From Rothia mucilaginosa (lineage in GTDB: Bacteria; Actinomycetota; Actinomycetes; Actinomycetales; Micrococcaceae), in the NCBI RefSeq assembly GCF_001548235.1, contig NZ_AP014938.1, positions 2,170,001-2,234,000 of the forward strand: DNA of 64,000 bases. Reading direction: 5' to 3'. The translations under genes and the position numbers were made by a program. Below the pieces are notes generated by a model. The model worked only from the letters and a program-made list of their open reading frames with translations. It was not told the DNA's origin and searched no databases. This document shows, piece by piece, positions 1-64,000 of the stretch (position 1 is its first letter; the number at the start of each line of letters is the position of its first letter).

Positions 1-936
1 CAGCGCACCGCCTCAACCCGCGACTTCGAAGGCGCCGTCGAACCGGTCTCACGCATCAAAATCCCCAAGCACCTGAGCCTCAAAACCGCCAAGGAACGCC
101 GCGACACCGCAAGCCGCATGCGCCAGGCACTCTACGACGGCCGCGCCCCGCGCGCGCTCGCACAGCAGAACATCCCTGCTCGTCAAAACAGCATTGACGC
201 ACAGCTGGAGGCTCTGCAGGCTCAGCTGCGTAACCACCCGTGCCACGGCTGCTCCGACCGTGCAAACCACATGCGTTGGGCTGAACGCTGGCAGAAGCTC
301 AACTCAGAAACCGAAGGGTTGCGCCGTCAGATTGCCCGCCGCACCAACACGATCGCGCAGGTCTTCAACCGCATTGCGCGCCTGCTGGAGAGCTACGGCT
401 ACGTCGAACGCACCGAGGACGGCGAACTATCGCTGACCACCGGCGGTCAGGCGCTACGCCGCATCTACGGCGAGCGCGACCTACTGACCGCCCTGTGCCT
501 GGACGCGCACTTCCTCGACGGACTGGAGCCCGCCGCCATCGCGGCAACCGTCGCCGCACTAACCTACCAGGGCAAGCGCGACGCGGTGGAATACCTGGCC
601 CACTACCCGCACCCGTCCCTGCGCGCCCCCATTGCGACGATTACTCAGCGCCTCGCCGACCTGAACGCAGCCGAAGAACAATTCAAGGTCAACCCGACCC
701 CCGCATGCGACTTCGGCCTGGTCGAACCCATGTACGCCTGGGCGAACGGCGCGCACCTCGCAAAGGCAATCGAGAACACCGGCCTTGCCGCCGGCGACTT
801 CGTACGCTGGGCAAAGCAGGTACTGGACGCCCTAGACCAGATTGCGCACATCCGCTCGCTGGACCCGGTGATCCGCGCTCGCTGTGAAGAGGCGATTGAG
901 GCGGTCCGCCGCGGCGTAGTCGCACTGGACGTCTAA
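1..936 (+). CDS. helY: DEAD/DEAH-box RNA helicase, C-terminal part (HelY/Mtr4-like)
   Basis: This reading frame is open from the first base and ends at TAA 934-936, so only the C-terminal 311 residues are visible and the start lies before the window. The visible part matches the DSHCT domain found at the C-terminus of Ski2/Mtr4-like helicases. It has a CHGCSDR-type cysteine motif, a helical linker, then the segment around LLESYGYVERTEDGELSLTTGG and LLTALCLDAHFLDGLEP. The helicase core with its Walker motifs is upstream and cannot be seen. In Actinobacteria this architecture is HelY, a putative ATP-dependent RNA helicase. The identification rests on the C-terminal domain only. Confidence 0.85.
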   Translation, partial: QRTASTRDFEGAVEPVSRIKIPKHLSLKTAKERRDTASRMRQALYDGRAPRALAQQNIPARQNSIDAQLEALQAQLRNHPCHGCSDRANHMRWAERWQKLNSETEGLRRQIARRTNTIAQVFNRIARLLESYGYVERTEDGELSLTTGGQALRRIYGERDLLTALCLDAHFLDGLEPAAIAATVAALTYQGKRDAVEYLAHYPHPSLRAPIATITQRLADLNAAEEQFKVNPTPACDFGLVEPMYAWANGAHLAKAIENTGLAAGDFVRWAKQVLDALDQIAHIRSLDPVIRARCEEAIEAVRRGVVALDV

Positions 937-1044
937 CCCGCGCCTTAGTGCGACACCGTGCATGGTGCTACACCGTGCTACATCGTATATAGTGTAACGC
1001 CATGCCCGGCCGGTTCGGACTACCACCCCCGCCACCGCGCACCG

Positions 1045-1074
1045 TTCCGCCTTATTCCGCCTTATTCCGCCTCA
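1045..1074. repeat. three tandem 10-bp units
   Basis: Three consecutive copies of a TTCCGCCTTA-like decamer (the last ends TCA). They lie in the 285-bp gap between the helicase and the amidohydrolase-like gene. The gap also holds CACCGTGCATGGTGCTACACCGTGCTAC-type near-repeats around 955-985. I see no gene in the gap. Confidence 0.6.
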
Positions 1075-1221
1075 TCTGAGGCATGTCATCTAAGGACGAA
1101 CGAACTACCGCAGGCAGCGGGGGTGCTTCTATACTCAAATGAGACGCTCAGCTGCGCGGACACAAGCGAAGTGCCCGCCTACGTGTGCGCCCCAGCGCGC
1201 CTCAAAGGTGAAAGGATTCTA

Positions 1222-2400
1222 ATGTCTACCCGTATTTTTGTAGATGGCAGCGTGTACAGCCCCGTCGACCCGTACGCAACCGCAATGCTGATCGAAGACG
1301 GTACCGTCCGCTGGGTTGGTTCCGATTCCGGCGCACGATCAATTGCCGACGAATCAGCCACCATCACCGAACTCGAAGGCGCCCTGCTCACCCCCGCCTT
1401 TGCGCGCGCACTAGCACCGGTAGCAGGCAAAGAAGCACCCGAAATCCTCGACTACCTGCAGGCATACCGCGCCGCCGGCTACCACACGCACACCCTACTC
1501 GCCGGCATGGAAGACGTACCCGACCTCGTCTCCGCACTCAGCTACTACAGCGCCGAACACGGCACACCCGACATCCGCCTCATCCTCAACGCCACCAGCG
1601 TAGAAACCGACGAACTCATCAGCGCCATCAAGGCACTACGCCCCCTCACCGAAGGCGAACGCGCCGTCAAGGGCCTGCAGCTGGTCGGCATCTTTGTCGC
1701 ACCCGCCGAGGCGCCCGCAGCAGCACAGGTAGCCGAAGACGCCGCACTCCTGCTCTCCATCGATGCATCCACCGGCTTCACCACCGCAGCTGACGCCGCG
1801 CTCGCCGTACGCGAAAACCGCCCCTGGCTGCCCATCCGCCTCGACGCAGCCATCAGCACCCCCCAAGACCCCATCACCGACGAATACCTCACCAAACTGG
1901 CAGAAGCACGCATCAACCTCGGCCTGAGCGTCTGCGAACCCGAAGAAGACGAAGAAGCCAACGACACCGTCCAAGCACTCCTCGCACACGCCGGGGGAGA
2001 AGCACGCGAGTCAGTAGCCTCCGTAGCACGCCGCGCAAATGCAACCGGCACCTCCATCGCCCTGGGTTCCGACACCCAACTCTACGCACCCGGCGCCTGG
2101 TCCCTCATCCGCGAACTCATCAACGACGAACACGGCATCTCCGCACGCAGCGCCTTCGCCGCCCTCACCCGCGGCGTATACCGCCTAGCACACGAAGAAA
2201 ACCCCTTCACCGGCCAGCTAACCCCCGACACCCCCGCATACGTGGCACAGTGGCGCGTCGAAGCCCTCATGGTCCAGGCACCCGACTCCCGCGTAGCATC
2301 CTGGAGCACTGACCCCCGCGCTCGCATTCCGTTGCTTCCGGTGTTGGATGAGGATTTGCCTCTGCCCGTTCTGGAATCTATTTACACTGCAAGTAACTAA
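1222..2400 (+). CDS. amidohydrolase-like protein lacking N-terminal metal ligands
   Basis: 392 residues. ATG 1222 was chosen because a GGTGAAAGG ribosome-binding stretch precedes it; an in-frame upstream ATG at 958 would add an unlikely N-terminus. The overall pattern is that of imidazolonepropionase/amidohydrolase-3 proteins: a short N-terminal beta domain (FVDGSVYSPVDPYATAMLIE, then EDGTVRWVG), a barrel, and a C-terminal GSDTQLYAPGAWSLIRELI segment followed by a SARSAFAALTRG helix. Where such enzymes read LTPGFVDxHxH, this protein reads LLTPAFARALAP, so the HxH metal pair is missing. It may be catalytically inactive or use another mechanism. In related Micrococcaceae, as I recall, an amidohydrolase gene also precedes ppm. 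The substrate cannot be predicted. Confidence 0.7.
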   Translation: MSTRIFVDGSVYSPVDPYATAMLIEDGTVRWVGSDSGARSIADESATITELEGALLTPAFARALAPVAGKEAPEILDYLQAYRAAGYHTHTLLAGMEDVPDLVSALSYYSAEHGTPDIRLILNATSVETDELISAIKALRPLTEGERAVKGLQLVGIFVAPAEAPAAAQVAEDAALLLSIDASTGFTTAADAALAVRENRPWLPIRLDAAISTPQDPITDEYLTKLAEARINLGLSVCEPEEDEEANDTVQALLAHAGGEARESVASVARRANATGTSIALGSDTQLYAPGAWSLIRELINDEHGISARSAFAALTRGVYRLAHEENPFTGQLTPDTPAYVAQWRVEALMVQAPDSRVASWSTDPRARIPLLPVLDEDLPLPVLESIYTASN

Positions 2401-2483
2401 TTTTTTAGCTTGTCAACACCTTTTTAGGCTGTTTAGGGGCGGTAGAAGCCCCCGATGGTTCAGTTGCCTACACGTTTACCCGG

Positions 2484-2489
2484 TATACT
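2484..2489 (+). promoter_or_regulatory. possible -10 element for ppm
   Basis: TATACT lies 45 nt upstream of the ppm start in an AT-richer gap. The nearest -35-like hexamer (TTGCCT, 2464-2469) is only 14 nt away, so the promoter assignment is weak. Confidence 0.35.
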
Positions 2490-2534
2490 GGATACCTACA
2501 CTGCCTGTTTTATATACACCTGTGAGGGAGTAAT

Positions 2535-3269
2535 ATGCGCGTTCTAACTGTCATCCCGACGTATAACGAGAAGGAGAACCTGCCCATCGTGGTAGAGCGT
2601 CTTCGCAAGGCAGCTCCCGAGGTGGACATTCTCGTGGTGGATGATAACAGCCCCGATGGCACCGGCCAGATTGCTGACGAGCTGTCGGCTAAGGATTCCC
2701 AGATTCACGTTCTGCACCGCACCGTTAAGGACGGTCTGGGTGGCGCATACCTCGCTGGCTTCGATTGGGGCCTTGAGGCAGGCTACGACGTTCTGATTGA
2801 GATGGACGCTGACTGCTCGCACCAGCCTGAGCAGCTTCCTTCTCTGGTTCGTGCTGTGGAGGCGGGCGCTGACCTGGCTATTGGTTCGCGTTACGTTCCC
2901 GGCGGCAAGACCAAGAACTGGCCGGCTCACCGTCAGATTCTCTCTCGCGGCGCTAACCTGTACACCCGCCTGATTCTGGGCACCTCCATCAAGGACATTA
3001 CCGCTGGTTTCCGTGCGTACCGCCGTGACGCCCTGCAGCGCCTGAACCTTGAGGGCATTGACTCGAAGGGTTACGTGTTCCAGGTTGATCTGGCGTGGCG
3101 TTCTGAGCAGGCTGGCCTGAACATTGTTGAGGTTCCGATTACCTTCGTTGAGCGTGAGATTGGCGCTTCGAAGATGGACGGCAACATTATCTTTGACTCC
3201 ATGTCTAAGGTGACTCGCTGGGGTATGGCTAACCGCGTTCAGAAGCTGAAGAAGGCTCTGGGCAAGTAA
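2535..3269 (+). CDS. ppm1: polyprenol monophosphomannose synthase (GT2)
   Basis: 244 residues, a typical length for a stand-alone actinobacterial Ppm catalytic domain. It transfers mannose from GDP-mannose to polyprenyl phosphate at the cytoplasmic membrane face, supplying the donor for lipoglycans and protein mannosylation. Seen in sequence: an N-terminal [12 protein letters not shown] motif, [10 protein letters not shown], the metal-binding [11 protein letters not shown], and GSRYVPGG, in the usual order for dolichol-phosphate mannosyltransferases. No membrane segment or fused acyltransferase is present. ATG 2535 follows GAGGGAG with a 5-6 nt spacer. A strong terminator at 3308-3350 ends the unit. 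The protein's family is clear; the exact polyprenol is inferred. Confidence 0.93.
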
Positions 3270-3307
3270 GACTTCTTGCTAAGGTGCTTCTCGCACCTGA
3301 TCTAAAC

Positions 3308-3350
3308 GAAAGACCGGGGCGGATACATAGCGTATCCGCCCCGGTCTTTC
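3308..3350 (+). terminator. rho-independent terminator after ppm
   Basis: A perfect 19-bp inverted repeat with a 5-nt loop starts 39 nt after the ppm stop. It is GC-rich inside, with GAAAG/CTTTC ends that supply the A and T tracts. Confidence 0.9.
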
Positions 3351-3426
3351 GTGCTTTCTGTAGCGCCCTTTTCTGGCTCATGTACCGACCCTGGCTCACG
3401 TACCGAGAAAAGCCAGCACCAAACGA

Positions 3427-3469
3427 AGAAAGCCCGCTAAGAGCACAAGCGGCGCTTAGCGGGCCTTCT
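3427..3469 (-). terminator. terminator after rbpA
   Basis: A 15-bp stem with a single mismatch lies 32 nt beyond the rbpA stop. Read on the minus strand it is followed by a T-rich tail (TTTCTTCGTTT). Confidence 0.85.
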
Positions 3470-3500
3470 ACAGCGTTTCTACGGCGCCTCTACGGTGCTT

Positions 3501-3839
3501 TTAGAGCGCGTAGTGCTTGCGGTAGTATTCCAGGCGGTCTTCCAGAGTCTTTTCCAGCTCTTCGATGCTGCGGCGTTCCATGAGCATATCCCAGTGGGTA
3601 CGTGCGGGCTTCTCTTCTTCGGCGTCTGCGGTGGAGTCGCCGTTGACGAGGTATGCTTCCTTACCGGACTTTGCGGTCCATACCGAGGGGATTTCTGCTT
3701 CTGCCGCGAAGGTCACGAAAACGCGGTCACCGTCTGCGGTACGGTATTCGACGCGCTGGCGGGGCGCGGGCTGTACGTTCGATTCGGTTTCCATCGACTG
3801 GGAACCCAGGCGCATACCGCGCAGGCTACGATCGCTCAT
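3501..3839 (-). CDS. rbpA: RNA polymerase-binding protein RbpA
   Basis: 112 residues. RbpA binds group I/II sigma factors and RNA polymerase and stabilises open complexes in Actinobacteria. The N-terminus MSDRSLRGMRLGSQSMETE and the core PAPRQRVEYRTADGDRVFVTFAAEAEIPSVW are characteristic. The C-terminal WDMLMERRSIEELEKTLEDRLEYYRK helix is the sigma-interacting part. The start at 3839 was chosen because GGAGGA lies 5 nt upstream and the family begins there; an in-frame ATG at 3884 would overlap the promoter. No cysteines are present. A GGAAT-N18-GTT promoter directly upstream (3885-3910) suggests thiol-oxidative-stress control, as known for rbpA in Streptomyces. Confidence 0.96.
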   Translation of the reverse strand: MSDRSLRGMRLGSQSMETESNVQPAPRQRVEYRTADGDRVFVTFAAEAEIPSVWTAKSGKEAYLVNGDSTADAEEEKPARTHWDMLMERRSIEELEKTLEDRLEYYRKHYAL

Positions 3840-3884
3840 TTTTCCTCCAGTGTCGTCGGGTGCGCTCTTTGGCGCTTTAGGCAT

Positions 3885-3910
3885 AACGTTGGGCGGGGGA
3901 GAGCTATTCC
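3885..3910 (-). promoter_or_regulatory. SigR/SigH-type promoter of rbpA
   Basis: On the minus strand GGAAT (3910-3906) is followed after exactly 18 nt by GTT (3887-3885). This matches the published SigR/SigH consensus GGAAT-N18-GTT. The predicted start of transcription near 3878 gives a leader of about 40 nt before the rbpA ATG. A TATAAT hexamer also occurs further upstream at 3938-3933, but without a recognisable -35. Confidence 0.75.
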
Positions 3911-4027
3911 CTCGAACGTTTACAAAACATCCATTATATCGGTAATAGTCTCCGCCCGCCCAGCGTGGTGGTGTTTATTCGGCGTGATTTTTGGTGATTC
4001 ACGCCTTTTATGCGTTAGATTTCGCGT

Positions 4028-5023
4028 TTAGCCGTTGATGCCGTAGCTTCCGGGTGCCTGCGGTGCGCTCTTGGGTGCCTGGGCAGCGGGCTTCTTCGGT
4101 GCGTCCGTAAGGTCGGATGCGGGCAGGGTGCCGAATGCGTTGCCCAGGCCGCGCAGTGCATCGCCGAGTTCGGTCGGGATGAACCAGAGCTTGTTGGCGT
4201 CGCCTTCGGCGAGCTTGGGCAGGGTCTGCAGGTACTGGTAGGTGAGCAGCTGCTGGCTGGGGTTGGATTCGTGGATTGCTGCGAAGACCTTCTGCACGGC
4301 TTCCGCTTCACCGTTTGCGCGCAGGATTGCGGACTGTGCGTCACCTTCTGCACGAAGGATCTGTGCCTGCTTTTCACCCTCTGCACGCAGGATGGCTGCG
4401 CGGGATTCGCCTTCTGCGGTCAGAATGTCGGACTGCTTCTGGCCTTCTGCGGTGAGGATTGCGGCGCGGCGGTCACGCTCTGCACGCATCTGCTTCTCCA
4501 TGGAGTCCTGGATGGATGCCGGGGGCTGGATTTCCTTGATGTCCACGCGGGAGACGCGCAGGCCCCAGCGGCCGGTGGTGGAGTCGAGTACGCCTCGCAG
4601 TTCCGCGTTGATCTGGTCGCGGGAGGTGAGGGTCTGCTCCAGGTTCAGGCCACCGACGACGTTACGCAGGGTTGCGCTGGTCAGTTCGTCCACGGCGCGA
4701 ATGTAGTTGGTGATTTCGTAGGTTGCGGCCTTAGGGTCGGTGACCTGGAAGTACACGACGGTGTCGATGCCGACCACGAGGTTATCTTCGGTAATCACGG
4801 ACTGTGAGGGGAAGGAAACGACCTGTTCACGCAGGTCGATGAGGGGCAGCACGCGGTCAACTACGGGGATGACGATGTGCAGGCCGGGGTTGAGGACGGC
4901 GTGGAACTTACCCAGTCGTTCGACGATGCCGGCTCGTCCCTGCGGGATGACGCGCACGGTCTTTGCGAGCATCGTCAGCACGAAGAGGATGAGTAGGACC
5001 GTCAGAATAAGACTGATAGGCAT
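4028..5023 (-). CDS. SPFH/band 7 (stomatin/paraslipin-type) membrane protein
   Basis: 331 residues. One N-terminal transmembrane helix (about residues 3-20) is followed by an SPFH domain: VRVIPQGRAGIVERLGKF, then LREQVVSFPSQSVITEDN. A coiled-coil region then holds five 11-residue repeats of the type AILRAEGEKQA (about residues 187-243). Such proteins oligomerise at membranes and are paired with NfeD proteins. The upstream gene on the same strand is NfeD-like (95-bp gap), so the two form the usual operon. ATG 5023 follows AAGGAG with good spacing. The C-terminal 40 residues are Ala/Pro-rich. Family membership is clear; the cellular function (membrane quality control or microdomain organisation) is inferred. 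Confidence 0.9.
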   Translation of the reverse strand: MPISLILTVLLILFVLTMLAKTVRVIPQGRAGIVERLGKFHAVLNPGLHIVIPVVDRVLPLIDLREQVVSFPSQSVITEDNLVVGIDTVVYFQVTDPKAATYEITNYIRAVDELTSATLRNVVGGLNLEQTLTSRDQINAELRGVLDSTTGRWGLRVSRVDIKEIQPPASIQDSMEKQMRAERDRRAAILTAEGQKQSDILTAEGESRAAILRAEGEKQAQILRAEGDAQSAILRANGEAEAVQKVFAAIHESNPSQQLLTYQYLQTLPKLAEGDANKLWFIPTELGDALRGLGNAFGTLPASDLTDAPKKPAAQAPKSAPQAPGSYGING

Positions 5024-5118
5024 TGTTTCTCCTTATCGGTGAGTTATATGGTGTGTGTTTTTGGGTATCTGAACCTGCTTCTAGGGCCGATATTCAGATG
5101 GGTCTTAGCGTGGTGGAA

Positions 5119-5568
5119 TTAGCCGTGGGGGAGAGGCTCTACGATTGCGGTAGCGCCCTCAATGGCTCGCACCCTCGCGTGTGATCCTGCGGCGAGCGTT
5201 CCGGAGGCGGTGCGCGCCGTCCAGGTGTCGCCAGCCAGTACCACCAAACCGGTTTCACTAGTCACATCTTGAGTGACTCGCACCTCAGTACCAATGAGTG
5301 CTTCGGCATTAGTGACAGCTCCGGTGGCTGATTTATTGAGTTTCTTCAGCAGTGGCGGGCGCAGACCAAGAACCAGAATCACGCAGATTACCACGAAAAT
5401 AACGGTTCGAATCAGCATGTTATCCACGAAGGGCGATATTGCTGCGGTGACGCCTGCGCTGATCGCCAGCATGAGAAAGAACAGGTCGAGGCTGAGCATT
5501 TCTATGACGGCGAAAACGAGAGCGAGTGCAACCCAGAGTGTCCAGGGTGTCTCAAAGAGCCAATCCAC
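5119..5568 (-). CDS. NfeD-like membrane protein
   Basis: 149 residues. The N-terminal half holds three hydrophobic segments (about residues 10-30, 31-50, 54-72). The C-terminal half is an OB-fold NfeD domain with the pattern ALIGTEVRVTQDVTSETGLVVLAGDTWTART. The start is GTG 5568 with AAAGGAG upstream. It is the short, truncated NfeD class without the serine protease domain. It is first in an operon with the SPFH protein, the combination seen across bacteria, in which NfeD is thought to help anchor or organise the SPFH oligomer. Confidence 0.88.
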   Translation of the reverse strand: MDWLFETPWTLWVALALVFAVIEMLSLDLFFLMLAISAGVTAAISPFVDNMLIRTVIFVVICVILVLGLRPPLLKKLNKSATGAVTNAEALIGTEVRVTQDVTSETGLVVLAGDTWTARTASGTLAAGSHARVRAIEGATAIVEPLPHG

Positions 5569-6080
5569 GAGTTTTCTCCTTTGGTGTACATCAACCGACG
5601 TGGTTGACGTTGGATCTGCACACGAGGCGACGACACCTTCGTGATGCGGGGTATATCCATTATTTCAGGTGGATTGAGTACAGGTGACGGTTCTGGTGAC
5701 CGAGTGAGGTTAATACATGAACTGTTAAGACTTTATTTAGATATGGGGAATCTTGGGTTCATTCTAGACCTCCCTAAAAAGCCGATAATATACATTATGT
5801 AAAGTAGACCTATTTTTCACTACCCCACCGGTGCTTTCTACGCTCTAGCTGGCACGGGTCAAACTGCGCTCCTCGTGGTGCGACTGGTGCGACTGCACTG
5901 TTCCATCCGTGGCTCTGCGCTCCGCGCGCCTCGCACCGTTCTCTACGCTCAGCCACGCGCTCACATGCCCCGAGCCTTCGGGCTCCTCAACGCCTCCCAT
6001 TAAACGACAAACACCCGAGACGAGCTCACACCGTTCGGTGCGCTCCATCTCGGGTGCCTATCATCAGCTACTGGGTTTCT
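5569..6080. other. intergenic region without a convincing gene
   Basis: 512 bp between divergently placed transcription units. The stretch 5690-5820 is AT-rich (possible nfeD promoter region). The rest holds the trpD terminator hairpin. Two short open frames here (5909-6103 plus, 5845-6048 minus) run through the hairpin, have no ribosome site, and are not supported. Confidence 0.6.
6012..6056 (-). terminator. terminator after trpD
   Basis: A 9-bp outer stem (CACCCGAGA/TCTCGGGTG) encloses further short pairings. On the minus strand it is followed by TTTGTCGTTT. It lies 25 nt beyond the trpD stop. Confidence 0.75.
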
Positions 6081-7151
6081 TTATTCTGCGTGCTTGGAGC
6101 TGAACTCTACCCATGCGTTGAGCACGCGCTCTGCTGCACCGGATGCAATAGATTCGCGTGCATCAGCCAAAGCCTGAGTGAAGCGGGTCTCAAAGCTCTC
6201 GCCGTTGGTCGGGCGGTACGCCACCAGGCCAGCCGCAGCATTGATGAGCACGGCGTCGTGAATGGCGCGTAGCGGGCTCTTCGGGGACTCGCCCTCCCCC
6301 GCCAAAATTGCACGGAAAACGCCCGCATTGTACTCGGCGTCGCCGCCACGCAACTGCTCCAGCGGTGCGTTCTGCAGACCGTACTCGGTCGGGTCAAAAC
6401 GGTACTCGGTCAGTTCGCCGTCTACAGCCTCCCACAGGCGGCTCGTGGTGGCAATAGTCAGCTCATCCAGGCCGTCATCACCGCGGAAAATCAGGGCGTG
6501 ATCGCCGCGCTCAGCGAAGACGTGAGCCATCTTCTCAGCCATGACCGGATTAGCAACGCCGATAGCCGAGGACTTCACGCGAGCCGGGTTCGTCATGGGA
6601 CCCAGGTAGTTGAACGCGGTCGGAATGCCCAGCAGGCGGCGGGTCGGGCCCACGTGGCGCATTGCCGGGTGGAAGGTCATCGCAAACAGGAACGTGATGC
6701 CGGTCTCGCGAGCGCATTCGGCGACTGCGGGAATGGGCATGTCGAGGCGGATTCCGAGGGCTTCGAGGACGTCTGCGGAGCCGGATTTGGAGGTGGAGGC
6801 GCGGTTGCCGTGCTTGACGACGGTGGCGCCGGTGCCTGCGATGACGAGGGCTGCCATGGTGGAGATGTTGACGGTGTTTTGTTGGTCACCGCCGGTGCCG
6901 ACGATGTCTACGGCGTGGGGGTCGATGTCGACGGTTTCGGCTTTGGCAATCATTCCGGCTGCGAGTGCGCCGAGTTCTTCGGGGGTTTCGCCTTTGGAGT
7001 GGAGGGCGGTGAGGAAGGACGCGAGGATCGGCTGTTCGGTTTGGCCGGTCATGATTTGGTCCATTGCCCAGGCGACTTCGGTGTCGGTGAGGTTTTGGTG
7101 TTTGACGAGCTGGTTGAGGATGTATTTCCAGGTGATTTCGTGCGTAGTCAT
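6081..7151 (-). CDS. trpD: anthranilate phosphoribosyltransferase
   Basis: 356 residues, normal length. The enzyme joins anthranilate and PRPP to form phosphoribosyl-anthranilate, the second step of the tryptophan branch. Seen: DIVGTGGDQQNTVNIST (PRPP loop), KHGNRASTSKSGSADVLEALG (family signature), HPAMRHVGPTRRLLGIPTAFNYLGPMTNP and DGLDELT. No other trp genes are nearby. ATG 7151 has no clear ribosome-binding site. A TACACT hexamer ends 7 nt upstream of the A of the ATG, which suggests a leaderless transcript. The terminator of erpA lies immediately upstream. Confidence 0.96.
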   Translation of the reverse strand: MTTHEITWKYILNQLVKHQNLTDTEVAWAMDQIMTGQTEQPILASFLTALHSKGETPEELGALAAGMIAKAETVDIDPHAVDIVGTGGDQQNTVNISTMAALVIAGTGATVVKHGNRASTSKSGSADVLEALGIRLDMPIPAVAECARETGITFLFAMTFHPAMRHVGPTRRLLGIPTAFNYLGPMTNPARVKSSAIGVANPVMAEKMAHVFAERGDHALIFRGDDGLDELTIATTSRLWEAVDGELTEYRFDPTEYGLQNAPLEQLRGGDAEYNAGVFRAILAGEGESPKSPLRAIHDAVLINAAAGLVAYRPTNGESFETRFTQALADARESIASGAAERVLNAWVEFSSKHAE

Positions 7152-7157
7152 GTGTTA

Positions 7158-7163
7158 AGTGTA
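7158..7163 (-). promoter_or_regulatory. -10 element of trpD, probable leaderless start
   Basis: TACACT on the minus strand is separated by 6 nt from the trpD ATG, placing +1 at or next to the start codon. No Shine-Dalgarno sequence is visible, and no clear -35 is seen. Confidence 0.5.
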
Positions 7164-7166
7164 AAA

Positions 7167-7213
7167 CCCCCGCCGCGTATCTGCATGGTTGGGTGCAGTA
7201 TGCGAGACGGGGG
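7167..7213 (-). terminator. terminator after erpA
   Basis: An imperfect hairpin with CCCCC/GGGGG ends. On the minus strand it is followed by TTTTAC. It lies 41 nt after the erpA stop and abuts the trpD -10 element, separating the two genes. Confidence 0.7.
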
Positions 7214-7254
7214 TTTATTAGGCGTGTTGCGCTTTAGTGGCGCGTGGTGGCGGT

Positions 7255-7608
7255 TTAGTGGAAGGAGTCACCGCATGCGCAGGAGCCAGCTGCGTTGGGG
7301 TTGTCGATGGAGAAGCCCTGCTTTTCGATGGTGTCTTCGAAGTCGATGGTGGAGCCATCGAGGTAAGGCGCGCTCATCTTGTCGACGATGACTTCTACGC
7401 CGTCGAAGTTGCGGACTGCGTCGCCGTCGAGGACGCGCTCGTCGAAGTAGAGCTGGTAGATGAGGCCGGAGCAGCCGCCGGGCTGGACGGCGATGCGCAG
7501 GCGCAGGTCGGTGCGACCTTCCTGCTCGAGGAGGGTGCGGACCTTGGTCTGTGCTACTTCGGTGAGGTTGACGCCGTGGGTCGGCAGTTCGATGATGGTT
7601 TCACTCAT
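7255..7608 (-). CDS. erpA: A-type iron-sulfur cluster insertion protein (HesB/ErpA)
   Basis: 117 residues. A-type carriers receive Fe-S clusters from the Suf scaffold and deliver them to apoproteins. The three ligand cysteines are present: C46 in QPGGCSG and C110/C112 in the C-terminal GSCACGDSFH. The body LRLRIAVQPGG...YQLYFDE...GVEVIVDKMSAPYLDGSTIDFED is typical. The start at 7608 was chosen because AAAGGA precedes it at good spacing and the family starts here; an in-frame upstream ATG at 7662 has no ribosome site. It is transcribed alone. Its logical partners are the suf genes at 39-44 kb. Confidence 0.95.
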   Translation of the reverse strand: MSETIIELPTHGVNLTEVAQTKVRTLLEQEGRTDLRLRIAVQPGGCSGLIYQLYFDERVLDGDAVRNFDGVEVIVDKMSAPYLDGSTIDFEDTIEKQGFSIDNPNAAGSCACGDSFH

Positions 7609-7789
7609 TGGTGTTGTCCTTTTGTTTTGTTGGTTGCCCGTGTGCGCCGCGTGTGGGTGCATATGGGTGTTTTAGCCTTCACGATACGCCCCTGAGTGTT
7701 TGATGCACAACCTAGGGTGTGCATAGTTCGCCGGGGGCGTGAGTGTTGGTGTGGGGGCTTGACATGTAATTCTGCTTCTAGGATACCGA

Positions 7790-7831
7790 AAAAGTGGGGG
7801 TTGGGGTTTGTGACCCTTCTCCCCCACTTTT
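7790..7831 (-). terminator. terminator after the M20 peptidase gene
   Basis: A perfect 11-bp stem (AAAAGTGGGGG with CCCCCACTTTT) with a 20-nt loop. On the minus strand it ends in a T5 tract. It lies 78 nt after the stop of the gene at 7909-9303. Confidence 0.85.
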
Positions 7832-7908
7832 CGCCTCCTTTTTCTGCCCTGTGTTTTGTGGGCTGGTTTGGAGAGCGCGCTCTGCGCCGCTATTTCTAGT
7901 GAACGCGG

Positions 7909-9303
7909 TTAGCGAGCGCCGAGTGCGCTGAGCAGTAGCGCCTCCGCGAGGATTGCGTTCTTGAAGTCCGGGATGTAGAGGGACTCGTTGGCGCTGTGTG
8001 CGCGGGTGTCGGGGTCTTCTACGCCGGTGACGAGGATCTGTGCCTGGGGGAAGAGGTCCTTCAGGTCGGAGATGAACGGGATGGAGCCGCCCATGCCGGT
8101 CTGTACGGGTTCGAGGCCCCAGGCGGCGCGCATTGCGTCGAGGGCGGTTTGTGCGCCGTCTGCGTCGACTTCGGTGGCGAAGGGCATACCGGAGTCGACG
8201 GCGGTGTAGTTCGCCTGTGCGCCGTGGGGTGCGTGTGCCTTGATGTGTTCGGCGAGTGCGCGGTGTGCGTTTTCGGGGTTGTCGCCGGGTGCGAGGCGGG
8301 TGCTGATGCGTGCGCGGGATACGACGGCGAGGGTGTTGGAGGAGGTGGCGATGGAGGGGATGTCCATGCCGATGACGGAGATTGCCGGCTGGGTCCACAG
8401 GCGGGAGGCAACGCTACCGGTGCCTGCCAGGGGTACGGTGTCGAGGATGCCGGAGTCGTTGCGGAAGTCTGCTTCGGCGTATTCGAGTTCGGGTTCGGGT
8501 GCGCGGTGCAGGCCTTCGACGGCTACGGCGCCGGTGGCGTCGTGCAGGGTGGCGATGAGCTGTGCCATGAGGGTGTGAGCGTCGAGCATGGGGCCGCCGA
8601 ACATGCCGGAGTGGATGGCGTGGCTGCCGACGCGTACTTCGATGTCGCCGGATGCGACGCCGCGCAGGCTGGTGGTCAGTGCGGGTACGCCGGCGCGCCA
8701 GTTGGCGGAGTCTGCGACGACAATGTAGTCGGCGGACAGTTCTTCACGGTAGGTGTTGAGGAAGGAGACGAAGGAGGGCGAGCCTGCCTCTTCTTCACCC
8801 TCGATGAAGAGCTTCACGCCGAGCTTGAAGTCTTTGCCGAGAGTCTCGTTGAGGGCTGCGAGCGCGGCGAGGTGCACGAGGATGCCTGCCTTGTCGTCTG
8901 CTGCGCCGCGGCCGTAGAGGCGGTCGCCCTTGCGGGTTGCGATGAAGGGGTCGGTGTCCCACAGGTCGAGGTTGCCGGCGGGCTGTACGTCGTGGTGGGC
9001 GTAGAGCAGGATGGTCGGGTAGCCTTCTGCGGCGGGGCGGGAGGCGATGACGGCGGGCATGCCCTGCTTTTCGGTGCCGTCTGCGGTGGTGTAGGTGGCG
9101 CGTTCGATGCGTACGTTGTTGAAGCCTGCCTTGGTTGCGAGCGCGGCGACTGCCTCGGCGCTGCGGTCTACCTGGGTGAGGTCGTGCGATTCCCAGGCGA
9201 TGGAGGGGATGGCGACGAGCTCGGTGAGGGTCTGCAGGGTTGCTTCGAAGTTTTTGGTGACGGCGGCGCTGAGGGCGCTGTGGTGGGTGAATTCAGTAGT
9301 CAT
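7909..9303 (-). CDS. M20 family dipeptidase/metallopeptidase
   Basis: 464 residues, typical of the M20 dipeptidase subgroup. Seen: LLYAHHDVQP (first metal ligand and catalytic Asp), GRGAADDKAG (bridging Asp), EGEEEAGSP (general base Glu plus ligand), and the dimerisation-domain SLRGVASGDIEVRVGSHAIHSGMFGGPMLD insert. The C-terminus has the last ligand His in RAHSANES. It should hydrolyse dipeptides or N-acyl amino acids with two Zn ions in the cytoplasm; the substrate is unknown. Before ATG 9303 there is TAAGGTAGAAAC, readable either as a weak ribosome site or as a -10 element 6 nt from the start. The gene stands alone and ends at a strong terminator. Confidence 0.93.
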   Translation of the reverse strand: MTTEFTHHSALSAAVTKNFEATLQTLTELVAIPSIAWESHDLTQVDRSAEAVAALATKAGFNNVRIERATYTTADGTEKQGMPAVIASRPAAEGYPTILLYAHHDVQPAGNLDLWDTDPFIATRKGDRLYGRGAADDKAGILVHLAALAALNETLGKDFKLGVKLFIEGEEEAGSPSFVSFLNTYREELSADYIVVADSANWRAGVPALTTSLRGVASGDIEVRVGSHAIHSGMFGGPMLDAHTLMAQLIATLHDATGAVAVEGLHRAPEPELEYAEADFRNDSGILDTVPLAGTGSVASRLWTQPAISVIGMDIPSIATSSNTLAVVSRARISTRLAPGDNPENAHRALAEHIKAHAPHGAQANYTAVDSGMPFATEVDADGAQTALDAMRAAWGLEPVQTGMGGSIPFISDLKDLFPQAQILVTGVEDPDTRAHSANESLYIPDFKNAILAEALLLSALGAR

Positions 9304-9417
9304 GTTTCTACCTTACCCCCACCTTGACCCTGCCTTGGCCTCAACCGCCGGGTGGTTGGGTTCGTTTCAGTTGCTGGTGTGGGCTTGTGGGGGCGGGTTT
9401 GGTGTGTGCCGTTCGGG

Positions 9418-9423
9418 TATGAT
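9418..9423 (+). promoter_or_regulatory. -10 element of the DUF3043 gene, probable leaderless start
   Basis: TATGAT is followed after 6 nt (GGGAGG) by GTG 9430. The purine-rich stretch touches the start codon, too close for a normal ribosome site, so a leaderless mRNA starting at the GTG fits better. Confidence 0.5.
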
Positions 9424-9429
9424 GGGAGG

Positions 9430-10059
9430 GTGTTTGGTCGTAAGAAAGAGAAGGCTGAAGCGGAAGCTGTTCAGCCGCAGGTTGTAGAGGAGCCTCAGGC
9501 TCCGGTTAATCCGAAGTTCACCCCGAAGAAGGGCCGTCCTACTCCTTCGCGTAAGGAGCAGCAGGCGGCTCGTCGTCAGCCTCTGGTTGTTAATGACCGT
9601 AAGGAGGCGAAGGCGCGTGAACGTGAGGCGATGGCGAAGGCTCGTGAGCGTCAGAATGATGCGTTGATGGGTGGCGATCAGCGTTACCTGCCCGCCGTGG
9701 ACCGTGGTGCGCAGCGCCGTTATATCCGTGACTACATTGATGCGCGCCGTAACCTTGGCGATTTCATGCTGGCTATTCTGCTGGTTCTGCTCATTGGTGG
9801 CTGGATTGCTCAGGGTGTTTCTGGTACATCTTCTGCGGCGGCGCCGATTTATTACGGTTCCGTGTACGCAATGTATGCGCTGATGATTCTGTGGGTTGTT
9901 GACTACTTCATTTTGTGGCGCAGCCTGAAGAAGAAGCTGATTGCGAAGTTCGGCGAGGTTCAGCGTGGTTCTGGCATGTATGCGTTTAACCGTGTGATGA
10001 TGATTCGTCGTATGCGCCGCCCGGTTCCGATGGTGAAGTACGGCGAGTACCCGCACTAA
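9430..10059 (+). CDS. DUF3043 family membrane protein
   Basis: 209 residues. GTG 9430 was chosen because actinobacterial DUF3043 proteins begin with FGRKK and because of the promoter spacing; the in-frame ATG at 9352 would add an atypical N-terminus. The N-terminal 95 residues are highly charged and probably cytoplasmic, with KKGRPTPSRKEQQAARRQPL and a KEAKAREREAMAKARERQ helix. Two transmembrane helices follow (about residues 110-131 and 140-162), then a basic C-terminal tail ending PMVKYGEYPH. The family is conserved in Actinobacteria with unknown function. A good terminator follows at 10084-10116. Confidence 0.88.
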   Translation: MFGRKKEKAEAEAVQPQVVEEPQAPVNPKFTPKKGRPTPSRKEQQAARRQPLVVNDRKEAKAREREAMAKARERQNDALMGGDQRYLPAVDRGAQRRYIRDYIDARRNLGDFMLAILLVLLIGGWIAQGVSGTSSAAAPIYYGSVYAMYALMILWVVDYFILWRSLKKKLIAKFGEVQRGSGMYAFNRVMMIRRMRRPVPMVKYGEYPH

Positions 10060-10083
10060 GTCGTGAGTGCCTTGTAGGTGCTT

Positions 10084-10116
10084 GGGGAGAGGTCCTGAAG
10101 GTTCAGGCCTCTCCCC
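10084..10116 (+). terminator. terminator after the DUF3043 gene
   Basis: A GGGGAGAGG/CCTCTCCCC stem with an inner CTGAA/TTCAG extension and one bulged T, followed by TATTTTTAT. Confidence 0.88.
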
Positions 10117-10138
10117 TATTTTTATGTTCTTACGCGAA

Positions 10139-10197
10139 AAGCCACATGTGTTTCGAAAAGCTACTTCTTTAGTGGCTTTTCGAAACACATGTGGCTT
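10139..10197. repeat. intergenic hairpin repeat, copy 1 (intact palindrome)
   Basis: A 26-bp stem with one G-T pair around a 7-nt TTCTTTA loop. The left arm begins GCCACATGTGTTTCG at 10141. Bases 10141-10182 are repeated with one substitution at 12181-12222. It lies just downstream (in minus-strand sense) of the first lipoprotein gene. It could double as a terminator for that gene, but its copy at 12181 shows it is a repeated element. Confidence 0.85.
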
Positions 10198-10232
10198 CTG
10201 GATATATGTATTGCGGTTAGAGACCGGTACGG

Positions 10233-10895
10233 TTAGGCGTCGATTTGGGAGTAGAGAATCTGCCATGTGCCGTCGCGGTGTTCGAGGGCGAATTTGTAGA
10301 TTTCTTCTTCCTTGTCACTGCTCCAGGTTTCTTGGCGGCCGTCGGGTTCCACCTCGGTGTGTTTGTCCCATTCGTGGCTGGTTTTCAGGTAGTAGGTTCG
10401 GCCGTCGTCACTCCAGGGTATGCCTTCGGGTTCGAAGTGTTCGATGCCATCGATGACCCATCCGCCGCGCTGGTAGAGCGCTTCTATTTCGCGATAGATT
10501 TTGAGTTCTCCATCGTTTGAGGTGGAGAGGAATTCGCGTGCTTTGCTGTAGTCGCCGGTTTGAACGCCGTAGTTGACCCACTGGTTCCAGGCGTCCATGG
10601 TTTTGAGGATGCCCTCCGGAGTCTTTGCGCGGTATCCGTTTTCGGGGGCGGTGGGTTTGGGGACGTTCTGGGCGGGGCCTTTGGCGTCTGCTTTGCGGTA
10701 TTCGCCGTTACTTGCGTTGTTGCCGGCGCTACTGCCTGAGCTGCTGCTGGTGGCAGCATTGGATGCGCCGGAGGCTGTGGAGCCGTCTCCTGCAGTTGTG
10801 ATGTCGTGCGGCACGCAGGCGGCAAGTAGGGTGCTGAGGCTGATGAGGGTGCCTCCGGTCAGCATTGAGCGGCGGTTCAGCATGTTGGGTTTCAT
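10233..10895 (-). CDS. secreted lipoprotein, family member A
   Basis: 220 residues. The N-terminus has an NRRSMLTGG twin-arginine-like stretch, a hydrophobic core and a LAAC lipobox with the lipidated Cys at about residue 27. A Ser/Gly/Ala/Asn-rich linker follows (to about residue 65), then a globular domain starting at QNVPKPTAPENGY. It contains W-x-x-YG-VQTGDY and GGWVIDGIEHFEPEGIPWSDDGRTYYLK. The same order of motifs occurs in the gene at 11182-11925, so the two are paralogues. The domain resembles DUF6318-type actinobacterial lipoproteins; this is from memory and uncertain. No function is assigned. ATG 10895 follows GGAGGA at good distance. Confidence 0.85.
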   Translation of the reverse strand: MKPNMLNRRSMLTGGTLISLSTLLAACVPHDITTAGDGSTASGASNAATSSSSGSSAGNNASNGEYRKADAKGPAQNVPKPTAPENGYRAKTPEGILKTMDAWNQWVNYGVQTGDYSKAREFLSTSNDGELKIYREIEALYQRGGWVIDGIEHFEPEGIPWSDDGRTYYLKTSHEWDKHTEVEPDGRQETWSSDKEEEIYKFALEHRDGTWQILYSQIDA

Positions 10896-11047
10896 GGTTG
10901 GTCCTCCACATCGTTGTAGTGCATGGTCTCCCGCTTATCTCCATTATGCGCGAGCGCGCACTGGGAGCCTGTCATTGCTCCTGACCTTCGGGCGTGTGGC
11001 GGTCTATCTTGTGGAAAGATTACGAGGGCTTCACTTTGGTTGTTGCT

Positions 11048-11179
11048 TCAATCAGCCACCGCCTCATTATTTGCCTGCACGCCACATGCAGCAAGCAGGG
11101 CGGATGCACCAAAGAAAGTAACGCCACTCAACAATGCGCGGCGACTCAACACATCAGAATCCTGCAGGAACTTTTTCAT
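11048..11179 (-). pseudogene. truncated lipoprotein, family remnant (43 residues)
   Basis: This short frame begins at ATG 11179, two bases after the stop of the lipoprotein at 11182-11925, and ends at TGA 11050-11048. It encodes a complete lipoprotein signal: MKKFL, SRRALLSGV, and ASALLAACG with a lipobox Cys. Then comes VQANNEA, nearly the QQANNEA of its neighbour, and a stop after two dozen bases. No remainder of the globular domain is recognisable in any frame down to 10896. It is either a decayed third copy or a real small lipopeptide translated together with its upstream neighbour. I favour a remnant of gene duplication. Confidence 0.7.
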
Positions 11180-11181
11180 GA

Positions 11182-11925
11182 TTACTTATCCACACTTTCG
11201 TAGCCCATAATTTCCCATTTCTGACCGTTATGCTTCAGCTCAAATTTGAAAGTATCGTCAGTTTTGTCATCATTGGTCCAGCTAACCCAGCTCCCATCAG
11301 ACTCAACAAAAATCTCACGATCCCATTCGCGATAGGCTTTCCAGAAGTAGGTTTCTCCGTCTTCTGACCAGGGATTTCCATCGGCTAGAAAATGGTCAAT
11401 TCCACCAATGATCCATCCGCCGCTTTGATAAAGCTTTTCTGCATCTTCATACTCTTCTAGTTCACGTTTGAAATTTGGCGAAATAAACTTGCGAGCCATC
11501 GAGTAATCGCCAGTTTGAGTACCGTAATTACCCCACAAAATCCAGGCATCCATCGTCTTACGGAGACCTTCTAAAGACTTCTCGTTGTAGCCCTCTTCGG
11601 GCGCGGTGGGCTTGGGCACATTCTGTGCATTGCCATACTTATCCGCAGGGCGGTACTCCCCATCGGGTGCCTTTGATCCGCCCGAGTAGCCGCGGACAGT
11701 AGACGGGGTGGCGGAGGGAGAATTAGCGGTAGCTACCGCAGATGCCGAAGCAGTCTCGCTCGGCATAGCGGAGGCTGCATCGGTTGCGGTCGAAGAAGCG
11801 CTCGCCTCATTATTTGCCTGCTGACCACACGCCGCAAGCAGGGCACCCAGGCCCACAAGCGCGCCGCTGCCCAGTAGGGTACGGCGATGAATTTGGGTGC
11901 AGTAAAGGAAGGTACGAGGCTCCAT
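11182..11925 (-). CDS. secreted lipoprotein, family member B
   Basis: 247 residues. A signal peptide with HRRTLLGSGALVGLGALLAACG carries the lipobox Cys near residue 33. A long Ser/Thr/Ala/Pro linker follows (to about 95), then a domain parallel to that of the 10233-10895 protein: PDGEYRPADKYGNAQNVPKPTAPEEGY, MDAWILWGNYGTQTGDYSMARKF, GGWIIGGIDHFLADGNPWSEDGETYFWKAYREWD. ATG 11925 has AGGAG 9 nt upstream. The protein should be anchored outside the cell membrane. The family is unrecognised beyond a likely DUF6318 resemblance. Codon use here is poorer in C/G third positions than in the surrounding genes. Confidence 0.85.
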   Translation of the reverse strand: MEPRTFLYCTQIHRRTLLGSGALVGLGALLAACGQQANNEASASSTATDAASAMPSETASASAVATANSPSATPSTVRGYSGGSKAPDGEYRPADKYGNAQNVPKPTAPEEGYNEKSLEGLRKTMDAWILWGNYGTQTGDYSMARKFISPNFKRELEEYEDAEKLYQSGGWIIGGIDHFLADGNPWSEDGETYFWKAYREWDREIFVESDGSWVSWTNDDKTDDTFKFELKHNGQKWEIMGYESVDK

Positions 11926-12180
11926 AAGGGCGCGCTCCTATCGTCGGTGATGGGGTGTATGCACTTGTCAGGCTGGTAAAAAATGGTCGTTACTTGACCA
12001 CCGGAAGAACCCAGCCTCGCAGCGTACCCAGCAGGTGCAACAATGCACCACGAGACGCTACATATAAAACACTACCGCATATTTACAGTCATTTGCTTTG
12101 CAATGAGTGTAATAGCAACAAATCATCACTATTCGAACAATTCAATGCTTTATACGTCAAATAACTATGTATGTCCAGAA

Positions 12181-12222
12181 GCCACATGTGTTTCGAGAAG
12201 CTACTTCTTTAGTGGCTTTTCG
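12181..12222. repeat. intergenic hairpin repeat, copy 2 (half palindrome)
   Basis: Identical to 10141-10182 at 41 of 42 positions. The homology stops in the right arm, leaving an 11-bp stem. With copy 1 it brackets the whole lipoprotein family region. The stretch 11926-12180 upstream is AT-rich and holds no gene. Confidence 0.85.
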
Positions 12223-12241
12223 GCGGAATAGAGGGCACACA

Positions 12242-12291
12242 AAAGGGGGCACCGCCTCCACCCCCAACGGGTAGAGAACGGTGCCCCCTTT
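12242..12291 (-). terminator. terminator after pyrD
   Basis: A perfect 13-bp stem AAAGGGGGCACCG/CGGTGCCCCCTTT with T-rich ends on the minus strand, 68 nt beyond the pyrD stop. Confidence 0.85.
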
Positions 12292-12358
12292 CAGCACGCC
12301 AAGTCAGCGCGCAGAGTCAGCACGCCGGGGAGCATAAAGCCCCCTGCCTGTACACCTT

Positions 12359-13447
12359 TTAGCGGCGAGCGCGGCGCAGCTTCACCAGGCCACGGTTAAT
12401 GTGTGCCGCCCAGAGCGGACCCTCATACAGGAACGCGGTGTAGCCCTGCACCAGGTCAGCGCCAGCATCCAGGCGCTCCTGCACATCCTCAGCGGTGGTC
12501 ACGCCACCAACGGAGATGATGGCGAGGTCGTCGCCGATTTCACGCTTGAGCAGGCGCAGCACCTCAAGGGAGCGGGGCTTCAGCGGCGCACCGGAGAGGC
12601 CGCCGGCACCGATTTCCTTGACCTTGGTCATGTCGCTGGTCAGGCCCAGGCCGTCGCGGGCGATGGTGGTGTTGGTGGCGATAATGCCGTCCAGCTTCAG
12701 TTCTTTCGCCAGGGCTGCCACCTCGATAACGTCCTCGTCGACCAGGTCCGGCGCGATCTTCACGGTCAGCGGTACGTGGCGGTTGGGGCATACGCGGTCT
12801 GCCTCTTCACGCACGGCGGCAAGCAGCGGGCGCAGCGACTCGATAGCCTGCAGGGTGCGCAGACCCGGAGTGTTCGGGGAGGAGACGTTGACGACCAGGT
12901 AGTCTGCCTGCGGTGCCAGGGTGCGGGTAGAGATCAGGTAGTCCTCGATAGCGTTTTCGAGCTCAACAACCTTGGTCTTGCCGATGTTCACGCCAATGAC
13001 GGGGCGTACGGCGCCGCGGTATTCGGTTTCGAGGTCTGCGCGGGCGGCGGCAACGCGCGGGCCTGCCGCTGCGGCACCGTCGTTGTTGAAGCCCATGCGG
13101 TTGATGACTGCCTTATCTTCCACGAGGCGGAAGAGGCGCGGCTGCGGGTTGCCGGGCTGCGCCTGACCGGTGATGGTACCGATCTCGACGTGGCCGAAGC
13201 CGATACCAGCCAGCGCGGCAATGCCCTTACCGCCCTTGTCGAAGCCTGCAGCCAGGCCGAACGGCGAGGGGAAAGTAATGCCCATGACGGTGGTTGCCAG
13301 TTCGGGTGCGGGCTGGAAGTACTTGCGCAGCGCGCGGGTGATGCCGACGTTGCGCAGGGTCTGAACGCCCCAGAAGCCGACGTGGTGTGCCTTCTCGGGG
13401 TCCATGCCCTTGAAGAAGATGTTGAAGAAGGTCGGGTAGATGCGCAT
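12359..13447 (-). CDS. pyrD: dihydroorotate dehydrogenase (quinone), class 2
   Basis: 362 residues. It oxidises dihydroorotate to orotate with FMN and passes electrons to membrane quinones. The N-terminal helices that dock to the membrane (MRIYPTFFNIFFKGMDPEKAHHVGF) mark it as class 2. Also seen are NPFGLAAG-type FPSPFGLAAGFDKGGKG, GFGHVEIGTITGQAQPGNPQPR, NRMGFNN, the catalytic-loop VVNVSSPNTPGLR, and IISVGGVTTAEDVQERLDAGADLVQGYTAF. ATG 13447 is preceded by AGGGAG. No other pyrimidine gene is present. The uppS gene lies 77 bp upstream on the same strand and may be co-transcribed. Confidence 0.97.
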   Translation of the reverse strand: MRIYPTFFNIFFKGMDPEKAHHVGFWGVQTLRNVGITRALRKYFQPAPELATTVMGITFPSPFGLAAGFDKGGKGIAALAGIGFGHVEIGTITGQAQPGNPQPRLFRLVEDKAVINRMGFNNDGAAAAGPRVAAARADLETEYRGAVRPVIGVNIGKTKVVELENAIEDYLISTRTLAPQADYLVVNVSSPNTPGLRTLQAIESLRPLLAAVREEADRVCPNRHVPLTVKIAPDLVDEDVIEVAALAKELKLDGIIATNTTIARDGLGLTSDMTKVKEIGAGGLSGAPLKPRSLEVLRLLKREIGDDLAIISVGGVTTAEDVQERLDAGADLVQGYTAFLYEGPLWAAHINRGLVKLRRARR

Positions 13448-13524
13448 TTGTTCTCCCTAGTGTTGGAGGGTGTGGGTGGTTTATGGGGCTACGAGCCGGG
13501 CGTGCAGGGTCTGTATGCCAGGGG

Positions 13525-14316
13525 CTACTTGTCGTTGGCGACAGCGTCAACAGCGCCACCGTAGCGGCGGTCGCGGCGCGCGTACTCTTCGACAGCTTCC
13601 CAGAGGGTGCGGCGGTCAACGTCGGGCCAGAGCACGTTCATGAAAATCATCTCGGCGTAGGCGCTCTGCCAGAGCAAAAAGTTCGAGATGCGCTGCTCGC
13701 CGGAGGAACGCAGGAACAGGTCAACGTCGGGCAGATCGGGCTCGTCCAGGTACTTCTGGATGGTCTTTTCGGTAATGTTGCCGGGCTTGAGCTTGCCCGC
13801 CACAGCGTCCGCCGCGATAGCTGCCGCCGCGTCGGCAATTTCTGCGCGGCCGCCGTAGTTCACGCACATGGTGAGGGTGCAGACGGTGTTGTCAATGGTT
13901 TCGCGCTCGCAGTGTTCAAGCTCTTCGATGACATTCTTCCACAGCTTGGGTCGACGGCCAGCCCAGCGGATGCGCACACCCCAGGTCTTGAGGGTTTCCA
14001 GCTGGCGCTGCAGCACCTCGGTAGAGAAACGCATAATGAACGCAACTTCGCTGGGTGAGCGCTTCCAGTTTTCGGTGGAGAACGCGTAGGCGGTCACGTA
14101 CGGGATGCCCATTTCGATAGCGCCCGCAACAACGTCCAGCAGTGCCGCTTCACCGGCGCGGTGGCCCTCAGTGCGGGGCAGGCCGCGTTCGTTTGCCCAG
14201 CGGCCGTTACCGTCCATGACGACGGCGACGTGCTGCGGAATGAACTTCTTCGGGATCGGCGGCGGGGTTGCCCCGGTAGGGTGTGCGGGCGGGGGTACGG
14301 GCTGGGTGCGTGCCAT
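13525..14316 (-). CDS. uppS: isoprenyl transferase (polyprenyl/undecaprenyl diphosphate synthase)
   Basis: 263 residues. It makes the cis-polyprenyl diphosphate carrier used for peptidoglycan and, through Ppm, for mannosylation. Signature pieces: [27 protein letters not shown] with the catalytic Asp, [23 protein letters not shown], and [27 protein letters not shown]. An N-terminal Pro-rich extension of about 28 residues is usual in Actinobacteria. ATG 14316 follows GAAAGG. It is downstream of recO, as in many Actinobacteria. The product chain length cannot be read from the sequence. Confidence 0.97.
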
Positions 14317-14522
14317 GTGTGCCTTTCTTCCCTGGCGGGTTCTCCCCCGGGGTCGTTTGCCTGGATGTGCGCCAGATATAAACCTGGCGTGCTGTTAGCT
14401 ATTTTACCGTGATACAGCGCGCATGGGCGGGTGCTTCGGGGGTTATTTTGCGCCCTGGTTGACGCATGATTGAAGCACCGGCGTGCATCTAACTATGCGG
14501 GCGGTTCTTTACTGCGCCGGTT

Positions 14523-15374
14523 TTACGGTGCAGGGATCTCTGCTTCAAGGGCGCTCGCCGTTTTGAGGGGGTGTTCGAGCAGGTTCTGGGTGGTTTTCAG
14601 GTAGAGTCCCAGAATTTTGGAGGCAACCGGCACCGATGCTGCATCAATAGTCACCCAGGCGCGCGGATCCGCCGATGCGGTAGCGAGCGCATAGCCGAGC
14701 TCTTCGGCACGCAGACCGGTCAGGGGTGTGTCGGTGGCGGGTGCGCATTGGGGGCAGAGGATGGTGTGGTGCCCGTAGGTGTGGGCGGTGTGGAAGGCAA
14801 TGTACCTGCCGCTTCCACCTGTAGTGCCGGGAGTGCTAGTGTCTGCGCCGTTATCGCCCCGGTGGTCTGCATTCACGAGCGGGTTACCGCATCGGGTGCA
14901 ATTCTCGCCGATGAGCGGCCAGCCGGCGGCGTTCATGCTGCGCGCCAGGTAGCGGGTTAGAATCCTCTGCGGCACATGCTGCCCGCGCGCAAGCGCGGCA
15001 AGCGCCCCGTGGGTCAGGGTGTAAATATCGGAGGTGCTGTCGGTGTCTTTGGTGAGAGTTTCCGCCAGTTCGGCAATGGTGGAGGCGCACGTGTACGCAT
15101 CGTAGTTCGCCATGATCGGTGCCGTGTAGGCGTGCAGGGTTGCCGCCTGGGTGATGGTGTGCAGGTTGGTTCTGCCACGGCTGAAGGACAGGTCGGTGTG
15201 CATGAACGGTTCGAGTCGCCCACCGAACTTGGAGGTGGGTTTGCGTACGGCCTTAGCGACGGCGTGGGTGATTCCGCCGTCGCGGGTGAGCATGATGATG
15301 ATGCGGTCGGTTTCGCCGAGTTTTTGGGTGCGGAGGATGAGGGCGGCATCGCGCCAGGTGCGGGGTTCGCTCAC
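14523..15374 (-). CDS. recO: DNA repair protein RecO
   Basis: 283 residues. RecO helps load RecA at gaps together with RecR. The N-terminal OB fold reads RDAALILRTQKLGETDRIIIMLTRDGGITHAVAKAVRKPTSKFGGRLEPF. Further on lies a CTRCGN...CPQCA zinc-binding pair separated by an extended linker. The Thr/Gly/Asp-rich insert between the pairs is longer than usual. GTG 15374 is the start, with GGAG 6 nt upstream. uppS follows on the same strand after about 200 bp. Confidence 0.93.
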   Translation of the reverse strand: MSEPRTWRDAALILRTQKLGETDRIIIMLTRDGGITHAVAKAVRKPTSKFGGRLEPFMHTDLSFSRGRTNLHTITQAATLHAYTAPIMANYDAYTCASTIAELAETLTKDTDSTSDIYTLTHGALAALARGQHVPQRILTRYLARSMNAAGWPLIGENCTRCGNPLVNADHRGDNGADTSTPGTTGGSGRYIAFHTAHTYGHHTILCPQCAPATDTPLTGLRAEELGYALATASADPRAWVTIDAASVPVASKILGLYLKTTQNLLEHPLKTASALEAEIPAP

Positions 15375-15446
15375 GGGTGTCTCCGTTCTCGGTACATGCT
15401 CGGTGGGTATCGGGTGGGCAGGTTTTCGGCGGGCGCTCTATAGGCG

Positions 15447-15483
15447 TTGCCCTCAGTAGACGCTTGGTAAGCGTTGAGGGCAA
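15447..15483 (-). terminator. hairpin between the acidic-protein gene and recO
   Basis: A 9-bp stem (TTGCCCTCA/TGAGGGCAA) encloses a second small CGCTT/AAGCG pairing. It may be a terminator or attenuator ahead of recO. No strong T tract. Confidence 0.5.
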
Positions 15484-15524
15484 GAGCTGCGCGGGGGTGC
15501 GGCTACGGTGTTGCGGGTACGGTT

Positions 15525-15571
15525 CGACCCCTGCCTCGTTACCCCGCGTAGGGGGTACCGGTCAGGGGTCG
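15525..15571 (-). terminator. hairpin downstream of the acidic-protein gene
   Basis: CGACCCCTG/CAGGGGTCG outer stem with an inner TACCCC/GGGGTA stem, 28 nt after the stop of the gene at 15599-15877. No T run follows on the minus strand, so termination is uncertain. Confidence 0.5.
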
Positions 15572-15598
15572 GTCCGTAACGTATGGGCGAGGCGCTAT

Positions 15599-15877
15599 TT
15601 AGTCCTCGTACTCGATATCGTCGTCGTCTTCATCTTCTTCGTCATCGAGCAGTTCGTCGAGGTCATCCTCGTCTTCATCACCGTAAACACTCAGGGGGGT
15701 GACCTCGTTGTAGGCTTCGAAGAGGGAATCTTCGTAGGCCTCGAAGGCGTTGGCGATTTCTACGTACGCCTCATCGACGGCGGGGTCGTGCTCGCCGGTT
15801 CGGTTTACGACGGCGGTCAGGTGCGCCTCCAGCGCGTCAAGGAGGCGGGTGAGTTCGGTGCGAGGATCAATGCTCAT
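15599..15877 (-). CDS. small acidic conserved protein
   Basis: 92 residues. A helical N-terminal domain (TELTRLLDALEAHLTAVVNRTGEHDPAVDEAYVEIANAFEAYEDSLFEAYNEVTPL) is followed by an almost purely Asp/Glu tail from about residue 66. Similar short proteins occur in related Micrococcaceae, sometimes loosely labelled primosomal; I do not recognise a function. The ATG at 15877 lacks a ribosome site, but TAGAAT lies 6 nt upstream, which points to a leaderless mRNA. It is upstream of recO on the same strand, separated by two hairpins. Confidence 0.75.
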   Translation of the reverse strand: MSIDPRTELTRLLDALEAHLTAVVNRTGEHDPAVDEAYVEIANAFEAYEDSLFEAYNEVTPLSVYGDEDEDDLDELLDDEEDEDDDDIEYED

Positions 15878-15883
15878 GCCATT

Positions 15884-15889
15884 ATTCTA
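15884..15889 (-). promoter_or_regulatory. -10 element of the acidic-protein gene, probable leaderless start
   Basis: TAGAAT on the minus strand, 6 nt from ATG 15877. No ribosome-binding sequence. Confidence 0.5.
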
Positions 15890-16001
15890 CTACCTACGCG
15901 CCTATGGTGTGCGCCGGGCGGTCATACGGCGGTTTAAACGCGCAACTATGAACGGGCGCGGCGCATCAAGCACCTCATAGAAAACATCTCACAGACACAG
16001 C

Positions 16002-16063
16002 GAACCCGCCGTCCCCCGAATTCCCCACTCCTCAAGGGAGCAGGTGCCGGGTGCGGCGGGTTC
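16002..16063 (-). terminator. hairpin downstream of ldh
   Basis: A 10-bp GAACCCGCCG/CGGCGGGTTC stem with a long loop, about 90 nt after the ldh stop. A second small hairpin (AAACCCG/CGGGTTT, 16124-16151) abuts the stop codon. Together they probably end the ldh transcript. Confidence 0.6.
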
Positions 16064-16151
16064 TTCTGTCGGTTAGCTCAGCTTGACGTTGCGCCTACTG
16101 AATGTTTGCTTCTTACGGGTCATAAACCCGAGAGAATGAGAAGCCGGGTTT

Positions 16152-17111
16152 TTAGAAGCCCAGGGAAGCTGCGGATGCGCGGATTGCCTCAGCGGATGCC
16201 TTCAGCTGTGCCAGCTCAGCCTCGTTCATGGGGACCTCGAGCACGCGCTGGATGCCCTCGCGGTTCACGATGGTGGGCAGGGACAGTGCAACGTCCTTGA
16301 AGCCGTACAGCTCGCCTGCAATGGTGGTGGAGACGGGCAGCACTGCGTTCTGGCCGCCGAGGAATGCCTCAGCGATACGTGCACCGGAGATACCGATTGC
16401 GTAGTTGGTGGAACCCTTGCCCTCGATGACCTTGTACGCTGCGCGCATAGCTTCGGTTGCCAGTTCTTCACGGACCTCTTCGGTGAAGACGAGCTTGCCG
16501 TCCTGCTCCCACTCGGTCAGGGGAACCATGCCGATGTTTGCTGCGGACCAGACGGGGAACTCGGAGTCGCCGTGCTCGCCGACAACGTTTGCGTGAACGC
16601 TCTTGATGGAGACGCCAGCCTTGTTAGCGATCAGCCAACGCAGGCGGGAGGAGTCCAGAACGGTACCGGAGGACAGCACGCGGTTTGCGGGCAGGCCGGT
16701 GATCTTCTGGGCAACGATGGTGAGAACGTCACAGGGGTTGGTGACGAGCATGATGATTGCGTTGGGTGCTACGGACAGGATGTTCGGCAGCAGCTTCTCG
16801 AGGATTGCGACGTTTGCGCCTGCCAGCTCGAGGCGGGGCTGGCCGGGCTTCTGGCGAGCACCAGCGGTGATGATGACCATGTCGCAGTCGCGCAACAGTT
16901 CGATGTCGTCGCCACCGGTTACGGTTGCTTCGTGTGCGAACATTGCGCCGTGTGCGATGTCCAGTGCTTCAGCGTGTGCGCGCTTGCCGTCGATGTCGTA
17001 CAGGACGATTTCGTCTGCGGAGCCGCGGACCATAGCTGCGTATGCGGTTGCGCTACCGACGCCGCCTGCACCGATGACGCCGAGCTTGGTGGGGTTGTTG
17101 ACACCGTTCAT
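16152..17111 (-). CDS. ldh: L-lactate dehydrogenase
   Basis: 319 residues. It interconverts pyruvate and L-lactate with NADH in the cytoplasm. Seen: GVIGAGGVGSATAYA (NAD fold), VLYDIDGKRA, the substrate loop GARQKPGQPRLEL whose Gln indicates lactate rather than malate specificity, VTNPCDVLT, SSGTVLDSSRLRW, and the catalytic-His motif GEHGDSEFPVWS. Two dehydrogenases of fermentation end products, this and the butanediol dehydrogenase at 19314, lie close together. ATG 17111 has a modest AAAGAGGG ribosome site. The gene is transcribed alone. Confidence 0.96.
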   Translation of the reverse strand: MNGVNNPTKLGVIGAGGVGSATAYAAMVRGSADEIVLYDIDGKRAHAEALDIAHGAMFAHEATVTGGDDIELLRDCDMVIITAGARQKPGQPRLELAGANVAILEKLLPNILSVAPNAIIMLVTNPCDVLTIVAQKITGLPANRVLSSGTVLDSSRLRWLIANKAGVSIKSVHANVVGEHGDSEFPVWSAANIGMVPLTEWEQDGKLVFTEEVREELATEAMRAAYKVIEGKGSTNYAIGISGARIAEAFLGGQNAVLPVSTTIAGELYGFKDVALSLPTIVNREGIQRVLEVPMNEAELAQLKASAEAIRASAASLGF

Positions 17112-17399
17112 TGCTGTATGCCCTCTTTCGTGAGAGTTATCCGTGTGGTGCGAGAGGATTCTCGCGGGGTTTATGAGGAAGCGGGTGTGTGCCTCGGGGG
17201 TGAATTTCCTGAGCGTGGGCGTTCTTCCCGGTGGGCTCGCTCCGTTACTTTCTATTATGCCGCAGATTTTGCGTTTTGTGTTGGGTTATTTTGCTTTTTT
17301 CGATGGGTGCTGGTGACTTTATGGGCTATGAGGGGTGTTTTTCACTCATAAAACCAAATAATGACGTTCTGACCTTTTGAGCAAGCTCACATGTCGCTC

Positions 17400-18974
17400 T
17401 CACATGTCGCTAAAGTAGCCCTCAACATCCACGGCACCACCGGAGGCCTCAAAATCAGCACGAACCACCTGCGCCAACTCGTCATCAACCAGAAAATCCA
17501 AAGCCACAGAAGCCAAACCGAACGCCGCATCCAGGGCAGCATCAACCGCCGCCGGAGTGTCCGCACAGTGCGCGAACTCCACCGTGTGCATGCCGGTACC
17601 CTCGGGCGCAATCTGAATCAGCGGGTGAATACCGGGCACGCGCAGGCTCACATTACCGAAATCAGTAGAAGCCGCCAGGGTGTCACTGACCGTTCCGGGC
17701 GGGTACGGGTGGCGACCCACCGAACGCTGAGCCGAAACCCAACGCTTCAACAGCGGACGGTTCGTGCGCACCGGCATGGTCATCGGCGAAGAATCCCACG
17801 TCACCTCCGCGCTCACGCCAGCCATGAGCGCCGCCCCGCGCAACACCTCCTCAACTCGTCGCGACAGCGCACGCAGAGTCGGCGCGTGCTTAGAACGGAT
17901 ATTAATGTGCAGGCTCGCCGTAGCAGGAATCAGGTTCGGGGCGTCCCCGCCGTGGTCAATAATCGCGTGAATACGGTCAGAACCGGGAATCTGCTGACGC
18001 AACAAACCCAAACCCTGATACGCCAGATTCGCCGCATCCAGGGCGTTACGACCCATAAACGGATGCGAGGACGCGTGCGCACTCACGCCCGTGAAGTTCA
18101 CGCGACATTCACGGCGACCCAACCACGCCTGATCAGCCACATCCATAAAGTAGGGGTGCACCATAATGGCGGCATCCACCCGCTCGAATGCGCCGGCGCG
18201 CGCCATCAGCTCCTTACCGGCTTCAGACTCTTCGGCGGGCGTACCGTAATAGAGGACCCTGCCGCTGAACGCCTCGGGGCCGGTGGCGAGCGCATCCGCC
18301 AGGGCAAGGAAAGCACCCAGCCCCGATACCGCAATGACGTTGTGGCCGCAGCCGTGACCGATGCCCGGCAGCGCGTCGTATTCGGAGAGAATCGCGATGG
18401 TGCGGTGCTTGGCGGGGTCGTAGTCGGCGCTGGTGAGCTCCACCTTGAACGCGGTATCCAGGCCGAAGGCGGGGTACTCGATACTGAGGTTCGGGTGGGC
18501 TTCGCGGACCGCGTCAACGAGCGTGCGGGAGGCGAAATACTCCTCGTAGGCGGTCTCAGGATGCGCGTGAATCGCCTTGAGAATTGCGCTCAGGGAGTCC
18601 GCGCGGGTGGATACGGATTCGGCGAGGTCGCGGCGAATATGTGCCAGCCCGCTGTCTTCGTCGAGGCGGTGGCCGTAACCCATTCCGTGACCGTGGTGCT
18701 TTCCGTGTCCCTTTCCATGACCGGGACGTTCGCCGTGGCTACGTTCCTGCTCGGGATGTGCGTGCTTGTGCTTGCGGCGGTGCTCAGCGGCACGCTTACG
18801 CTGCTCGGTTTCGAGGGCAAGGATCTCGGAGTACTCGCTACCGCGCACGCAATCAGCATCGGGTGCGTCGTAGTGGCGGGTTGTTGCGGCGGGTCGGTTC
18901 GGTGCCGTTCGACCGGAATTATCGGAAGTGGGCTGGGTGTGGGCGGCGGTGCCCTGTGCGTTCGCGTCAGTCAT
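17400..18974 (-). CDS. M20D-type amidohydrolase/peptidase with His-rich N-terminus
   Basis: 524 residues; the usual M20D enzyme has 390-440. The catalytic part begins near residue 110 (RADSLSAILKAIHAHPETAYEEYFAS) and has SEYDALPGIGHGCGHN, TPAEESEAGKELM, MVHPYFMD and a dimerisation domain with VSAHASSHPFMGRNALDA. This matches the p-aminobenzoyl-glutamate hydrolase/amidohydrolase group. The first 105 residues are extra: low-complexity, then 11 His within residues 65-102. Such a tract could bind or buffer metal for the dinuclear site; that is inference. No signal peptide is present. TAGCGT lies 6 nt before ATG 18974, suggesting a leaderless message. The substrate is unknown. Confidence 0.88.
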   Translation of the reverse strand: MTDANAQGTAAHTQPTSDNSGRTAPNRPAATTRHYDAPDADCVRGSEYSEILALETEQRKRAAEHRRKHKHAHPEQERSHGERPGHGKGHGKHHGHGMGYGHRLDEDSGLAHIRRDLAESVSTRADSLSAILKAIHAHPETAYEEYFASRTLVDAVREAHPNLSIEYPAFGLDTAFKVELTSADYDPAKHRTIAILSEYDALPGIGHGCGHNVIAVSGLGAFLALADALATGPEAFSGRVLYYGTPAEESEAGKELMARAGAFERVDAAIMVHPYFMDVADQAWLGRRECRVNFTGVSAHASSHPFMGRNALDAANLAYQGLGLLRQQIPGSDRIHAIIDHGGDAPNLIPATASLHINIRSKHAPTLRALSRRVEEVLRGAALMAGVSAEVTWDSSPMTMPVRTNRPLLKRWVSAQRSVGRHPYPPGTVSDTLAASTDFGNVSLRVPGIHPLIQIAPEGTGMHTVEFAHCADTPAAVDAALDAAFGLASVALDFLVDDELAQVVRADFEASGGAVDVEGYFSDM

Positions 18975-18980
18975 GCTTCT

Positions 18981-18986
18981 ACGCTA
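18981..18986 (-). promoter_or_regulatory. -10 element of the M20D gene, probable leaderless start
   Basis: TAGCGT on the minus strand, 6 nt from ATG 18974. No purine-rich ribosome site precedes the start. Confidence 0.4.
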
Positions 18987-19313
18987 CCGTCTGCGCTCGC
19001 CGGGCGCTAGATGTTCGGGCGTGATGGAGTCGGAAACACCCAAAAAGAAATTTGTGTCACATAAAAGAAATTTTGTATATATCCTAGGAATCTTTGATTC
19101 ATAGGAGTAGCGTTAAGCACATGGGAGCGGCAATCCAGCCGCACCCGTCACCATCCGGCGCTAGCGATGCGAATGCCGGCAGGACAGTTCACAACCGGTC
19201 CAAACCATGTCGTTTGGGCCTCTGCCATTACCGTGACAGACCCATGGATGCGAACCGTACCGGCAAGCACACACCGCTGTGAGCGCCACAACCACGCTAA
19301 GGAGCTCCATCCC

Positions 19314-20399
19314 ATGAAGGCAGCACGCTTCTACGACCGTAACGACATCCGCATTGAAGACATCCCCGCACCCGAAGCCGCTGCGGGCGAGGTTCTGGTC
19401 AAGGTCGCATGGTGCGGTATTTGCGGTACCGACCTGCACGAATACCTTGACGGCCCCATCTTCTGCCCCCAGCACGGTCATCCCCACCCCATTTCTGGTG
19501 AGGACTCCCCCGTCACCCTCGGTCACGAATTCTCCGGTGTTGTTGAGGCACTGGGCGAAGGCGTAGACGACCTTGAGGTTGGCGACCACGTTGTCGTCGA
19601 GCCCTACATCATTCGTGATGACGTTTACACCGGCCCCGACTCCAAGGACTACCACCTGTCCAAGGACATGAACTTCATCGGTCTGGCAGGTCGCGGTGGC
19701 GGTCTGTCCGAGAAGGTTGCTGTCAAGCGCCGCTGGGTTCACAAGATTCCTAACAACATTCCCCTGGACGAGGCTGCACTGATTGAGCCCCTGAGCGTTG
19801 GCTACCACGCTGTTGAGCGTGCAGGCGAGTTCGAAGAGGGCGCATTCGCACTGGTTACCGGTGCTGGCCCCATCGGTCTGCTGACCTCCGCAGTTCTGAA
19901 GGCTAAGGGCGCTAAGGTTATTATCTCCGAGCTGTCCCCGCTGCGTCGCCAGAAGGCTCTGGACTCCGGTGTTGCTGACTACGCTTTCTCCCCCGCTGAG
20001 GTTGACGTTCTGGCTGAGATTCACAAGCTGACTGACGGCCGTGGCGCTGACATCGCGTTCGAGTGCACCTCCGTTCAGCCCGCACTGGACCTGATTCTGG
20101 ACGCTCTCAAGCCCACCGGTAAGGTCGTCATCGTCTCCATTTGGGGTAAGCCCGCTTCTCTGGATGTTCAGAAGGTTGTGCTCAAGGAGCTCGATATCCG
20201 CGGCACCATCGCATACGTGAACTCCCACCCCGAGACCATCAAGCTGGTTGAGTCCGGCAAGATTGACCTCAAGCCCTTCATCACCGGCAAGATCGCTGTG
20301 GAAGACCTGATTGACAAGGGCTTCGACACCCTGATCCACCACAACGAGACCGCTGTGAAGATTCTGGTCACCACCGACCCGGAGCGTCTGGCTGAGTAA
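19314..20399 (+). CDS. zinc-type alcohol dehydrogenase, (R,R)-butanediol dehydrogenase-like
   Basis: 361 residues. ATG 19314 has AAGGAG 9 nt upstream and starts with MKAARFYDRNDIRIEDIP, the usual N-terminus. Catalytic zinc ligands are visible: C37 in WCGICGTDLHEY, and the GHEFSGVVEALGEG motif. The NAD-binding loop is ALVTGAGPIGLLTSAV. In place of the four-cysteine structural zinc loop of many family members there is YIIRDDVYTGPDSKDYHLSKDMNF with no Cys, so the structural zinc is probably absent. Overall similarity is to 2,3-butanediol dehydrogenases. The function is likely acetoin/butanediol interconversion, but other polyols cannot be excluded. Confidence 0.88.
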   Translation: MKAARFYDRNDIRIEDIPAPEAAAGEVLVKVAWCGICGTDLHEYLDGPIFCPQHGHPHPISGEDSPVTLGHEFSGVVEALGEGVDDLEVGDHVVVEPYIIRDDVYTGPDSKDYHLSKDMNFIGLAGRGGGLSEKVAVKRRWVHKIPNNIPLDEAALIEPLSVGYHAVERAGEFEEGAFALVTGAGPIGLLTSAVLKAKGAKVIISELSPLRRQKALDSGVADYAFSPAEVDVLAEIHKLTDGRGADIAFECTSVQPALDLILDALKPTGKVVIVSIWGKPASLDVQKVVLKELDIRGTIAYVNSHPETIKLVESGKIDLKPFITGKIAVEDLIDKGFDTLIHHNETAVKILVTTDPERLAE

Positions 20400-20473
20400 T
20401 CTCTTCGAACGATACTGATTCGTTCAGTTTCAGCTGATGCAGCTGTTCTTCTAGCTTCCTTAGCGTAGCTAGT

Positions 20474-20508
20474 GTGGGGTGAGGTTCCTTCAAGGAGCCT
20501 CACCCCAC
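20474..20508 (+). terminator. terminator after the butanediol dehydrogenase gene
   Basis: A 17-bp stem with one G-T pair and a 1-nt minimal loop, followed by TGTTTTTT. Confidence 0.9.
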
Positions 20509-20586
20509 TGTTTTTTGCGTGCTTTTTACCGGACATACAACCGAGCATACAAAAATCCCCGGTTCCGAAGAACCGGGGATTATCTG

Positions 20587-20672
20587 TGCGCGAGGGGGGA
20601 CTTGAACCCCCACCCTCTAATACGAGGACTAGCACCTCAAGCTAGCGCGTCTGCCTATTCCGCCACCCGCGC
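20587..20672 (-). tRNA. tRNA-Leu (anticodon GAG)
   Basis: 86 nt on the minus strand. The 7-bp acceptor stem starts GCGCGGG. The D arm contains GGCGGAATAGGCAGACGC, the anticodon loop is CTTGAGG with anticodon GAG, a long type II variable arm follows, and the T arm has GGTTCAAGTCC. CCA is not encoded. It reads Leu codons CUC/CUU. Confidence 0.95.
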
Positions 20673-20834
20673 AGGTGACTTTCGAACGTTTTCCTTTCGG
20701 TGCCGTTCGAAGCAACACGTAATACTATACGGGTTTTCTGAACACTCCGCAAATCGAAAGAGCATGTTCTGCGTCACACATTCGAGGTTGACTGGTTCCC
20801 CACACCCCCGGCGATCTTCTCGCACCTTGAGTAA

Positions 20835-20876
20835 TATGACCGGCACGCCCACTCAACTGCCATATTTTCGGTCATA
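20835..20876. promoter_or_regulatory. inverted repeat upstream of pepN
   Basis: TATGACCG (20835-20842) and CGGTCATA (20869-20876) form an 8-bp inverted repeat with a 26-nt spacer just before the pepN -10 element. It could be an operator; the cognate regulator is unknown. Confidence 0.35.
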
Positions 20877-20881
20877 ACGAC

Positions 20882-20887
20882 TAGAAT
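20882..20887 (+). promoter_or_regulatory. -10 element of pepN, probable leaderless start
   Basis: TAGAAT is 7 nt upstream of ATG 20895. An AAAGAG stretch between them is too close for a good ribosome site. Confidence 0.45.
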
Positions 20888-20894
20888 AAAGAGC

Positions 20895-23567
20895 ATGAAT
20901 AATGAGAACCTCTCCCGCGAAGAAGCCGCAGAACGTTCGGCTCTCATCAGTGTCGACACCTACGACGTGCATGTCGACCTGACTAACGCCAAGGACCCCG
21001 AATTCGAGTCCTACCCCACCGTCACCACCGTCCGATTCTCCTGCAACACCCCCGGTGCAGAAACCTTCATCGACTACATCCACCACAGCGTCGACTCCGT
21101 TAAGCTCAACGGCACCGAACTGACCCTGGCTGATGTCGTCAACGGCGCACGCATCACCCTGCCCAACCTGCAGGCAGAAAACGTGCTCACCATCCACGGT
21201 CGCTCCTACTACTCCCGCTCCGGCGAAGGTATGCACCGCTACTTCGACCCCTCCGACGGTCGCGTCTACCTGTACACCCAGTACGAGCCCTCCGACTGCC
21301 GCCGAGTCTTCCCGAACTTCGAGCAGCCCGACCTGAAGGCAGTCTTCAACTTCCGCATCACCGCACCCAAGGACTGGGTCGTCAGCTCCAACGGCGTACT
21401 CGAATCCCAGGTCGTAGACCCCACCGACGACTCCATCACCAAGCGAGTCTTCTCCCCCACCGCAAAGATCTCCACCTACATCACCGCAATCGTTGCCGGC
21501 GAATACTTCACTGCAACCACCACCTACAAGCCCAAGAGCAAGGTCAACAGCGGTGACATCCCCCTGGTCGTATACTGCCGCCAGTCCCTCAAGCCGCACT
21601 TCGACTACGACCACATCTTCAAGGTCACCGAAAACGGCCTGGACTTCTTCCAGGACCTCTTCGACTACCCCTACCCGTACCCCAAGTACGAGCAGGCATT
21701 CGTACCCGAATACAACATCGGCGCAATGGAGAACCCCGGCCTGGTCACCTTCACCGAAGACTACATCTTTGTCTCCGGCGCAACCGAGGACGACCTCGAA
21801 GGCCGCACCAACACCATCTGCCACGAAATGGCACACATGTGGTTCGGCGACCTCGTCACCATGAAGTGGTGGGACGACCTGTGGCTCAAGGAATCCTTCG
21901 CAGACTTCATGGGCACCCTCGGCGCTAAGGAAGCCAACAACTTCAACGACGCATGGGTCACCTTCGCGAACAACCGCAAGGCATGGGCATACATGCAGGA
22001 CCAGCTGCCCACCACCCACCCCATCGTCGCTGACATCCCCCACCTGGAAGCAGCATCGCAGAACTTCGACGGCATCACCTACGCAAAGGGCGCATCCGTG
22101 CTCAAGCAGCTGGTCGCCTACGTCGGCTTCGACACCTTCATCGAGGCAGCACGCGTGTACTTCAAGCGCTTCGAGTGGGGCAACACCTCTCTGAACGACT
22201 TCCTGCAGGTACTCAACGAGGTGTCCGGCCGCGACATGCAGGCATGGGCTAACGCATGGCTGCAGACCTCCGGCGTGTCCGCACTGGGCACCAAGCGCGT
22301 CTACGGTGAAGACGGCCAGCTCACCGACCTGATCCTCACCCAGGAACTGCCCGCACAGCAGCCCGCAGGTCTGGGCCGCCCCCACGTGGCAAAGCTGGAA
22401 ACCTTCGCGCTGACCGACGGCAAGCTCACCTCCACCGGCCTGCTCTCCCTCGAGTACCCGGCAGAGCCCGTCTCCGAGCACCGCGTGGATCTCACCGAGG
22501 AGCAGAAGAAGCTCGTTGGTGAAGCTGACCTGCTCATGCTTAACGCAGAGGACCACACCTACGCCAAGGTTGCCCTGACCGACGAAGACGGCCTGCAGGC
22601 AGCTATCGAAGGTGTCTCCACCCTCGAATCCGCACTCTCCCGCGGTCTCATCTGGGGATCCCTCTGGGAGAACGTACGCGATGCACGCCTGCCCGTCACC
22701 ACCTACGTCGACGCAGTCGTACGCAACGTCTCCAAGGAACCGAGCGCATCCCTGCTGGGCACCATGGTCAACAACGCACAGGTCGCTATCGCAACCTTCT
22801 CCGCACCCACCGGCCGCGAGCGCCTCTACGACGCTCTCTACGACGCATTCGCAGCCGCACTGGCGCAGGCTAAGCCCGGCTCCGACGAGCAGCTGATTCT
22901 GCTGCGCGCCCTGATTTCGGTCTCCACCAACGCGACCAAGGGTGAAGAGCTCTGCCGCGATATTGCCCGCGGTGCTTTCGAAGACACCACCGGCGATATT
23001 GCTGACGCAACCGGCATTCCTTACGACCAGAACCTGGGTTGGAGTGCACTGGGTGCGCTCGCAAGCCGCGACCTGGTGACCGTTGAGGATCTGGACCGTG
23101 CGGCGAAGTACAGCCCCTCCTCGATCTCTTCGAATGGTTACGCGTACGCGATTGCTGCCCTGCCCTCTGCTGAGCGTAAGGCTACCGCGTACAAGACCAT
23201 CATGGAAGACGAGTCGCTGTCGAACGACGCTCTGGCTTCGACCATTAACGGTTTTGCTCGCGGCCCGGTTGAGCTGCGTGAGTCCTACTACGACTCCTAC
23301 TTTGAGGCTCTGCTGCCCATTTGGGCGTCCCGTTCGATTGGTATGGCGACCCGCATTGTGCGTGGCCTGTACCCGAAGGCTCCGTACAACACCGGCTCCA
23401 CCGAGGGTCTGGGCGTTGAGGGTAACCCCTCCGTTGCATTGGCTCAGCGTTGGCTGGAGGCGAACCCCGAGGCTCCTTCGGCTCTGCGTCGTCTGGTTCT
23501 GGAGGCTCAGGATCACGGCCACCGTTCGATTGTGGCTCAGAAGTTCAACGCCTCCCTGCAGGACTAA
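20895..23567 (+). CDS. pepN: aminopeptidase N (M1 family)
   Basis: 890 residues, the usual length for actinobacterial PepN. It removes N-terminal amino acids from peptides in the cytoplasm. The exopeptidase motif GAMEN is at residues 276-280, the zinc motif HEMAH at 310-314, and the third ligand Glu in LKESFADF near 333. The ERAP1-like C-terminal helical domain occupies roughly 520-890. Codon use is strongly biased to C-ending codons, as in highly expressed genes, and relaxes near the 3' end. The gene stands alone after the tRNA on the opposite strand. Confidence 0.97.
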   Translation: MNNENLSREEAAERSALISVDTYDVHVDLTNAKDPEFESYPTVTTVRFSCNTPGAETFIDYIHHSVDSVKLNGTELTLADVVNGARITLPNLQAENVLTIHGRSYYSRSGEGMHRYFDPSDGRVYLYTQYEPSDCRRVFPNFEQPDLKAVFNFRITAPKDWVVSSNGVLESQVVDPTDDSITKRVFSPTAKISTYITAIVAGEYFTATTTYKPKSKVNSGDIPLVVYCRQSLKPHFDYDHIFKVTENGLDFFQDLFDYPYPYPKYEQAFVPEYNIGAMENPGLVTFTEDYIFVSGATEDDLEGRTNTICHEMAHMWFGDLVTMKWWDDLWLKESFADFMGTLGAKEANNFNDAWVTFANNRKAWAYMQDQLPTTHPIVADIPHLEAASQNFDGITYAKGASVLKQLVAYVGFDTFIEAARVYFKRFEWGNTSLNDFLQVLNEVSGRDMQAWANAWLQTSGVSALGTKRVYGEDGQLTDLILTQELPAQQPAGLGRPHVAKLETFALTDGKLTSTGLLSLEYPAEPVSEHRVDLTEEQKKLVGEADLLMLNAEDHTYAKVALTDEDGLQAAIEGVSTLESALSRGLIWGSLWENVRDARLPVTTYVDAVVRNVSKEPSASLLGTMVNNAQVAIATFSAPTGRERLYDALYDAFAAALAQAKPGSDEQLILLRALISVSTNATKGEELCRDIARGAFEDTTGDIADATGIPYDQNLGWSALGALASRDLVTVEDLDRAAKYSPSSISSNGYAYAIAALPSAERKATAYKTIMEDESLSNDALASTINGFARGPVELRESYYDSYFEALLPIWASRSIGMATRIVRGLYPKAPYNTGSTEGLGVEGNPSVALAQRWLEANPEAPSALRRLVLEAQDHGHRSIVAQKFNASLQD

Positions 23568-23668
23568 GCTGCATGGTTTGAGGGCTTGTGGCGGGGTGTG
23601 AGCCGGTATCTAGACTAGGTTCCACTCTCCCCCGCTAGGTTCTCTAGCCTCTTTGAGAGACTGCCGTT

Positions 23669-23702
23669 CGGCACGCTCCCGGTAACGTACCGGGACGTGC
23701 CG
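23669..23702 (+). terminator. terminator after pepN
   Basis: CGGCACG-C-TCCCGGTA paired with TACCGGGA-CGTGCCG, one bulged base, 3-nt loop. A TCTTTTTCT tract follows a few bases later. The stretch 23703-23955 is a promoter-like AT-richer gap without a gene. Confidence 0.75.
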
Positions 23703-23955
23703 GGCGGTGGTCTTTTTCTGGCTCATCTATAGAATTCATAGCGGCGGTATGCCGTCCAAATATTTCCCTCATACAGTGGTTCACATACTGACAAGGGCAC
23801 TTATTACCGGGGCAATTTCGCCAGGGCGCAAAACTATATGCACCCGGTGCTAAAAGACAGATAAATGTCACCCGTTTTTGTGAGCTGTCCACGCTGAAAG
23901 CATGAGAGAATAGACTAGGTATCCGCTCGCTTAGACACATCAGAAGGAGTTTTCA

Positions 23956-25215
23956 GTGGTCGATTACGCACTCGGTGACCGCGGTAGCGTTGACATTGTC
24001 ACCGATGATTACTACGAAGCAGAAACCCTCCAAATCTTTGAGGAACTGCACATCGACCGTGAACGTATCTGGTACGGTGAAGCGCGCCTCGTTCCCGAAC
24101 CGGATAACCCCTACGAGCCCAATAGCATTGCCGTCTACATTGACGAATTCAAGGTAGGCCGCATGAGCCCGGCAGACTCCGCCGCGTACTGGGATTCCAT
24201 TACCCGCGTGGTCGCCTCCGGTTACGAACCCATTGCGCACCTGCAGCTTTCCGCCGTTGCCGTGCGTGCTGAAGGCGGCGGCATGCACGTGAAGAGCACC
24301 GGTGTGCTCTCCCTGTCCGCACCCGGCTCTCTCTTCCCCCTCAACGACGCACCGACCCGCGCGACCCTGCTACCCCAGGGCCCGTCGATGAAGGTGCTTG
24401 ATGAGAAGGAACACTCCGAATACCTGCACAGCATCCTGCCGCCCAGCGGTGAAGGTCGCGTGATTCTGACCCTGGAAGCGAACCAGCTCAAGACCTCCGA
24501 CGGCCGTTTCGTTGACAGTGTTGAGGTGCGCCACGACCGCAAGCTCGTGGGCCGCCTGAGCACCCAGATGTCTGAGCAGCTGACGCCCGTCATCCGTTAC
24601 GCTTTTGAGAACGACCGCCTCACCAGCGCGTGGGGCACTATCCGCGGTAACACCCTCGAGCTGTCCCTGACCGTTCAGGCTGCACGCCCCGCCGATATTC
24701 CGCAGGAATGGTACGAGACCCTGCCCAACAACGTTCCGGCTCTGCTACCCGTTGGTGAAGAGTACGATGTGCCCGCCGCATTCGTGCCCACCGAAGGTGA
24801 GCGTCACTACCTGGAGTCCTCCGCACAGCAGGCACCGAAGAGGCGTCGCGGTTTCATGAGCTCCCTGACCGGCGGATCCTCCGCCTCCGAGCCGACCCGC
24901 AGCGAACCCGCCGCAGAGAAGCCTATCATCGAGTACAGCATTGAGGAAGAGGAATACTACGAGCCGAACGAACGCGACCGCCTGGTGAACCTGGTCAAGG
25001 GTGCAGGCCTCGCCGTTCTGGTCGCCGGCCTGATTTCGATGCTGTGGACCCCGATGCTCGGCATCCTCATCGCTATTCTGGGTGGCGCCGTCGCGGCAGT
25101 CGCCTTCTACTTTGGTCGTCAGACCTACTACGAAGCCTACGACGACGAGTACGAGGAAGAATACGAAGAAGAGGGAACTGCTGAAGAAGCAGAAGAAACC
25201 ACTATGAAGGCATAA
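23956..25215 (+). CDS. HIRAN-like domain protein with C-terminal membrane anchor
   Basis: 419 residues. GTG 23956 follows AAGGAG at 6 nt. The N-terminal part has a HIRAN-like pattern, LVPEPDNPYEPNSIAVYIDEFKVGRMSPADSAAYW (about residues 37-75). A second, more divergent copy may follow at about 170-260 (EANQLKTSDGRFVDSVEVRHDRKLVGRLS). HIRAN domains bind DNA ends or modified nucleotides in helicases, but none of those catalytic domains is present. Residues 345-390 form two transmembrane helices (AGLAVLVAGLISMLW, MLGILIAILGGAVAAVAFYFG). The C-terminal tail is very acidic (DDEYEEEYEEEG). No function is known to me; the HIRAN call is by eye. Confidence 0.7.
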   Translation: MVDYALGDRGSVDIVTDDYYEAETLQIFEELHIDRERIWYGEARLVPEPDNPYEPNSIAVYIDEFKVGRMSPADSAAYWDSITRVVASGYEPIAHLQLSAVAVRAEGGGMHVKSTGVLSLSAPGSLFPLNDAPTRATLLPQGPSMKVLDEKEHSEYLHSILPPSGEGRVILTLEANQLKTSDGRFVDSVEVRHDRKLVGRLSTQMSEQLTPVIRYAFENDRLTSAWGTIRGNTLELSLTVQAARPADIPQEWYETLPNNVPALLPVGEEYDVPAAFVPTEGERHYLESSAQQAPKRRRGFMSSLTGGSSASEPTRSEPAAEKPIIEYSIEEEEYYEPNERDRLVNLVKGAGLAVLVAGLISMLWTPMLGILIAILGGAVAAVAFYFGRQTYYEAYDDEYEEEYEEEGTAEEAEETTMKA

Positions 25216-25244
25216 GCTCCTCTGCGACAGAGCGTAAAGATACG

Positions 25245-25288
25245 AAAGGGCGGCTACCCCACCATCACGGTGAGGTAGCCGCCCTTTT
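25245..25288 (+). terminator. terminator after the HIRAN-like gene
   Basis: A 14-bp perfect stem AAAGGGCGGCTACC/GGTAGCCGCCCTTT with T4 tail, 30 nt after the stop. Confidence 0.9.
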
Positions 25289-25336
25289 GCGTACCCGGTT
25301 TCTCCCGGAACGGTTAACCAGGAACGGTTAAACACA

Positions 25337-25371
25337 GCGGGGGTGAAAGCCTCATCAGCTTTCACCCCCGC
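25337..25371 (-). terminator. terminator after the LCP gene
   Basis: A perfect 14-bp stem GCGGGGGTGAAAGC/GCTTTCACCCCCGC, 7-nt loop, 14 nt beyond the stop at 25385. Confidence 0.8.
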
Positions 25372-25384
25372 AAGGAGTCAGATC

Positions 25385-26575
25385 TTAGTCCTGGCCGTAA
25401 GTCGCCATGAACTGATCCATGCTGTCATGCTGCAAAGCATAGGACAGGTTAGCATTCGCAGCCTGGTTCACGATAACAATCGACTGACCGTCGTAGGACC
25501 AACCCGGACCAGCATTCGGCAGGGTGGTCATACGCATCGTGGTGTCACCGCTAGTCAGCACCGGAGCCGCAATTTGGGCAATCTGCGCTGCATCCAGACC
25601 GGAGTCCACGCGCATATATCCTGCGATAGATTCAACAGCAGACTGGAAAGAACCCACATTATTCAATGCGCCCTTAGCTTTCATCGTGTTATACATACCA
25701 CGCAGGAACGCACGCTGGTTACGAACACGCTGGTAGTCGCCGTCAGCGAACGGGTAGCGAGCACGCACGAACGCAAGAGCCGCACCACCATCCATATGCT
25801 GCATACCCTGCTTGAAAGACCACGCATTGATATCGAAGTCGAAAGGTACCTGAACATCCACACCGCCGACCGAGTTCACCAGAGCTTTGAAGCCCTCAAA
25901 CTCAATCTCAGCCACGTGATCAATCTTGATACCCAGCAGGTTCTCAACGGTTGCCACCTGCAGAGAAATACCGCCGTAGTTCAGTGCGGCATTAATCTTT
26001 GCCGCGCCGTAGCCGGGGATGTTCACCCAGGTATCACGCATAATCGAGACCAGGTACACGCCCTTACCATCAGCAGGGATGTGAGCAAGCATGATGCTAT
26101 CTGCACGGGAGCCGCTCACCTGAGCTGCTTCAGAACCGGAACGAGTATCGCTACCGAGCAGCAGGATGTTCTTACCCGGACCCTTCACGACATTGTAGCT
26201 GTAACCGTCATCCAGGATGCCGTCGCCGTCCTTATCGTGATCGCTCGCGTTAGCTGCAAGAGCCGCAGCAGCATCGGAGCTGTTCTCACCATTAGCACCG
26301 TTCTTGCCGGTATCCGAGTTGGTGACGGTCGGAGCCTTCAGATCCGTCACGTTGAGCTTCTTAGCCTCGCCAAGCTGCTCCTTAATTTTGCTGAGGTCTT
26401 CATCCACCTTAGTGATGGAGTCAAACTTCTCGGTCTTGCTATCCCAGGTGTGGCCAGCACGCCAAATAAAGAAACCAATACCGAGGGTAATAACCAGCAG
26501 AAGAATCAGCAGGATCAGCAGAATACGCTTGACCCATTTCTTCTTCTGCGACGGTTCAGAGTGAGCGTCGCTCAT
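25385..26575 (-). CDS. LytR-CpsA-Psr (LCP) family cell-wall glycopolymer ligase
   Basis: 396 residues. LCP enzymes transfer polyprenyl-linked glycopolymers to peptidoglycan outside the membrane. One transmembrane helix (about residues 18-38) follows a short basic cytoplasmic tail, QKKKWVKR. The LCP domain (about 145-330) has NILLLGSDTRSG, SRADSIMLAHIP, VSIMRDTWVNIPGYGAAKINAALNYGG, and FVRARYPFADGDYQRVRNQRAFLRG with the conserved Arg pairs. The start at 26575 was chosen because AAAGGA lies 8 nt upstream and the in-frame ATG at 26623 has no ribosome site. It works with the polyprenyl carrier made by UppS. Confidence 0.95.
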   Translation of the reverse strand: MSDAHSEPSQKKKWVKRILLILLILLLVITLGIGFFIWRAGHTWDSKTEKFDSITKVDEDLSKIKEQLGEAKKLNVTDLKAPTVTNSDTGKNGANGENSSDAAAALAANASDHDKDGDGILDDGYSYNVVKGPGKNILLLGSDTRSGSEAAQVSGSRADSIMLAHIPADGKGVYLVSIMRDTWVNIPGYGAAKINAALNYGGISLQVATVENLLGIKIDHVAEIEFEGFKALVNSVGGVDVQVPFDFDINAWSFKQGMQHMDGGAALAFVRARYPFADGDYQRVRNQRAFLRGMYNTMKAKGALNNVGSFQSAVESIAGYMRVDSGLDAAQIAQIAAPVLTSGDTTMRMTTLPNAGPGWSYDGQSIVIVNQAANANLSYALQHDSMDQFMATYGQD

Positions 26576-26826
26576 TAAGTTGTCCTTTGTTTGAGGTGGT
26601 GATACGCGAGGCGCGCAGCGCATCCAGCGAAGTCTCTAGAATGCAGAGAGCCGGAGAATACCCGCCGATACGGGGCGGCGCTGGAGGGCACAGAAAATGC
26701 ACAACTCGCAAAATACTTTCCCATTGTAACGCTGTCAGCGGGTCTGCGCACCGGCGAACGAAAGGTTTTACACTACAACTTTCCTCACGTTCACGCGATT
26801 TATTTTGCTATGTGCCGCAGAACGCA

Positions 26827-26868
26827 CAATGCCCCGCCTCCCTGAAAACCAAGGAGAACGGGGCATTG
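26827..26868 (-). terminator. terminator after rpmE2
   Basis: CAATGCCCCG/CGGGGCATTG outer stem with an inner CTCC/GGAG pairing, 34 nt beyond the stop. The T tract is weak. Confidence 0.65.
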
Positions 26869-26901
26869 ATTTCGCTAAAAAGCAAAACTGGGACAGAAGA
26901 T

Positions 26902-27156
26902 TTACTTCTTGCCGAAGTTGCCGAAGCGTGCGTTGAAGCGCTCGACGCGACCTGCGGAGTCCATGATGCGCTGCTTACCGGTGTAGAACGGGTGCGACTC
27001 GGACGAGATTTCAACCTCGACGATCGGGTACTCGTTGCCGTCTTCCCACTTCTCGGTCTTGTCCGAGGTCATGGTGGAACGGGTCAGGAAGACCTTGCCG
27101 GATGCGAGGTCGCGGAACAGAACCAGGTTGTAGTCCGGGTGGATTTCTGCCTTCAT
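26902..27156 (-). CDS. rpmE2: 50S ribosomal protein L31 type B
   Basis: 84 residues with [25 protein letters not shown] and [27 protein letters not shown]. No zinc-binding cysteines are present, which defines the type B (zinc-independent) form. In other Actinobacteria such paralogues replace zinc-binding L31 under zinc limitation under Zur control; whether this genome also has the zinc form cannot be seen. ATG 27156 has AAGAAGG upstream. No clear Zur palindrome is visible, but an 8-bp hairpin lies just upstream in the leader. Confidence 0.96.
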
Positions 27157-27171
27157 TGATTACCTTCTTCT

Positions 27172-27193
27172 GCTACTGGATTTTGCCAGTAGC
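27172..27193 (-). promoter_or_regulatory. leader hairpin upstream of rpmE2
   Basis: GCTACTGG/CCAGTAGC perfect 8-bp stem with a 6-nt loop, 16 nt before the rpmE2 ATG and next to its ribosome site. L31 leaders that bind their own protein are known in several bacterial groups. This could be such an element, or an incidental hairpin. Confidence 0.4.
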
Positions 27194-27408
27194 CCTTATA
27201 TAGATGGAGTAGGTTTTTCGATGTGCAGCTATCGAGAAAATCTCAGAGCGCATCACCATTGTGCCCGCATTGGGCGCGCACAACCCATTAAGGGTACCAC
27301 CTTCACGGATTAAATCCCAGTACGTTCCCTCACAGACACCAACCCACACACCGCAAACACACCCGAAGAAGGTACTCACGCGGGTTAATAACCAGATTAG
27401 GAATCGGG

Positions 27409-28287
27409 TTATGAACGCGGGCGAGTCTCCCAGAACGCCACGGCGCTCGCCGCCGCAACGTTCAAAGAATCCACACCGTGCGACATCGGAATCATCACCG
27501 TATCGTCACACGCCGCCAAGGTGCGGGGCGACAGACCGTGCCCCTCCGTGCCCAGAATCAGCGCAAGCTTCTCATCCCGGCGAGCAGACAGCTCCTCCAG
27601 GGTCAGCGAGTCCTCCTCCAGCGCCAACGCCGCGCTCTTAAAGCCCAGCCCGTGCAGGGTCTGCAAGTCAGCAGGCCACGACTCCAAGCGAGCCCACGGC
27701 ACCTGAAAAACAGTACCCATCGACACGCGAATCGAGCGGCGATACAGCGGATCAGCACACCGCGGAGTCACCAGCACAGCATCCACGTTCAGCGCGGCAG
27801 CCGAACGGAAAATAGCTCCCACATTCGTGTGGTCCACAATATCTTCCAAAATCGCCACGCGAGAGGCACCCTGCAGCAACTGCTCCAGAGGCTGCGGCGC
27901 CGGACGAGCCATCGCCGCCAACGCACCACGATGCAGATGAAAACCGGTCACCCGCTCCAGCTGCTCTTCACTACCCACATACGCGGGAGTGTCAGGATGG
28001 GCACGCAAAACATCCGCCAAATCATCAGCCCACTTCTCACTCATCAGGAAAGAAACAGGCTGATGACCGGCAACGAGCGCACGACGAATCACCTTCGAGG
28101 ACTCCGCAATGTAAATACCCCACTGCGGTTCCATGGCGCTACGAAGCTTCACGTCAGTCAGCTGCGTATAGTAGCGCAAATCCTGCTCGGGTGCCTGCGC
28201 CAGAGCCGTGACCGACTCGATGGCGTAGACACGCTCGGCACGCTCAGCAATCTGTTCGGCGCTCAGCTGCTTCGGGGCACGGCTCAT
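27409..28287 (-). CDS. TrmH/SpoU-family RNA 2'-O-methyltransferase
   Basis: 292 residues. The N-terminal substrate-binding domain (about residues 35-110) is followed by a SPOUT knot: VAILEDIVDHTNVGAIFRSAAALNVDAVLVTPRCADPLYRRSIRVSMG, ALILGTEGHGLSPRTLAACDDTVMIPMSHGVDSLNVAAASAVAFWE. These are the three SpoU motifs with the AdoMet-binding knot. The target rRNA or tRNA nucleotide is unknown. The ATG overlaps the stop of the upstream ABC gene (ATGA, 28284-28287), so the two are translationally coupled. Confidence 0.92.
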   Translation of the reverse strand: MSRAPKQLSAEQIAERAERVYAIESVTALAQAPEQDLRYYTQLTDVKLRSAMEPQWGIYIAESSKVIRRALVAGHQPVSFLMSEKWADDLADVLRAHPDTPAYVGSEEQLERVTGFHLHRGALAAMARPAPQPLEQLLQGASRVAILEDIVDHTNVGAIFRSAAALNVDAVLVTPRCADPLYRRSIRVSMGTVFQVPWARLESWPADLQTLHGLGFKSAALALEEDSLTLEELSARRDEKLALILGTEGHGLSPRTLAACDDTVMIPMSHGVDSLNVAAASAVAFWETRPRS

Positions 28288-29072
28288 GCGCGCTTGAACG
28301 CGGAGTAACGACCCGCGGAGGTGACGGTCAGAGCCAGGTCCATGTCGTAGGTTGCTGCGAGGTTCGCCTCGGTAATGGTGGACAGGATCGGGCCGGCAGC
28401 GACCACGCCGCCGTCACGGATCAGCAGGGCGTGGGTGAAGCCCGCCGGGATTTCCTCGAGATGGTGGGTGATAAGCACGGTAGCCGGTGCGTAGGGGTCA
28501 GCGGCAAGTGCGGTCAGACGCTCGACCAGGTCCTCACGGCCGGAGATGTCCATACCTGCGCCGGGCTCGTCCAGCAGCAGCATTTCCGGGTCGGTCATGA
28601 GAGCGCGGGCAATCAGTGCACGCTTGCGCTCGCCGTCGGAGAGGGAACCGAAGGTGCGGTCAGCGAGGGTATCGACACCCCAGTCAGCCAGCAGCTCGGT
28701 TGCACGCTCGTCGTCCATGACGTCGTATTCTTCCTTCCAGCGGCCGGACACGGCGTACGCTGCGGTCACGACGACGTCAGAGACCTTCTCGTTGGCGGGA
28801 ATCTGGGTAGCCGAAGCACCGGAGGACAGACCAATGCGCGGGCGCAGGTCGAACACGTCAACAGCGCCGAGGGTCTCGTCAAGGATTTCAACCTCGCCGC
28901 TGGTCGGGTGCAGGCGGGCTGCCGCAATCGAAAGCAGAGTGGACTTACCGGCGCCGTTGGGGCCCAGAACGACCCAGCGTTCACCTTCGTTCACAGTCCA
29001 CGAAACGTTGTTAAGGATGGGGCGGCCGCCGCGAATCACGGAGACATTCTGAAGGTTGAGTACGGTGCTCAT
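28284..29072 (-). CDS. solitary ABC transporter-type ATPase
   Basis: 262 residues. Walker A GPNGAGKST, Q-loop region, signature LSDGERKRALIARAL, Walker B MLLLDEPGAGMD and the H-loop LITHHLEE are all present. It resembles ModF/YlmA-like stand-alone ATPases that have no membrane partner nearby. The following gene, overlapping by 4 bp, is an RNA methyltransferase. The same ATPase-methyltransferase pair recurs in related genomes as I recall it, so a role outside transport is possible. No permease gene is adjacent. Confidence 0.9.
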   Translation of the reverse strand: MSTVLNLQNVSVIRGGRPILNNVSWTVNEGERWVVLGPNGAGKSTLLSIAAARLHPTSGEVEILDETLGAVDVFDLRPRIGLSSGASATQIPANEKVSDVVVTAAYAVSGRWKEEYDVMDDERATELLADWGVDTLADRTFGSLSDGERKRALIARALMTDPEMLLLDEPGAGMDISGREDLVERLTALAADPYAPATVLITHHLEEIPAGFTHALLIRDGGVVAAGPILSTITEANLAATYDMDLALTVTSAGRYSAFKRA

Positions 29073-29220
29073 GGTTCTTCTTCCAGTGAGTTAGATGGAT
29101 GGGATGCGCCTCTCACCCCGCAACCCGTGCCGGGTTATCGGAGCGGTTGGCGCACATAGTGCGCGGGCACCCCACATTGGGTTCCTCGCGCAAAATCTAG
29201 GAGCTATAGGGGGCTCAGGG

Positions 29221-29322
29221 GCTATAGGTGCCGCCGCGTCGAAGGCGGCGCGCCTCATCAAATGTACCTTGTCAGATGTACCTTGTCAGGGGTGCGGGCG
29301 CATCCGCAACGGCACCTATAGC
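29221..29322. repeat. 102-bp inverted-repeat element
   Basis: GCTATAGGTGCCG (29221-29233) and CGGCACCTATAGC (29310-29322) form a perfect 13-bp terminal inverted repeat. Inside are a GCCGCC/GGCGGC hairpin and two tandem 14-bp units (ATGTACCTTGTCAG, 29262-29289). It sits 11 nt after the stop of the SDR gene at 29333. It could form the end of that transcript or be a small non-autonomous element. Confidence 0.6.
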
Positions 29323-29332
29323 GGCAGAGTTA

Positions 29333-30076
29333 TTAGTCGATGAAGCCGCGTGCGCCGCCGACCAGCTCAACGTGGCCGGTCTCAACGTCTGCGGTGACCA
29401 TCTTCGCGATTTCCTGCGCGAACTCGTTGACGGTGTAGAGCTTGCCAGCGGTTTCGCGGCGCTGCTCAATAGCGCCGGGGTGCAGGCGGTTCAGCAGGGT
29501 TGCGGTGACGGTGCCTTCAATCATGTCAGCGGATACGACGACCAGGGAGATACCCTTCTCGGAAAGCGCGGGAATCTCGGCGATCAGTGCGTCTTCGCCT
29601 GCGCGCTTGGACTCTGCGACGGGCTTGTACTCGTCCATGGTCTCAACCTCGCGGATGAAGTGCGCCTGGTGGCTGGTCACGAACACGATGCGTGCGCCTT
29701 CGGGCATCTTCTCTGCAGCCAGGCGTGCCAGGTTCAGCTGTGCGTCACGGTTCAGGCGCATTGCGTAGTCTTCGCCCATGCCGGTTTCCATGCCGCCCGA
29801 AGCGTTCAGGATCAGGTAGTCCAGGGAGCCGAAGGTCTCCACGGCGGTGTTGACGAGGTTCTGCAGGTCCTCGCTGTTGGTCACGTCAGCCTGCACTGCG
29901 ATTGCCTTGCCGCCAGCCTCTTCAATAGCCTTGACGATCTTGTTCGCGCGCGGTGCCTTAGAGCGGTAGTTCACCACGATGTTCGCGCCCTCAGCGGCGA
30001 GAATCTGCGCGGTGTCTGCGCCAACGCCGCGGGAGGAGCCGGTAATGATGATGGTCTTGCCGGTCAGCTGTGCCAT
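29333..30076 (-). CDS. atypical short-chain dehydrogenase/reductase
   Basis: 247 residues with a Rossmann start TGKTIIITGSSRGVGADTAQ and ASGGMETG replacing the NNAG motif. The active site is unusual. Ser (S135) sits in VFVTSHQAHF, but the canonical YxxxK reads V153-A-E-S-K157, with the nearest Tyr at 150. Homologues with the same EYxPVAxSKRAGE pattern exist in Micrococcaceae as I recall, so this is probably a family trait. It may be inactive or use Tyr150. It lies 72 bp downstream of fabG on the same strand, hinting at a lipid-related operon. Confidence 0.85.
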   Translation of the reverse strand: MAQLTGKTIIITGSSRGVGADTAQILAAEGANIVVNYRSKAPRANKIVKAIEEAGGKAIAVQADVTNSEDLQNLVNTAVETFGSLDYLILNASGGMETGMGEDYAMRLNRDAQLNLARLAAEKMPEGARIVFVTSHQAHFIREVETMDEYKPVAESKRAGEDALIAEIPALSEKGISLVVVSADMIEGTVTATLLNRLHPGAIEQRRETAGKLYTVNEFAQEIAKMVTADVETGHVELVGGARGFID

Positions 30077-30148
30077 AGTTTTATGTCCTTAAGTCTAGAA
30101 AGGGTGCGCCCACGCTCGGGCGCTTCATGCAGTCCGTACGGGGTGGGG

Positions 30149-30865
30149 TTAGTGACCCATGCCCAGGCCGCCATCAACGGGGATGACAGCGCCAGAAATG
30201 TAGCTAGCCTCATCGGATGCGAGCCAGCGAATCACGCGAGCGACCTCTTCAGCCTCAGCGAAACGACCAGCCGGGATGGATGCCAGGTAGTTCTTCTTGG
30301 TCTCTTCGGGCAGAACCTCGGTCATTGCGGTGTTAATGAAGCCCGGTGCCACCACGTTAGCGGTGATGTTACGGCCACCCAGCTCACGGGTGATGGAGCG
30401 TGCCATGCCGACCAGTGCAGCCTTAGATGCGGAGTAGTTGACCTGACCGGGGGAACCGTACAGACCCACCACGGAGGAAACCAGGATGATGCGGCCGCGC
30501 TTGAGCTTCAGCATGCCCTTGATGGCGCGCTGAACTACGCGGAAAGAACCGGTGAGGTTGGTGTCGACCACGTCGGTGAAGTCGGATTCCTTCATGCGCA
30601 TCAGCAGCATGTCGCGGGTGATACCTGCGTTGGCGACCAGCACCTCCACGGGGCCGAATTCTGCCTCAATTTCCTTGAATGCTTCGTTAATGCTGTCGGC
30701 ATCGCGTACATCTGCCTTGACGGCGAAAAATTCTTCGGGGGCTTCACCGCTACGGTAGGTGATGCAGACGTTGTGTCCTGCTGCCTGGAATTCCTTGGCA
30801 ATTTCGTAGCCGATGCCTCGGTTGCCGCCGGTGACCAGCACGGTCTTGGGAGTGTTCTCGCTCAT
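30149..30865 (-). CDS. fabG: 3-oxoacyl-ACP reductase
   Basis: 238 residues. It reduces 3-ketoacyl-ACP with NADPH in fatty acid elongation. Seen: VLVTGGNRGIGYEIA, VANAGITRDMLLMRM, the catalytic SSVVGLYGSPGQVNYSASKAAL (Ser, Tyr, Lys), NVVAPGFINTAMTE and the C-terminal SGAVIPVDGGLGMGH. The start at 30865 was chosen for AAGGA upstream; the in-frame ATG at 30895 has none. The arrangement resembles actinobacterial FabG1/MabA. It is first in a pair with the atypical SDR. Confidence 0.93.
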   Translation of the reverse strand: MSENTPKTVLVTGGNRGIGYEIAKEFQAAGHNVCITYRSGEAPEEFFAVKADVRDADSINEAFKEIEAEFGPVEVLVANAGITRDMLLMRMKESDFTDVVDTNLTGSFRVVQRAIKGMLKLKRGRIILVSSVVGLYGSPGQVNYSASKAALVGMARSITRELGGRNITANVVAPGFINTAMTEVLPEETKKNYLASIPAGRFAEAEEVARVIRWLASDEASYISGAVIPVDGGLGMGH

Positions 30866-31151
30866 GAGCTTCCTTGATGAGTCGACCCCTCGCAATCAGA
30901 GCCGATGCAGCGGCTCCACGGTTGGGGTGTGGACGGATGGACAGTCGAACCTTATTTTACCGCGTTTTAGGGTGATGGTGCCGCAGGCTACACTCCACTC
31001 TTGAACACTGAACACCTACTCCCCTTCTTTTGCATACCTCATCGGGCGCGTACACTAGCTGAAGCGGAACAGCCCGCGCCCCCTTTCTACGGGCTCGCGC
31101 GGGCACGAAATAACACCGCACGTAGAGGCGCAATAGTAAGGATAAGAAGAC

Positions 31152-31379
31152 ATGGATCTGCTCGGTTCACTCTCTCAGGATGCACAGCCCGAGTACGCCA
31201 AGTGCTCCCGCAAGGGCTGCCAGCAGGCGGCAGAATTTCAGCTGCTCTGGAACAACCCGAAGGTGCACACCCCCGAGCGCCGCAAGATCTGGTTGGCGTG
31301 CTCCGAGCACGTGGGCTGGCTGGAGAATTACCTGCGCGAGCGTGAGTTCTGGAAGCAGACTCTTCCGTTTGAAGGGTAG
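31152..31379 (+). CDS. small conserved actinobacterial protein with CxxxxC...CxxH
   Basis: 75 residues. C18-x4-C23 and C50-x2-H53 flank a core QLLWNNPKVHTPERRKIWLACSEH, a likely small zinc-binding fold. Homologues occur throughout Micrococcales, sometimes mislabelled acetone carboxylase; there is no similarity to a carboxylase here. AAGGA lies 10 nt before ATG 31152. It is divergent from fabG. No function is known to me. Confidence 0.8.
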   Translation: MDLLGSLSQDAQPEYAKCSRKGCQQAAEFQLLWNNPKVHTPERRKIWLACSEHVGWLENYLREREFWKQTLPFEG

Positions 31380-31387
31380 TGCTATGT

Positions 31388-31421
31388 GAGAGGTGGCTCC
31401 GCTTGAGAGGTGGCTCCGGTT
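31388..31421. repeat. two tandem 17-bp units
   Basis: GAGAGGTGGCTCCGCTT and GAGAGGTGGCTCCGGTT, starting 9 nt after the small zinc-protein gene. A partial third GAGAG follows. Confidence 0.7.
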
Positions 31422-31438
31422 GAGAGACAACCCCGGTT

Positions 31439-31468
31439 ATCGAAAGTAATTTCGATATATGCTATATT
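31439..31468 (+). promoter_or_regulatory. SOS-box-like palindrome overlapping the YdjM-gene promoter
   Basis: TCGAAA-GTAA-TTTCGA (31440-31455) is a perfect palindrome that differs from the actinobacterial LexA box TCGAAC-N4-GTTCGA by one base per arm. Its left arm TCGAAA is also a -35-like hexamer placed 17 nt before TATATT (31463-31468). A repressor bound here would cover the promoter of the gene at 31510. Confidence 0.6.
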
Positions 31469-31509
31469 TGTTCTAATGAGTTCGGGTGAATATAAGGAGG
31501 CACCTCCCC

Positions 31510-32238
31510 ATGATGGGCTATTCGCACACTGTCAGCGCCGCAGCTGGCTGGCTAGTGCTCGTCGAGACGGGAGTGGTGCAGGTTCCCGATACCCCCACCC
31601 TCATCGTGACCACCCTGGCGTGCGCCGGTGCGGGCATGCTGCCGGATATTGACCACCACAACGGCAGTATCGCCAACTCCATTCCGCCCATTTCACGCTG
31701 GGTAGCACGCATTGTCGGGGCAATCAGCGGCGGACACCGCAAGGGAACGCACTCTATTTTGGGACTGGTGGCCTTCTGGGCGATTGCCTACTTCAGCACC
31801 AACCTGAGCTACAACGGAATCCCCTGGGCTTCACTACTTCTTGCCGCATTCTCGGGCGGTCTAGCCTTACGTGTGCTTGGCGCACCGGGTGGATGGATCG
31901 GTGCCGTCGCCCTCGGGTACGCCGCCTACACGACCGATTCGCTGGCACTACTCCCCTGGGCTATTTCGGTCGGCGCCACCATTCACCTGATTGGCGACCT
32001 ACTAACAACCCGCGGACTGCTACCCCTCTACCCCATTGTTATCAAGCCCCTGGTGGCATCTCCCCTATGGAAAAAGAGCGGCTACATGGCGCTCCCGATC
32101 CTGGGTGATGCGGGCAGTGTACGCGAGAAGGCACTCGTTCTAGCACTGACCGGGTACGTCGCCTGGTACGCGGCAGCCATGATGGGCTTTACCGAATACC
32201 CCCTGCAAATGTTTGGACTGGGTATTCACGCCGCATAA
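31510..32238 (+). CDS. YdjM-like membrane-bound metal-dependent hydrolase
   Basis: 242 residues. It begins MMGYSHTVSAAAGW, with the metal ligands typical of the DUF457/YdjM family: H6, D46/D48/H49 in LPDIDHHNGS, and the GGHRKGTHS motif. Several transmembrane helices follow (about residues 85-105, 115-130, 135-160, 205-225), with a further HLIGDLLT motif. In E. coli YdjM is under LexA control, and a LexA-like box overlaps the promoter here. ATG 31510 has AAGGAGG upstream with a 10-nt spacer; the adjacent ATG 31513 is an alternative. The substrate is unknown; a membrane lipid is plausible. Confidence 0.88.
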   Translation: MMGYSHTVSAAAGWLVLVETGVVQVPDTPTLIVTTLACAGAGMLPDIDHHNGSIANSIPPISRWVARIVGAISGGHRKGTHSILGLVAFWAIAYFSTNLSYNGIPWASLLLAAFSGGLALRVLGAPGGWIGAVALGYAAYTTDSLALLPWAISVGATIHLIGDLLTTRGLLPLYPIVIKPLVASPLWKKSGYMALPILGDAGSVREKALVLALTGYVAWYAAAMMGFTEYPLQMFGLGIHAA

Positions 32239-32294
32239 CTAAATTCTCAACGCATAACTGAATCCTCCATGAGGACAGCATCACTGAAGACAGC

Positions 32295-32337
32295 AAAGCG
32301 CCCCGTCACTTCCCTACGGAAGCGGCGGGGCGCTTTT
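32295..32337. terminator. bidirectional terminator
   Basis: AAAGCGCCCCG/CGGGGCGCTTT stem with an inner CTTCC/GGAAG stem. Tails are CTTTTCT on plus and CTTTGCT on minus. It can serve both the YdjM gene and the short ORF at 32371-32457. Confidence 0.85.
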
Positions 32338-32370
32338 CTAATCCTTATCCCGACCTATCGGGGTGAGAGA

Positions 32371-32457
32371 TTAAGCGTCCTGGATGGGCCAGAAGACGTC
32401 AACCTCAACGTTCTCTTCACCGGAGGTGGGGTACTTCTCGAACTCAGTGTTGTGCAT
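32371..32457 (-). CDS. 28-residue small protein
   Basis: A short frame from ATG 32457 to TAA 32371, with AAGGAG 8 nt before the start, a match as good as that of any long gene here. It begins MHNTEFEKYPTSGEENVEVD and ends VFWPIQDA. It is acidic (seven Glu/Asp in the first 20), hydrophilic, with no signal peptide or cysteine. Codons follow the local C/G-ending bias and a terminator lies 34 nt after the stop. I do not recognise it. It could be a regulatory or signalling peptide, or a small stress protein. Confidence 0.6.
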   Translation of the reverse strand: MHNTEFEKYPTSGEENVEVDVFWPIQDA

Positions 32458-32905
32458 TGGCAGTTCTCCTTCGTGAGCGGGCGGGAATCTCTTCTCCCCC
32501 GCGTTAGCTCACCATCCGTAGTGAGCCCTAATGTTTCGCATTTGCGTCCTCGCAATGGCGGGAACAGTTACAAGTCTACGCCCCATACATGTTGGGTTTC
32601 TACCATTTTTCCCACAATGTATGTAGAGACACACGAAAAATTCAAAAAGCCCACACAGACCCCCTGAAATATCGCCTAAGAGCTTTTCTTTCCCTCCGAA
32701 AAACCCACAAGGCAACATTATTTCCCGTCAAATACGCCACGAGTTTCGTGTGCCAGAACCCACAGTTCCCATGCACGGGAACGCAATAACACCACATATA
32801 ATCAGAAAACAATACAACCCCACGGGTCAGGTCACATTTTCGGCACTATTCACGCGAAAAAATACCGACAAAATCTTCCGCAACGCATCTTCAGAACATA
32901 GAAAT

Positions 32906-32962
32906 ACGCCCCAGACAATACGCCCCGGACAATAGAACAACGCGCACAATAAAACAACGCGC
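32906..32962. repeat. short tandem repeats in an AT-rich gap
   Basis: Two 14-bp units (ACGCCCCAGACAAT, ACGCCCCGGACAAT; 32906-32933) run into two 17-bp units of ACAATARAACAACGCGC (32929-32962). Confidence 0.7.
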
Positions 32963-32981
32963 GATACACACAAGACACGCA

Positions 32982-33017
32982 AAGAGGCCCCGGCGCCACA
33001 CGGCACCGGAGCCTCTT
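32982..33017 (-). terminator. terminator after the ABC-F gene
   Basis: A 16-bp stem with two mismatches, AAGAGG/CCTCTT ends, 41 nt beyond the stop at 33058. Confidence 0.75.
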
Positions 33018-33057
33018 CCATGCTTTTATGTCGGTGAATAGTGCTTTACGCCAGCCT

Positions 33058-34656
33058 TTACGCCAGCGAAATCAGATCCTGGTAATCCTTCGACCACAAA
33101 TCCTCCACCGCATCCGGCAGAAGCAGCACACGCTCAGGATTCAGCGCCTCCACGGCGCCCTCATCGTGAGAAACCATCACAATAGCGCCCTGGTACGCCT
33201 TCAACGCATTCAGAATCTCCTCACGCGAGGCGGGGTCCAGGTTGTTGGTCGGCTCATCGAGCAGTAGCACGTTCGCACTCGACGCCACCAGGGTCGCCAG
33301 GGACAGACGGGTCTTCTCGCCACCGGAAAGCACACCGGCAGGCTTATCCACGTCATCACCGGAGAACAGGAACGAACCCAGAATCGTACGCACGCGGGTG
33401 TCATCCAGATCCGGCGCAGCAGACTTCATGTTCTCAAAGACAGTGCGGTCACCATCAAGAATTTCGTGTTCCTGCGCAAAATAGCCCAGCTTCGCGCCGT
33501 GACCGTACACGACCTCACCCGTGTCAGGCTCAGTGGAACCAGCCAGCATGCGCAGCAGAGTGGTCTTACCGGCACCGTTCAGGCCCAGCACCACCACACG
33601 CGAACCTCGGTCAATCGCCAAATCAACGTCCGTGAAAATCTCCAGAGAGCCGTAGGACTTCGACAGACCTTGAGCAGAGAGCGGAGTCTTACCGCACGGC
33701 GCCGGATCCGGGAAGCGAATCGCCGCAACCTTATCGCTCTGACGCTCCTCCTCCAGGCCGCGCAGAAGCTTCTCAGCACGCTTAATCATCTGCTGAGCAG
33801 CAACAGCCTTCGTCGCCTTCGCGCGCATCTTATTCGCCTGCTCCATCAGAGCATTCGCCTTCTTCTGCGCATTCGCACGCTCACGCTTGCGACGGTGCTC
33901 ATCCTGCTCACGCTGAAGCAAGTAGTTCTTCCAGCCCATGTTGTACTGGTCAATCACGCAGCGGTTCGCGTCCAGGTAGAAGACGCGGTTGACGACCAGT
34001 TCCATCAGCTCAACATCGTGGCTAATGACCATCAGGCCGCCCGAGAAGTTCTTCAAGAAATCGCGCAGCCACAGAACAGAGTCGGCATCCAGGTGGTTGG
34101 TCGGCTCATCCAGCAGCATGGTGTCCGCATTGGAGAAGAGAATACGCGCCAGCTCCACACGGCGACGCTGACCACCCGACAGAGTGGACAGCGGCTGGGC
34201 GAGCACACGCTCCGGCAGGTCCAGGTTGGAGGTGATGACCGCCGCCTCCGACTCCGCCGCGTAGCCGCCGCCGGCGATGAACTCAGCCTCCAGGCGGTCG
34301 TAGCGGCGCATACCCTTAGCGCGCACCGCCAGGTCCTCACTCGCCATGTCTTCCTGCGCCTGACGCATCTTGCGCGCCACACCGTCCAGGCCACGCGCCG
34401 AGAGGATGCGGTCACGAGCCAGCTGGCTCATGTCATCCACCTTCGGGTCCTGCGGAAGGTAGCCGATAGTGCCGCTACGGGTCACCGTACCGTCAGCGGG
34501 CAGGGTCAGACCGGCAAGCACCTTAGTCATAGTGGTCTTACCGGCACCGTTGCGGCCCACCAGACCGATCTTGTCGCCCTTATCGATGCGGAAGGTGACC
34601 TCTTCCATGAGCAGGCGCGCGCCTGCACGCAATTCGAGGTTCTGTACAGCAATCAT
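33058..34656 (-). CDS. ABC-F family ATP-binding protein
   Basis: 532 residues with two ABC domains and no membrane segment. Domain 1 has GRNGAGKTT, LSGGQRRRVELARIL and LLDEPTNHLD. Domain 2 has GLNGAGKTTLLRML, LSGGEKTRLSLATLV and LLDEPTNNLD. The linker (about residues 240-310) is rich in Arg/Lys/Gln/Ala, as in ribosome-binding ABC-F proteins. These factors act on the ribosomal E site; whether this one is a translation factor or a resistance protein cannot be told, since no antibiotic-specific linker features are recognisable by eye. ATG 34656 follows AAAGG. Confidence 0.92.
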   Translation of the reverse strand: MIAVQNLELRAGARLLMEEVTFRIDKGDKIGLVGRNGAGKTTMTKVLAGLTLPADGTVTRSGTIGYLPQDPKVDDMSQLARDRILSARGLDGVARKMRQAQEDMASEDLAVRAKGMRRYDRLEAEFIAGGGYAAESEAAVITSNLDLPERVLAQPLSTLSGGQRRRVELARILFSNADTMLLDEPTNHLDADSVLWLRDFLKNFSGGLMVISHDVELMELVVNRVFYLDANRCVIDQYNMGWKNYLLQREQDEHRRKRERANAQKKANALMEQANKMRAKATKAVAAQQMIKRAEKLLRGLEEERQSDKVAAIRFPDPAPCGKTPLSAQGLSKSYGSLEIFTDVDLAIDRGSRVVVLGLNGAGKTTLLRMLAGSTEPDTGEVVYGHGAKLGYFAQEHEILDGDRTVFENMKSAAPDLDDTRVRTILGSFLFSGDDVDKPAGVLSGGEKTRLSLATLVASSANVLLLDEPTNNLDPASREEILNALKAYQGAIVMVSHDEGAVEALNPERVLLLPDAVEDLWSKDYQDLISLA

Positions 34657-34796
34657 GGGTGCCTTTCCGGATGGCGGTCTGGTGTGTGGTCTTGGGGTGC
34701 TCGGTAGGCGGGGCCCGCCGGGGTGTTTATGGTGAGCGCGCGGAGCACCTCATCAATTTTAGTGCAGGTGTGCCGAGTGCGCATGTGGGAAACCTT

Positions 34797-34826
34797 TTGT
34801 TTTTGTGGCGTGAGGTGTACTATACA
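34797..34826 (+). promoter_or_regulatory. possible promoter of bioYMN
   Basis: TTGTTT (34797-34802), 18-nt spacer, TATACA (34821-34826). It would start transcription near 34833, just before the palindrome at 34844-34856. Confidence 0.4.
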
Positions 34827-34843
34827 TACCGAACACTATTTGT

Positions 34844-34856
34844 AGAACATTGTTCA
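34844..34856 (+). promoter_or_regulatory. BioQ-like operator upstream of bioY
   Basis: AGAAC-ATT-GTTCA is a palindrome matching the TGAAC-N3-GTT half-site arrangement reported for BioQ in Corynebacterium. It lies 93 nt before the bioY start, near the predicted transcription start. Family-level inference. Confidence 0.5.
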
Positions 34857-34948
34857 AAAATTGGGTTGTGACAAGCAGTCAACCACCGCTACCCTCAACT
34901 CCGTAGAAAAATCTGCGGAGAAATACGTATCAAAGGAGTACCACCTCA

Positions 34949-35590
34949 ATGACCGATTCCGCGCGCGAATCAGCCCAGGCAGCCCAGGCAACCCAGGCAC
35001 CGCGCCGTAACGTAGCGGCAAAGACCTCGCTTGCCACCGACCTCTCCCTCATCGCAGTGTTCGCGGGCTTCATCGCCGCGCTCGCCATCATGCCCGCCAT
35101 GAGCCTGGGCGGCATCGCGGTTCCCTTCACCTTCCAGACCCTCGGCATTTACATCACCGCTCAGGTGCTCGGCGGCAAGCGCGCCACCGCCTCCGTGGCG
35201 CTATACCTGCTAGTTGGTTTCGCGGGCCTGCCCATCTTCGCTAAGGGCGGCGCCGGTTTGGGTACGCTCGCCTCCCCGAGCGCCGGCTACCTGCTCGGCT
35301 TCCTGCCGTTCGCAGCCATTGCCGGTACCCTCGCCTACCTGTTCACCCGCAACACCCGTTCGGTGGGTGCGACCTTCCTCATGGCTCTGCTCGCGAACTT
35401 CTGCGGTTTTGTGGTTCTGACCGCCTGCGGTATCGCCGGTATGATGGTGAACGCCCACATGAGTTTTGACGCTGCCTTCGCCGCCGCCATGGTGTTCGTC
35501 CCCTGGGATCTGGCGAAGTCCACGATCGCGGTTCTGGTTGGCCTGTCGGTACGCCGCGCCTTCCCGTCCTTGGCTTCTGCCCAGCGTTAA
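34949..35590 (+). CDS. bioY: biotin transporter substrate-binding subunit BioY
   Basis: 213 residues, about six transmembrane helices. Conserved: AALAIMPAMSLGGIAVPFTFQTLGIYITAQVLGGKRATASVALYLLVGFAGLPIFAKGGAGLG and SPSAGYLLGF. BioY is the S component of the ECF biotin importer. The N-terminal 25 residues are a hydrophilic extension. The gene is followed by bioM (32 bp) and bioN (overlapping), so the complete transporter is encoded in one operon. ATG 34949 follows AAGGAG. A BioQ-like box upstream suggests biotin-responsive repression. Confidence 0.95.
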   Translation: MTDSARESAQAAQATQAPRRNVAAKTSLATDLSLIAVFAGFIAALAIMPAMSLGGIAVPFTFQTLGIYITAQVLGGKRATASVALYLLVGFAGLPIFAKGGAGLGTLASPSAGYLLGFLPFAAIAGTLAYLFTRNTRSVGATFLMALLANFCGFVVLTACGIAGMMVNAHMSFDAAFAAAMVFVPWDLAKSTIAVLVGLSVRRAFPSLASAQR

Positions 35591-35622
35591 AGGCACACGA
35601 TGTGCCCCACGAGAGGAAATCT

Positions 35623-36522
35623 ATGTTTTTTCGCCGCTCCACGCGTCAGAACGCACCGCAGGATGCGCACGCAACGCCCGAGCAGACGATGAGCACCTCT
35701 TCTAGCATGCCCGCCCTTGAGCTTGAATCGGTGAGTGTTTTCACCGAGCTACCCGAAGGCGGGCATCGCCGTATCCTCAAGGATGTGAGCCTGCGGTTCA
35801 CGGCGAAGCGCACCGCGGTTCTGGGTCTGAACGGTAGCGGCAAGTCCACCCTACTGGGGCTTTTCAATGGGCTCACCCACCCGGATGAAGGTATTGTGCG
35901 CGTGAACGGCGTCGACACCCTGGAGGCGCCGAGCCGCGGCTCGAAGGGTGCGGGTGCTCGCGGTAATTCGCAGGGCGCTTTTGAGGGTGTGGGCATGCTC
36001 TTCGCCCAGCCGGAGGCGCAGCTGATTATGCCCACCGTTGCCGAGGATATTGACCTGAGCCTGCGCCGTGCCGCAGCCGTTGAAGGTAGTTCCCTCAGCG
36101 GTGATCAGCGCCGCGAACGGATTCGTGAACTGCTCCGTGAGCGCGGCCTCGAACGTCTGGAGGACCAGAGCGTTTTCACCCTCTCAGGAGGCGAAAAGCA
36201 GCTGGTCGCTCTCACCAGCGTTCTGGCGGCGCGCCCGCAGATTCTTCTGCTCGATGAGCCGACCACCCTGCTGGATTTGCGCAATCGCGCACGGTTGCTG
36301 AAGCATTTGGAGTCGCTGGATCAGATGCTGGTGCTCAGCACGCACGATCTGGATTTGGCGGCGTCCTGCGATGAAGCCGTGATCATTCATGACGGCCGTT
36401 TGCTCGCTCAGGGGGATGCGGCGCAGCTGGTTCAGCAGTACCGCACGTGGTGTGCCGAGGGGTTCCCCAACGAGGACGCTACCGAAGGTCTGGATTCGTC
36501 AGGAGGCGCGCATGGGCGCTAA
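35623..36522 (+). CDS. bioM: biotin ECF transporter ATPase BioM
   Basis: 299 residues. ATG 35623 has AGAGGA 5 nt upstream; an in-frame ATG at 35602 has none. The first 35 residues are a non-conserved extension. ABC domain: LGLNGSGKSTLLGLFNGL, FAQPEAQLIMPTVAEDI (Q-loop of ECF ATPases), LSGGEKQLVALTSVL, ILLLDEPTTLLDLRN and STHDLDLA. An insert of about 12 Gly/Ser/Ala-rich residues follows EAPSRGSKG. It powers BioY through BioN. Its last 11 bp overlap bioN. Confidence 0.93.
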   Translation: MFFRRSTRQNAPQDAHATPEQTMSTSSSMPALELESVSVFTELPEGGHRRILKDVSLRFTAKRTAVLGLNGSGKSTLLGLFNGLTHPDEGIVRVNGVDTLEAPSRGSKGAGARGNSQGAFEGVGMLFAQPEAQLIMPTVAEDIDLSLRRAAAVEGSSLSGDQRRERIRELLRERGLERLEDQSVFTLSGGEKQLVALTSVLAARPQILLLDEPTTLLDLRNRARLLKHLESLDQMLVLSTHDLDLAASCDEAVIIHDGRLLAQGDAAQLVQQYRTWCAEGFPNEDATEGLDSSGGAHGR

Positions 36523-37186
36523 CACGCCGCGCGTGAACCCTCGCCCCGCCTCCCAGGGCTCGGATTTCAACCCCGGTACCCTGCTGGTGGGTTTCTACCA
36601 GCCGTTGAACACGCCGGTGCATCGGGCGCCGCTGTGGCTCAAGGGCACGCTCTTCTTTGGGCTGTTCCTGCTGTTGGCGGTGACCGGCTGGCAGGTGGCG
36701 CTGGTGGCTTTGGCTGCGTCCACGCTCTGCGCGTTGTGGGCTGGTGTGCCTGCCTCCCAACTGTGGCTGGTGGTTCGCACACTGTCTCTGCTGCTACTGA
36801 TCATGGTCGCCTATTACGTGTTTACAGGGCAGTACGCCTCCGGCGCGGATGCTATCGCGACGATGCTGACGGCTTTCTACGCTTCCCGCACCCTGCTGGT
36901 GAGCACTCCCCTGCCGGTTCTGATTGACGGTTTTGTGAGGCTCTGTTCGCCGCTGCGTTTCGTGGGTCTTTCTCCCGAGCGTCTGGGTCTGCTGATCGCG
37001 CTGATGATTCGGTCGATTCCGGCGCTCATGGACCGTTGGGGTGCGTTGCGCAGGGCGGCGGTGGCGCGTAATCTACCCAAGCGCATGTATTGGCGGCTGC
37101 TGATTCCGTGGGTGGTGCAGGCGGTTGATTACGCGACGGCGACCGCTCGTGCTTTGCGGGCACGACACGTGGACGAGCTGAAATAG
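36512..37186 (+). CDS. bioN: biotin ECF transporter transmembrane subunit BioN
   Basis: 224 residues. ATG 36512 lies inside the bioM end, with AGGAGG 5 nt upstream, so translation is coupled. About five transmembrane helices are visible between residues 40 and 175. The EcfT coupling motifs are present as Ala-Arg pairs: RRAAVARNLPKR and TARALRARHVDE. Gly/Pro rich PLPVLIDGFVRLCSPLRFVGLSPERLGLLIALMIRSIPAL is typical of BioN/CbiQ. It ends the operon before a strong terminator at 37201. Confidence 0.93.
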   Translation: MGANTPRVNPRPASQGSDFNPGTLLVGFYQPLNTPVHRAPLWLKGTLFFGLFLLLAVTGWQVALVALAASTLCALWAGVPASQLWLVVRTLSLLLLIMVAYYVFTGQYASGADAIATMLTAFYASRTLLVSTPLPVLIDGFVRLCSPLRFVGLSPERLGLLIALMIRSIPALMDRWGALRRAAVARNLPKRMYWRLLIPWVVQAVDYATATARALRARHVDELK

Positions 37187-37200
37187 CGCAGATACGCGAG

Positions 37201-37236
37201 AGGGGCGGGGTGAACCGTAAAGTTCACCCCGCCCCT
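37201..37236 (+). terminator. terminator after bioYMN
   Basis: A 15-bp perfect stem AGGGGCGGGGTGAAC/GTTCACCCCGCCCCT with a 6-nt loop, 14 nt after the bioN stop. Confidence 0.88.
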
Positions 37237-37265
37237 TCGCTGTGCCTCGCCTAGCTTAGGCTGGT

Positions 37266-38120
37266 TTAGGGCGTTTCAATGAGGAGCGCCGCCGGCAGCT
37301 GCTCCCACCACAGGTACCAGTCGTGCTGGCCGTAGAGCGCCTCCACAAGCTTGTCGAAGCCGCGGTAGACACGCACCGGCATCGCCGAGGAAACCATCGT
37401 ATGCTCAACCGCCAGGATCTCTGCGTCGCGGCGGGTTGTGACCGGTACAGGCGTGTAGAACTCGATAAAGTCCGAGGCGATAACAGCCGGGTAGGCGTCG
37501 TCGCGTTCAAACCAGTAGCGGGCAATGGACAGCATCGCCTCGGGGCTGGGGCTGGAGTCCCACCCGCCGAAAGGCAGGTAGGCGAACACCCCGGAAGCAT
37601 CCCACAGCGGCAGGTCCATGATGAGCAGTTCCGCGGCGCTGTCAATGTCGGTGGCTTTGACCTTCTCATTGATAATGCCTGCGGTCAGTTCGAAGGGGTA
37701 CTCCGCTTTCAGCGGCATAGCGATATCGTCTTCACCGAGTTCGCCGTTTTCCATGAGGAGGCGGTAGGTCTGCAGGTAGGTGCTCTCGTTCAGGTGCCGG
37801 AACGCCTCGTGCGCGGCAATTTCTACACCGACCTGGTCCAGGTAACGGTGATGGTCGGTGATGAGGTCGTGTGCGTACCGCTTGATGGTGTCGGCGGTGA
37901 TGTTCTGCACGGGCGTTGAAGTACGCAGGGAGACGTTATTCTCAATAGTTCCGAGCAGGGTCGGGTCGAGGGCAACCACGATGGGGGTTGTTCCCCGGTT
38001 CTTGCCCTCGTAAAGGTGTTCGAGGTATCGCCGGTTAAGTTCGGCTCGTGGGGCGCCGTGGCGGATTCGCTCGTGTGGGTAGGGATACAAGGCGACGAAG
38101 CGCTCATAGAGCTCTGCCAT
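37266..38120 (-). CDS. DUF4253-like protein
   Basis: 284 residues, soluble, no signal peptide. The C-terminal 110 residues follow the DUF4253 pattern: a Gly-Gly-Trp turn, PSPEAMLSIARYWFERDDAYPAVIASDFIEFYTPVPVTTRRDAEILAVEHTMVSSAMPV. The N-terminal 150 residues have GKNRGTTPIVVALDPTLLGTIENN and several Trp/Tyr-rich stretches that I cannot place. DUF4253 proteins are of unknown function, often near toxin-immunity or SUKH-like genes; no such neighbour is seen. ATG 38120 follows GGAG. It is transcribed convergently with bioYMN. Confidence 0.6.
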   Translation of the reverse strand: MAELYERFVALYPYPHERIRHGAPRAELNRRYLEHLYEGKNRGTTPIVVALDPTLLGTIENNVSLRTSTPVQNITADTIKRYAHDLITDHHRYLDQVGVEIAAHEAFRHLNESTYLQTYRLLMENGELGEDDIAMPLKAEYPFELTAGIINEKVKATDIDSAAELLIMDLPLWDASGVFAYLPFGGWDSSPSPEAMLSIARYWFERDDAYPAVIASDFIEFYTPVPVTTRRDAEILAVEHTMVSSAMPVRVYRGFDKLVEALYGQHDWYLWWEQLPAALLIETP

Positions 38121-38660
38121 GGTGTTCTCCGATGTTTGGTTGCCCCCAGTTTATCGCGTATTTTCGCGCAAAAATACGGGTTTTTGAAGGTTTTAGCAGG
38201 GCACGGAGGGCGCGCGATTTTTTCGTTTGATGAGTGTGTATCGGTGTGTGCTAAACACGCTTAAACTGCCTTAGTGTTGGGCGGTTTGTGCGCCGATTTT
38301 CGCTAGAAAAAGTTAGAAATTTTTCGCCACCATATGAGATTTTGGGCGAGTTACACCGGGCGGTACCAAAGGGTTCGGCGGACACTTTCGCGGAGGGGCG
38401 GGCGCCTCCTGAATGTCTGTTACCAACCGCAGATACGCGGCAGAAAGGGCACCAAACCCACAATTTCAGAAGGAAAAACACCCTCTTTTCTTCTTCGGCG
38501 CGTCATATTTGACGTATTAGGGGTTTTTCGGGCGAGTTCCGTCACCGCCGCGTAGCTGCTGGAGTAAAGTGTTGGTACCAGCTACCACCCGTGCCGCGTT
38601 GGTACGGAATACGCCGCTGGGACCATCAACTCGCAGGAGTTCAAACCAACGGAGGTTCTC
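38121..38660. other. 540-bp intergenic region, no gene seen
   Basis: AT-rich between 38150 and 38340 with several short A/T tracts, then a GC-rich part. It separates two divergent genes and probably carries both promoters. No open frame has a ribosome site. Confidence 0.5.
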
Positions 38661-39161
38661 ATGTCGAATAACTACTACAAAGAGATGGTTCGCCTGGCTG
38701 ACAGCATCGCTGATAAGGCGCATGAGGGGCAGACTGATCGTAACGGCTGGCCCTATATCTCCCATCCCCGCCGTGTGGCTCTTGGGGTGCGTAAGCTTGC
38801 TAGTGAGTTGGCTGCCGCAACTCACCCTGATATCTCTTTGGAGGAGCTGAAGGCTGAAGCGCAGATTGTGGCGCTGCTGCATGACACGGTGGAGGATACC
38901 GGCGTTTCTCTCGCTTTCTTGGCGCGTCATTTCTCGGCGCGTATTGTGGATGCGATTGAGGCTTTGACCCGCCGCCCGGGTGAGTCGCGTGAGTCGTATC
39001 TGAGCCGGGTGCGTGTGAATGATTTGGCTCGTCTGGTGAAGCTTGCCGATATTGCGGATAATACTGACCCGCAGCGTTTGGCTCTTCTGGAGGAACCGAC
39101 TCGAACCTGCCTCATGATTAAGTATGAGCACTCGCTGAAGCTGCTGCACCTGAACGACTAG
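38661..39161 (+). CDS. stand-alone HD-domain hydrolase (Mesh1/SpoT-hydrolase-like)
   Basis: 166 residues, hydrolase domain only. Metal-site residues of the RelA/SpoT hydrolase fold are in order: H35 in YISHPRRVA, H74-D75 and E78-D79 in LLHDTVEDTG, and D130 in VKLADIADNT. The synthetase, TGS and ACT domains of long RSH proteins are absent. A role as a small alarmone hydrolase removing the 3' diphosphate of (p)ppGpp is likely but inferred. ATG 38661 follows GGAGG. A terminator follows at 39197. Confidence 0.85.
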   Translation: MSNNYYKEMVRLADSIADKAHEGQTDRNGWPYISHPRRVALGVRKLASELAAATHPDISLEELKAEAQIVALLHDTVEDTGVSLAFLARHFSARIVDAIEALTRRPGESRESYLSRVRVNDLARLVKLADIADNTDPQRLALLEEPTRTCLMIKYEHSLKLLHLND

Positions 39162-39196
39162 GTAGACGACGAATAGCCTCGTCTTAGCGATGTAAG

Positions 39197-39243
39197 GAAC
39201 CCCCGCCTCCGCCGCGTACACGGTATACGGAAGGCGGGGGTTC
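39197..39243 (+). terminator. terminator after the HD hydrolase gene
   Basis: GAACCCCCGCCT/AGGCGGGGGTTC stem followed by TTTTCG, 35 nt after the stop. Confidence 0.85.
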
Positions 39244-39366
39244 TTTTCGCCCTAGTTTGTTTGCCCTAGTTTTTGCCCAGCCCCCAGTCACCCAGTCACT
39301 CGGTCGCACAGTCCCCCGGCAGATTCGCCCCTCCCAAAAGACACAAAGACCAGCACACAAAAAAAT

Positions 39367-39410
39367 ACCCGCCCGGTGCCGAAGGCATACACCTTCCGCA
39401 CCGGGCGGGT
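39367..39410 (-). terminator. terminator after the suf operon
   Basis: A 19-bp stem with one mismatch. On the minus strand it is followed by a run of seven T. It lies 22 nt after the sufT stop. Confidence 0.92.
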
Positions 39411-39432
39411 ACCTTATCTGCGAGTCAGGAGC

Positions 39433-39762
39433 TTAGATGTTGAAGCCCAGCGCGCGCATCATATCGCGGCCGTCCTCAGTAATACGCTCCGGGCCCCACG
39501 GCGGCATCCAAACCCAGTTCACACGCCAAGAATCAACCAGGTTATCCAGGTTAGCCTGAACCTGCTCCTCAATAACCTCCTGCAGCGGGCACGCCGCAGT
39601 AGTCAGAGTCAGGTCCAGAATGAGGGTTCCATCCTCATCCCAGCGCAGACCGTAGAGCAGACCGAGGTCAACAATATTGACGCCAAGCTCCGGGTCAATA
39701 ACCTCCTTGAGGGCTTCCTCAATCTCTTCCTGAGGAACACGACCCTGCACAGTCTCAGTCAT
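39433..39762 (-). CDS. sufT: metal-sulfur cluster assembly factor (MIP18/DUF59)
   Basis: 109 residues. VPQEEIEEALKEVIDPELGVNIVDLGLLYGLRWDEDG and LTTAACPLQEVIEEQV, with the conserved Cys of DUF59 proteins, identify it. SufT-type proteins assist maturation of Fe-S enzymes. It closes the suf operon, 40 bp after sufC, and a strong terminator follows. ATG 39762 follows AGAAAG. Confidence 0.93.
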   Translation of the reverse strand: MTETVQGRVPQEEIEEALKEVIDPELGVNIVDLGLLYGLRWDEDGTLILDLTLTTAACPLQEVIEEQVQANLDNLVDSWRVNWVWMPPWGPERITEDGRDMMRALGFNI

Positions 39763-39802
39763 AGTTCTATCTTTCTGTCAGAATCCGGTAAGGAGAAGAA
39801 GC

Positions 39803-40561
39803 TTACTTCTTACCCACGTAAGCTACGTAGCCCTCTTCTTCCAGGCGGTCAGCCAGCTCGGGGCCGCCCTGGTCAACCATCTTGCCGTCCACGAACACGT
39901 GCACGAACTGCGGCTTGATGTAGCGCAGGATGCGGGTGTAGTGGGTAATCAGCATGACGCCCATATCGTTCGCCTCATGCGCACGGTTCACGCCCTCAGA
40001 CACGATCTTCAGTGCGTCAACGTCCAGACCGGAGTCGGTCTCATCCAGGATGCCGAACTTGGGCTTGAGCAGCTCCAGCTGAAGAATCTCGTGGCGCTTC
40101 TTCTCACCACCGGAGAAGCCCTCGTTCACGTTACGTGCGATGAAGTCGGGGTCAATCTCCAGGTTCTTCATGGCTTCCTTAACGTCCTTGGTCCAGGTAC
40201 GCAGGGAGGGAGCCTTGCCGTCCACAGCGGTCTTAGCGGAACGCAGGAAGTTGGACATGGTCACGCCAGGGATCTCCACCGGGTACTGCATAGCCAGGAA
40301 CAGGCCTGCGCGTGCACGCTCGTCCACGCTCATCTCGGTGATGTCCTCACCGTCGAGCAGAATCTGACCGGAGTCAACCTGGTACTTGGGGTGGCCAGCA
40401 ATGGTGGAAGCCAGAGTGGACTTACCGGAACCGTTCGGGCCCATGATTGCGTGAATCTCGCCCGAGTTGATGGTCAGGTTAACGCCCTTCAGGATGGGCT
40501 TGGTGGTTTCGTCGTCGAGGATAACCGAGACGTGAAGGTCCTTGATTTCAAGAGTAGACAT
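39803..40561 (-). CDS. sufC: Fe-S cluster assembly ATPase SufC
   Basis: 252 residues, normal length. The ATPase of the SufBCD scaffold. Walker A GPNGSGKSTLA, SufC-specific ILLDGEDITEMSVDERARAGLFLAMQYPVEIPGV, signature FSGGEKKRHEILQL, Walker B FGILDETDSGLDVDALK and the H-loop ITHYTRIL. The start at 40561 was chosen for AGGAG upstream; the frame runs on to 40648 without a ribosome site. It is 19 bp downstream of sufD. Confidence 0.97.
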   Translation of the reverse strand: MSTLEIKDLHVSVILDDETTKPILKGVNLTINSGEIHAIMGPNGSGKSTLASTIAGHPKYQVDSGQILLDGEDITEMSVDERARAGLFLAMQYPVEIPGVTMSNFLRSAKTAVDGKAPSLRTWTKDVKEAMKNLEIDPDFIARNVNEGFSGGEKKRHEILQLELLKPKFGILDETDSGLDVDALKIVSEGVNRAHEANDMGVMLITHYTRILRYIKPQFVHVFVDGKMVDQGGPELADRLEEEGYVAYVGKK

Positions 40562-40580
40562 TGATTTCTCCTGGTAAAGC

Positions 40581-41855
40581 TTAGTTGTTGCTGAGGGCGA
40601 GCTCTGCCTCAAGGGCCTCGGTGAGCTGCTCTTCAAGTTCGGGAACACGAATCTGCTGAATGATCTCGTTCAGGAAGCCGCGCACGACCAGACGGCGTGC
40701 CTCAGCCTCCGGAATACCGCGAGCCTGCAGGTACCACAGGTGCTGCTCATCGAGCTGGCCGGTGGTGGATGCGTGGCCGGCGCCCTCAATCAGGCCGGTC
40801 TCAATCTCCAGGTTCGGCACGGAGTCGGCACGGGGGCCAACTTCCAGCAGCAGGTTACGGTTCAGCTCGTAGGTGTCGGTGCCTTCTGCATCCTTACCAA
40901 TCAGAACGTCACCAACCCATACGGAGTGCGCACCCTTACCCTGCAGTGCGCCCTTGTAGGTCACGCGGGACTTGCAGTTGGGTACGGAGTGGTCCACGAA
41001 CAGGCGGGACTCAATGTGCTGGCCGGCGTCTACGAAGTACAGGCCGTACATTTCAGTCTCAGCGCCGGGAGCGGTGAACTTGGTGGAGGGGGTCACGCGC
41101 ACCAGGTCGCCGCCGAGGGACACCACAACGTGCTTGAAGCGTGCGTTGCGGCCCAGCTTAGCGTAGTGTGCGGAGGCGTGGATTGCGTCGTCAGCCCACT
41201 GCTGCACGGAAACAACGTTCAGCTCAGCCTCGTCGTTCACCACGAACTCAACATTCTGTGCCAGGACGGTGGAGCCGGTGTGGCGCAGAACCACGACAGC
41301 CTTCGAGAAAGGCTTAGCCTCAATCACGATGTGCTGTGCGGCAGGCTCGTTGCCGGTGCCGGTGATGTCGATTTCCACGTGCTCAGCCAGTTCAGCTTCG
41401 GCGGGGATGGTCACCACGGTTGCTTCGGTGAAGCTGGACCACGCGTTCGCTGCCACACGGTCCTCGGGGATACCTGCGGAGCCGATGCGTGCATCCTCGC
41501 GGGAGACGGTCTCAACCTGAACCTGCTCGGGTGCAGTAATCTGCGGTGCCGGTGCGGTGCCGGTCAGCTTCTCCAGGTGCAGGCCGCCCAGACGCTTCAG
41601 CGGGGTGAAGCGCCAGTCCTCTTCACGACCGGTCAGGGGTGCGAAGTCCTCCACGTTGTAGGAGGTCTTACGCTCTGCACGGGATGCTTCGAGTACCTTC
41701 TGGATGTTGTTCGGGTTGGAGCCCTGGTGGTGTGCCTCGGTGGCACGGTACAGGGTGTCATCGTGGGCGAACTCGGTGGCGAGCTTCTCGCCCTCCTGGT
41801 CCATACCGGGGATGATCGGGGAGTGGTAACCCAGGGTTTCTTCGTTGGTCGGCAT
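40581..41855 (-). CDS. sufD: Fe-S cluster assembly protein SufD
   Basis: 424 residues. A beta-helix scaffold partner of SufB. Seen: WRFTPLKRLGGLHLEKLTG, FVDAGQHIESRLFVDHSVPNCKSRVTYKGALQGKGAHSVWVGDVLIGKDAEGTDTYELNRNLLL, and the SufB/D-type EIETGLIEGAGHASTTGQLDEQHLWYLQARGIPEAEARRLVVRGFLNEII. Its ATG shares a base with the sufB stop (TAATG), so translation is coupled. A Rieske-type ferredoxin gene sometimes found between sufD and sufC in relatives is absent. Confidence 0.96.
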   Translation of the reverse strand: MPTNEETLGYHSPIIPGMDQEGEKLATEFAHDDTLYRATEAHHQGSNPNNIQKVLEASRAERKTSYNVEDFAPLTGREEDWRFTPLKRLGGLHLEKLTGTAPAPQITAPEQVQVETVSREDARIGSAGIPEDRVAANAWSSFTEATVVTIPAEAELAEHVEIDITGTGNEPAAQHIVIEAKPFSKAVVVLRHTGSTVLAQNVEFVVNDEAELNVVSVQQWADDAIHASAHYAKLGRNARFKHVVVSLGGDLVRVTPSTKFTAPGAETEMYGLYFVDAGQHIESRLFVDHSVPNCKSRVTYKGALQGKGAHSVWVGDVLIGKDAEGTDTYELNRNLLLEVGPRADSVPNLEIETGLIEGAGHASTTGQLDEQHLWYLQARGIPEAEARRLVVRGFLNEIIQQIRVPELEEQLTEALEAELALSNN

Positions 41856-43312
41856 TAGCCCACAGATCCTTCCATCTGAAGTTCGATCAGGCGGTTCAGT
41901 TCGAGTGCGTACTCCATCGGCAGCTCACGTGCGATGGGCTCAACGAAGCCGCGGACAATCATTGCCATTGCTTCTTCTTCGCTCAGGCCGCGCTGCATCA
42001 GGTAGAACAGCTGGTCCTCGGAGACGCGGGAAACGGTCGCCTCGTGACCCATGGTCACATCGTCCTCGCGGACATCCACGTAGGGGTAGGTGTCGGAGCG
42101 GGAGATGGTGTCCACCAGCAGTGCGTCACAGACCACGGAGGACTTGGAGTGCTTAGCGCCCTCACGAACCTGAACCAGGCCGCGGTATGCGCTGCGGCCG
42201 CCGTTACGTGCCACAGACTTGGACACAATGGTCGAGGAGGTGTTCGGCGCAATGTGAACCATCTTCGAGCCGGTGTCCTGGTGCTGACCCTCACCCGCGA
42301 ATGCGATGGACAGGGTCTCACCCTTAGCGTGCTCGCCGACCATGTAAACAGCCGGGTACTTCTGGGTGACCTTGGAGCCGATGTTGCCGTCCACCCATTC
42401 CATGGTGGCACCCTCGTGCGCAACCGCACGCTTGGTCACCAGGTTGTAGACGTTGTTCGACCAGTTCTGGATGGTGGTGTAGCGAACGCGTGCGTTCTTC
42501 TTCAGCACAATCTCAACCACTGCGGAGTGCAGGGAGTCGGACTTGTAGATGGGGGCGGTGCAACCCTCAATGTAGTGAACGTAGGAGCCTTCGTCCGCGA
42601 TGATCAGGGTGCGCTCGAACTGACCCATGTTCTCGGTGTTAATGCGGAAGTACGCCTGCAGCGGGATCTCCACGTGAACTCCCGGGGGAACGTACACAAA
42701 GGAGCCACCGGACCATACGGCGGTGTTCAGTGCGGAGAACTTGTTGTCACCAATCGGGATGATGGAGCCGAAGTATTCCTTGAACAGTTCGGGGTATTCG
42801 CGCAGACCGGTGTCGGTGTCAACGAAGATCACGCCCTGCTTCTCCAGGTCCTCACGGATCTGGTGGTACACGACCTCAGACTCGTACTGTGCAGCCACAC
42901 CCGCGACGAGAGAGTTACGCTCCGCCTCGGGAATGCCCAGACGCTCGTAGGTGGTGCGGATGTCCTCGGGCAGTTCCTCCCAAGAAGCCGCCTGACCCTC
43001 GGTCGAACGCACGAAGTACTTGATGTTGTCGAAGTCGATTTCGGAAAGATCCGCACCCCAGGTGGGCATGGGCTTACGCTCGAAGAACTTCAGCGCCTTC
43101 AGACGCATGTCCAGCATCCACTGGGGTTCGTTCTTCTTTGCAGAGATGTCGCGCACGACATCCTCATCCAGGCCGCGCTTTGCTACCTGGCCTGCTTCGT
43201 CGGAGTCTGCCCAACCGTACTCGTAGTTGCCAATGCCCTCGAGTTCGGGGTTCATCTCCAGGATCTCTGAAATGACGGTGTCGTTGGCGTTCTGCCCAAC
43301 TTTCTCAGTCAT
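41855..43312 (-). CDS. sufB: Fe-S cluster assembly scaffold SufB
   Basis: 485 residues, standard length. The start at 43312 was chosen because GAAAGG precedes it; the frame extends upstream to 43405 without support. Seen: [66 protein letters not shown] with the scaffold Cys region, and [37 protein letters not shown]. No intein is present, unlike some mycobacterial SufB. First structural gene of the suf operon. The 218-bp gap to sufR holds palindromic repeats. Confidence 0.97.
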
Positions 43313-43415
43313 TACGGCCTTTCTTCGATGGTTATTACATTTCTCGCCGCCACCTGCCGGTTGCAGGCGCGGTAGTTGAGGGGGGCTGATGCCGCGCTCA
43401 ACCACGATGCGTGAT

Positions 43416-43449
43416 GCGGTGTACGCGGTGTGCTTGCGGTGTACACCGC
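43416..43449 (-). promoter_or_regulatory. repeated half-sites and palindrome upstream of sufB
   Basis: GCGGTGTA-type half-sites occur at 43416, 43425 and 43436. The last forms a perfect 14-bp palindrome GCGGTGTACACCGC (43436-43449). The position between sufR and sufB makes it a candidate operator, perhaps for SufR. Confidence 0.45.
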
Positions 43450-43530
43450 GTGGTTGCGGGCGGATTTCAGCGTGCGGCTCGCACCCTTGACGGGTTCATC
43501 GGGGTGTGCCGCTGGGTACTGCGGTGATTG

Positions 43531-44409
43531 TTACGCGGAAGATTCCTCCGAAGGTTTCCCTGCGGATTCTTCTGCGTTCTTCTCACTCTCGGCGGTGACG
43601 CGGTTCAGGGGCACATGCGTGGTACACACGTGAGCACCCGAAGCCATGGTTGAAAGCCTACGGACATCAACGCCGAGCAGGTCAGAAATAATCCCGGTTT
43701 CCTGTTCGCAGAACACTTGGAAGTCTCCAGCGAGGTCGCGCACCGGGCAGTGACCCTGACAGAGCTGAATACTTGCCAGGAAATGCTCGGGAACAGTTCG
43801 TCCTGCAGGAGGAGCGGTGACCTGCGCGGTCGCCACAAAACCATCCTTGCTCATTGCCTCTGCGAGCGCCTGCGCTCGGGCTGCCACATCGTCACCGGCG
43901 GCTTCTACGACGGGTCGGTAGCGGGCTTCCATTTCTGCGGCGCGGGCGGAGGCGAAAGCTTCGAGAGCTTCCTGGCCGACCGTGTCGCGGAGCATTTGCA
44001 GGGCTTCGCGGGCGATGATGAGGTAGTCGTTGCCGAGGCGTTCGTGGCCCTGGGGGGCGATCACGTAGCGGCGGGCGGGTCGTCCGGCTCCGGCGCCGTG
44101 CTTTTTGATGGGCGCAACCTCGATCATGTTGTTGGATTCGAGGGCGTCGAGGTGGCGGCGTACCGCTGCGGGGGTGAGGCTGAGGAGCTCACCGAGGGTT
44201 GCTGCGGATACGGGGCCGTTGTTGAGGACTTCACGCAGGACGCGGTCTCTGGTGCGTTCTTCTGCCTCGGCTTTGCGCTTGGATGTGCGTGCCGCGGAGG
44301 ACTTTGTACTGGAAGCACCAGTAGAGCCCGAGGCGGCGGTTCGGGTGCCGTTTCGGGTCTGCGCCTCGTTCGTTGAGACGCGCTGAGGGGTCTTATTCAC
44401 GGAATACAC
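43531..44409 (-). CDS. sufR: SufR-like Fe-S-sensing transcriptional regulator
   Basis: 292 residues as drawn from GTG 44409; a second GTG at 44400 is equally possible and no strong ribosome site decides. The first 50 residues are a low-complexity Ser/Thr/Ala stretch. The winged helix spans about 53-120 (RVLREVLNNGPVSAATLGELLSLTPAAVRRHLDALESNNMI). The C-terminal part has C217-x3-C221-x12-C234 and C262, the likely cluster ligands. In mycobacteria SufR represses the suf operon in its holo form. It lies upstream of sufB on the same strand, as in Mycobacterium. Confidence 0.88.
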   Translation of the reverse strand: MYSVNKTPQRVSTNEAQTRNGTRTAASGSTGASSTKSSAARTSKRKAEAEERTRDRVLREVLNNGPVSAATLGELLSLTPAAVRRHLDALESNNMIEVAPIKKHGAGAGRPARRYVIAPQGHERLGNDYLIIAREALQMLRDTVGQEALEAFASARAAEMEARYRPVVEAAGDDVAARAQALAEAMSKDGFVATAQVTAPPAGRTVPEHFLASIQLCQGHCPVRDLAGDFQVFCEQETGIISDLLGVDVRRLSTMASGAHVCTTHVPLNRVTAESEKNAEESAGKPSEESSA

Positions 44410-44422
44410 AAATAAAGTATGT

Positions 44423-44451
44423 CCTAATTAGTTTTTCTTTGGCTAGTTAGG
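44423..44451. promoter_or_regulatory. inverted repeat in the sufR/ABC divergent region
   Basis: CCTAATTAG (44423-44431) and CTAGTTAGG (44443-44451) match at 8 of 9 positions. The site is 14 nt upstream of the sufR start, in an AT-rich divergent promoter region. It is a candidate autoregulatory operator. Confidence 0.4.
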
Positions 44452-44585
44452 TACCCCTACTTGCTAACTTTTCTACCTTAAAGTGAACTTTTAAGTCATA
44501 ACGGGTGTGCCTTAAACGTGAGTTAGGGCATAAGATGAAGGGGGCACACACGCTCATTCATCGAAAAAATCGAAAGTGACTGTCT

Positions 44586-45719
44586 ATGGAGACCACCACC
44601 GCGGGCCAGCAGAACCGCCCGGAGCGTGCATCCGCCGTGCCAACGGCACACGCTGAGCACCACACGGAGCCCAGCGCCTCCCCCACCGCACGACGACGCA
44701 TCATCACCGAAGAACCGGCGCTCAGTATTAAAGACCTCATCAAAGAGTTCAAACCCTCACGCGCCTTCCGCGCCAAATACCCCGAACGGCTCACCGCCAG
44801 CGGGCTCTACCGCGCCGTCAACAAAGTCAACCTGCGCGTCTTCCCCGGCGAGGTGGTCGTCCTGCTTGGAGCTAACGGCGCCGGCAAGACCACGACCCTC
44901 GCCTGCGCGCAGGGTCTGCTCAAACCCACCCGCGGTACCGTGCGCCTCCTCGGAGAAAACCCGCTGCAGGCGGACCCGGAGCTGCGCGCCAAGGTCGGCA
45001 TTATGCTCCAGGACGGCGGCCTGCCCAACGCCATGCACCCCATCCCGCTGCTGGAACACATCTCCACCATGTACACCGACCCGTACCCGGTCGAAGAGCT
45101 GGCAGAACGCCTGGGCATTGATGCCTTCAACGGCACCACAATTCGCCGCCTCTCGGGTGGTCAGAAGCAGCGCGTCTCCCTTGCCGCCGCCCTCATCGGC
45201 CGCCCGGACGTGCTCTTCCTCGACGAGCCCTCCGCAGGCCTGGACCCGCAATCCCGCAACGTCGTCTTCGACATCATTCGTGAACAGCGTGAACTCGGCA
45301 CCGCCATTGTGCTCACCACGCACCTGATTGACGACGCGCAGAAACTCGCCGACTACGTGTACATCATTGAAAACGGCACCACGGTTCAGGAAGGTACCGT
45401 CTCCGAGCTCATCGCCAGCGACGGCACGAACCGCCTGCAGTACAGCCTGAACGCGCCCACCCCCACCCGTGAGCAGCTGCTACCCGCGCATCTGCGTGCC
45501 GGTGTGGAGCTCATCGAGAAGGTGCCCTACACCCCGGCACGTGACGGCGCCCCCTCCGTGCCCGGCGAGTATGAGCTGGTTGGCGCGCTACGCCCCGAGC
45601 ACCTGGCGGCGTTCACCGCGGCACTCGCCGAGCGTTACCTCATGCCGATTTCTCTGACCATGGAACCGAAGACCCTTGAGGATGTCTTCCTCGACATTTC
45701 AGGACGTGATATCCGATGA
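44586..45719 (+). CDS. ABC-2 type exporter ATPase
   Basis: 377 residues. An extension of about 45 residues precedes the ABC domain. LGANGAGKTTTLACAQGLLKPT, LSGGQKQRVSLAAALIGRPDVLFLDEPSAGLDPQ and the H-loop LTTHLIDDAQ are present, followed by a 130-residue C-terminal domain typical of DrrA/CcmA-like ATPases. It is divergent from sufR, in the same neighbourhood as the mycobacterial Rv1457c-Rv1458c pair beside sufR. Its stop overlaps the permease start (ATGA, 45716-45719). The substrate is unknown. No strong ribosome site is visible before ATG 44586. Confidence 0.9.
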   Translation: METTTAGQQNRPERASAVPTAHAEHHTEPSASPTARRRIITEEPALSIKDLIKEFKPSRAFRAKYPERLTASGLYRAVNKVNLRVFPGEVVVLLGANGAGKTTTLACAQGLLKPTRGTVRLLGENPLQADPELRAKVGIMLQDGGLPNAMHPIPLLEHISTMYTDPYPVEELAERLGIDAFNGTTIRRLSGGQKQRVSLAAALIGRPDVLFLDEPSAGLDPQSRNVVFDIIREQRELGTAIVLTTHLIDDAQKLADYVYIIENGTTVQEGTVSELIASDGTNRLQYSLNAPTPTREQLLPAHLRAGVELIEKVPYTPARDGAPSVPGEYELVGALRPEHLAAFTAALAERYLMPISLTMEPKTLEDVFLDISGRDIR

Positions 45720-46654
45720 GCAACACCGCACGCACCAACAACCGGGCCGCAGAAAACGCTGCCGAAAACGCTGCCGAAAACCTTGTAAAAGAGAACCGAG
45801 CAGAAGAGAACCGCGCGGAAGGGCACCGCATGGAAGAACGCGCCGCGAACACCCGCCCCAAGGTTTCTTCTATTGACGAAGACGAGGAGTACATTCCCCC
45901 GCGCGCGAACTACCCGCTCGTGCGCGTCATTGAGCAGGGCCGCTACGAAACCATGGCGATGCTACGCAATGGCGAACAGCTGATGCTCAACATTATTTTT
46001 CCCGTCATGGCGCTCATTGCCCTGCGGTTCACCGGCCTGATTGATGAATACGCTAACTCGGTCGGTGTCTCCCGCATGGACGCGGCGGTCCCCGGCGTTC
46101 TGGCGCTCTGCGTGATTTCTACGGCGCTGTCCGGTCAGGGCATTGCCACCGGTTTTGATCGCCGCTACGGCGTGCTGCGGTTCCTGGCGACCACTCCCCT
46201 GGGCCGTAACGGCCTGATCATGGGCAAGTGCATTGCGGTGCTGGTGGTCGTGGCGATTCAGTTCACGCTGGTGGCGGTGCTCGGGTACGGTCTGGGGTGG
46301 CGCCCGGACGCTATCGCCGTCTCGCGCTCCATCATCACGATGATTATGGGCGCCGGCGCATTTACGGCGCTGGGTCTGCTCATTGCCGGTACGGTGCGCG
46401 CGGAGGCGACCCTCGCCATCGTGAATATCGCCTGGGTGATTCTTGCCGGTGCCGGCGGCGTCGTGTTCCCGCTGAAGTCCTTCCCCGACTGGTACGCCGC
46501 GGTTGTGGCGTGGTCGCCCTCGGCGGCTCTGGGCGATGCGCTGCGCGGCAACTTCATTCAGCATCAATGGCTTGCCGACCCGCACTGGGTATTGATCGTA
46601 TGGACCGTGGTCATTGGGTTTATTGCCTCACGCAAGTTCAAGTGGTCCGACTAG
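45716..46654 (+). CDS. ABC-2 type exporter permease
   Basis: 312 residues. An N-terminal hydrophilic tail of about 75 residues includes a short repeat, AENAAENAAEN, encoded by tandem 12-bp units at 45752-45780. Six transmembrane helices follow between residues 85 and 305, with RYGVLRFLATTPLGRNGLIMGK, the ABC-2 coupling-helix motif, in the middle. It is translationally coupled to the ATPase. In mycobacteria the homologous pair lies beside ctaA and may serve heme or cell-envelope export; ctaA is not found here. Confidence 0.9.
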   Translation: MSNTARTNNRAAENAAENAAENLVKENRAEENRAEGHRMEERAANTRPKVSSIDEDEEYIPPRANYPLVRVIEQGRYETMAMLRNGEQLMLNIIFPVMALIALRFTGLIDEYANSVGVSRMDAAVPGVLALCVISTALSGQGIATGFDRRYGVLRFLATTPLGRNGLIMGKCIAVLVVVAIQFTLVAVLGYGLGWRPDAIAVSRSIITMIMGAGAFTALGLLIAGTVRAEATLAIVNIAWVILAGAGGVVFPLKSFPDWYAAVVAWSPSAALGDALRGNFIQHQWLADPHWVLIVWTVVIGFIASRKFKWSD

Positions 46655-46783
46655 TAGTGATCTAACTAGTAGCGACCCAGATAGAAGCATCCCAGCTAGA
46701 GGCGACCTGATCGCCCCTGATGGTCACAGCCGCAGGTAAAAAGGCACAGGCAAAAGGCACAGGCTAAGCCGCGGGTTAAAAGG

Positions 46784-46819
46784 TGGGCGCCGGATATGTT
46801 CCGACATATCCGGCGCCCA
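46784..46819 (+). terminator. terminator after the ABC exporter
   Basis: A perfect 16-bp stem with a TCCG tetraloop, followed by TTTATTTAA. Confidence 0.92.
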
Positions 46820-46834
46820 TTTATTTAACACAAA

Positions 46835-47000
46835 CTTTTAGCCTCAACCGCACACAAAATGTACGGTCTGAGACTAAAAGATAGCACCCCCTCCAGAACC
46901 TTATATCTCGCCACCACAGCAAGATAGTCATCAGTTTCCGCGCGGAGGAGGGGCTTCAATCACCGAGATGCAGACCGACCCAACCACTGTTTCGGTCTGC
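46835..47000. ncRNA. possible structured RNA region upstream of tkt
   Basis: Two hairpins follow each other in a stretch without genes. The first (46835-46880) pairs CTTTTAGCCTCA with TGAGACTAAAAG (11/12), then ACCGCACA with TGTACGGT (7/8). The second (46970-47000) pairs GCAGACCGA with TCGGTCTGC. They could belong to a small RNA or to a long tkt leader. I do not recognise a riboswitch class. Confidence 0.35.
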
Positions 47001-47149
47001 AACCTTCCTGCTCAACCTTAACATGAGCTTCACCACTTACACAAAAATTGTTACATTACTGAACAATATTCAGCCACGAGCTCAGCAATACCACCCAAAA
47101 GTACGCACCCCACACCCGGAAAGACCAGTCAACAGAGGCATAACAGCCC

Positions 47150-47186
47150 GTATCACCCTGTGTGTATCACCGCGTATCACCCTGTG
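47150..47186. repeat. GTATCACC repeats
   Basis: GTATCACCCTGTG occurs at 47150 and 47174, with a shorter GTATCACCGC at 47164 between them. Confidence 0.7.
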
Positions 47187-47277
47187 AATGTCTGCATTCA
47201 CACACCGGATACTGCCGTCCGGTGAACTATCCTGTTAAAACGAAAGGGTCGAAACAAACCTCCCGGCTCCCCGCACC

Positions 47278-47340
47278 TACCCGGGCATTTACCGGGGCAT
47301 CTACCGGGTGCTTACCAGGGCACTTACCCGAGTACCTACG
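47278..47340. repeat. degenerate 12-bp periodic repeat ahead of tkt
   Basis: TACC(G)GGGCAT-like units start at 47278, 47290, 47302, 47313, 47325 and about 47337, a period of about 12 bp. They end about 115 nt before the tkt start. Confidence 0.6.
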
Positions 47341-47454
47341 CAGGTACCCATCGGCGCGGGAATATGCACCCCCGAAGGCACGTTACACCCGACGGACAGC
47401 GCGCTAGCACAAGCCTGCTGGCGCATCCACTCACGTTGTGAAAGGACACCCCAC

Positions 47455-49557
47455 GTGGCAGAGAACTTCCAGTGGACTGAAACCGACCAGCGCGCCGTAG
47501 ATACCGCACGTATCCTCGCCGCAGACGCCGTAGAAAAGGTCGGATCCGGTCACCCCGGCACCGCAATGAGCCTGGCGCCGGTCGCCTACCTGCTCTTCCA
47601 GAAGGTCATGAACCAGGATCCCTCCGACGACCGCTGGGAAGGCCGTGACCGCTTCATCCTCTCCCCCGGCCACACCTCCCTCACCCTGTACACTCAGCTG
47701 TTCCTCGGCGGCTACGGCCTCGAAATGAAGGACCTGGAAGCCCTGCGCACCTGGGGCGCCCTCACCCCCGGCCACCCCGAATACAAGCACACCAAGGGTG
47801 TAGAAATCACCACCGGCCCGCTCGGCCAGGGCCTGGCATCCGCCGTCGGCTTCGCCTACGCACAGCGCCGTATGCGCGGCATGTTCGACCCCGAAGCAGC
47901 ACCGGGCACCTCCCCCTTCGACCACCACGTCTACGTCATCGCCTCCGAGGGTGACGTGCAGGAAGGCGTCACCGCCGAGGCGTGCGCGCTCGCAGGTCAC
48001 CAGGAGCTCGGCAACCTGATTGTCGTCTGGGACCGTAACCACATCTCCATTGAGGAAGACACCGACGTTGCCTTCACCGAGGACGTAGCAAAGCGCTACG
48101 AGTCCTACGGTTGGGATGTTCAGCGCGTGGACTGGACCCGCACCGGCGACTACGTTGAGGACGTCGCGGAACTGTACGCCGCTATTGAGCGTGCGAAGGC
48201 TGTCACCGACAAGCCCTCCTTCATTGAGCTGCGCACCATCATCGGCTACCCCGCCCCCACCAAGCAGAACACCGGCGCAGTGCACGGCTCTAAGCTCGGC
48301 GCCGATGAGGTTGCCGCAACCAAGGAACTGCTCGGCTTCGACCCCGCCAAGAGCTTCTTCATCGAGGAGAACGTCCTGGCGCACACCCGTCAGCTCGTTG
48401 AGCGCGGCGCAGCGGCACACAAGGCATGGGACGAGAAGTTCGAGGCATGGGCTAAGGCAAACCCCGAGCGCGCCGAACTGTACAAGCGCCTCGTTGCAGG
48501 CGAACTGCCCGCAGACTACAAGGCTGCTTTCCCCGTGTTCGAGGCTGGCACCTCCGTGGCAACCCGCGCGGCATCCGGCACCGTCATCAACGCTATCGCT
48601 GACACCTTCCCCGAACTGTGGGGCGGCTCCGCTGACCTCGCCGGCTCGAACCTGACCACCATCAAGGGTGCAGAGTCCTTCAACCCGGCATCGCGCAGCA
48701 CCGAAGACTGGACCGCCAACCCCTACGGCCGCGTGCTGCACTTCGGTATTCGCGAGCAGGCTGCCGCAGCAATCGTCAACGGCATCGTGCTCTCCTCCCC
48801 GACCCGCGCTTTCTCGGGCACCTTCTTCGTGTTCTCCGACTACCAGCGCCCGGCTGTTCGCCTCTCCGCACTGATGGGCGTTCCCGCACTGTACGTGTGG
48901 ACCCACGACTCCATCGGCGTGGGCGAAGACGGCCCCACCCACCAGCCGATTGAGCACCTCTCCTCCCTGCGCGCTATCCCCGGCTTCGATGTGGTTCGCC
49001 CCGCGGACGCTAACGAAACCGCCGTCGCATGGCGCACCATCCTGGAGAAGTCCGACCGCCCCGCAGGCCTCGTGCTCTCCCGCCAGAACCTGCCCGTTTG
49101 GGCTCGTGAAGACGTGCACGCAGACGCTGAGGGTGAGAAGTTCGCTTCCGCTGAGGGCACCGCACGCGGCGGCTACATCATGGCTGATACCGAGGGCACC
49201 CCGGACGTCATCCTGATTGCTACCGGTTCCGAGGTTGAGCTGGCTATTCAGGCTCGCGCAACCCTCGCGGAGCAGGGTATCGCCGCTCGCGTGGTTTCCA
49301 TGCCTTCGCGTGAGTGGTTCGCTGAGCAGGATGCAGAGTACCGCGAGTCGGTTCTGCCCTCCTCGGTTGCGGCCCGCGTCTCCGTCGAGGCTGGCCTGGC
49401 AATGAGCTGGTACGACCTGCTCGGCACCGCCGGCCGCGCCGTATCCATCGAGCACTTCGGTGCATCCGCCGATGCGAAGACCCTGTACCGTGAATTCGGT
49501 ATCACCGCGGAGGCTGTCGTGGCTGCCGCTAAGGAATCCATCGACGCCGCTAAGTAA
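47455..49557 (+). CDS. tkt: transketolase
   Basis: 700 residues. A thiamine-diphosphate enzyme moving two-carbon units in the non-oxidative pentose phosphate pathway. GTG 47455 has AAAGGA 8 nt upstream and starts VAENFQWTETDQRAVDTARILAADAV; the frame is open further upstream without support. Seen: KVGSGHPGTAMSLAP, GHPEYKHTKGVEITTGPLGQG, the ThDP motif GDVQEGVTAEACALAGHQELGNLIVVWDRN, and FSDYQRPAVRLSALM, HDSIGVGEDGPTHQPIEHL in the pyrimidine domain. It begins the tkt-tal-zwf-opcA-pgl block, whose order matches Corynebacterium and Mycobacterium. Codon use indicates high expression. Confidence 0.97.
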   Translation: MAENFQWTETDQRAVDTARILAADAVEKVGSGHPGTAMSLAPVAYLLFQKVMNQDPSDDRWEGRDRFILSPGHTSLTLYTQLFLGGYGLEMKDLEALRTWGALTPGHPEYKHTKGVEITTGPLGQGLASAVGFAYAQRRMRGMFDPEAAPGTSPFDHHVYVIASEGDVQEGVTAEACALAGHQELGNLIVVWDRNHISIEEDTDVAFTEDVAKRYESYGWDVQRVDWTRTGDYVEDVAELYAAIERAKAVTDKPSFIELRTIIGYPAPTKQNTGAVHGSKLGADEVAATKELLGFDPAKSFFIEENVLAHTRQLVERGAAAHKAWDEKFEAWAKANPERAELYKRLVAGELPADYKAAFPVFEAGTSVATRAASGTVINAIADTFPELWGGSADLAGSNLTTIKGAESFNPASRSTEDWTANPYGRVLHFGIREQAAAAIVNGIVLSSPTRAFSGTFFVFSDYQRPAVRLSALMGVPALYVWTHDSIGVGEDGPTHQPIEHLSSLRAIPGFDVVRPADANETAVAWRTILEKSDRPAGLVLSRQNLPVWAREDVHADAEGEKFASAEGTARGGYIMADTEGTPDVILIATGSEVELAIQARATLAEQGIAARVVSMPSREWFAEQDAEYRESVLPSSVAARVSVEAGLAMSWYDLLGTAGRAVSIEHFGASADAKTLYREFGITAEAVVAAAKESIDAAK

Positions 49558-49648
49558 GCGATAACAACACCGCGGTAAACAACGTTGCGGTAACTGCCGC
49601 GCACACTGCGCTCCCCCCTGTGAGGGTGGGGCGCAGGCGCAACGGGTA

Positions 49649-49676
49649 GGCTCCGGCTGACCACTCAGCCGGAGCC
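49649..49676 (+). terminator. hairpin between tkt and tal
   Basis: A perfect 12-bp stem GGCTCCGGCTGA/TCAGCCGGAGCC with a 4-nt loop and no T tract. Probably an RNA processing or partial attenuation site inside the operon. Confidence 0.6.
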
Positions 49677-49744
49677 TCCCGCCGCCCAGTAGATTTCACT
49701 GATATCTCAAATTTCAATTTCGACAAAGAATCGAAGGTTTTCAC

Positions 49745-50848
49745 ATGTCTGAGTCCACTCAGAAGCTTTCCGACGCCGGTGTCTCCATCTGGCTTGATGA
49801 CCTCTCCCGTGAGCGTCTGACCAGCGGCAACCTCGCCGAACTCATCAAGACCCACAACGTTGTCGGTGTGACCACCAACCCCACCATCTTCGCTGGCGCG
49901 CTCTCCAAGGGTGCCGCATACGCTGAGCAGATGCGTGAACTTGCCGCCGCTGGCGCAAGTGTTGAAGAGGCAGTCTTCGCCGCAACCTGCGACGACGTAC
50001 GCGCAGCCTGCGACGTGTTCGCACCCGTCTACAAGGCATCCAACGGTTTTGACGGCCGCGTCTCCATCGAGGTTGACCCCCGCCTGGCACGCGATGCTGA
50101 GGGTACCGCCAAGATGGCGCGTGAACTCTACGAGCGTGTGGGCCGCGAAAACGTCATGATCAAGATCCCCGCAACCCAGGAAGGTCTGCGCCCCATCGCA
50201 GAGACCCTGGCTGCTGGCATCAGCGTGAACGTGACCCTGATTTTCTCCCTGACCCGCTACCGCGAGGTCATCAACGCCTACATGCTCGGCCTGGAGCAGG
50301 CGCTGGAGAACGGTAAGGACCTGTCCACCATCCACTCGGTCGCGTCCTTCTTCGTCTCCCGCGTAGACACCGAAATCGATGCGCGCCTCGAAGCTGCCGG
50401 CGGCGACGCTGTGCAGCTCAAGGGCAAAGCGGGCCTGGCAAACGCACGCCTCGCCTACGAGGTGTTCGAGGAAATGTTCTCCTCCCAGCGTTGGGCACGT
50501 CTGGAAGCACACGGCGCAAACGTACAGCGCCCGCTGTGGGCATCCACCGGTGTGAAGGACCCCGCACTGCCGGACACCCTGTACGTCACCGGCCTGGTTG
50601 CCCCCAACACCGTGAACACCATGCCCGAGGCAACCCTGAACGCTGTTGCCGACCACGGCGAAATCACCGGCAACACCATCGTGCCGAACTACTCCGAGTC
50701 CAACAAGGTTCTGGACGCTATCGGTGCCGCAGGTATCTCCTACACCGAGGTCGTGGAGAAGCTCGAGGTTGAGGGCCTGTCCAAGTTCGACGTCTCCTGG
50801 GAAGAGCTGCTGCAGACCGTGCGTGAGGCACTCGAGCAGGCTAAGTAG
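49745..50848 (+). CDS. tal: transaldolase
   Basis: 367 residues, the longer actinobacterial type. It transfers dihydroxyacetone units between sugar phosphates by a Schiff base on Lys. Seen: [45 protein letters not shown], the catalytic Lys in [16 protein letters not shown], and [23 protein letters not shown]. It lies 187 bp after tkt. Confidence 0.96.
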
Positions 50849-50959
50849 CCGCACCTCGGTAGCCCCACAACACCTCAGTAGCCGCCGAAAATATAGTGCG
50901 GCACTAACCGCTGTCGGTGTGCACCGCCCGATGCGCACCGCGGCACCTCAACCTAATCT

Positions 50960-51002
50960 GCCGGGGTTCCCGCCAGAGCTTCACCGCTCGGGGAATCCCG
51001 GC
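50960..51002 (+). terminator. hairpin between tal and zwf
   Basis: GCCGGGGTTCCC/GGGAATCCCGGC stem with one G-T pair, without T tract, 111 nt after the tal stop. Confidence 0.55.
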
Positions 51003-51039
51003 GGGTTAGGTGCCCCTCATGTCATTCCGTCAAAACCGG

Positions 51040-51045
51040 TACAAT
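51040..51045 (+). promoter_or_regulatory. possible -10 element of zwf
   Basis: TACAAT preceded by GG, 100 nt before the zwf GTG and after the tal hairpin. No clear -35. An internal promoter for zwf-opcA-pgl is possible. Confidence 0.35.
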
Positions 51046-51144
51046 ACAGGGTACACACCTTCCAGAATGCGGCATCGCCTCCGCGCGAATAAGGTACGAA
51101 CCGCGCGCCGCACGAACCAACCAAGGCAATCAAAGGAATATATT

Positions 51145-52692
51145 GTGACTAATGGTCATGAAGTGAACCCCCTCAGGGATACTCGCGACCGCCGCATTAC
51201 CCGCATTGCGGGGCCGTCCGCGCTCGTCTTCTTTGGCGTGACCGGCGACCTTGCCCGCAAGAAGCTGCTTCCGGCAGTGTATGACCTCATGAACCGCGGT
51301 TTGCTCCCGCCGAGCTTCGGCCTCGTCGGCTTCGGCCGCCGCCCCTGGAGCGATGACGACTTCCGCGCCTACGTGCGCGAATCCGTTGAGGCAAACGCCC
51401 GCACCCCCTTCCGCGAGGACGTGTGGAACCAGTTCCAGCAGGGCATGCGATTCGTTGAAGGTGCCTTTGACGACGACGCAGCCTTCGAAAAGCTCAAGAG
51501 CACCCTTACCGAACTCGACGAGCGTGGCGCCCACGGCAACCACGCCTTCTACCTGTCCATCCCGCCGAAGGCATTCGAGCAGGTTCTCACCAAGCTCGCC
51601 GAGCACGGCCTCGCATCGCGCGATGAGGATACCGTCAACCCCGTCGACGGTTGGCGCCGCGTGGTCATCGAGAAGCCCTTCGGCCACAACCTTGAAAGCG
51701 CCCGCGAGCTGAACTCCATCGTGGAGGCGGTCTTCCCGCCCGACGCGGTGTTCCGTATCGACCACTACCTGGGCAAGGAAACCGTGCAGAACATCCTTGC
51801 AATGCGTTTCTCCAACCAGATGTTCGAACCGCTCTGGAACTCCAACTACGTTGACCACGTCCAGATCACCATGGCCGAAGACATCGGCATCGGCTCCCGC
51901 GCAGGCTACTACGACGGTGTGGGTGCAGCCCGCGACGTCATCCAGAACCACCTGCTGCAGCTGCTCGCCCTCACCGCTATGGAAGAGCCCCTCAGCCTCG
52001 ACGCCAAGCACCTGCGCGCCGAGAAGGCTAAGGTCCTCGAAGCAGTCCGCATTGACGACCTGCCGAACTCCTTCGCGATTGGCCAGTACGCCGCAGGTTA
52101 CCAGGGTGGCGAGCACGTCAACGGCTTCTTCGACGAAAACGACATCCCCGCAGACTCCCGCACCGAAACCTTCGCCGCACTGAAGGTATCCATCGCAAAC
52201 CGCCGCTGGGAAGGCACCCCCTTCTACCTGCGTGCCGGCAAGCGACTGGGCCGCCGAGTCACCGAAATCGCCGTGATCTTCAAGAAGTCCTCCGACCGTC
52301 TCTTCGGCGAACGTGAAAACCCGCAGGTCGGCCAGAACGCCATCGTCATCCGTGTGCAGCCCGACGAAGGCATGACCATCCGCTTCTCCGCGAAGGTGCC
52401 CGGCACCCAGATGGAAATCCGCGACGTCAACATGGACTTCGGCTACGGCCACTCCTTCACCGAAGAGTCCCCCGAAGCGTACGAACGCCTCATCCTGGAC
52501 GTTCTGCTCGGTGAGCCGCCGCTGTTCCCCCGCCACGAAGAAGTTGAGCTCTCCTGGAAGATCCTCGACCCCTTCGAAGAGTACTGGGAAGAAAACCGCA
52601 TTAAGCCTGAACCCTACGAGTCCGGTTCGTGGGGTCCGCGTTCGGCACACGAGATGCTCGAACGCGACAACCGCGCTTGGAGGCGCCCGTGA
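51145..52692 (+). CDS. zwf: glucose-6-phosphate 1-dehydrogenase
   Basis: 515 residues. It oxidises glucose-6-phosphate to 6-phosphogluconolactone and yields NADPH. GTG 51145 follows AAAGGA at 7 nt; the longer frame from 51010 is unsupported. Seen: ALVFFGVTGDLARKKLLPAVYDL (nucleotide binding), EKPFGHNLESA, the signature RIDHYLGKETVQNILAMRF with the catalytic His-Tyr-Lys, and PFYLRAGKRLGRR. Its stop overlaps the opcA start (GTGA, 52689-52692). Confidence 0.97.
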   Translation: MTNGHEVNPLRDTRDRRITRIAGPSALVFFGVTGDLARKKLLPAVYDLMNRGLLPPSFGLVGFGRRPWSDDDFRAYVRESVEANARTPFREDVWNQFQQGMRFVEGAFDDDAAFEKLKSTLTELDERGAHGNHAFYLSIPPKAFEQVLTKLAEHGLASRDEDTVNPVDGWRRVVIEKPFGHNLESARELNSIVEAVFPPDAVFRIDHYLGKETVQNILAMRFSNQMFEPLWNSNYVDHVQITMAEDIGIGSRAGYYDGVGAARDVIQNHLLQLLALTAMEEPLSLDAKHLRAEKAKVLEAVRIDDLPNSFAIGQYAAGYQGGEHVNGFFDENDIPADSRTETFAALKVSIANRRWEGTPFYLRAGKRLGRRVTEIAVIFKKSSDRLFGERENPQVGQNAIVIRVQPDEGMTIRFSAKVPGTQMEIRDVNMDFGYGHSFTEESPEAYERLILDVLLGEPPLFPRHEEVELSWKILDPFEEYWEENRIKPEPYESGSWGPRSAHEMLERDNRAWRRP

Positions 52693-53675
52693 TCTCGCAC
52701 CTGCATAACACCACCGTTTCCGCCATCAACAAGGAACTGAGCCACCTGGCGGCAGCCAACGGTAGCCTCAGCAGCGGACGAGTACTCACCCTCGTGGTCC
52801 TCGCGGAAAAGGGCCACTCCCGCGAGGCCATGCGCGCGGCAATTCGTGCATCCCACGAGCACCCGAGCCGCGTCATCGTGCACATTTCGCATGACCCGCT
52901 CGACCCCGACCAGCTGGATGCAGAAATCCACCTCGGCGGTGATACCGGCGCGTCCGAGATGATTGTTCTGCGCGGCTGGGGTAGCGCATCCCGCCCGACT
53001 GAGGCGCTGATTTCCGGTCTACTACTGCCGGACTCGCCGATTGTGGTCTGGTGGCCGCACTCGGTTCCGGAGAACCCCGCGCAGCACTCCATCGGTCGTA
53101 TCGCTCAGCGTCGCATCACCGACTCTGCGCGCGCAGAAGACCCGAAGGAAGCTCTCAAGCACCTCGCCGAGGTGTACCGCGCCGGCGACACCGACCTGGC
53201 GTGGACCCGCCTCACCCTGTGGCGCACCCAGCTGGCTGCGCTCCTGGAGCAGGTGCCTTCCTCCCCCGTACGCCGCGTGGTTGTGTGGGGTTCGAGCAAG
53301 TCCCCGTCCGTGGTGCTGCTCGGTACCTGGCTCGGTTGGAAGCTCAACGCACCCGTGCACCTGGCGACCATCGGTGCGGCAAACCGCGGCCTGTACCGCG
53401 TCAGCATCGAGCGTGAAGACGGTTCCGTGACCATGTTCCGCCCCGGTATTTCCGTGGCGACCGTTTCCACCCCGTACGCGCCCGATCAGCAGATTGCGCT
53501 GCCGGTGCGTACCCTCGCCGAGTGCATCTCTGAGGAACTGCGCCGCCTCGACCCGGACGACACCTACGGTGACGTGCTGAAGCAGGCACTGCGCACCGTA
53601 ACCCTCGTCGATGACACCTGCCAGCCTGAAGACATGCTGGACCTCGAAGAATACCCGGAGGTTTTCGATGCCTAA
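52689..53675 (+). CDS. opcA: glucose-6-phosphate dehydrogenase assembly protein OpcA
   Basis: 328 residues from GTG 52689, which overlaps the zwf stop and has GGAGG upstream. OpcA is needed for assembly and redox control of Zwf in Actinobacteria and cyanobacteria. Typical pieces: TLVVLAEKGHSREAMRAAIRASHEHPSRVIVHI, GGDTGASEMIVLRGWG, LLLPDSPIVVWWPHSVPENPA, and SIEREDGSVTMFRPG. Its end overlaps pgl by 8 bp, so zwf, opcA and pgl are translationally coupled. Confidence 0.94.
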   Translation: MISHLHNTTVSAINKELSHLAAANGSLSSGRVLTLVVLAEKGHSREAMRAAIRASHEHPSRVIVHISHDPLDPDQLDAEIHLGGDTGASEMIVLRGWGSASRPTEALISGLLLPDSPIVVWWPHSVPENPAQHSIGRIAQRRITDSARAEDPKEALKHLAEVYRAGDTDLAWTRLTLWRTQLAALLEQVPSSPVRRVVVWGSSKSPSVVLLGTWLGWKLNAPVHLATIGAANRGLYRVSIEREDGSVTMFRPGISVATVSTPYAPDQQIALPVRTLAECISEELRRLDPDDTYGDVLKQALRTVTLVDDTCQPEDMLDLEEYPEVFDA

Positions 53676-54777
53676 GATTCAGAACATGGGCGCATCCACC
53701 CCCACCCTGGTGGCGCACCCGACCCGCGAGGCCCTCGCAGCGGACGCGGTGACCCGCATCCTCGACATCATTGAGCACGTGCTCTCTGAGCGCACGATTG
53801 CCCACATTTCGCTGACCGGCGGCACCATGGGTATCGCCACCTTGAAGGCGTGGGCTGAGAACGAGCGTGTGAAGGATATCGACTGGTCCCGCGTGCACTT
53901 CTGGTTCTCCGATGAGCGTTACGTGCCCGAACGTAGCCCCGAACGTAATGACGGTCAGGCTATTGAGGCACTGCTCGCTCCCCTGCTTTCGCACGGCCTG
54001 GTTGTGGGCAATGTGCACCGTATGGGCCCGTCCGATATTTTCACCGGTCTTGAGGCTGCCGCCGAGCACTACGCTTTCGAGATGCGCGACTACGCCGGTT
54101 CCGCACCGGCTGTGAGCGTGCAGATGCCCGAGGGCGCAACCGAACTGCCGCTGGCTGGCGGTCACGGTGGCGGCGCAGGTCACGAGCACGGCGGCTCCGG
54201 CGGCTGTGGTTGCGGTGGCGGCGGTTGCGGTGGCGGCGGTTGCGGTTCTTCCGCACCCGAGCAGTCCATCGAAGAGACTACCCTCGACGAATTTGACGCT
54301 GAGGCTGCTGAGCCCGCAGGTGGTTGCGGATGCGGCGGCGGAGGCTGCGGTGGTGGCGGTGGCGGCCAGTGGCCCGCACCGGTCTTTGACATCACCCTGC
54401 TGGGCATGGGCCCGGACGGTCACATTGCGTCCCTGTTCCCGGGCCGTAAGCAGGTTCTGCTGGGTACCGGTCTGCCGGAGGACCCGGTTGAGGGCGGTAA
54501 GGCTGTGACCGTGATGGTTTCTGATTCGCCGAAGCCACCGGCTGAGCGTGTGTCGGTGACCCTGCCGATTATCAACAATTCGCGTCACGTGTTCTTCCTC
54601 ATCACCGGTGAGGATAAGCAGGATGCGACCAGCCGCCTGCTGGCTGGCGCGAAGCTGGACGCTGAGGACCTGAATGCTGAGCTGCTGCTGGAAACCCCGG
54701 CGGTGGGTGCGCGCGGTAAGAAGCAGACCCTGATTTTTGCAACCGAGGAGTCGCTGGCTCCTGAGAACCGCCCGTAA
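53668..54777 (+). CDS. pgl: 6-phosphogluconolactonase with Gly/Cys/His-rich insert
   Basis: 369 residues against about 250 in the family. It hydrolyses the lactone made by Zwf. ATG 53668 lies inside the opcA end with GGAGG 5 nt upstream. Family motifs are intact on both sides: SLTGGTMGIATLKAW, HFWFSDERYVPERSPERN (81-95), then ITLLGMGPDGHIASLFPG (242-258). Residues 164-233 are an insert: GGHGGGAGHEHGG, two blocks of CGCGGGGCGGGG type with seven Cys in all, separated by an acidic linker (EETTLDEFDAEAAEPA). The DNA there is made of 15-bp GGC/TGC-rich units. It could bind metal or be an expanded linker; the enzyme is probably still active. Confidence 0.93.
   Translation: MPKIQNMGASTPTLVAHPTREALAADAVTRILDIIEHVLSERTIAHISLTGGTMGIATLKAWAENERVKDIDWSRVHFWFSDERYVPERSPERNDGQAIEALLAPLLSHGLVVGNVHRMGPSDIFTGLEAAAEHYAFEMRDYAGSAPAVSVQMPEGATELPLAGGHGGGAGHEHGGSGGCGCGGGGCGGGGCGSSAPEQSIEETTLDEFDAEAAEPAGGCGCGGGGCGGGGGGQWPAPVFDITLLGMGPDGHIASLFPGRKQVLLGTGLPEDPVEGGKAVTVMVSDSPKPPAERVSVTLPIINNSRHVFFLITGEDKQDATSRLLAGAKLDAEDLNAELLLETPAVGARGKKQTLIFATEESLAPENRP
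54157..54366 (+). repeat. coding microsatellite-like insert in pgl
   Basis: In-frame GGC/GGT/TGC-rich repeat tracts encode residues 164-233 of Pgl. Two blocks (about 54205-54250 and 54322-54366) share TGCGGTGGCGGCGGT-like 15-bp units. Confidence 0.85.
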
Positions 54778-54815
54778 GGTTCCGGTTCTGGCGCGGTTCT
54801 GAACTGCATCAAGAT

Positions 54816-54863
54816 AAAGAGTGGAGCCCCGGATTGTTTCGACTATCCGGGGCTCCACTCTTT
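54816..54863. terminator. bidirectional terminator between pgl and the TerD-like gene
   Basis: A perfect 19-bp stem with AAAGAG/CTCTTT ends and a 10-nt loop. It serves the convergent transcripts that end at 54777 (plus) and 54875 (minus). Confidence 0.92.
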
Positions 54864-54874
54864 ACTACGCCCGC

Positions 54875-57505
54875 CTACTTTTCAGCAGCGGCAGGATTCT
54901 GCGACTGCTGTTCCTGGGGCTCCTCCGCTTCATCCTCGAAGCCCACGTACAGTGCCGCCAGCGACGGAACCGTCGCCTCCAGCACCTCCTGCGCCTCCTC
55001 GGGGCTCGGGGCGAGCTTCGCGCCGGTCAGCTGCAGGTACTCGCGCACCGTCATGGGCTGCGCCCAATCGAAGTGCTCACGCACGGCAGTAATGTTCGCG
55101 CCGGACTGCAGCACGTTAATGCCGCGGGCAAGACCGATATCCGTCACCTTCACGATGGCATCGGTCTCCTCCGGGATGTCGTACGGGTCGCGGTTCTGCA
55201 GGTCCACAATGAACGGCAGCACGCCGCGGCTCTCAGCGCGCAGGGTGAACTTGGTGTGCACCTGGCTCACCTCGTGCACCTCGCCCACACCCACGGCGGG
55301 TACCACCATGAAGCCCGCCTGCAGGTCGTTCACCGCGTCCAGGGTGCGCGCCTCTCCGAAGCCGGAGTACAGCTGCACCACCGGCACGAGGTAGCACACC
55401 TCCGCCTTGAGCGCCTTGCGTGCCTCAATGTCGATGTACTCCCAGGCGCCGCCGGTACCGTCGGTAATGTCGCCAGAATGGTGCGCGTAAATGGCGCCCT
55501 GACTGTTCTTCGCGGTCTGCGACCAGTAGCTGATCTTGTCCATGTAGTTGCCTTCGGCGTCAAACATCATCAGCGACAGGTCAATGTCCACGCCCTCATC
55601 CCAGAAGCAGAAGAGGCGAATCACGCCGGTGGGCGACAGGTGCACCGTCGAGGTGTTGTAGCGGCCCATACCGTCCAGGGAGGGGCGGGCGCTGCGGGTG
55701 TTCAGCGGCATGATCGTATCGCCCACCTGCTCGGGCAGGTAGATGCTGGTCTCGGCAAGGCGACCGGACAGGCCGATCTCGACCAGGCGCTCCAGCAGGT
55801 CCAGCACCGCCGGGCTGTACTCGCGCGCCGGAATCATGGTGGCGATACCGGTTTTGGACAGGTTCATGCGCTGCGGGGCGGCAGGCTGAGCCTTCTGAGC
55901 GGAAGTCGCGGCACGCTGAGTGTTTCGCGGGCTCTCGGGGACAGAGGTGTGCGGGTTAGACAGGCCGGCGTTACGGTCAAAGAACGAGCCCAGCGGGTTC
56001 GGGATGCCCGCGTTCTGCATGAGGTTCTGAACCCTGGCGACGCCCTCCGCGTTGCGGCGCGCATAGTCGGCCATCTCCCGGTCCTCCTGCACCGCCACAG
56101 GGTTGGCGGGGCGTTCCTTCGGCGGGTTCGCGAGCGCGTTACGCTGCAGGGTCACCAGGTTGCGGATCTGCACCAGGATGGGCGCGGAAACGCGCGGCGC
56201 CACGGCGGCGAACGCGTCAAAGATGACCTGCTGGCCGGGGCTCGGGGCGGTGTCGATGCCGTAGCGGGGCGCTTCGAAAGCATCCAGGGCGCGCACCAGC
56301 TGGCGTGCGAACACGCCGGGGCGGGTCGAGAGCAGACGTGCCACGTTCTGCGCATCCCGAGTTGCGTAGGCGCGGTCCACCAGTGATTCGAAGCTGTACA
56401 CCTCGCCGCGGTACAGGTCGTCAGCCCAGCGGCTCAGCGCGGTCAGTGACGGGTAGTCGCCGGGGTGAACCGCCTTGACGAGGCGCTTGTACATTTCGGC
56501 GGCGGGTGCGCTGTCGTAGCGGGCACCGACCGGGTCAGCCTCCAGTACCCGGTTGAGCAGGTGCGCGATGCGGGTGCGTTCGCTACGGCGCAGCTTCAGG
56601 CGCGGCGCGATGCTCAGGCTCAGGTCCCCCACCGTGCCGTTGAAACGCAGACGCGAGTAGGCGGCGGCGAGGGCGAGCGCCTCCTTCATGGTGCGCAGGT
56701 GCTCAGCGTCTTCGGGGTGCAGGCAGGCGGCGATGAACACGCGGTTTTCGCGGCTGCTATTTTCCGGTCGGGCAGCCGGCAGCGCGTCATGCTGGGAGAG
56801 GAAACGGCGCAACGCCACAAGGTCGCGCTGGTCGGTCTGGTTGTACGCCTGCTGCTGACCGAGCAGCTGCTGGTAGAGGGCACCCGCCATGATCAGGGCG
56901 TTCTGCACGCCGCTGACCATCTGCAGGGGTCGGCGGTTGCGTTCCATGCTGGTGAAGTTGGAGCGACTCATCGGCTGCTGCCACTCGTAGGGCACGTAGT
57001 TCTCGGGCAGGCCGCCAAGGATACGCTCGGTGCCGTCCGGGTTGTAGTACGGGTTGGAGAGGTAGTGCATGATCTGCTCGGTGTAGCGCTGCTCGTCGGT
57101 GAGCGTCAGGGCGCGCAAATCAAAGTCGCGGCGGAACACGCGGCCGGGGCGGTACCCGTATTCGTAGGACCAGATGGTTGCGAACAGGGCGAATTCGTTG
57201 GCGCTGGCGTTCAGTGCCTGGGCGAGGGACTCAGGGCTGAGGGTCAGACCGCAATCGCTCAGGACGGATACTCGCCCCAGGTCGGTGTCGAATGCGCCGG
57301 AGTGGTGCAGCTCGTTAATGCTCGAGTAGTTCGAGCGGTAGTAGGGGCCGTCCAGGTCGGTGAAGACGTACACGCCGTAGCGGCGCATCAGGATGAGGCG
57401 CACGAGGGGGCTGAGGCCCTCGGGCGCTTCGCCGTGAAGGTAGGCGGACTCGTTGAGGTAGGGTGATTCCTGCAGGTAGGGGGATGCGTCGTAGGGAGTG
57501 GTCAC
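54875..57505 (-). CDS. large protein with C-terminal TerD-like domain
   Basis: 876 residues. GTG 57505 follows AAAGGA at 6 nt. Residues 8-23 are a six-residue repeat (SPYLQE, SPYLNE, SAYLHG). The middle (25-500) is mostly helical, with no catalytic motif I recognise. A Pro/Asn/Ser linker (500-545) precedes a C-terminal domain (about 620-775) that follows the TerD pattern: IRLFCFWDEGVDIDLSLMMFDAEGNYMDKISYW, then HHSGDITDGTGGAWEYIDIEARKALKAEVCYLVPVVQLYSG. It resembles the MXAN_6230/SCO0854 family as I remember it, but I see no RING cysteines. TerD domains bind calcium and occur in stress and conflict systems. It is last in the cluster, after a 447-bp gap. Confidence 0.7.
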   Translation of the reverse strand: MTTPYDASPYLQESPYLNESAYLHGEAPEGLSPLVRLILMRRYGVYVFTDLDGPYYRSNYSSINELHHSGAFDTDLGRVSVLSDCGLTLSPESLAQALNASANEFALFATIWSYEYGYRPGRVFRRDFDLRALTLTDEQRYTEQIMHYLSNPYYNPDGTERILGGLPENYVPYEWQQPMSRSNFTSMERNRRPLQMVSGVQNALIMAGALYQQLLGQQQAYNQTDQRDLVALRRFLSQHDALPAARPENSSRENRVFIAACLHPEDAEHLRTMKEALALAAAYSRLRFNGTVGDLSLSIAPRLKLRRSERTRIAHLLNRVLEADPVGARYDSAPAAEMYKRLVKAVHPGDYPSLTALSRWADDLYRGEVYSFESLVDRAYATRDAQNVARLLSTRPGVFARQLVRALDAFEAPRYGIDTAPSPGQQVIFDAFAAVAPRVSAPILVQIRNLVTLQRNALANPPKERPANPVAVQEDREMADYARRNAEGVARVQNLMQNAGIPNPLGSFFDRNAGLSNPHTSVPESPRNTQRAATSAQKAQPAAPQRMNLSKTGIATMIPAREYSPAVLDLLERLVEIGLSGRLAETSIYLPEQVGDTIMPLNTRSARPSLDGMGRYNTSTVHLSPTGVIRLFCFWDEGVDIDLSLMMFDAEGNYMDKISYWSQTAKNSQGAIYAHHSGDITDGTGGAWEYIDIEARKALKAEVCYLVPVVQLYSGFGEARTLDAVNDLQAGFMVVPAVGVGEVHEVSQVHTKFTLRAESRGVLPFIVDLQNRDPYDIPEETDAIVKVTDIGLARGINVLQSGANITAVREHFDWAQPMTVREYLQLTGAKLAPSPEEAQEVLEATVPSLAALYVGFEDEAEEPQEQQSQNPAAAEK

Positions 57506-57526
57506 GGGTCGTCCTTTCCGTTGGTC

Positions 57527-57817
57527 TCACCCGGCTGTCACCGTCGGTGGTGTGTTTATGTTCTTATCGTAGCGGTGTGGGTGCGGGTTGTCGCTGGGTT
57601 TGGTCATCGGTGACCTGCGGGGGCAACAGGCGGTTACGTAAGCGGAGCCTGGGCGGTGTTTATCCGTCGCCTGCTTATCCGCCGAGTGCTTGTCCATCAG
57701 CCGCTTATCTGTCAGCCGCGTGGGAACGGGGTTAAAAGAAAAATGGCGGGAAGCGAAGAATCCGACAAATATAAGAAAAAGATATTTCAGAAAGTAGGAC
57801 TCTTCATGATCCGCCAT
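57527..57817 (-). CDS. possible small membrane protein with pentapeptide repeat
   Basis: 96 residues. ATG 57817 is 7 nt after a TACTCT hexamer that has TTGACC 18 nt further upstream, so a leaderless message is possible. Residues 11-25 (KYLFLIFVGFFASRH) form a hydrophobic helix. Then come four units of five residues sharing Asp-Lys (TDKRL, MDKHS, ADKQA, TDKHR), encoded by 15-bp repeats kept in frame. The rest is Pro/Thr-rich. It ends 22 bp before the TerD-like gene on the same strand. The repeat and promoter argue for a gene, composition and lack of homology that I can name argue against. Confidence 0.35.
   Translation of the reverse strand: MADHEESYFLKYLFLIFVGFFASRHFSFNPVPTRLTDKRLMDKHSADKQATDKHRPGSAYVTACCPRRSPMTKPSDNPHPHRYDKNINTPPTVTAG
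57658..57717. repeat. four imperfect 15-bp tandem units
   Basis: Units GCTTATCCGCCGAGT-like at 57658, 57673, 57688 and 57703. The 15-bp length preserves reading frame in the minus-strand ORF 57527-57817. Confidence 0.75.
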
Positions 57818-57824
57818 TGCTTAT

Positions 57825-57854
57825 AGAGTACTCCCGCCCCGCGACGGTGGTCAA
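57825..57854 (-). promoter_or_regulatory. candidate promoter upstream of the small ORF and TerD-like gene
   Basis: On the minus strand TTGACC (57854-57849), 18-nt spacer, TACTCT (57830-57825). It would start transcription at about 57817, the ATG of the small ORF. Confidence 0.45.
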
Positions 57855-57894
57855 GCCGTTTCGTCACCGAAGCATGCTCGGGGGTTTTCCACCC

Positions 57895-57935
57895 GCCGGT
57901 GAGGCTCTAGCTAAGGGGCAAGTAGCATCACCGGC
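57895..57935. terminator. hairpin after the 969-residue gene
   Basis: GCCGGTGA/TCACCGGC stem with a long loop, 18 nt after the stop at 57953. The T6 tract is on the plus-strand side, so minus-strand termination is uncertain. Confidence 0.4.
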
Positions 57936-57952
57936 AGGTAGGTTTTTTCGGG

Positions 57953-60862
57953 TTAGGACTCCCCGAGCAGGGCGAGCGCGGCTTCGCGGGCGGCAAGCGC
58001 CTCCTCCGTCTTGCGGGCAGGCACAGCAGCCAGGGCACGCAGTGCCTTCGCCAGCACCGTGGAGCCCTTCATCTTCGGCTCCAGGACGGCGGGGATCTCA
58101 ACCGGCGTGCCGTACAGTTCGGCAAGCTCCACCGCCAAGCGCACATAGTCGCCGCCCTTCGTCAGCCCACCAACCATCGGCAGCAGCAGACGCAGAACCT
58201 GCAGTACACGCCAACCCGCCAGCGGACTAATAGCCGACACCTCACGCAGGGTCGCCACCAGGCGGGTCGGAAGAACCATCCCGTCCTCCAGCGCCCACTT
58301 CAGGGTCTCCGCGAAGGTTCCTGTATCCAGCAGGCCCGCCTCAAAGAGTGCCGCAATGGCTTCTGCCGCCGCCAGACGGTACTCGGGGTTCTTCGCGCTC
58401 GCCACGTAACCGAGCAGAGTGCAGGTCGGGGCGCCCACCTGCACGGTGGACTCCCTCAACGCACGCATGAGTACGGGAACGGGGGTGATGGTCTTCTCCT
58501 CAACGCACTGCGAAGCGGCAAACAGGAAGTATGCCGAGAGCAGGTCCGGGTTGTTCTGAAGCAGCCAGGACGCCCACTCGGTGAGCGCCGGGAGGAAGTC
58601 ACCCAGCCAGCTGTCAACTCTGTCGAGATTCAGCAGATACACGAAGGGAATAAATGCGGTGTTAAGAGCCTCGTAGGCGATGGCCTCCTCGGGGCTCATG
58701 CCAGCGGTTGCACGGCTCAGCGCCTCGCGAGCCTCATCCACGGTATCCGCGATGTCGCCCTTGACCTGCCACATGGGCTGGTACTTCACGAATTCCTCAA
58801 CGTTAAAGTTTTCGAAGCCTGCCTCGCGGAGACGACCCGACCTGCTGGCCTCCTGGTATTCCCAGACTCGATCATTGTCGAGACCGCGGTTGAAGCCGCT
58901 CCAGGGCATATCCATGCCAGAAACAGTGCGATAAGTCCAGTCACTGTAGGTCAGCTGGCGGGCGGGTAGTGGTGCGCTCAGCAGGCGCACCGTACGACCA
59001 TCCGTGTGGTACTCTCCCCCGGCAGCAACGGCACGCATCTGCTCGCGGAAAATCTCGTGGAGGTCACGGTAACCCTTCAACGGCTTGTAGTCAGCATTCC
59101 AGAGATGGTGTTTATTCTGAATAGTCAGACGTATCATCTCTTCCTTGCTCAGGAGCGCGTTACTCGGGCAGGCTCGTGCAACCATCTCACTACGGTCGGA
59201 ATACTGCAGGAGCGGCGTCAGCTCGGGTAGCTCCCACGATTCGTATCCCGCGGCCTCGGCGTTAGCTTCCAACACGGCGCACAGCGCAGGCATGTACGCG
59301 ACGTTGTTGTAGTAATATTCGCTGGCAATCTTACGCAGGGTACGAAGCTGCTGCTGATCCACCGGTGCAAGCTTGCCGGTCGCCGCAAAGTGGTAAAGAC
59401 GAGCCAGGTTCTCTCCCCGAGTGCTGGGAGATTCGTCCCCGGTAATTCGACCGGAGTTTGTGTTCGACTCCTCCGTAATGAGGGTGCAGAACTCACCCAA
59501 ATCCGCGATGGATGCGACGGATTCTCGGCACTCAACGCCGGGCAACAGCACCGGCGGCACCTCTACGGAGGCGCCCGCCGCCTCCGCCTCTTCCTGCTGG
59601 GGCAGGCGGTCTTCGGGCAGGCATGCTTCTGCGGCGCCGCGCAGTTCCAGGGGTAGCACCTCGTAGGCTTCGAGGACGCGCTCGGCAACGTAGTTGGCGA
59701 GCGCCACCTGCTCGGCGGTTTGCGTCTTCTTGCGCTTGGCTTTGCTCACGCCGGCGTACTGGGTGGCGATGAGCTTGAGCAGGCGCAGGGCGCCGCGCTG
59801 AATCTTCTTTTCGGTGCGGTAGAGGTTCGCGCCGAGTGCGTCGATGAGCTGTTCCAGGTCGAGCTGTTCGAGGGGTTGCAGGTCGGGGGTCTTCTGCAGG
59901 TTGGCGGGTGCGCAGGCTTTGAGGACGTTCTGCAGCATGGTCTGCGCGAATCCGACGGAGGCGCTGGGCTCTGCGGTGAGGACAGCCATGAGCTGCCCGA
60001 AGCGTGCCCGGTTTTCTGCGTCGGTGGGTTGCAGGTCGGCGTAGACGGAGTGGAACGCAGCCGAGTTGAATGCACTGAAATCGCTGGTCAGGCCGCGTAG
60101 CAGGGCGTCCAGAATCTCATCGCGAATGTCAAAGTATTCGCCCATGAGGCGGCAGAGTTCCGCGCTTTCACCCATGTGGTTGCCGTAGCCCTTGAAGAGC
60201 ACCCCCTCGGTGCGGAAGACCGCCCAGAATTCTTGGTCGAGCAGGGTCATATCGCGGGTGAAGAAGGTCTTGAGCTGGGCGTGGTTGCTGGTGCTTCCTT
60301 TCTTCACACAGGGCAGGGCCTCGTGCAGGAAAAGGACCAGGTATTCGGGGGCTTCGCAGCTCAGGTTGCGTGCGCGAAGTAGCGTGTAGCAGGTTTCCCA
60401 AATCTTCTTCGAGCGAGCCCAGGAGTTGGGTAGCCCCTCAATGAAACGCAGAATCCACTCGTCGGGTCGTTCGGTGGCGCCGAGCAGGAACGCGTCAATC
60501 AGCTGCTGATCCGGGCGCCCCTCCCAGAGCAGGGTGCGCATGGCGCGACCGGCGGAGCGGTGGTATTCCCACGGGTCGCCGTCGGGGGTGCGCACGAGCG
60601 CCCCGGCAACATAGGCGGCGAGCGGGGTGCGGTTAATGTGGTCGCTACCAATCACGTTCTTGGGGGTGAGGGTTCGGGCGAGGGAGGCGCGTTCCTCCTC
60701 GGTGGCGCCGGTGATGACGGCGTGGTACTCCTGCACGTCAGTTGATTCTGCCGCCATGAGGGCCTTGAGGGCGGCACGGCGCTCTTCGAGGGTGCGCTCC
60801 CCTGCGTTATGCTCGCTGGCGCTGCGCTCGTTAGGGTTGTGCGGCTGGGCGGTATCAGTCAT
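57953..60862 (-). CDS. DUF6493-like large helical-repeat protein (969 residues)
   Basis: 969 residues, mainly helical, no membrane segment, no signal peptide. The segment RDEILDALLRGLTSDFSAFNSAAFHSVYADLQPTDAENRARFGQLMAVL (about 247-295) matches the same segment of the upstream neighbour, so the two are paralogues. The C-terminal half (700-960) looks like HEAT-type helical repeats (AAAEAIAALFEAGLLDTGTFAETLKWAL). This pattern is that of DUF6493 proteins, which as I recall accompany SWIM zinc-finger proteins in Actinobacteria. No catalytic motif is seen. ATG 60862 has only a weak ribosome site. It begins 65 bp after the 923-residue gene. Confidence 0.75.
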   Translation of the reverse strand: MTDTAQPHNPNERSASEHNAGERTLEERRAALKALMAAESTDVQEYHAVITGATEEERASLARTLTPKNVIGSDHINRTPLAAYVAGALVRTPDGDPWEYHRSAGRAMRTLLWEGRPDQQLIDAFLLGATERPDEWILRFIEGLPNSWARSKKIWETCYTLLRARNLSCEAPEYLVLFLHEALPCVKKGSTSNHAQLKTFFTRDMTLLDQEFWAVFRTEGVLFKGYGNHMGESAELCRLMGEYFDIRDEILDALLRGLTSDFSAFNSAAFHSVYADLQPTDAENRARFGQLMAVLTAEPSASVGFAQTMLQNVLKACAPANLQKTPDLQPLEQLDLEQLIDALGANLYRTEKKIQRGALRLLKLIATQYAGVSKAKRKKTQTAEQVALANYVAERVLEAYEVLPLELRGAAEACLPEDRLPQQEEAEAAGASVEVPPVLLPGVECRESVASIADLGEFCTLITEESNTNSGRITGDESPSTRGENLARLYHFAATGKLAPVDQQQLRTLRKIASEYYYNNVAYMPALCAVLEANAEAAGYESWELPELTPLLQYSDRSEMVARACPSNALLSKEEMIRLTIQNKHHLWNADYKPLKGYRDLHEIFREQMRAVAAGGEYHTDGRTVRLLSAPLPARQLTYSDWTYRTVSGMDMPWSGFNRGLDNDRVWEYQEASRSGRLREAGFENFNVEEFVKYQPMWQVKGDIADTVDEAREALSRATAGMSPEEAIAYEALNTAFIPFVYLLNLDRVDSWLGDFLPALTEWASWLLQNNPDLLSAYFLFAASQCVEEKTITPVPVLMRALRESTVQVGAPTCTLLGYVASAKNPEYRLAAAEAIAALFEAGLLDTGTFAETLKWALEDGMVLPTRLVATLREVSAISPLAGWRVLQVLRLLLPMVGGLTKGGDYVRLAVELAELYGTPVEIPAVLEPKMKGSTVLAKALRALAAVPARKTEEALAAREAALALLGES

Positions 60863-60927
60863 TGGTACCTGCTTTCAGAGTTGATGGTGAATGGTTGTGA
60901 AGAGTTGAACGGGTGCGGGCGGGGCGG

Positions 60928-63699
60928 TTAGCCCTGCACCTGCTTGAGGATATTCCGGGCGTACCGCGCCTTCTGCGAAGAACCGGTCAGCGTACCCAAC
61001 CAGGCACGCAGCGGCTCATCCACGAGCTGCGCACGGGTGGCAGGGTCGATAGTCGCCAACGCCTGGCTGAAAGCGCCCAGCAGCTTACCGAGCGAGTTCG
61101 CCCCGGTATCCAGGTGCGGTATGAGGCGCGCGAAGAAGCGCACCGCCGCCCGCGCATCCAGCTGGGCGAAGTCGGTGAGGGCGAGCGCCCAACGGTTCAG
61201 CATTGCCAGCGGCACAAAGTTCACGAACCCTGCGGTGGCATCCTCAAGGCTGAGCTGATCGTCCAGCACGCGGTGCATAATTTCCACGGCGAGGGAACGA
61301 ATTTCGACGCGTTGCTCCGAGAAGCCCGCGGCAAACACGAACGCGCAGGCGGGACCCCACGCGCCGGGGTGCGCCGCCAACGCCAAATACAGGCTCCGGT
61401 CAAAGGCGCTGTGGTCCAAGCTGTACCAGTTGCTGCTAGCGCAGTAGAAAGCCAGCGGTTCTGCCCGCGAGGGGTAGAGCAGGGCGTACTGTCCTTCTTC
61501 GTCGTGGTGGGCGGTGGCGAGTCCGCGGAAAGCGTTCAGCTCGGGGGTGGAAGCACCGTGCGCCACCCCGTTCAGCTGAAGGCCCCAGCTTTTTTCCCGC
61601 TGGGCTACCGTGATGGATTCCAGGTAGGGGTTGACGCGCCCGGTGGCGAGGGTGCCGTCGAGGGCGGAGCGGAGCACACGAATCTGGGTAGGAGCAGAGC
61701 GCGGGGCGTCCTCCTGAGCGTTCTTCACGTATTGCTCTTCGAGGCTTTCAAGCAGGGTCAGCGCCTCAGCTCGGCGGCTCTGTGCATCCTGTCGCTGCTC
61801 GTCGGTAGCGTACGGAGGCAGCACCTCCGGCACGCGCACACGCAGTAGCGCCGCCGTGAAATCCTGACGTAGGATGGGGGCTCCATCAGCCAGGTTCTTG
61901 GCGTACCGGCGCACCAGGGTATCCGGATGTACCCACCCGCCGAACAGCTCAGGGGTGGCGAGCGGCGTGTAGCTCTGCCTGCTCTGCAGCACGCCGAGGG
62001 CGTCCTTGAATCCGGTGCTGAAGAACGTGGCGTGGCGGGAGTACATGGTGTGCAGGTTCGGCACCGTACCGGGGTCTTCCTTCGGGGTCATCTCCGACGC
62101 CTTCGGGCGCTCACGCAGCTTCCCGGCGGCGGCAAGAACCGTCAAGTGCGCGCGCATGTCGAACCATGTCAAACCCCAGTGGTTCAGCTTTTTCAGGCAG
62201 ATAGGAACCAGCTGTTCGAGCAGGTTCGGGCTTTGCGCGGTGCCGTCGGCGCTGAGCAGGTAGGCGGTGAGCAGTTCCAGTTCCAGCTCGCATCCGGCGT
62301 GCGTTTCGGGAAGTTCCGCTTCATTGAGCGTATCGGGGGTAGTGCTGGGCGCGACCTGATGGTGCAGGAGCGCACGGGCGCGTTCTTGCACGTCAGATGC
62401 GGTAACGGGGCGCACGGGGGTGTCCCAGTACCGGTGGATTACGGCGCGGGAGGCGGCGAGCGCCTCCGCGGCGGCGGCCTCAATGTCAGCAGCTTCAGTG
62501 AGGGCGGCGCTGTCCTCGCCGCTCCCCCGGCTATTCTCCGGGCTGTACCCATCTTCGAGGAGCGGCGAGCCCTTTTCCTGAATCTGTGCCACAACCAGCG
62601 GATCGAGCTGGGATCGGTAGTCGCAGTAGAGTTCGCGGGCGCGCTCGGCGAACACGATAGTCTCGGCGCTCGCATCGTCTGCGGCACCCGCCTGAACCCA
62701 TTCTTCGAGGTGTTTGAGGGCGGCGGCCTGCACCTGCGCGTGGGTGTGGCTGAGCGCCATGACTACAGCGTCTTCGCAGGCGGCAGCGTCGAGGGTGCCC
62801 GCCCGGTAAAGCGCCTGGAGCATGGTCAGGATTTTGAGTGCGTTTGCTTTGGTTCCGGCGCATACGGCGGGTGCCGCGTAGGCAAAGGCGGTGGCATCCA
62901 GCGCCTGCGGGTTTTTGCTCCAGAGGCGGTGAATATGCTGCACGCCGAGGGCCACGCTCGGGCCGATAGGCGAGGAGAACAGCGTCAGAAATTCGCTCTG
63001 ACGTACCGCGATTTCTTCGGCGGTGAGTTTGAGTCCGGTGACCAGGCGTGAGAACCAGCCGACCCGGTACGCCGGGAAGTCGCTCATGAGGGAGCTCAGG
63101 AGCGCGTCAATGAGGCGGTCGCGGCTGATCAGCCGGGTTTCGGTGGCTTCGATGAGGGCACAGGACCAGCCGGGGTTGTTGTCCTTCTGTCCAGGCTTGT
63201 AGGAGTCGCGCTGGGTGAGGGATACGTCCCGGGTACCTTCGACGGCGAGCATGCCCCAGATGAGTTCTTCGCGGAGCTGTTCGTCCTCGCGCAGCAGCGG
63301 GAGGATCAGCTCACGGTCGCAGTTGATGAGGGCAGTGTAGTATTCCTCGTTGTGTTCGAGGCACGCCCCACCGTAGAGCTCAGCTAGGCGCATGGCAACG
63401 CCTCCGGTGAACCAGCCGAACTCTGCGTAGGCTTTGACGCGGTCCTGCGTGACGGTTCCGGGCGTGTTTTTACCGAGCTGGGAGCCGTATGGGGTGGTGA
63501 CAATGTCGAAGTACTGCCAGCGGCGGTAAATCTGTTCGAAGGTACCGCCGACCGCCAGGATGTTGGCGAGATTGCGGTTGAAGTGCATGATGTCGCTCCA
63601 GGTTTTTTGCTGCCTAGTGAGCGGGTAAATGACTTCGCCGGGGAGTGGCTCGGTGATGACACCTTCGGGGAAGGTGTGTGTTTCGGGGCGTTTGCGCAT
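60928..63699 (-). CDS. DUF6493-like large helical-repeat protein (923 residues)
   Basis: 923 residues, soluble and helical. The segment RDRLIDALLSSLMSDFPAYRVGWFSRLVTGLKLTAEEIAVRQSEFLTLFSSPIGPSVA (about 193-250) is the family core and aligns with residues 247-302 of the next gene. HEAT-like repeats follow (KANALKILTMLQALYRAGTLDAAACEDAVVMALSHTHAQVQAAALKHLEEWV). The C-terminal third has EGQYALLYPSRAEPLAFYCASSNWYSLDHSAFDRSLYLALAAHPG. ATG 63699 follows GAAAG. It starts 82 bp after the SWIM gene on the same strand. The function is unknown; a scaffold or partner of the SWIM protein is a reasonable guess. Confidence 0.75.
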   Translation of the reverse strand: MRKRPETHTFPEGVITEPLPGEVIYPLTRQQKTWSDIMHFNRNLANILAVGGTFEQIYRRWQYFDIVTTPYGSQLGKNTPGTVTQDRVKAYAEFGWFTGGVAMRLAELYGGACLEHNEEYYTALINCDRELILPLLREDEQLREELIWGMLAVEGTRDVSLTQRDSYKPGQKDNNPGWSCALIEATETRLISRDRLIDALLSSLMSDFPAYRVGWFSRLVTGLKLTAEEIAVRQSEFLTLFSSPIGPSVALGVQHIHRLWSKNPQALDATAFAYAAPAVCAGTKANALKILTMLQALYRAGTLDAAACEDAVVMALSHTHAQVQAAALKHLEEWVQAGAADDASAETIVFAERARELYCDYRSQLDPLVVAQIQEKGSPLLEDGYSPENSRGSGEDSAALTEAADIEAAAAEALAASRAVIHRYWDTPVRPVTASDVQERARALLHHQVAPSTTPDTLNEAELPETHAGCELELELLTAYLLSADGTAQSPNLLEQLVPICLKKLNHWGLTWFDMRAHLTVLAAAGKLRERPKASEMTPKEDPGTVPNLHTMYSRHATFFSTGFKDALGVLQSRQSYTPLATPELFGGWVHPDTLVRRYAKNLADGAPILRQDFTAALLRVRVPEVLPPYATDEQRQDAQSRRAEALTLLESLEEQYVKNAQEDAPRSAPTQIRVLRSALDGTLATGRVNPYLESITVAQREKSWGLQLNGVAHGASTPELNAFRGLATAHHDEEGQYALLYPSRAEPLAFYCASSNWYSLDHSAFDRSLYLALAAHPGAWGPACAFVFAAGFSEQRVEIRSLAVEIMHRVLDDQLSLEDATAGFVNFVPLAMLNRWALALTDFAQLDARAAVRFFARLIPHLDTGANSLGKLLGAFSQALATIDPATRAQLVDEPLRAWLGTLTGSSQKARYARNILKQVQG

Positions 63700-63781
63700 G
63701 GTGGTCTTTCGGTAGGAAGCTGAGGCGAGCTTTTGGGGCGTCGTCTTTTAGTGCGGTGCGTGATGTGTCGGGGTGTTTACC

Positions 63782-64000
63782 CTAGCCGGCGGCGTGTTCG
63801 CGGTAAAGAATACTGACCGCCAGGGCGTGCTTGCAGGGGCCGCGCGTACCGCGGTACTTCAACCACCAGGGGCAGGAGCAGAGGTACCCCTCCACGGCGT
63901 ACGGGTTGGCGGGTAGCACCACGGTGTACATGTTCGCGCCGCTGCGCACACTGTACTCACCGGTGCCGTGCTCCCCCGCCCCGACTCGCTCAATGGCTCC
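63782..64000 (-). CDS. SWIM zinc-finger protein, C-terminal part
   Basis: The frame enters from the right edge and stops at TAG 63784-63782, so only the last 72 residues are visible and the start lies beyond the window. It ends with a SWIM motif: C-S-C-P-W-W at residues 41-46 of the visible part, then R-G-P-C-K-H-A-L at 53-60. This gives the CxC...CxH zinc ligands, followed by a short helix. The preceding stretch (GEYSVRSGANMYTVVLPANPYAVEGYLC) is the usual run-in. SWIM domains bind DNA or proteins. It is first in the visible operon ahead of the two DUF6493-like genes. Confidence 0.9.
   Translation of the reverse strand, partial: GAIERVGAGEHGTGEYSVRSGANMYTVVLPANPYAVEGYLCSCPWWLKYRGTRGPCKHALAVSILYREHAAG

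Follow-up and report, generated by a model that had tools for sequence, protein, structure and literature searches.

Type XIII retrons are the closest described class to the locus reported here, and the founding classification of retrons reportedly assigned SWIM and WGR proteins to this type. The labels WGR_XIII, SWIM_XIII, HEAT-ARM_XIII and RT_XIII used below are results of the PADLOC tool. Our comparison with retron XIII was made with one locus, a Methylobacterium plasmid record that carries the full unit of WGR_XIII (1.5e-251), SWIM_XIII (4.8e-213) and RT_XIII (6.6e-176), and in which the solenoid and SWIM genes are joined by a 4-base ATGA overlap. A second point of reference is the yehLMPQ locus of E. 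coli, in which SWIM proteins and a DUF4132 gene (YehI) adjoin MoxR and VWA genes; as in the present locus, a SWIM finger protein shares its operon with large proteins that are uncharacterised. A literature search for retrons with SWIM or type XIII returned nothing relevant among the matches listed. In the available part of a study of Variovorax, retron type XIII is among the antiphage defences reported by PADLOC (PMC11953036), while the available parts of PMC12548924 and PMC8867640 do not mention SWIM or XIII and that of PMC7159879 does not mention SWIM. The two families that make up the pair described below have already been named by NCBI, which annotates 'SWIM zinc finger family protein' and 'DUF6493 family protein' side by side, for example on Diaphorobacter and Asticcacaulis plasmids. 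Literature searches gave neither a function nor a system name for this pair, no paper on DUF6493, and no experiments on a SWIM + DUF6493 unit.

The DNA analysed here (the window) is a stretch of 64,000 nucleotides from Rothia mucilaginosa (GCF_001548235.1, NZ_AP014938.1, positions 2,170,001 to 2,234,000), with the locus at window positions 54875..64000. The gene cluster described in the initial annotation is borne out, as the minus strand carries in succession a SWIM gene, DUF6493-A, DUF6493-B and a gene for a TerD-fold protein:

63782..64000, minus strand: C-terminal part of the SWIM gene, a SWIM_XIII homologue, continuing past the window end
L002:3782-5284 (numbered from window position 60001), minus strand: complete SWIM gene, 500 aa
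60928..63699, minus strand: DUF6493-A, 923 aa, alpha-solenoid, 'beta' paralogue type
57953..60862, minus strand: DUF6493-B, 969 aa, 'alpha' paralogue type
57732..57820, minus strand: hairpin element between DUF6493-B and the TerD-like gene, conserved and covarying
54875..57505, minus strand: TerD-like protein, 876 aa, mostly helical N-terminal two thirds and a TerD-fold domain

The SWIM stop codon and the start of DUF6493-A are 82 bases apart, and 65 bases separate DUF6493-A from DUF6493-B. The SWIM protein has a conserved N-terminal region, for which Pfam gives no convincing match, followed by a probable winged helix (assigned from weak matches, the best with E = 5.7e-5 in a single member) and a SWIM CxC...CxH finger; the best PDB match by sequence had an E-value of 0.17. 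It matches SWIM_XIII of PADLOC, the accessory protein of that retron type, over residues 114–496 (E = 1.4e-45). Alignment of its profile with the true retron XIII SWIM (hhalign) gave a probability of 99.7 and E = 2.1e-26 over 365 columns, and the homology extends across the N-terminal region, the winged-helix region and the finger. Used as a query, the true retron XIII SWIM recovers the SWIM proteins of 51 of 53 related loci. With E. coli YehQ only the finger aligns (probability 1.7). As judged from these alignments, retron type XIII is a better relative of the SWIM protein than yehLMPQ.

Unlike retron type XIII, the window unit lacks a reverse transcriptase. There were no RVT_1 matches in the complete genome. 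A search with one RT query gave no hit at E ≤ 1 in the regions flanking the 53 loci, the same query recovering four of four strong retron-type RTs as a control. Of 37 SWIM genomes searched for RT_XIII, 31 had no match, and the other six carry a match elsewhere in the genome, three of them strong. As regards an msr-msd ncRNA, a search with Rfam at gathering scores over positions 54000–64000 gave no match. The partner protein also differs, being a DUF6493 solenoid of another family than that described by the WGR_XIII and HEAT-ARM_XIII models, and DUF6493 genes are duplicated or arrayed. PADLOC retron models gave no match at E ≤ 1 with DUF6493-A and -B, nor at E ≤ 10 with eight other DUF6493 proteins; four further ones had no retron match at E ≤ 0.1 and a single weak match to GajB (0.0056). 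Homology of DUF6493 to WGR_XIII was considered and not detected (hhalign probability 0.9, with a single-sequence template). What the two have in common besides SWIM is the 4-base overlap that couples the SWIM gene to that of a large solenoid-type partner. At the level of sequence, it is the SWIM protein alone that connects the DUF6493 unit with retron XIII, the solenoids not being demonstrably homologous. We read SWIM + DUF6493 as a sibling, lacking an RT, of the protein module found in retron XIII.

A survey of gene neighbourhoods showed the SWIM-DUF6493 pairing to be conserved in several phyla, with DUF6493 adjacent to SWIM at 51 of the 53 related loci and the two genes sharing a start/stop overlap of 4 bases at 25 of the 53 (starts placed by script). 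DUF6493 is present there in one or two old paralogue types ('alpha' and 'beta'), and among the SWIM partners tabulated most are 705–973 aa long. DUF6493-A passes the gathering score of Pfam PF20103 (45 bits against 25); DUF6493-B, at 17.2 bits, falls under this cut-off and was assigned instead by tree and by an HMM of our own. By sequence, DUF6493 has no PDB match at E ≤ 1, and whole-chain PDB matches to karyopherins, FANCI, CAND1 and catenin were read only as generic HEAT/ARM and not as a specific identity. Both genes are under purifying selection (dN/dS 0.14–0.22), and positive selection was not seen at this resolution. Between strains, dN is 0.006–0.008 for SWIM against 0.036–0.067 for DUF6493-A and -B. 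SWIM and DUF6493 are the two components of the conserved core.

This unit is patchy, common to several phyla and found at variable insertion places. Among 149 genomes of the family, six have SWIM. In the genus of genome G301, which we take to be Streptomyces, 94 of 266 genomes have a long SWIM match (among the matches listed). The SWIM proteins of Achromobacter and Rothia share 60–61% identity. Most SWIM/DUF6493 loci are chromosomal, and one plasmid has the order integrase-SWIM-DUF6493-DUF6493. No Pfam family recurs in more than two of the 123 flanking proteins scanned (233 picked), and a scan of IMG/VR with SWIM returned 16 pattern matches with no relative among them. Within the genus Rothia, presence and absence vary at the secG-pgl site, which is empty in 14 of the 20 genomes examined and which, in oral Rothia, is the single insertion site of DUF6493 arrays of 2, 3 or 9 copies. 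The gene set looks mobile.

As the initial annotation proposed, the C-terminal part of the last protein adopts a TerD fold (residues about 616–805). It shares with TerD (PDB 3ibz, 2kxt) this fold and the conserved acidic motifs D-x-D-L-S and H-S-G-D, the only feature seen that bears on calcium binding, and differs from it in the low identity (18%) and in about 600 additional, mostly helical residues fused to the domain. Pfam TerD does not recognise the protein at E-values up to 1; a sequence search of the PDB with the TerD-like profile reached 2kxt with E = 0.03. The arrangement of helical region and TerD domain is that of the MXAN_6230/SCO0854 RING family and of RING-less TerD-family proteins, but the window protein scores 130 bits against the RING family's cut-off of 600 and has no RING in Pfam. 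A literature search on SCO0854/DUF7825 returned only unrelated papers.

It is quite unlikely that the four genes specify one complex. The TerD-like gene does stand after the DUF6493 array in both R. mucilaginosa and R. aeria, and in the genus of G301 SWIM accompanies the RING-less TerD type more often than expected (39/75 genomes with this type vs 55/191 others, p = 5.7e-4, kinship ignored, among the matches listed); for the RING type the corresponding values are 16/39 vs 78/227 (p = 0.47, among the matches listed). Only long matches, counted by hand, enter these figures (113 of 188 TerD-profile genomes and 94 of 160 SWIM-profile genomes, among the matches listed), leaving out short matches to the TerD domain or the helix-turn-helix region, together with a few fragments. 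In a first sample of 346 genomes of the phylum, a long TerD-like match occurred in six, each of which had SWIM_XIII too, and SWIM_XIII stood alone in four others. An obligatory TerD partnership was rejected, as the larger test within the genus gave only moderate enrichment, and for the RING-less type alone. Against a four-gene complex, none of the five non-Rothia loci examined has its relative of the TerD-like gene linked to SWIM/DUF6493, the G153 junction lacks the gene although its SWIM and three DUF6493 genes are intact, and about 450 bases holding the hairpin element part it from DUF6493-B. Moreover, Rothia sp. RSM386 has kept it (dN/dS 0.17 vs the window) with SWIM truncated and both DUF6493 genes gone. 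Because purifying selection persists once the rest is deleted, we do not count the TerD-like gene as core; we regard it as a Rothia-specific accessory neighbour, which should stay uncounted as part of the SWIM/DUF6493 system. A reduced MoxR/VWA/SWIM complex of the yehLMPQ kind, NTP-dependent, serving in conflict or stress and including TerD, is very unlikely. It would agree with the TerD fold and with the E. coli gene arrangement, but the MoxR and VWA partners belong to the E. coli system: MoxR AAA_3 (PF07726) has no match in the complete genome, while the same search matches 13 of 14 control genomes. Such genes had been considered one possibility beyond position 64000, where Pfam found neither MoxR nor VWA among the 10 ORFs scanned, SWIM included, of 26 ORFs of at least 120 aa in the 19 kb from window position 60001 on. 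DUF6493 aligned with YehM and YehI at probabilities of 0.1 and 0.2 (weak tests, with single-sequence templates). A MoxR-based system was rejected on the missing AAA_3 and the finger-limited YehQ alignment. The earlier interpretation of the locus is thus partly supported: SWIM and DUF6493 do form a conserved unit and the TerD fold is real, whereas the MoxR/VWA link and a multi-protein complex with the TerD-like protein as a member are not supported.

In the reading that we favour, to which we give an about even chance, the locus is a two-component SWIM + DUF6493 unit without a reverse transcriptase, its SWIM protein sharing descent with that of retron XIII and its solenoids acting as sensors. 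We infer an anti-phage role for it. The SWIM protein, with its winged helix and zinc finger, would bind nucleic acid as an effector or adaptor that the solenoid keeps inactive by complexing it. The conserved end of the solenoid would serve for docking and the variable middle would recognise a phage or stress product; recognition of this trigger would release SWIM, and the infected cell would stop growing. In retron XIII the sensor would be the RT-msDNA complex, a role that multiplied solenoids may have taken over here, and at the same insertion site the TerD-like gene would encode a stress protein under regulation of its own.

Two other readings of the same pair have to be set beside this one. 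A housekeeping or stress-regulation module, for instance a scaffold plus a regulator that binds DNA or RNA, whose arrays reflect dosage or drift, is possible but rather unlikely: it suits the mostly chromosomal loci, the purifying selection, and the lack of an IMG/VR relative and of a recurrent neighbour family, and is countered by the patchy distribution in the family and in the genus of G301 (there among the matches listed), the presence or absence at one Rothia site, the spread over several phyla, and the anti-phage nature of the closest described class. An arrangement of the toxin-antitoxin kind, with SWIM as toxin and DUF6493 as chaperone or antitoxin, no dedicated sensing, and extra copies that neutralise diverging toxins, strikes us as unlikely. 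Translational coupling, constant pairing and the occurrence of one SWIM with several partners are in its favour, as is RSM386, which lost the SWIM C-terminus and both DUF6493 genes together, as expected if a lone SWIM is harmful (one case). However, partners mostly of the size given above are large for antitoxins, and the array copies have diverged from each other despite a single SWIM.

The SWIM + DUF6493 unit ties two named but unexplained families, present in several phyla, to an anti-phage retron class. It also suggests that retron proteins can exist without the reverse transcriptase. If the favoured reading is true, comparing both forms offers a way to ask what role the RT-msDNA plays in type XIII, and the Rothia arrays would be a bacterial case, in human mouth flora, of a single effector served by many related sensors. 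In other Rothia it is the 'alpha' type, that of DUF6493-B, that has expanded to 3 and 9 copies. The record AP017895 contains frameshifts, which may be sequencing errors. Array copies are 38–40% identical to each other overall and 66–86% near the C-terminus, so that the ends are conserved and the middle is variable; we read the arrays as sensors since this pattern fits that expectation. More tentatively, and with a probability well short of even, the arrays may constitute an RT-less form of retron XIII immunity in which one SWIM effector is served by tandem, diversifying solenoid receptors of variable copy number (2, 3 or 9 genes in sister Rothia), each with a different trigger. The alpha DUF6493 proteins of other genera are likewise conserved at the C-terminus, and this conservation may be ordinary constraint. 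Gene conversion of the array C-termini is not claimed, because third-position identity at unchanged residues is 57–67% in the best-conserved window (13–71% in other windows) and falls short of near-identity.

A tRNA-like stretch between the array and the TerD-like gene of R. aeria was not upheld, ARAGORN having scanned six stretches without finding a tRNA. The small membrane ORF suspected in the cluster is likewise unsupported; the hairpin overlaps the beginning of the ORF that we identified with it. The hairpin itself is conserved, with covariation between its R. mucilaginosa and R. aeria versions.

The window covers bases 2170001–2234000 of a 2,292,716-bp single-contig genome. Its four-gene, same-strand row was borne out, and an AT-rich hairpin precedes the last gene:

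window 63782 onward, minus strand: SWIM zinc-finger protein, 500 aa
after SWIM, minus strand: DUF6493-A, 923 aa
after DUF6493-A, minus strand: DUF6493-B, 969 aa
after DUF6493-B, minus strand: TerD-like gene, 876 aa
window 57732–57820, minus strand: hairpin, ahead of the TerD-like gene

One flank carries tpiA, a 154-aa ORF and a secG-like gene, and the opposite flank pgl-opcA-zwf-tal (tpiA was assigned by Pfam as TIM; the other names come from reading of the proteins). The nearest named genome, Rothia mucilaginosa 141_RMUC, has a 98% identical SWIM. The MoxR or VWA partners that the initial annotation had envisaged, as one option, past position 64000 did not appear among the ORFs scanned there. 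No Pfam match to either was found past the window end among the ten ORFs scanned (SWIM included) of the 26 of at least 120 aa in the 19 kb from window 60001 on; those scanned include TIM, GAPDH, DegV and leucyl-tRNA synthetase. AAA_3 (MoxR) gave zero matches genome-wide, the same search being positive in 13 of 14 control genomes, and RVT_1 likewise gave none (3 of 14 controls positive).

SWIM and DUF6493 are conserved together as neighbours. Searching GTDB contigs with the SWIM protein returned 53 loci, which are the nearest relatives having a short peptide in common rather than a census, mostly from Actinomycetota and Betaproteobacteria but also from a Gemmatimonadetes MAG and others. BLAST clustering (54 loci with the window's own) gave two partner-gene groups, common to 33 and 15 loci. 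HMMs made from the partner genes detected DUF6493 in 51/53 loci, a count that is partly circular as many of those loci seeded the models; a few hold fragments only (e.g., L020, L035, L040, L062), and it was missed in L047, whose SWIM lies at the edge of its contig, and in L057 (Rothia sp. RSM386). Independently, Pfam DUF6493 matched all six partners tested (E = 8e-19 to 4e-4; five above cut-off). With start codons placed by script, the partner start overlaps the SWIM stop by four bases in 25 loci (19 ATGA, 5 GTGA, 1 TTGA). In NCBI annotation, a Diaphorobacter plasmid carries an integrase and then SWIM/DUF6493 in the same order and overlap, an Asticcacaulis plasmid carries SWIM with one DUF6493, and no DUF6493 is annotated beside the 36% identical SWIM of a Streptomyces plasmid. 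No further neighbour family recurred: no Pfam family occurred in more than two of the 123 flanking ORFs scanned (233 picked). At two loci from one genus of the family (L109, L110), SWIM is ~40% identical to that of the window and the partner is very diverged or undetected (L110, alpha HMM E = 3e-5; L109, none by HMM and one weak tblastn match).

The SWIM finger was found in 16/16 members examined. The N-terminal region is conserved with no convincing Pfam match, and the protein probably carries a winged helix (6/16 members match DprA_WH, the best at E = 3.2e-4, and one or two match other HTH families, the best at E = 5.7e-5). The PADLOC retron model SWIM_XIII matches residues 114–496 of the window protein (E = 1.4e-45). 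To see what this model stands for, a remote SWIM match on a single Methylobacterium bullatum plasmid record was taken as the type XIII reference. There, SWIM is flanked by a 1080-aa gene and a reverse transcriptase (RT) gene (RVT_1, 4.4e-23), and the trio scores 1.5e-251 (WGR_XIII), 4.8e-213 (SWIM_XIII) and 6.6e-176 (RT_XIII). A profile of DUF6493-linked SWIMs aligned with the M. bullatum SWIM at probability 99.7, spanning 365 columns, and the retron SWIM as query matched SWIM in 51/53 loci (E = 1e-24 to 4e-7), missing L053 and the truncated L057. The RT and WGR protein queries gave zero matches in the same 53 loci; as a positive control, the RT query recovered 4/4 strong retron-type RTs (E = 3e-40 or better) and 2/5 weak ones. 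Among 37 SWIM genomes (that of the window plus those of 36 among the 53 loci; L059's, also selected, was left out), 31 had no RT_XIII match and six had one outside the flanks searched, three of them strong. By sequence comparison, then, the unit is kin to the protein module of retron XIII but lacks the RT, and it does not itself qualify as a member of the retron family. Both systems join a large partner gene to SWIM, by an ATGA overlap in M. bullatum, whereas RT and WGR are features of M. bullatum and the window unit has DUF6493 and no linked RT.

A quick-method tree of 55 DUF6493 proteins, in which A sits on a long end branch, shows two clades, alpha and beta. Alpha then beta follows SWIM in Achromobacter (three loci), Nocardioides (L022) and Buchananella; the order is reversed in R. 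mucilaginosa (A beta, B alpha), and loci with a single type are common. In two Propionibacteriaceae loci (L024, L026) both post-SWIM partners are of beta type; the solenoid gene was therefore duplicated in tandem outside Rothia too. A was predicted with good confidence as an all-helical chain, and its matches in the PDB are to HEAT/ARM solenoids in general.

Among 35 Rothia genomes (tpiA anchor in 34), 20 junctions were examined; in 14 no cluster gene separates the secG-like gene from its neighbour pgl. G101 and G159 are organised as in the window. G153, which we take to be R. dentocariosa, has SWIM, three intact alpha DUF6493 genes (884, 888 and 891 aa) and no TerD-like gene at the junction. 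In G149, presumably R. aeria and corresponding to record AP017895, SWIM is followed by nine consecutive alpha copies, a TerD-like gene and then pgl. Frame changes in this record (L068, L083) break SWIM and most of the nine copies, and the nearby tal, zwf and pgl matches are also split; these are probably sequence errors. Intact 879-aa proteins, 91% identical to the second G153 copy, are present in the protein database. The same junction in G173 holds an unrelated 298-aa DUF3800-like ORF (L067:14822–15718, plus strand; E = 0.0011, 20.1 bits, cut-off 21), which suggests a variable insertion site. The G153 copies are 38–40% identical overall and 66–86% over the last ~100 columns; since the C-terminal third is also better conserved in alpha proteins of other genera, a C-terminal docking end may be general. 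Analogy with retrons, together with the Rothia arrays, suggests a model in which the DUF6493 solenoids would do the sensing and SWIM would bring growth arrest.

The TerD-like protein does have the proposed TerD fold (residues ~616–805), but is not a fixed member of the cluster. Besides its absence from the G153 junction, five loci of its family (L102–L106), which spans RING-bearing SCO0854-type and RING-less proteins, have no SWIM or DUF6493 nearby; genome co-occurrence with SWIM is moderate for the RING-less type and nil for the RING type. Between the window and G159 and G101, dN/dS was 0.05–0.06 for SWIM, 0.18–0.22 for A, 0.14–0.22 for B, 0.20–0.21 for the TerD-like gene and 0.06–0.14 for zwf; the solenoids evolve faster than SWIM, yet are constrained. 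In RSM386 (G002), SWIM is truncated, the TerD-like gene is present and the contig stops before pgl; with dN/dS of 0.17, compared with 0.41 for the SWIM remnant (176 codons), the TerD-like gene seems to remain functional in the absence of the other cluster genes.

Copies of the hairpin lie at:

L065:12111–12199, plus strand
L064:8827–8915, minus strand
L063:11081–11168, plus strand
L083:11574–11658, plus strand

The element is near-invariant inside the R. mucilaginosa group and covaries with R. aeria (both partners altered in 6/17 pairs, each in a single sequence); its internal loops, GGATCAT/GCTTNCC, are conserved. Rfam gave no match to it at gathering scores; just 3' of the G301 TerD-like gene lies a weak match to the hairpin model (L102:8331–8413, E = 0.015 in 1.67 Mb).

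The pgl gene (6-phosphogluconolactonase-like; window 53611–54777, plus strand) carries a Gly/Cys-rich stretch seemingly missing from relatives in 14 other Rothia genomes, where tblastn matches are split, mostly near residues 144–172 and 256. The start of the genome record (bases 1–5000, L107) reappears 8,897 bases ahead of its end (bases 2283000–2292716, L108), agreeing over the first 112 bases with a mismatch after that, and L099 and L100, 3,369-base stretches close to the two ends, match exactly; the record ends look like uncircularised terminal redundancy.
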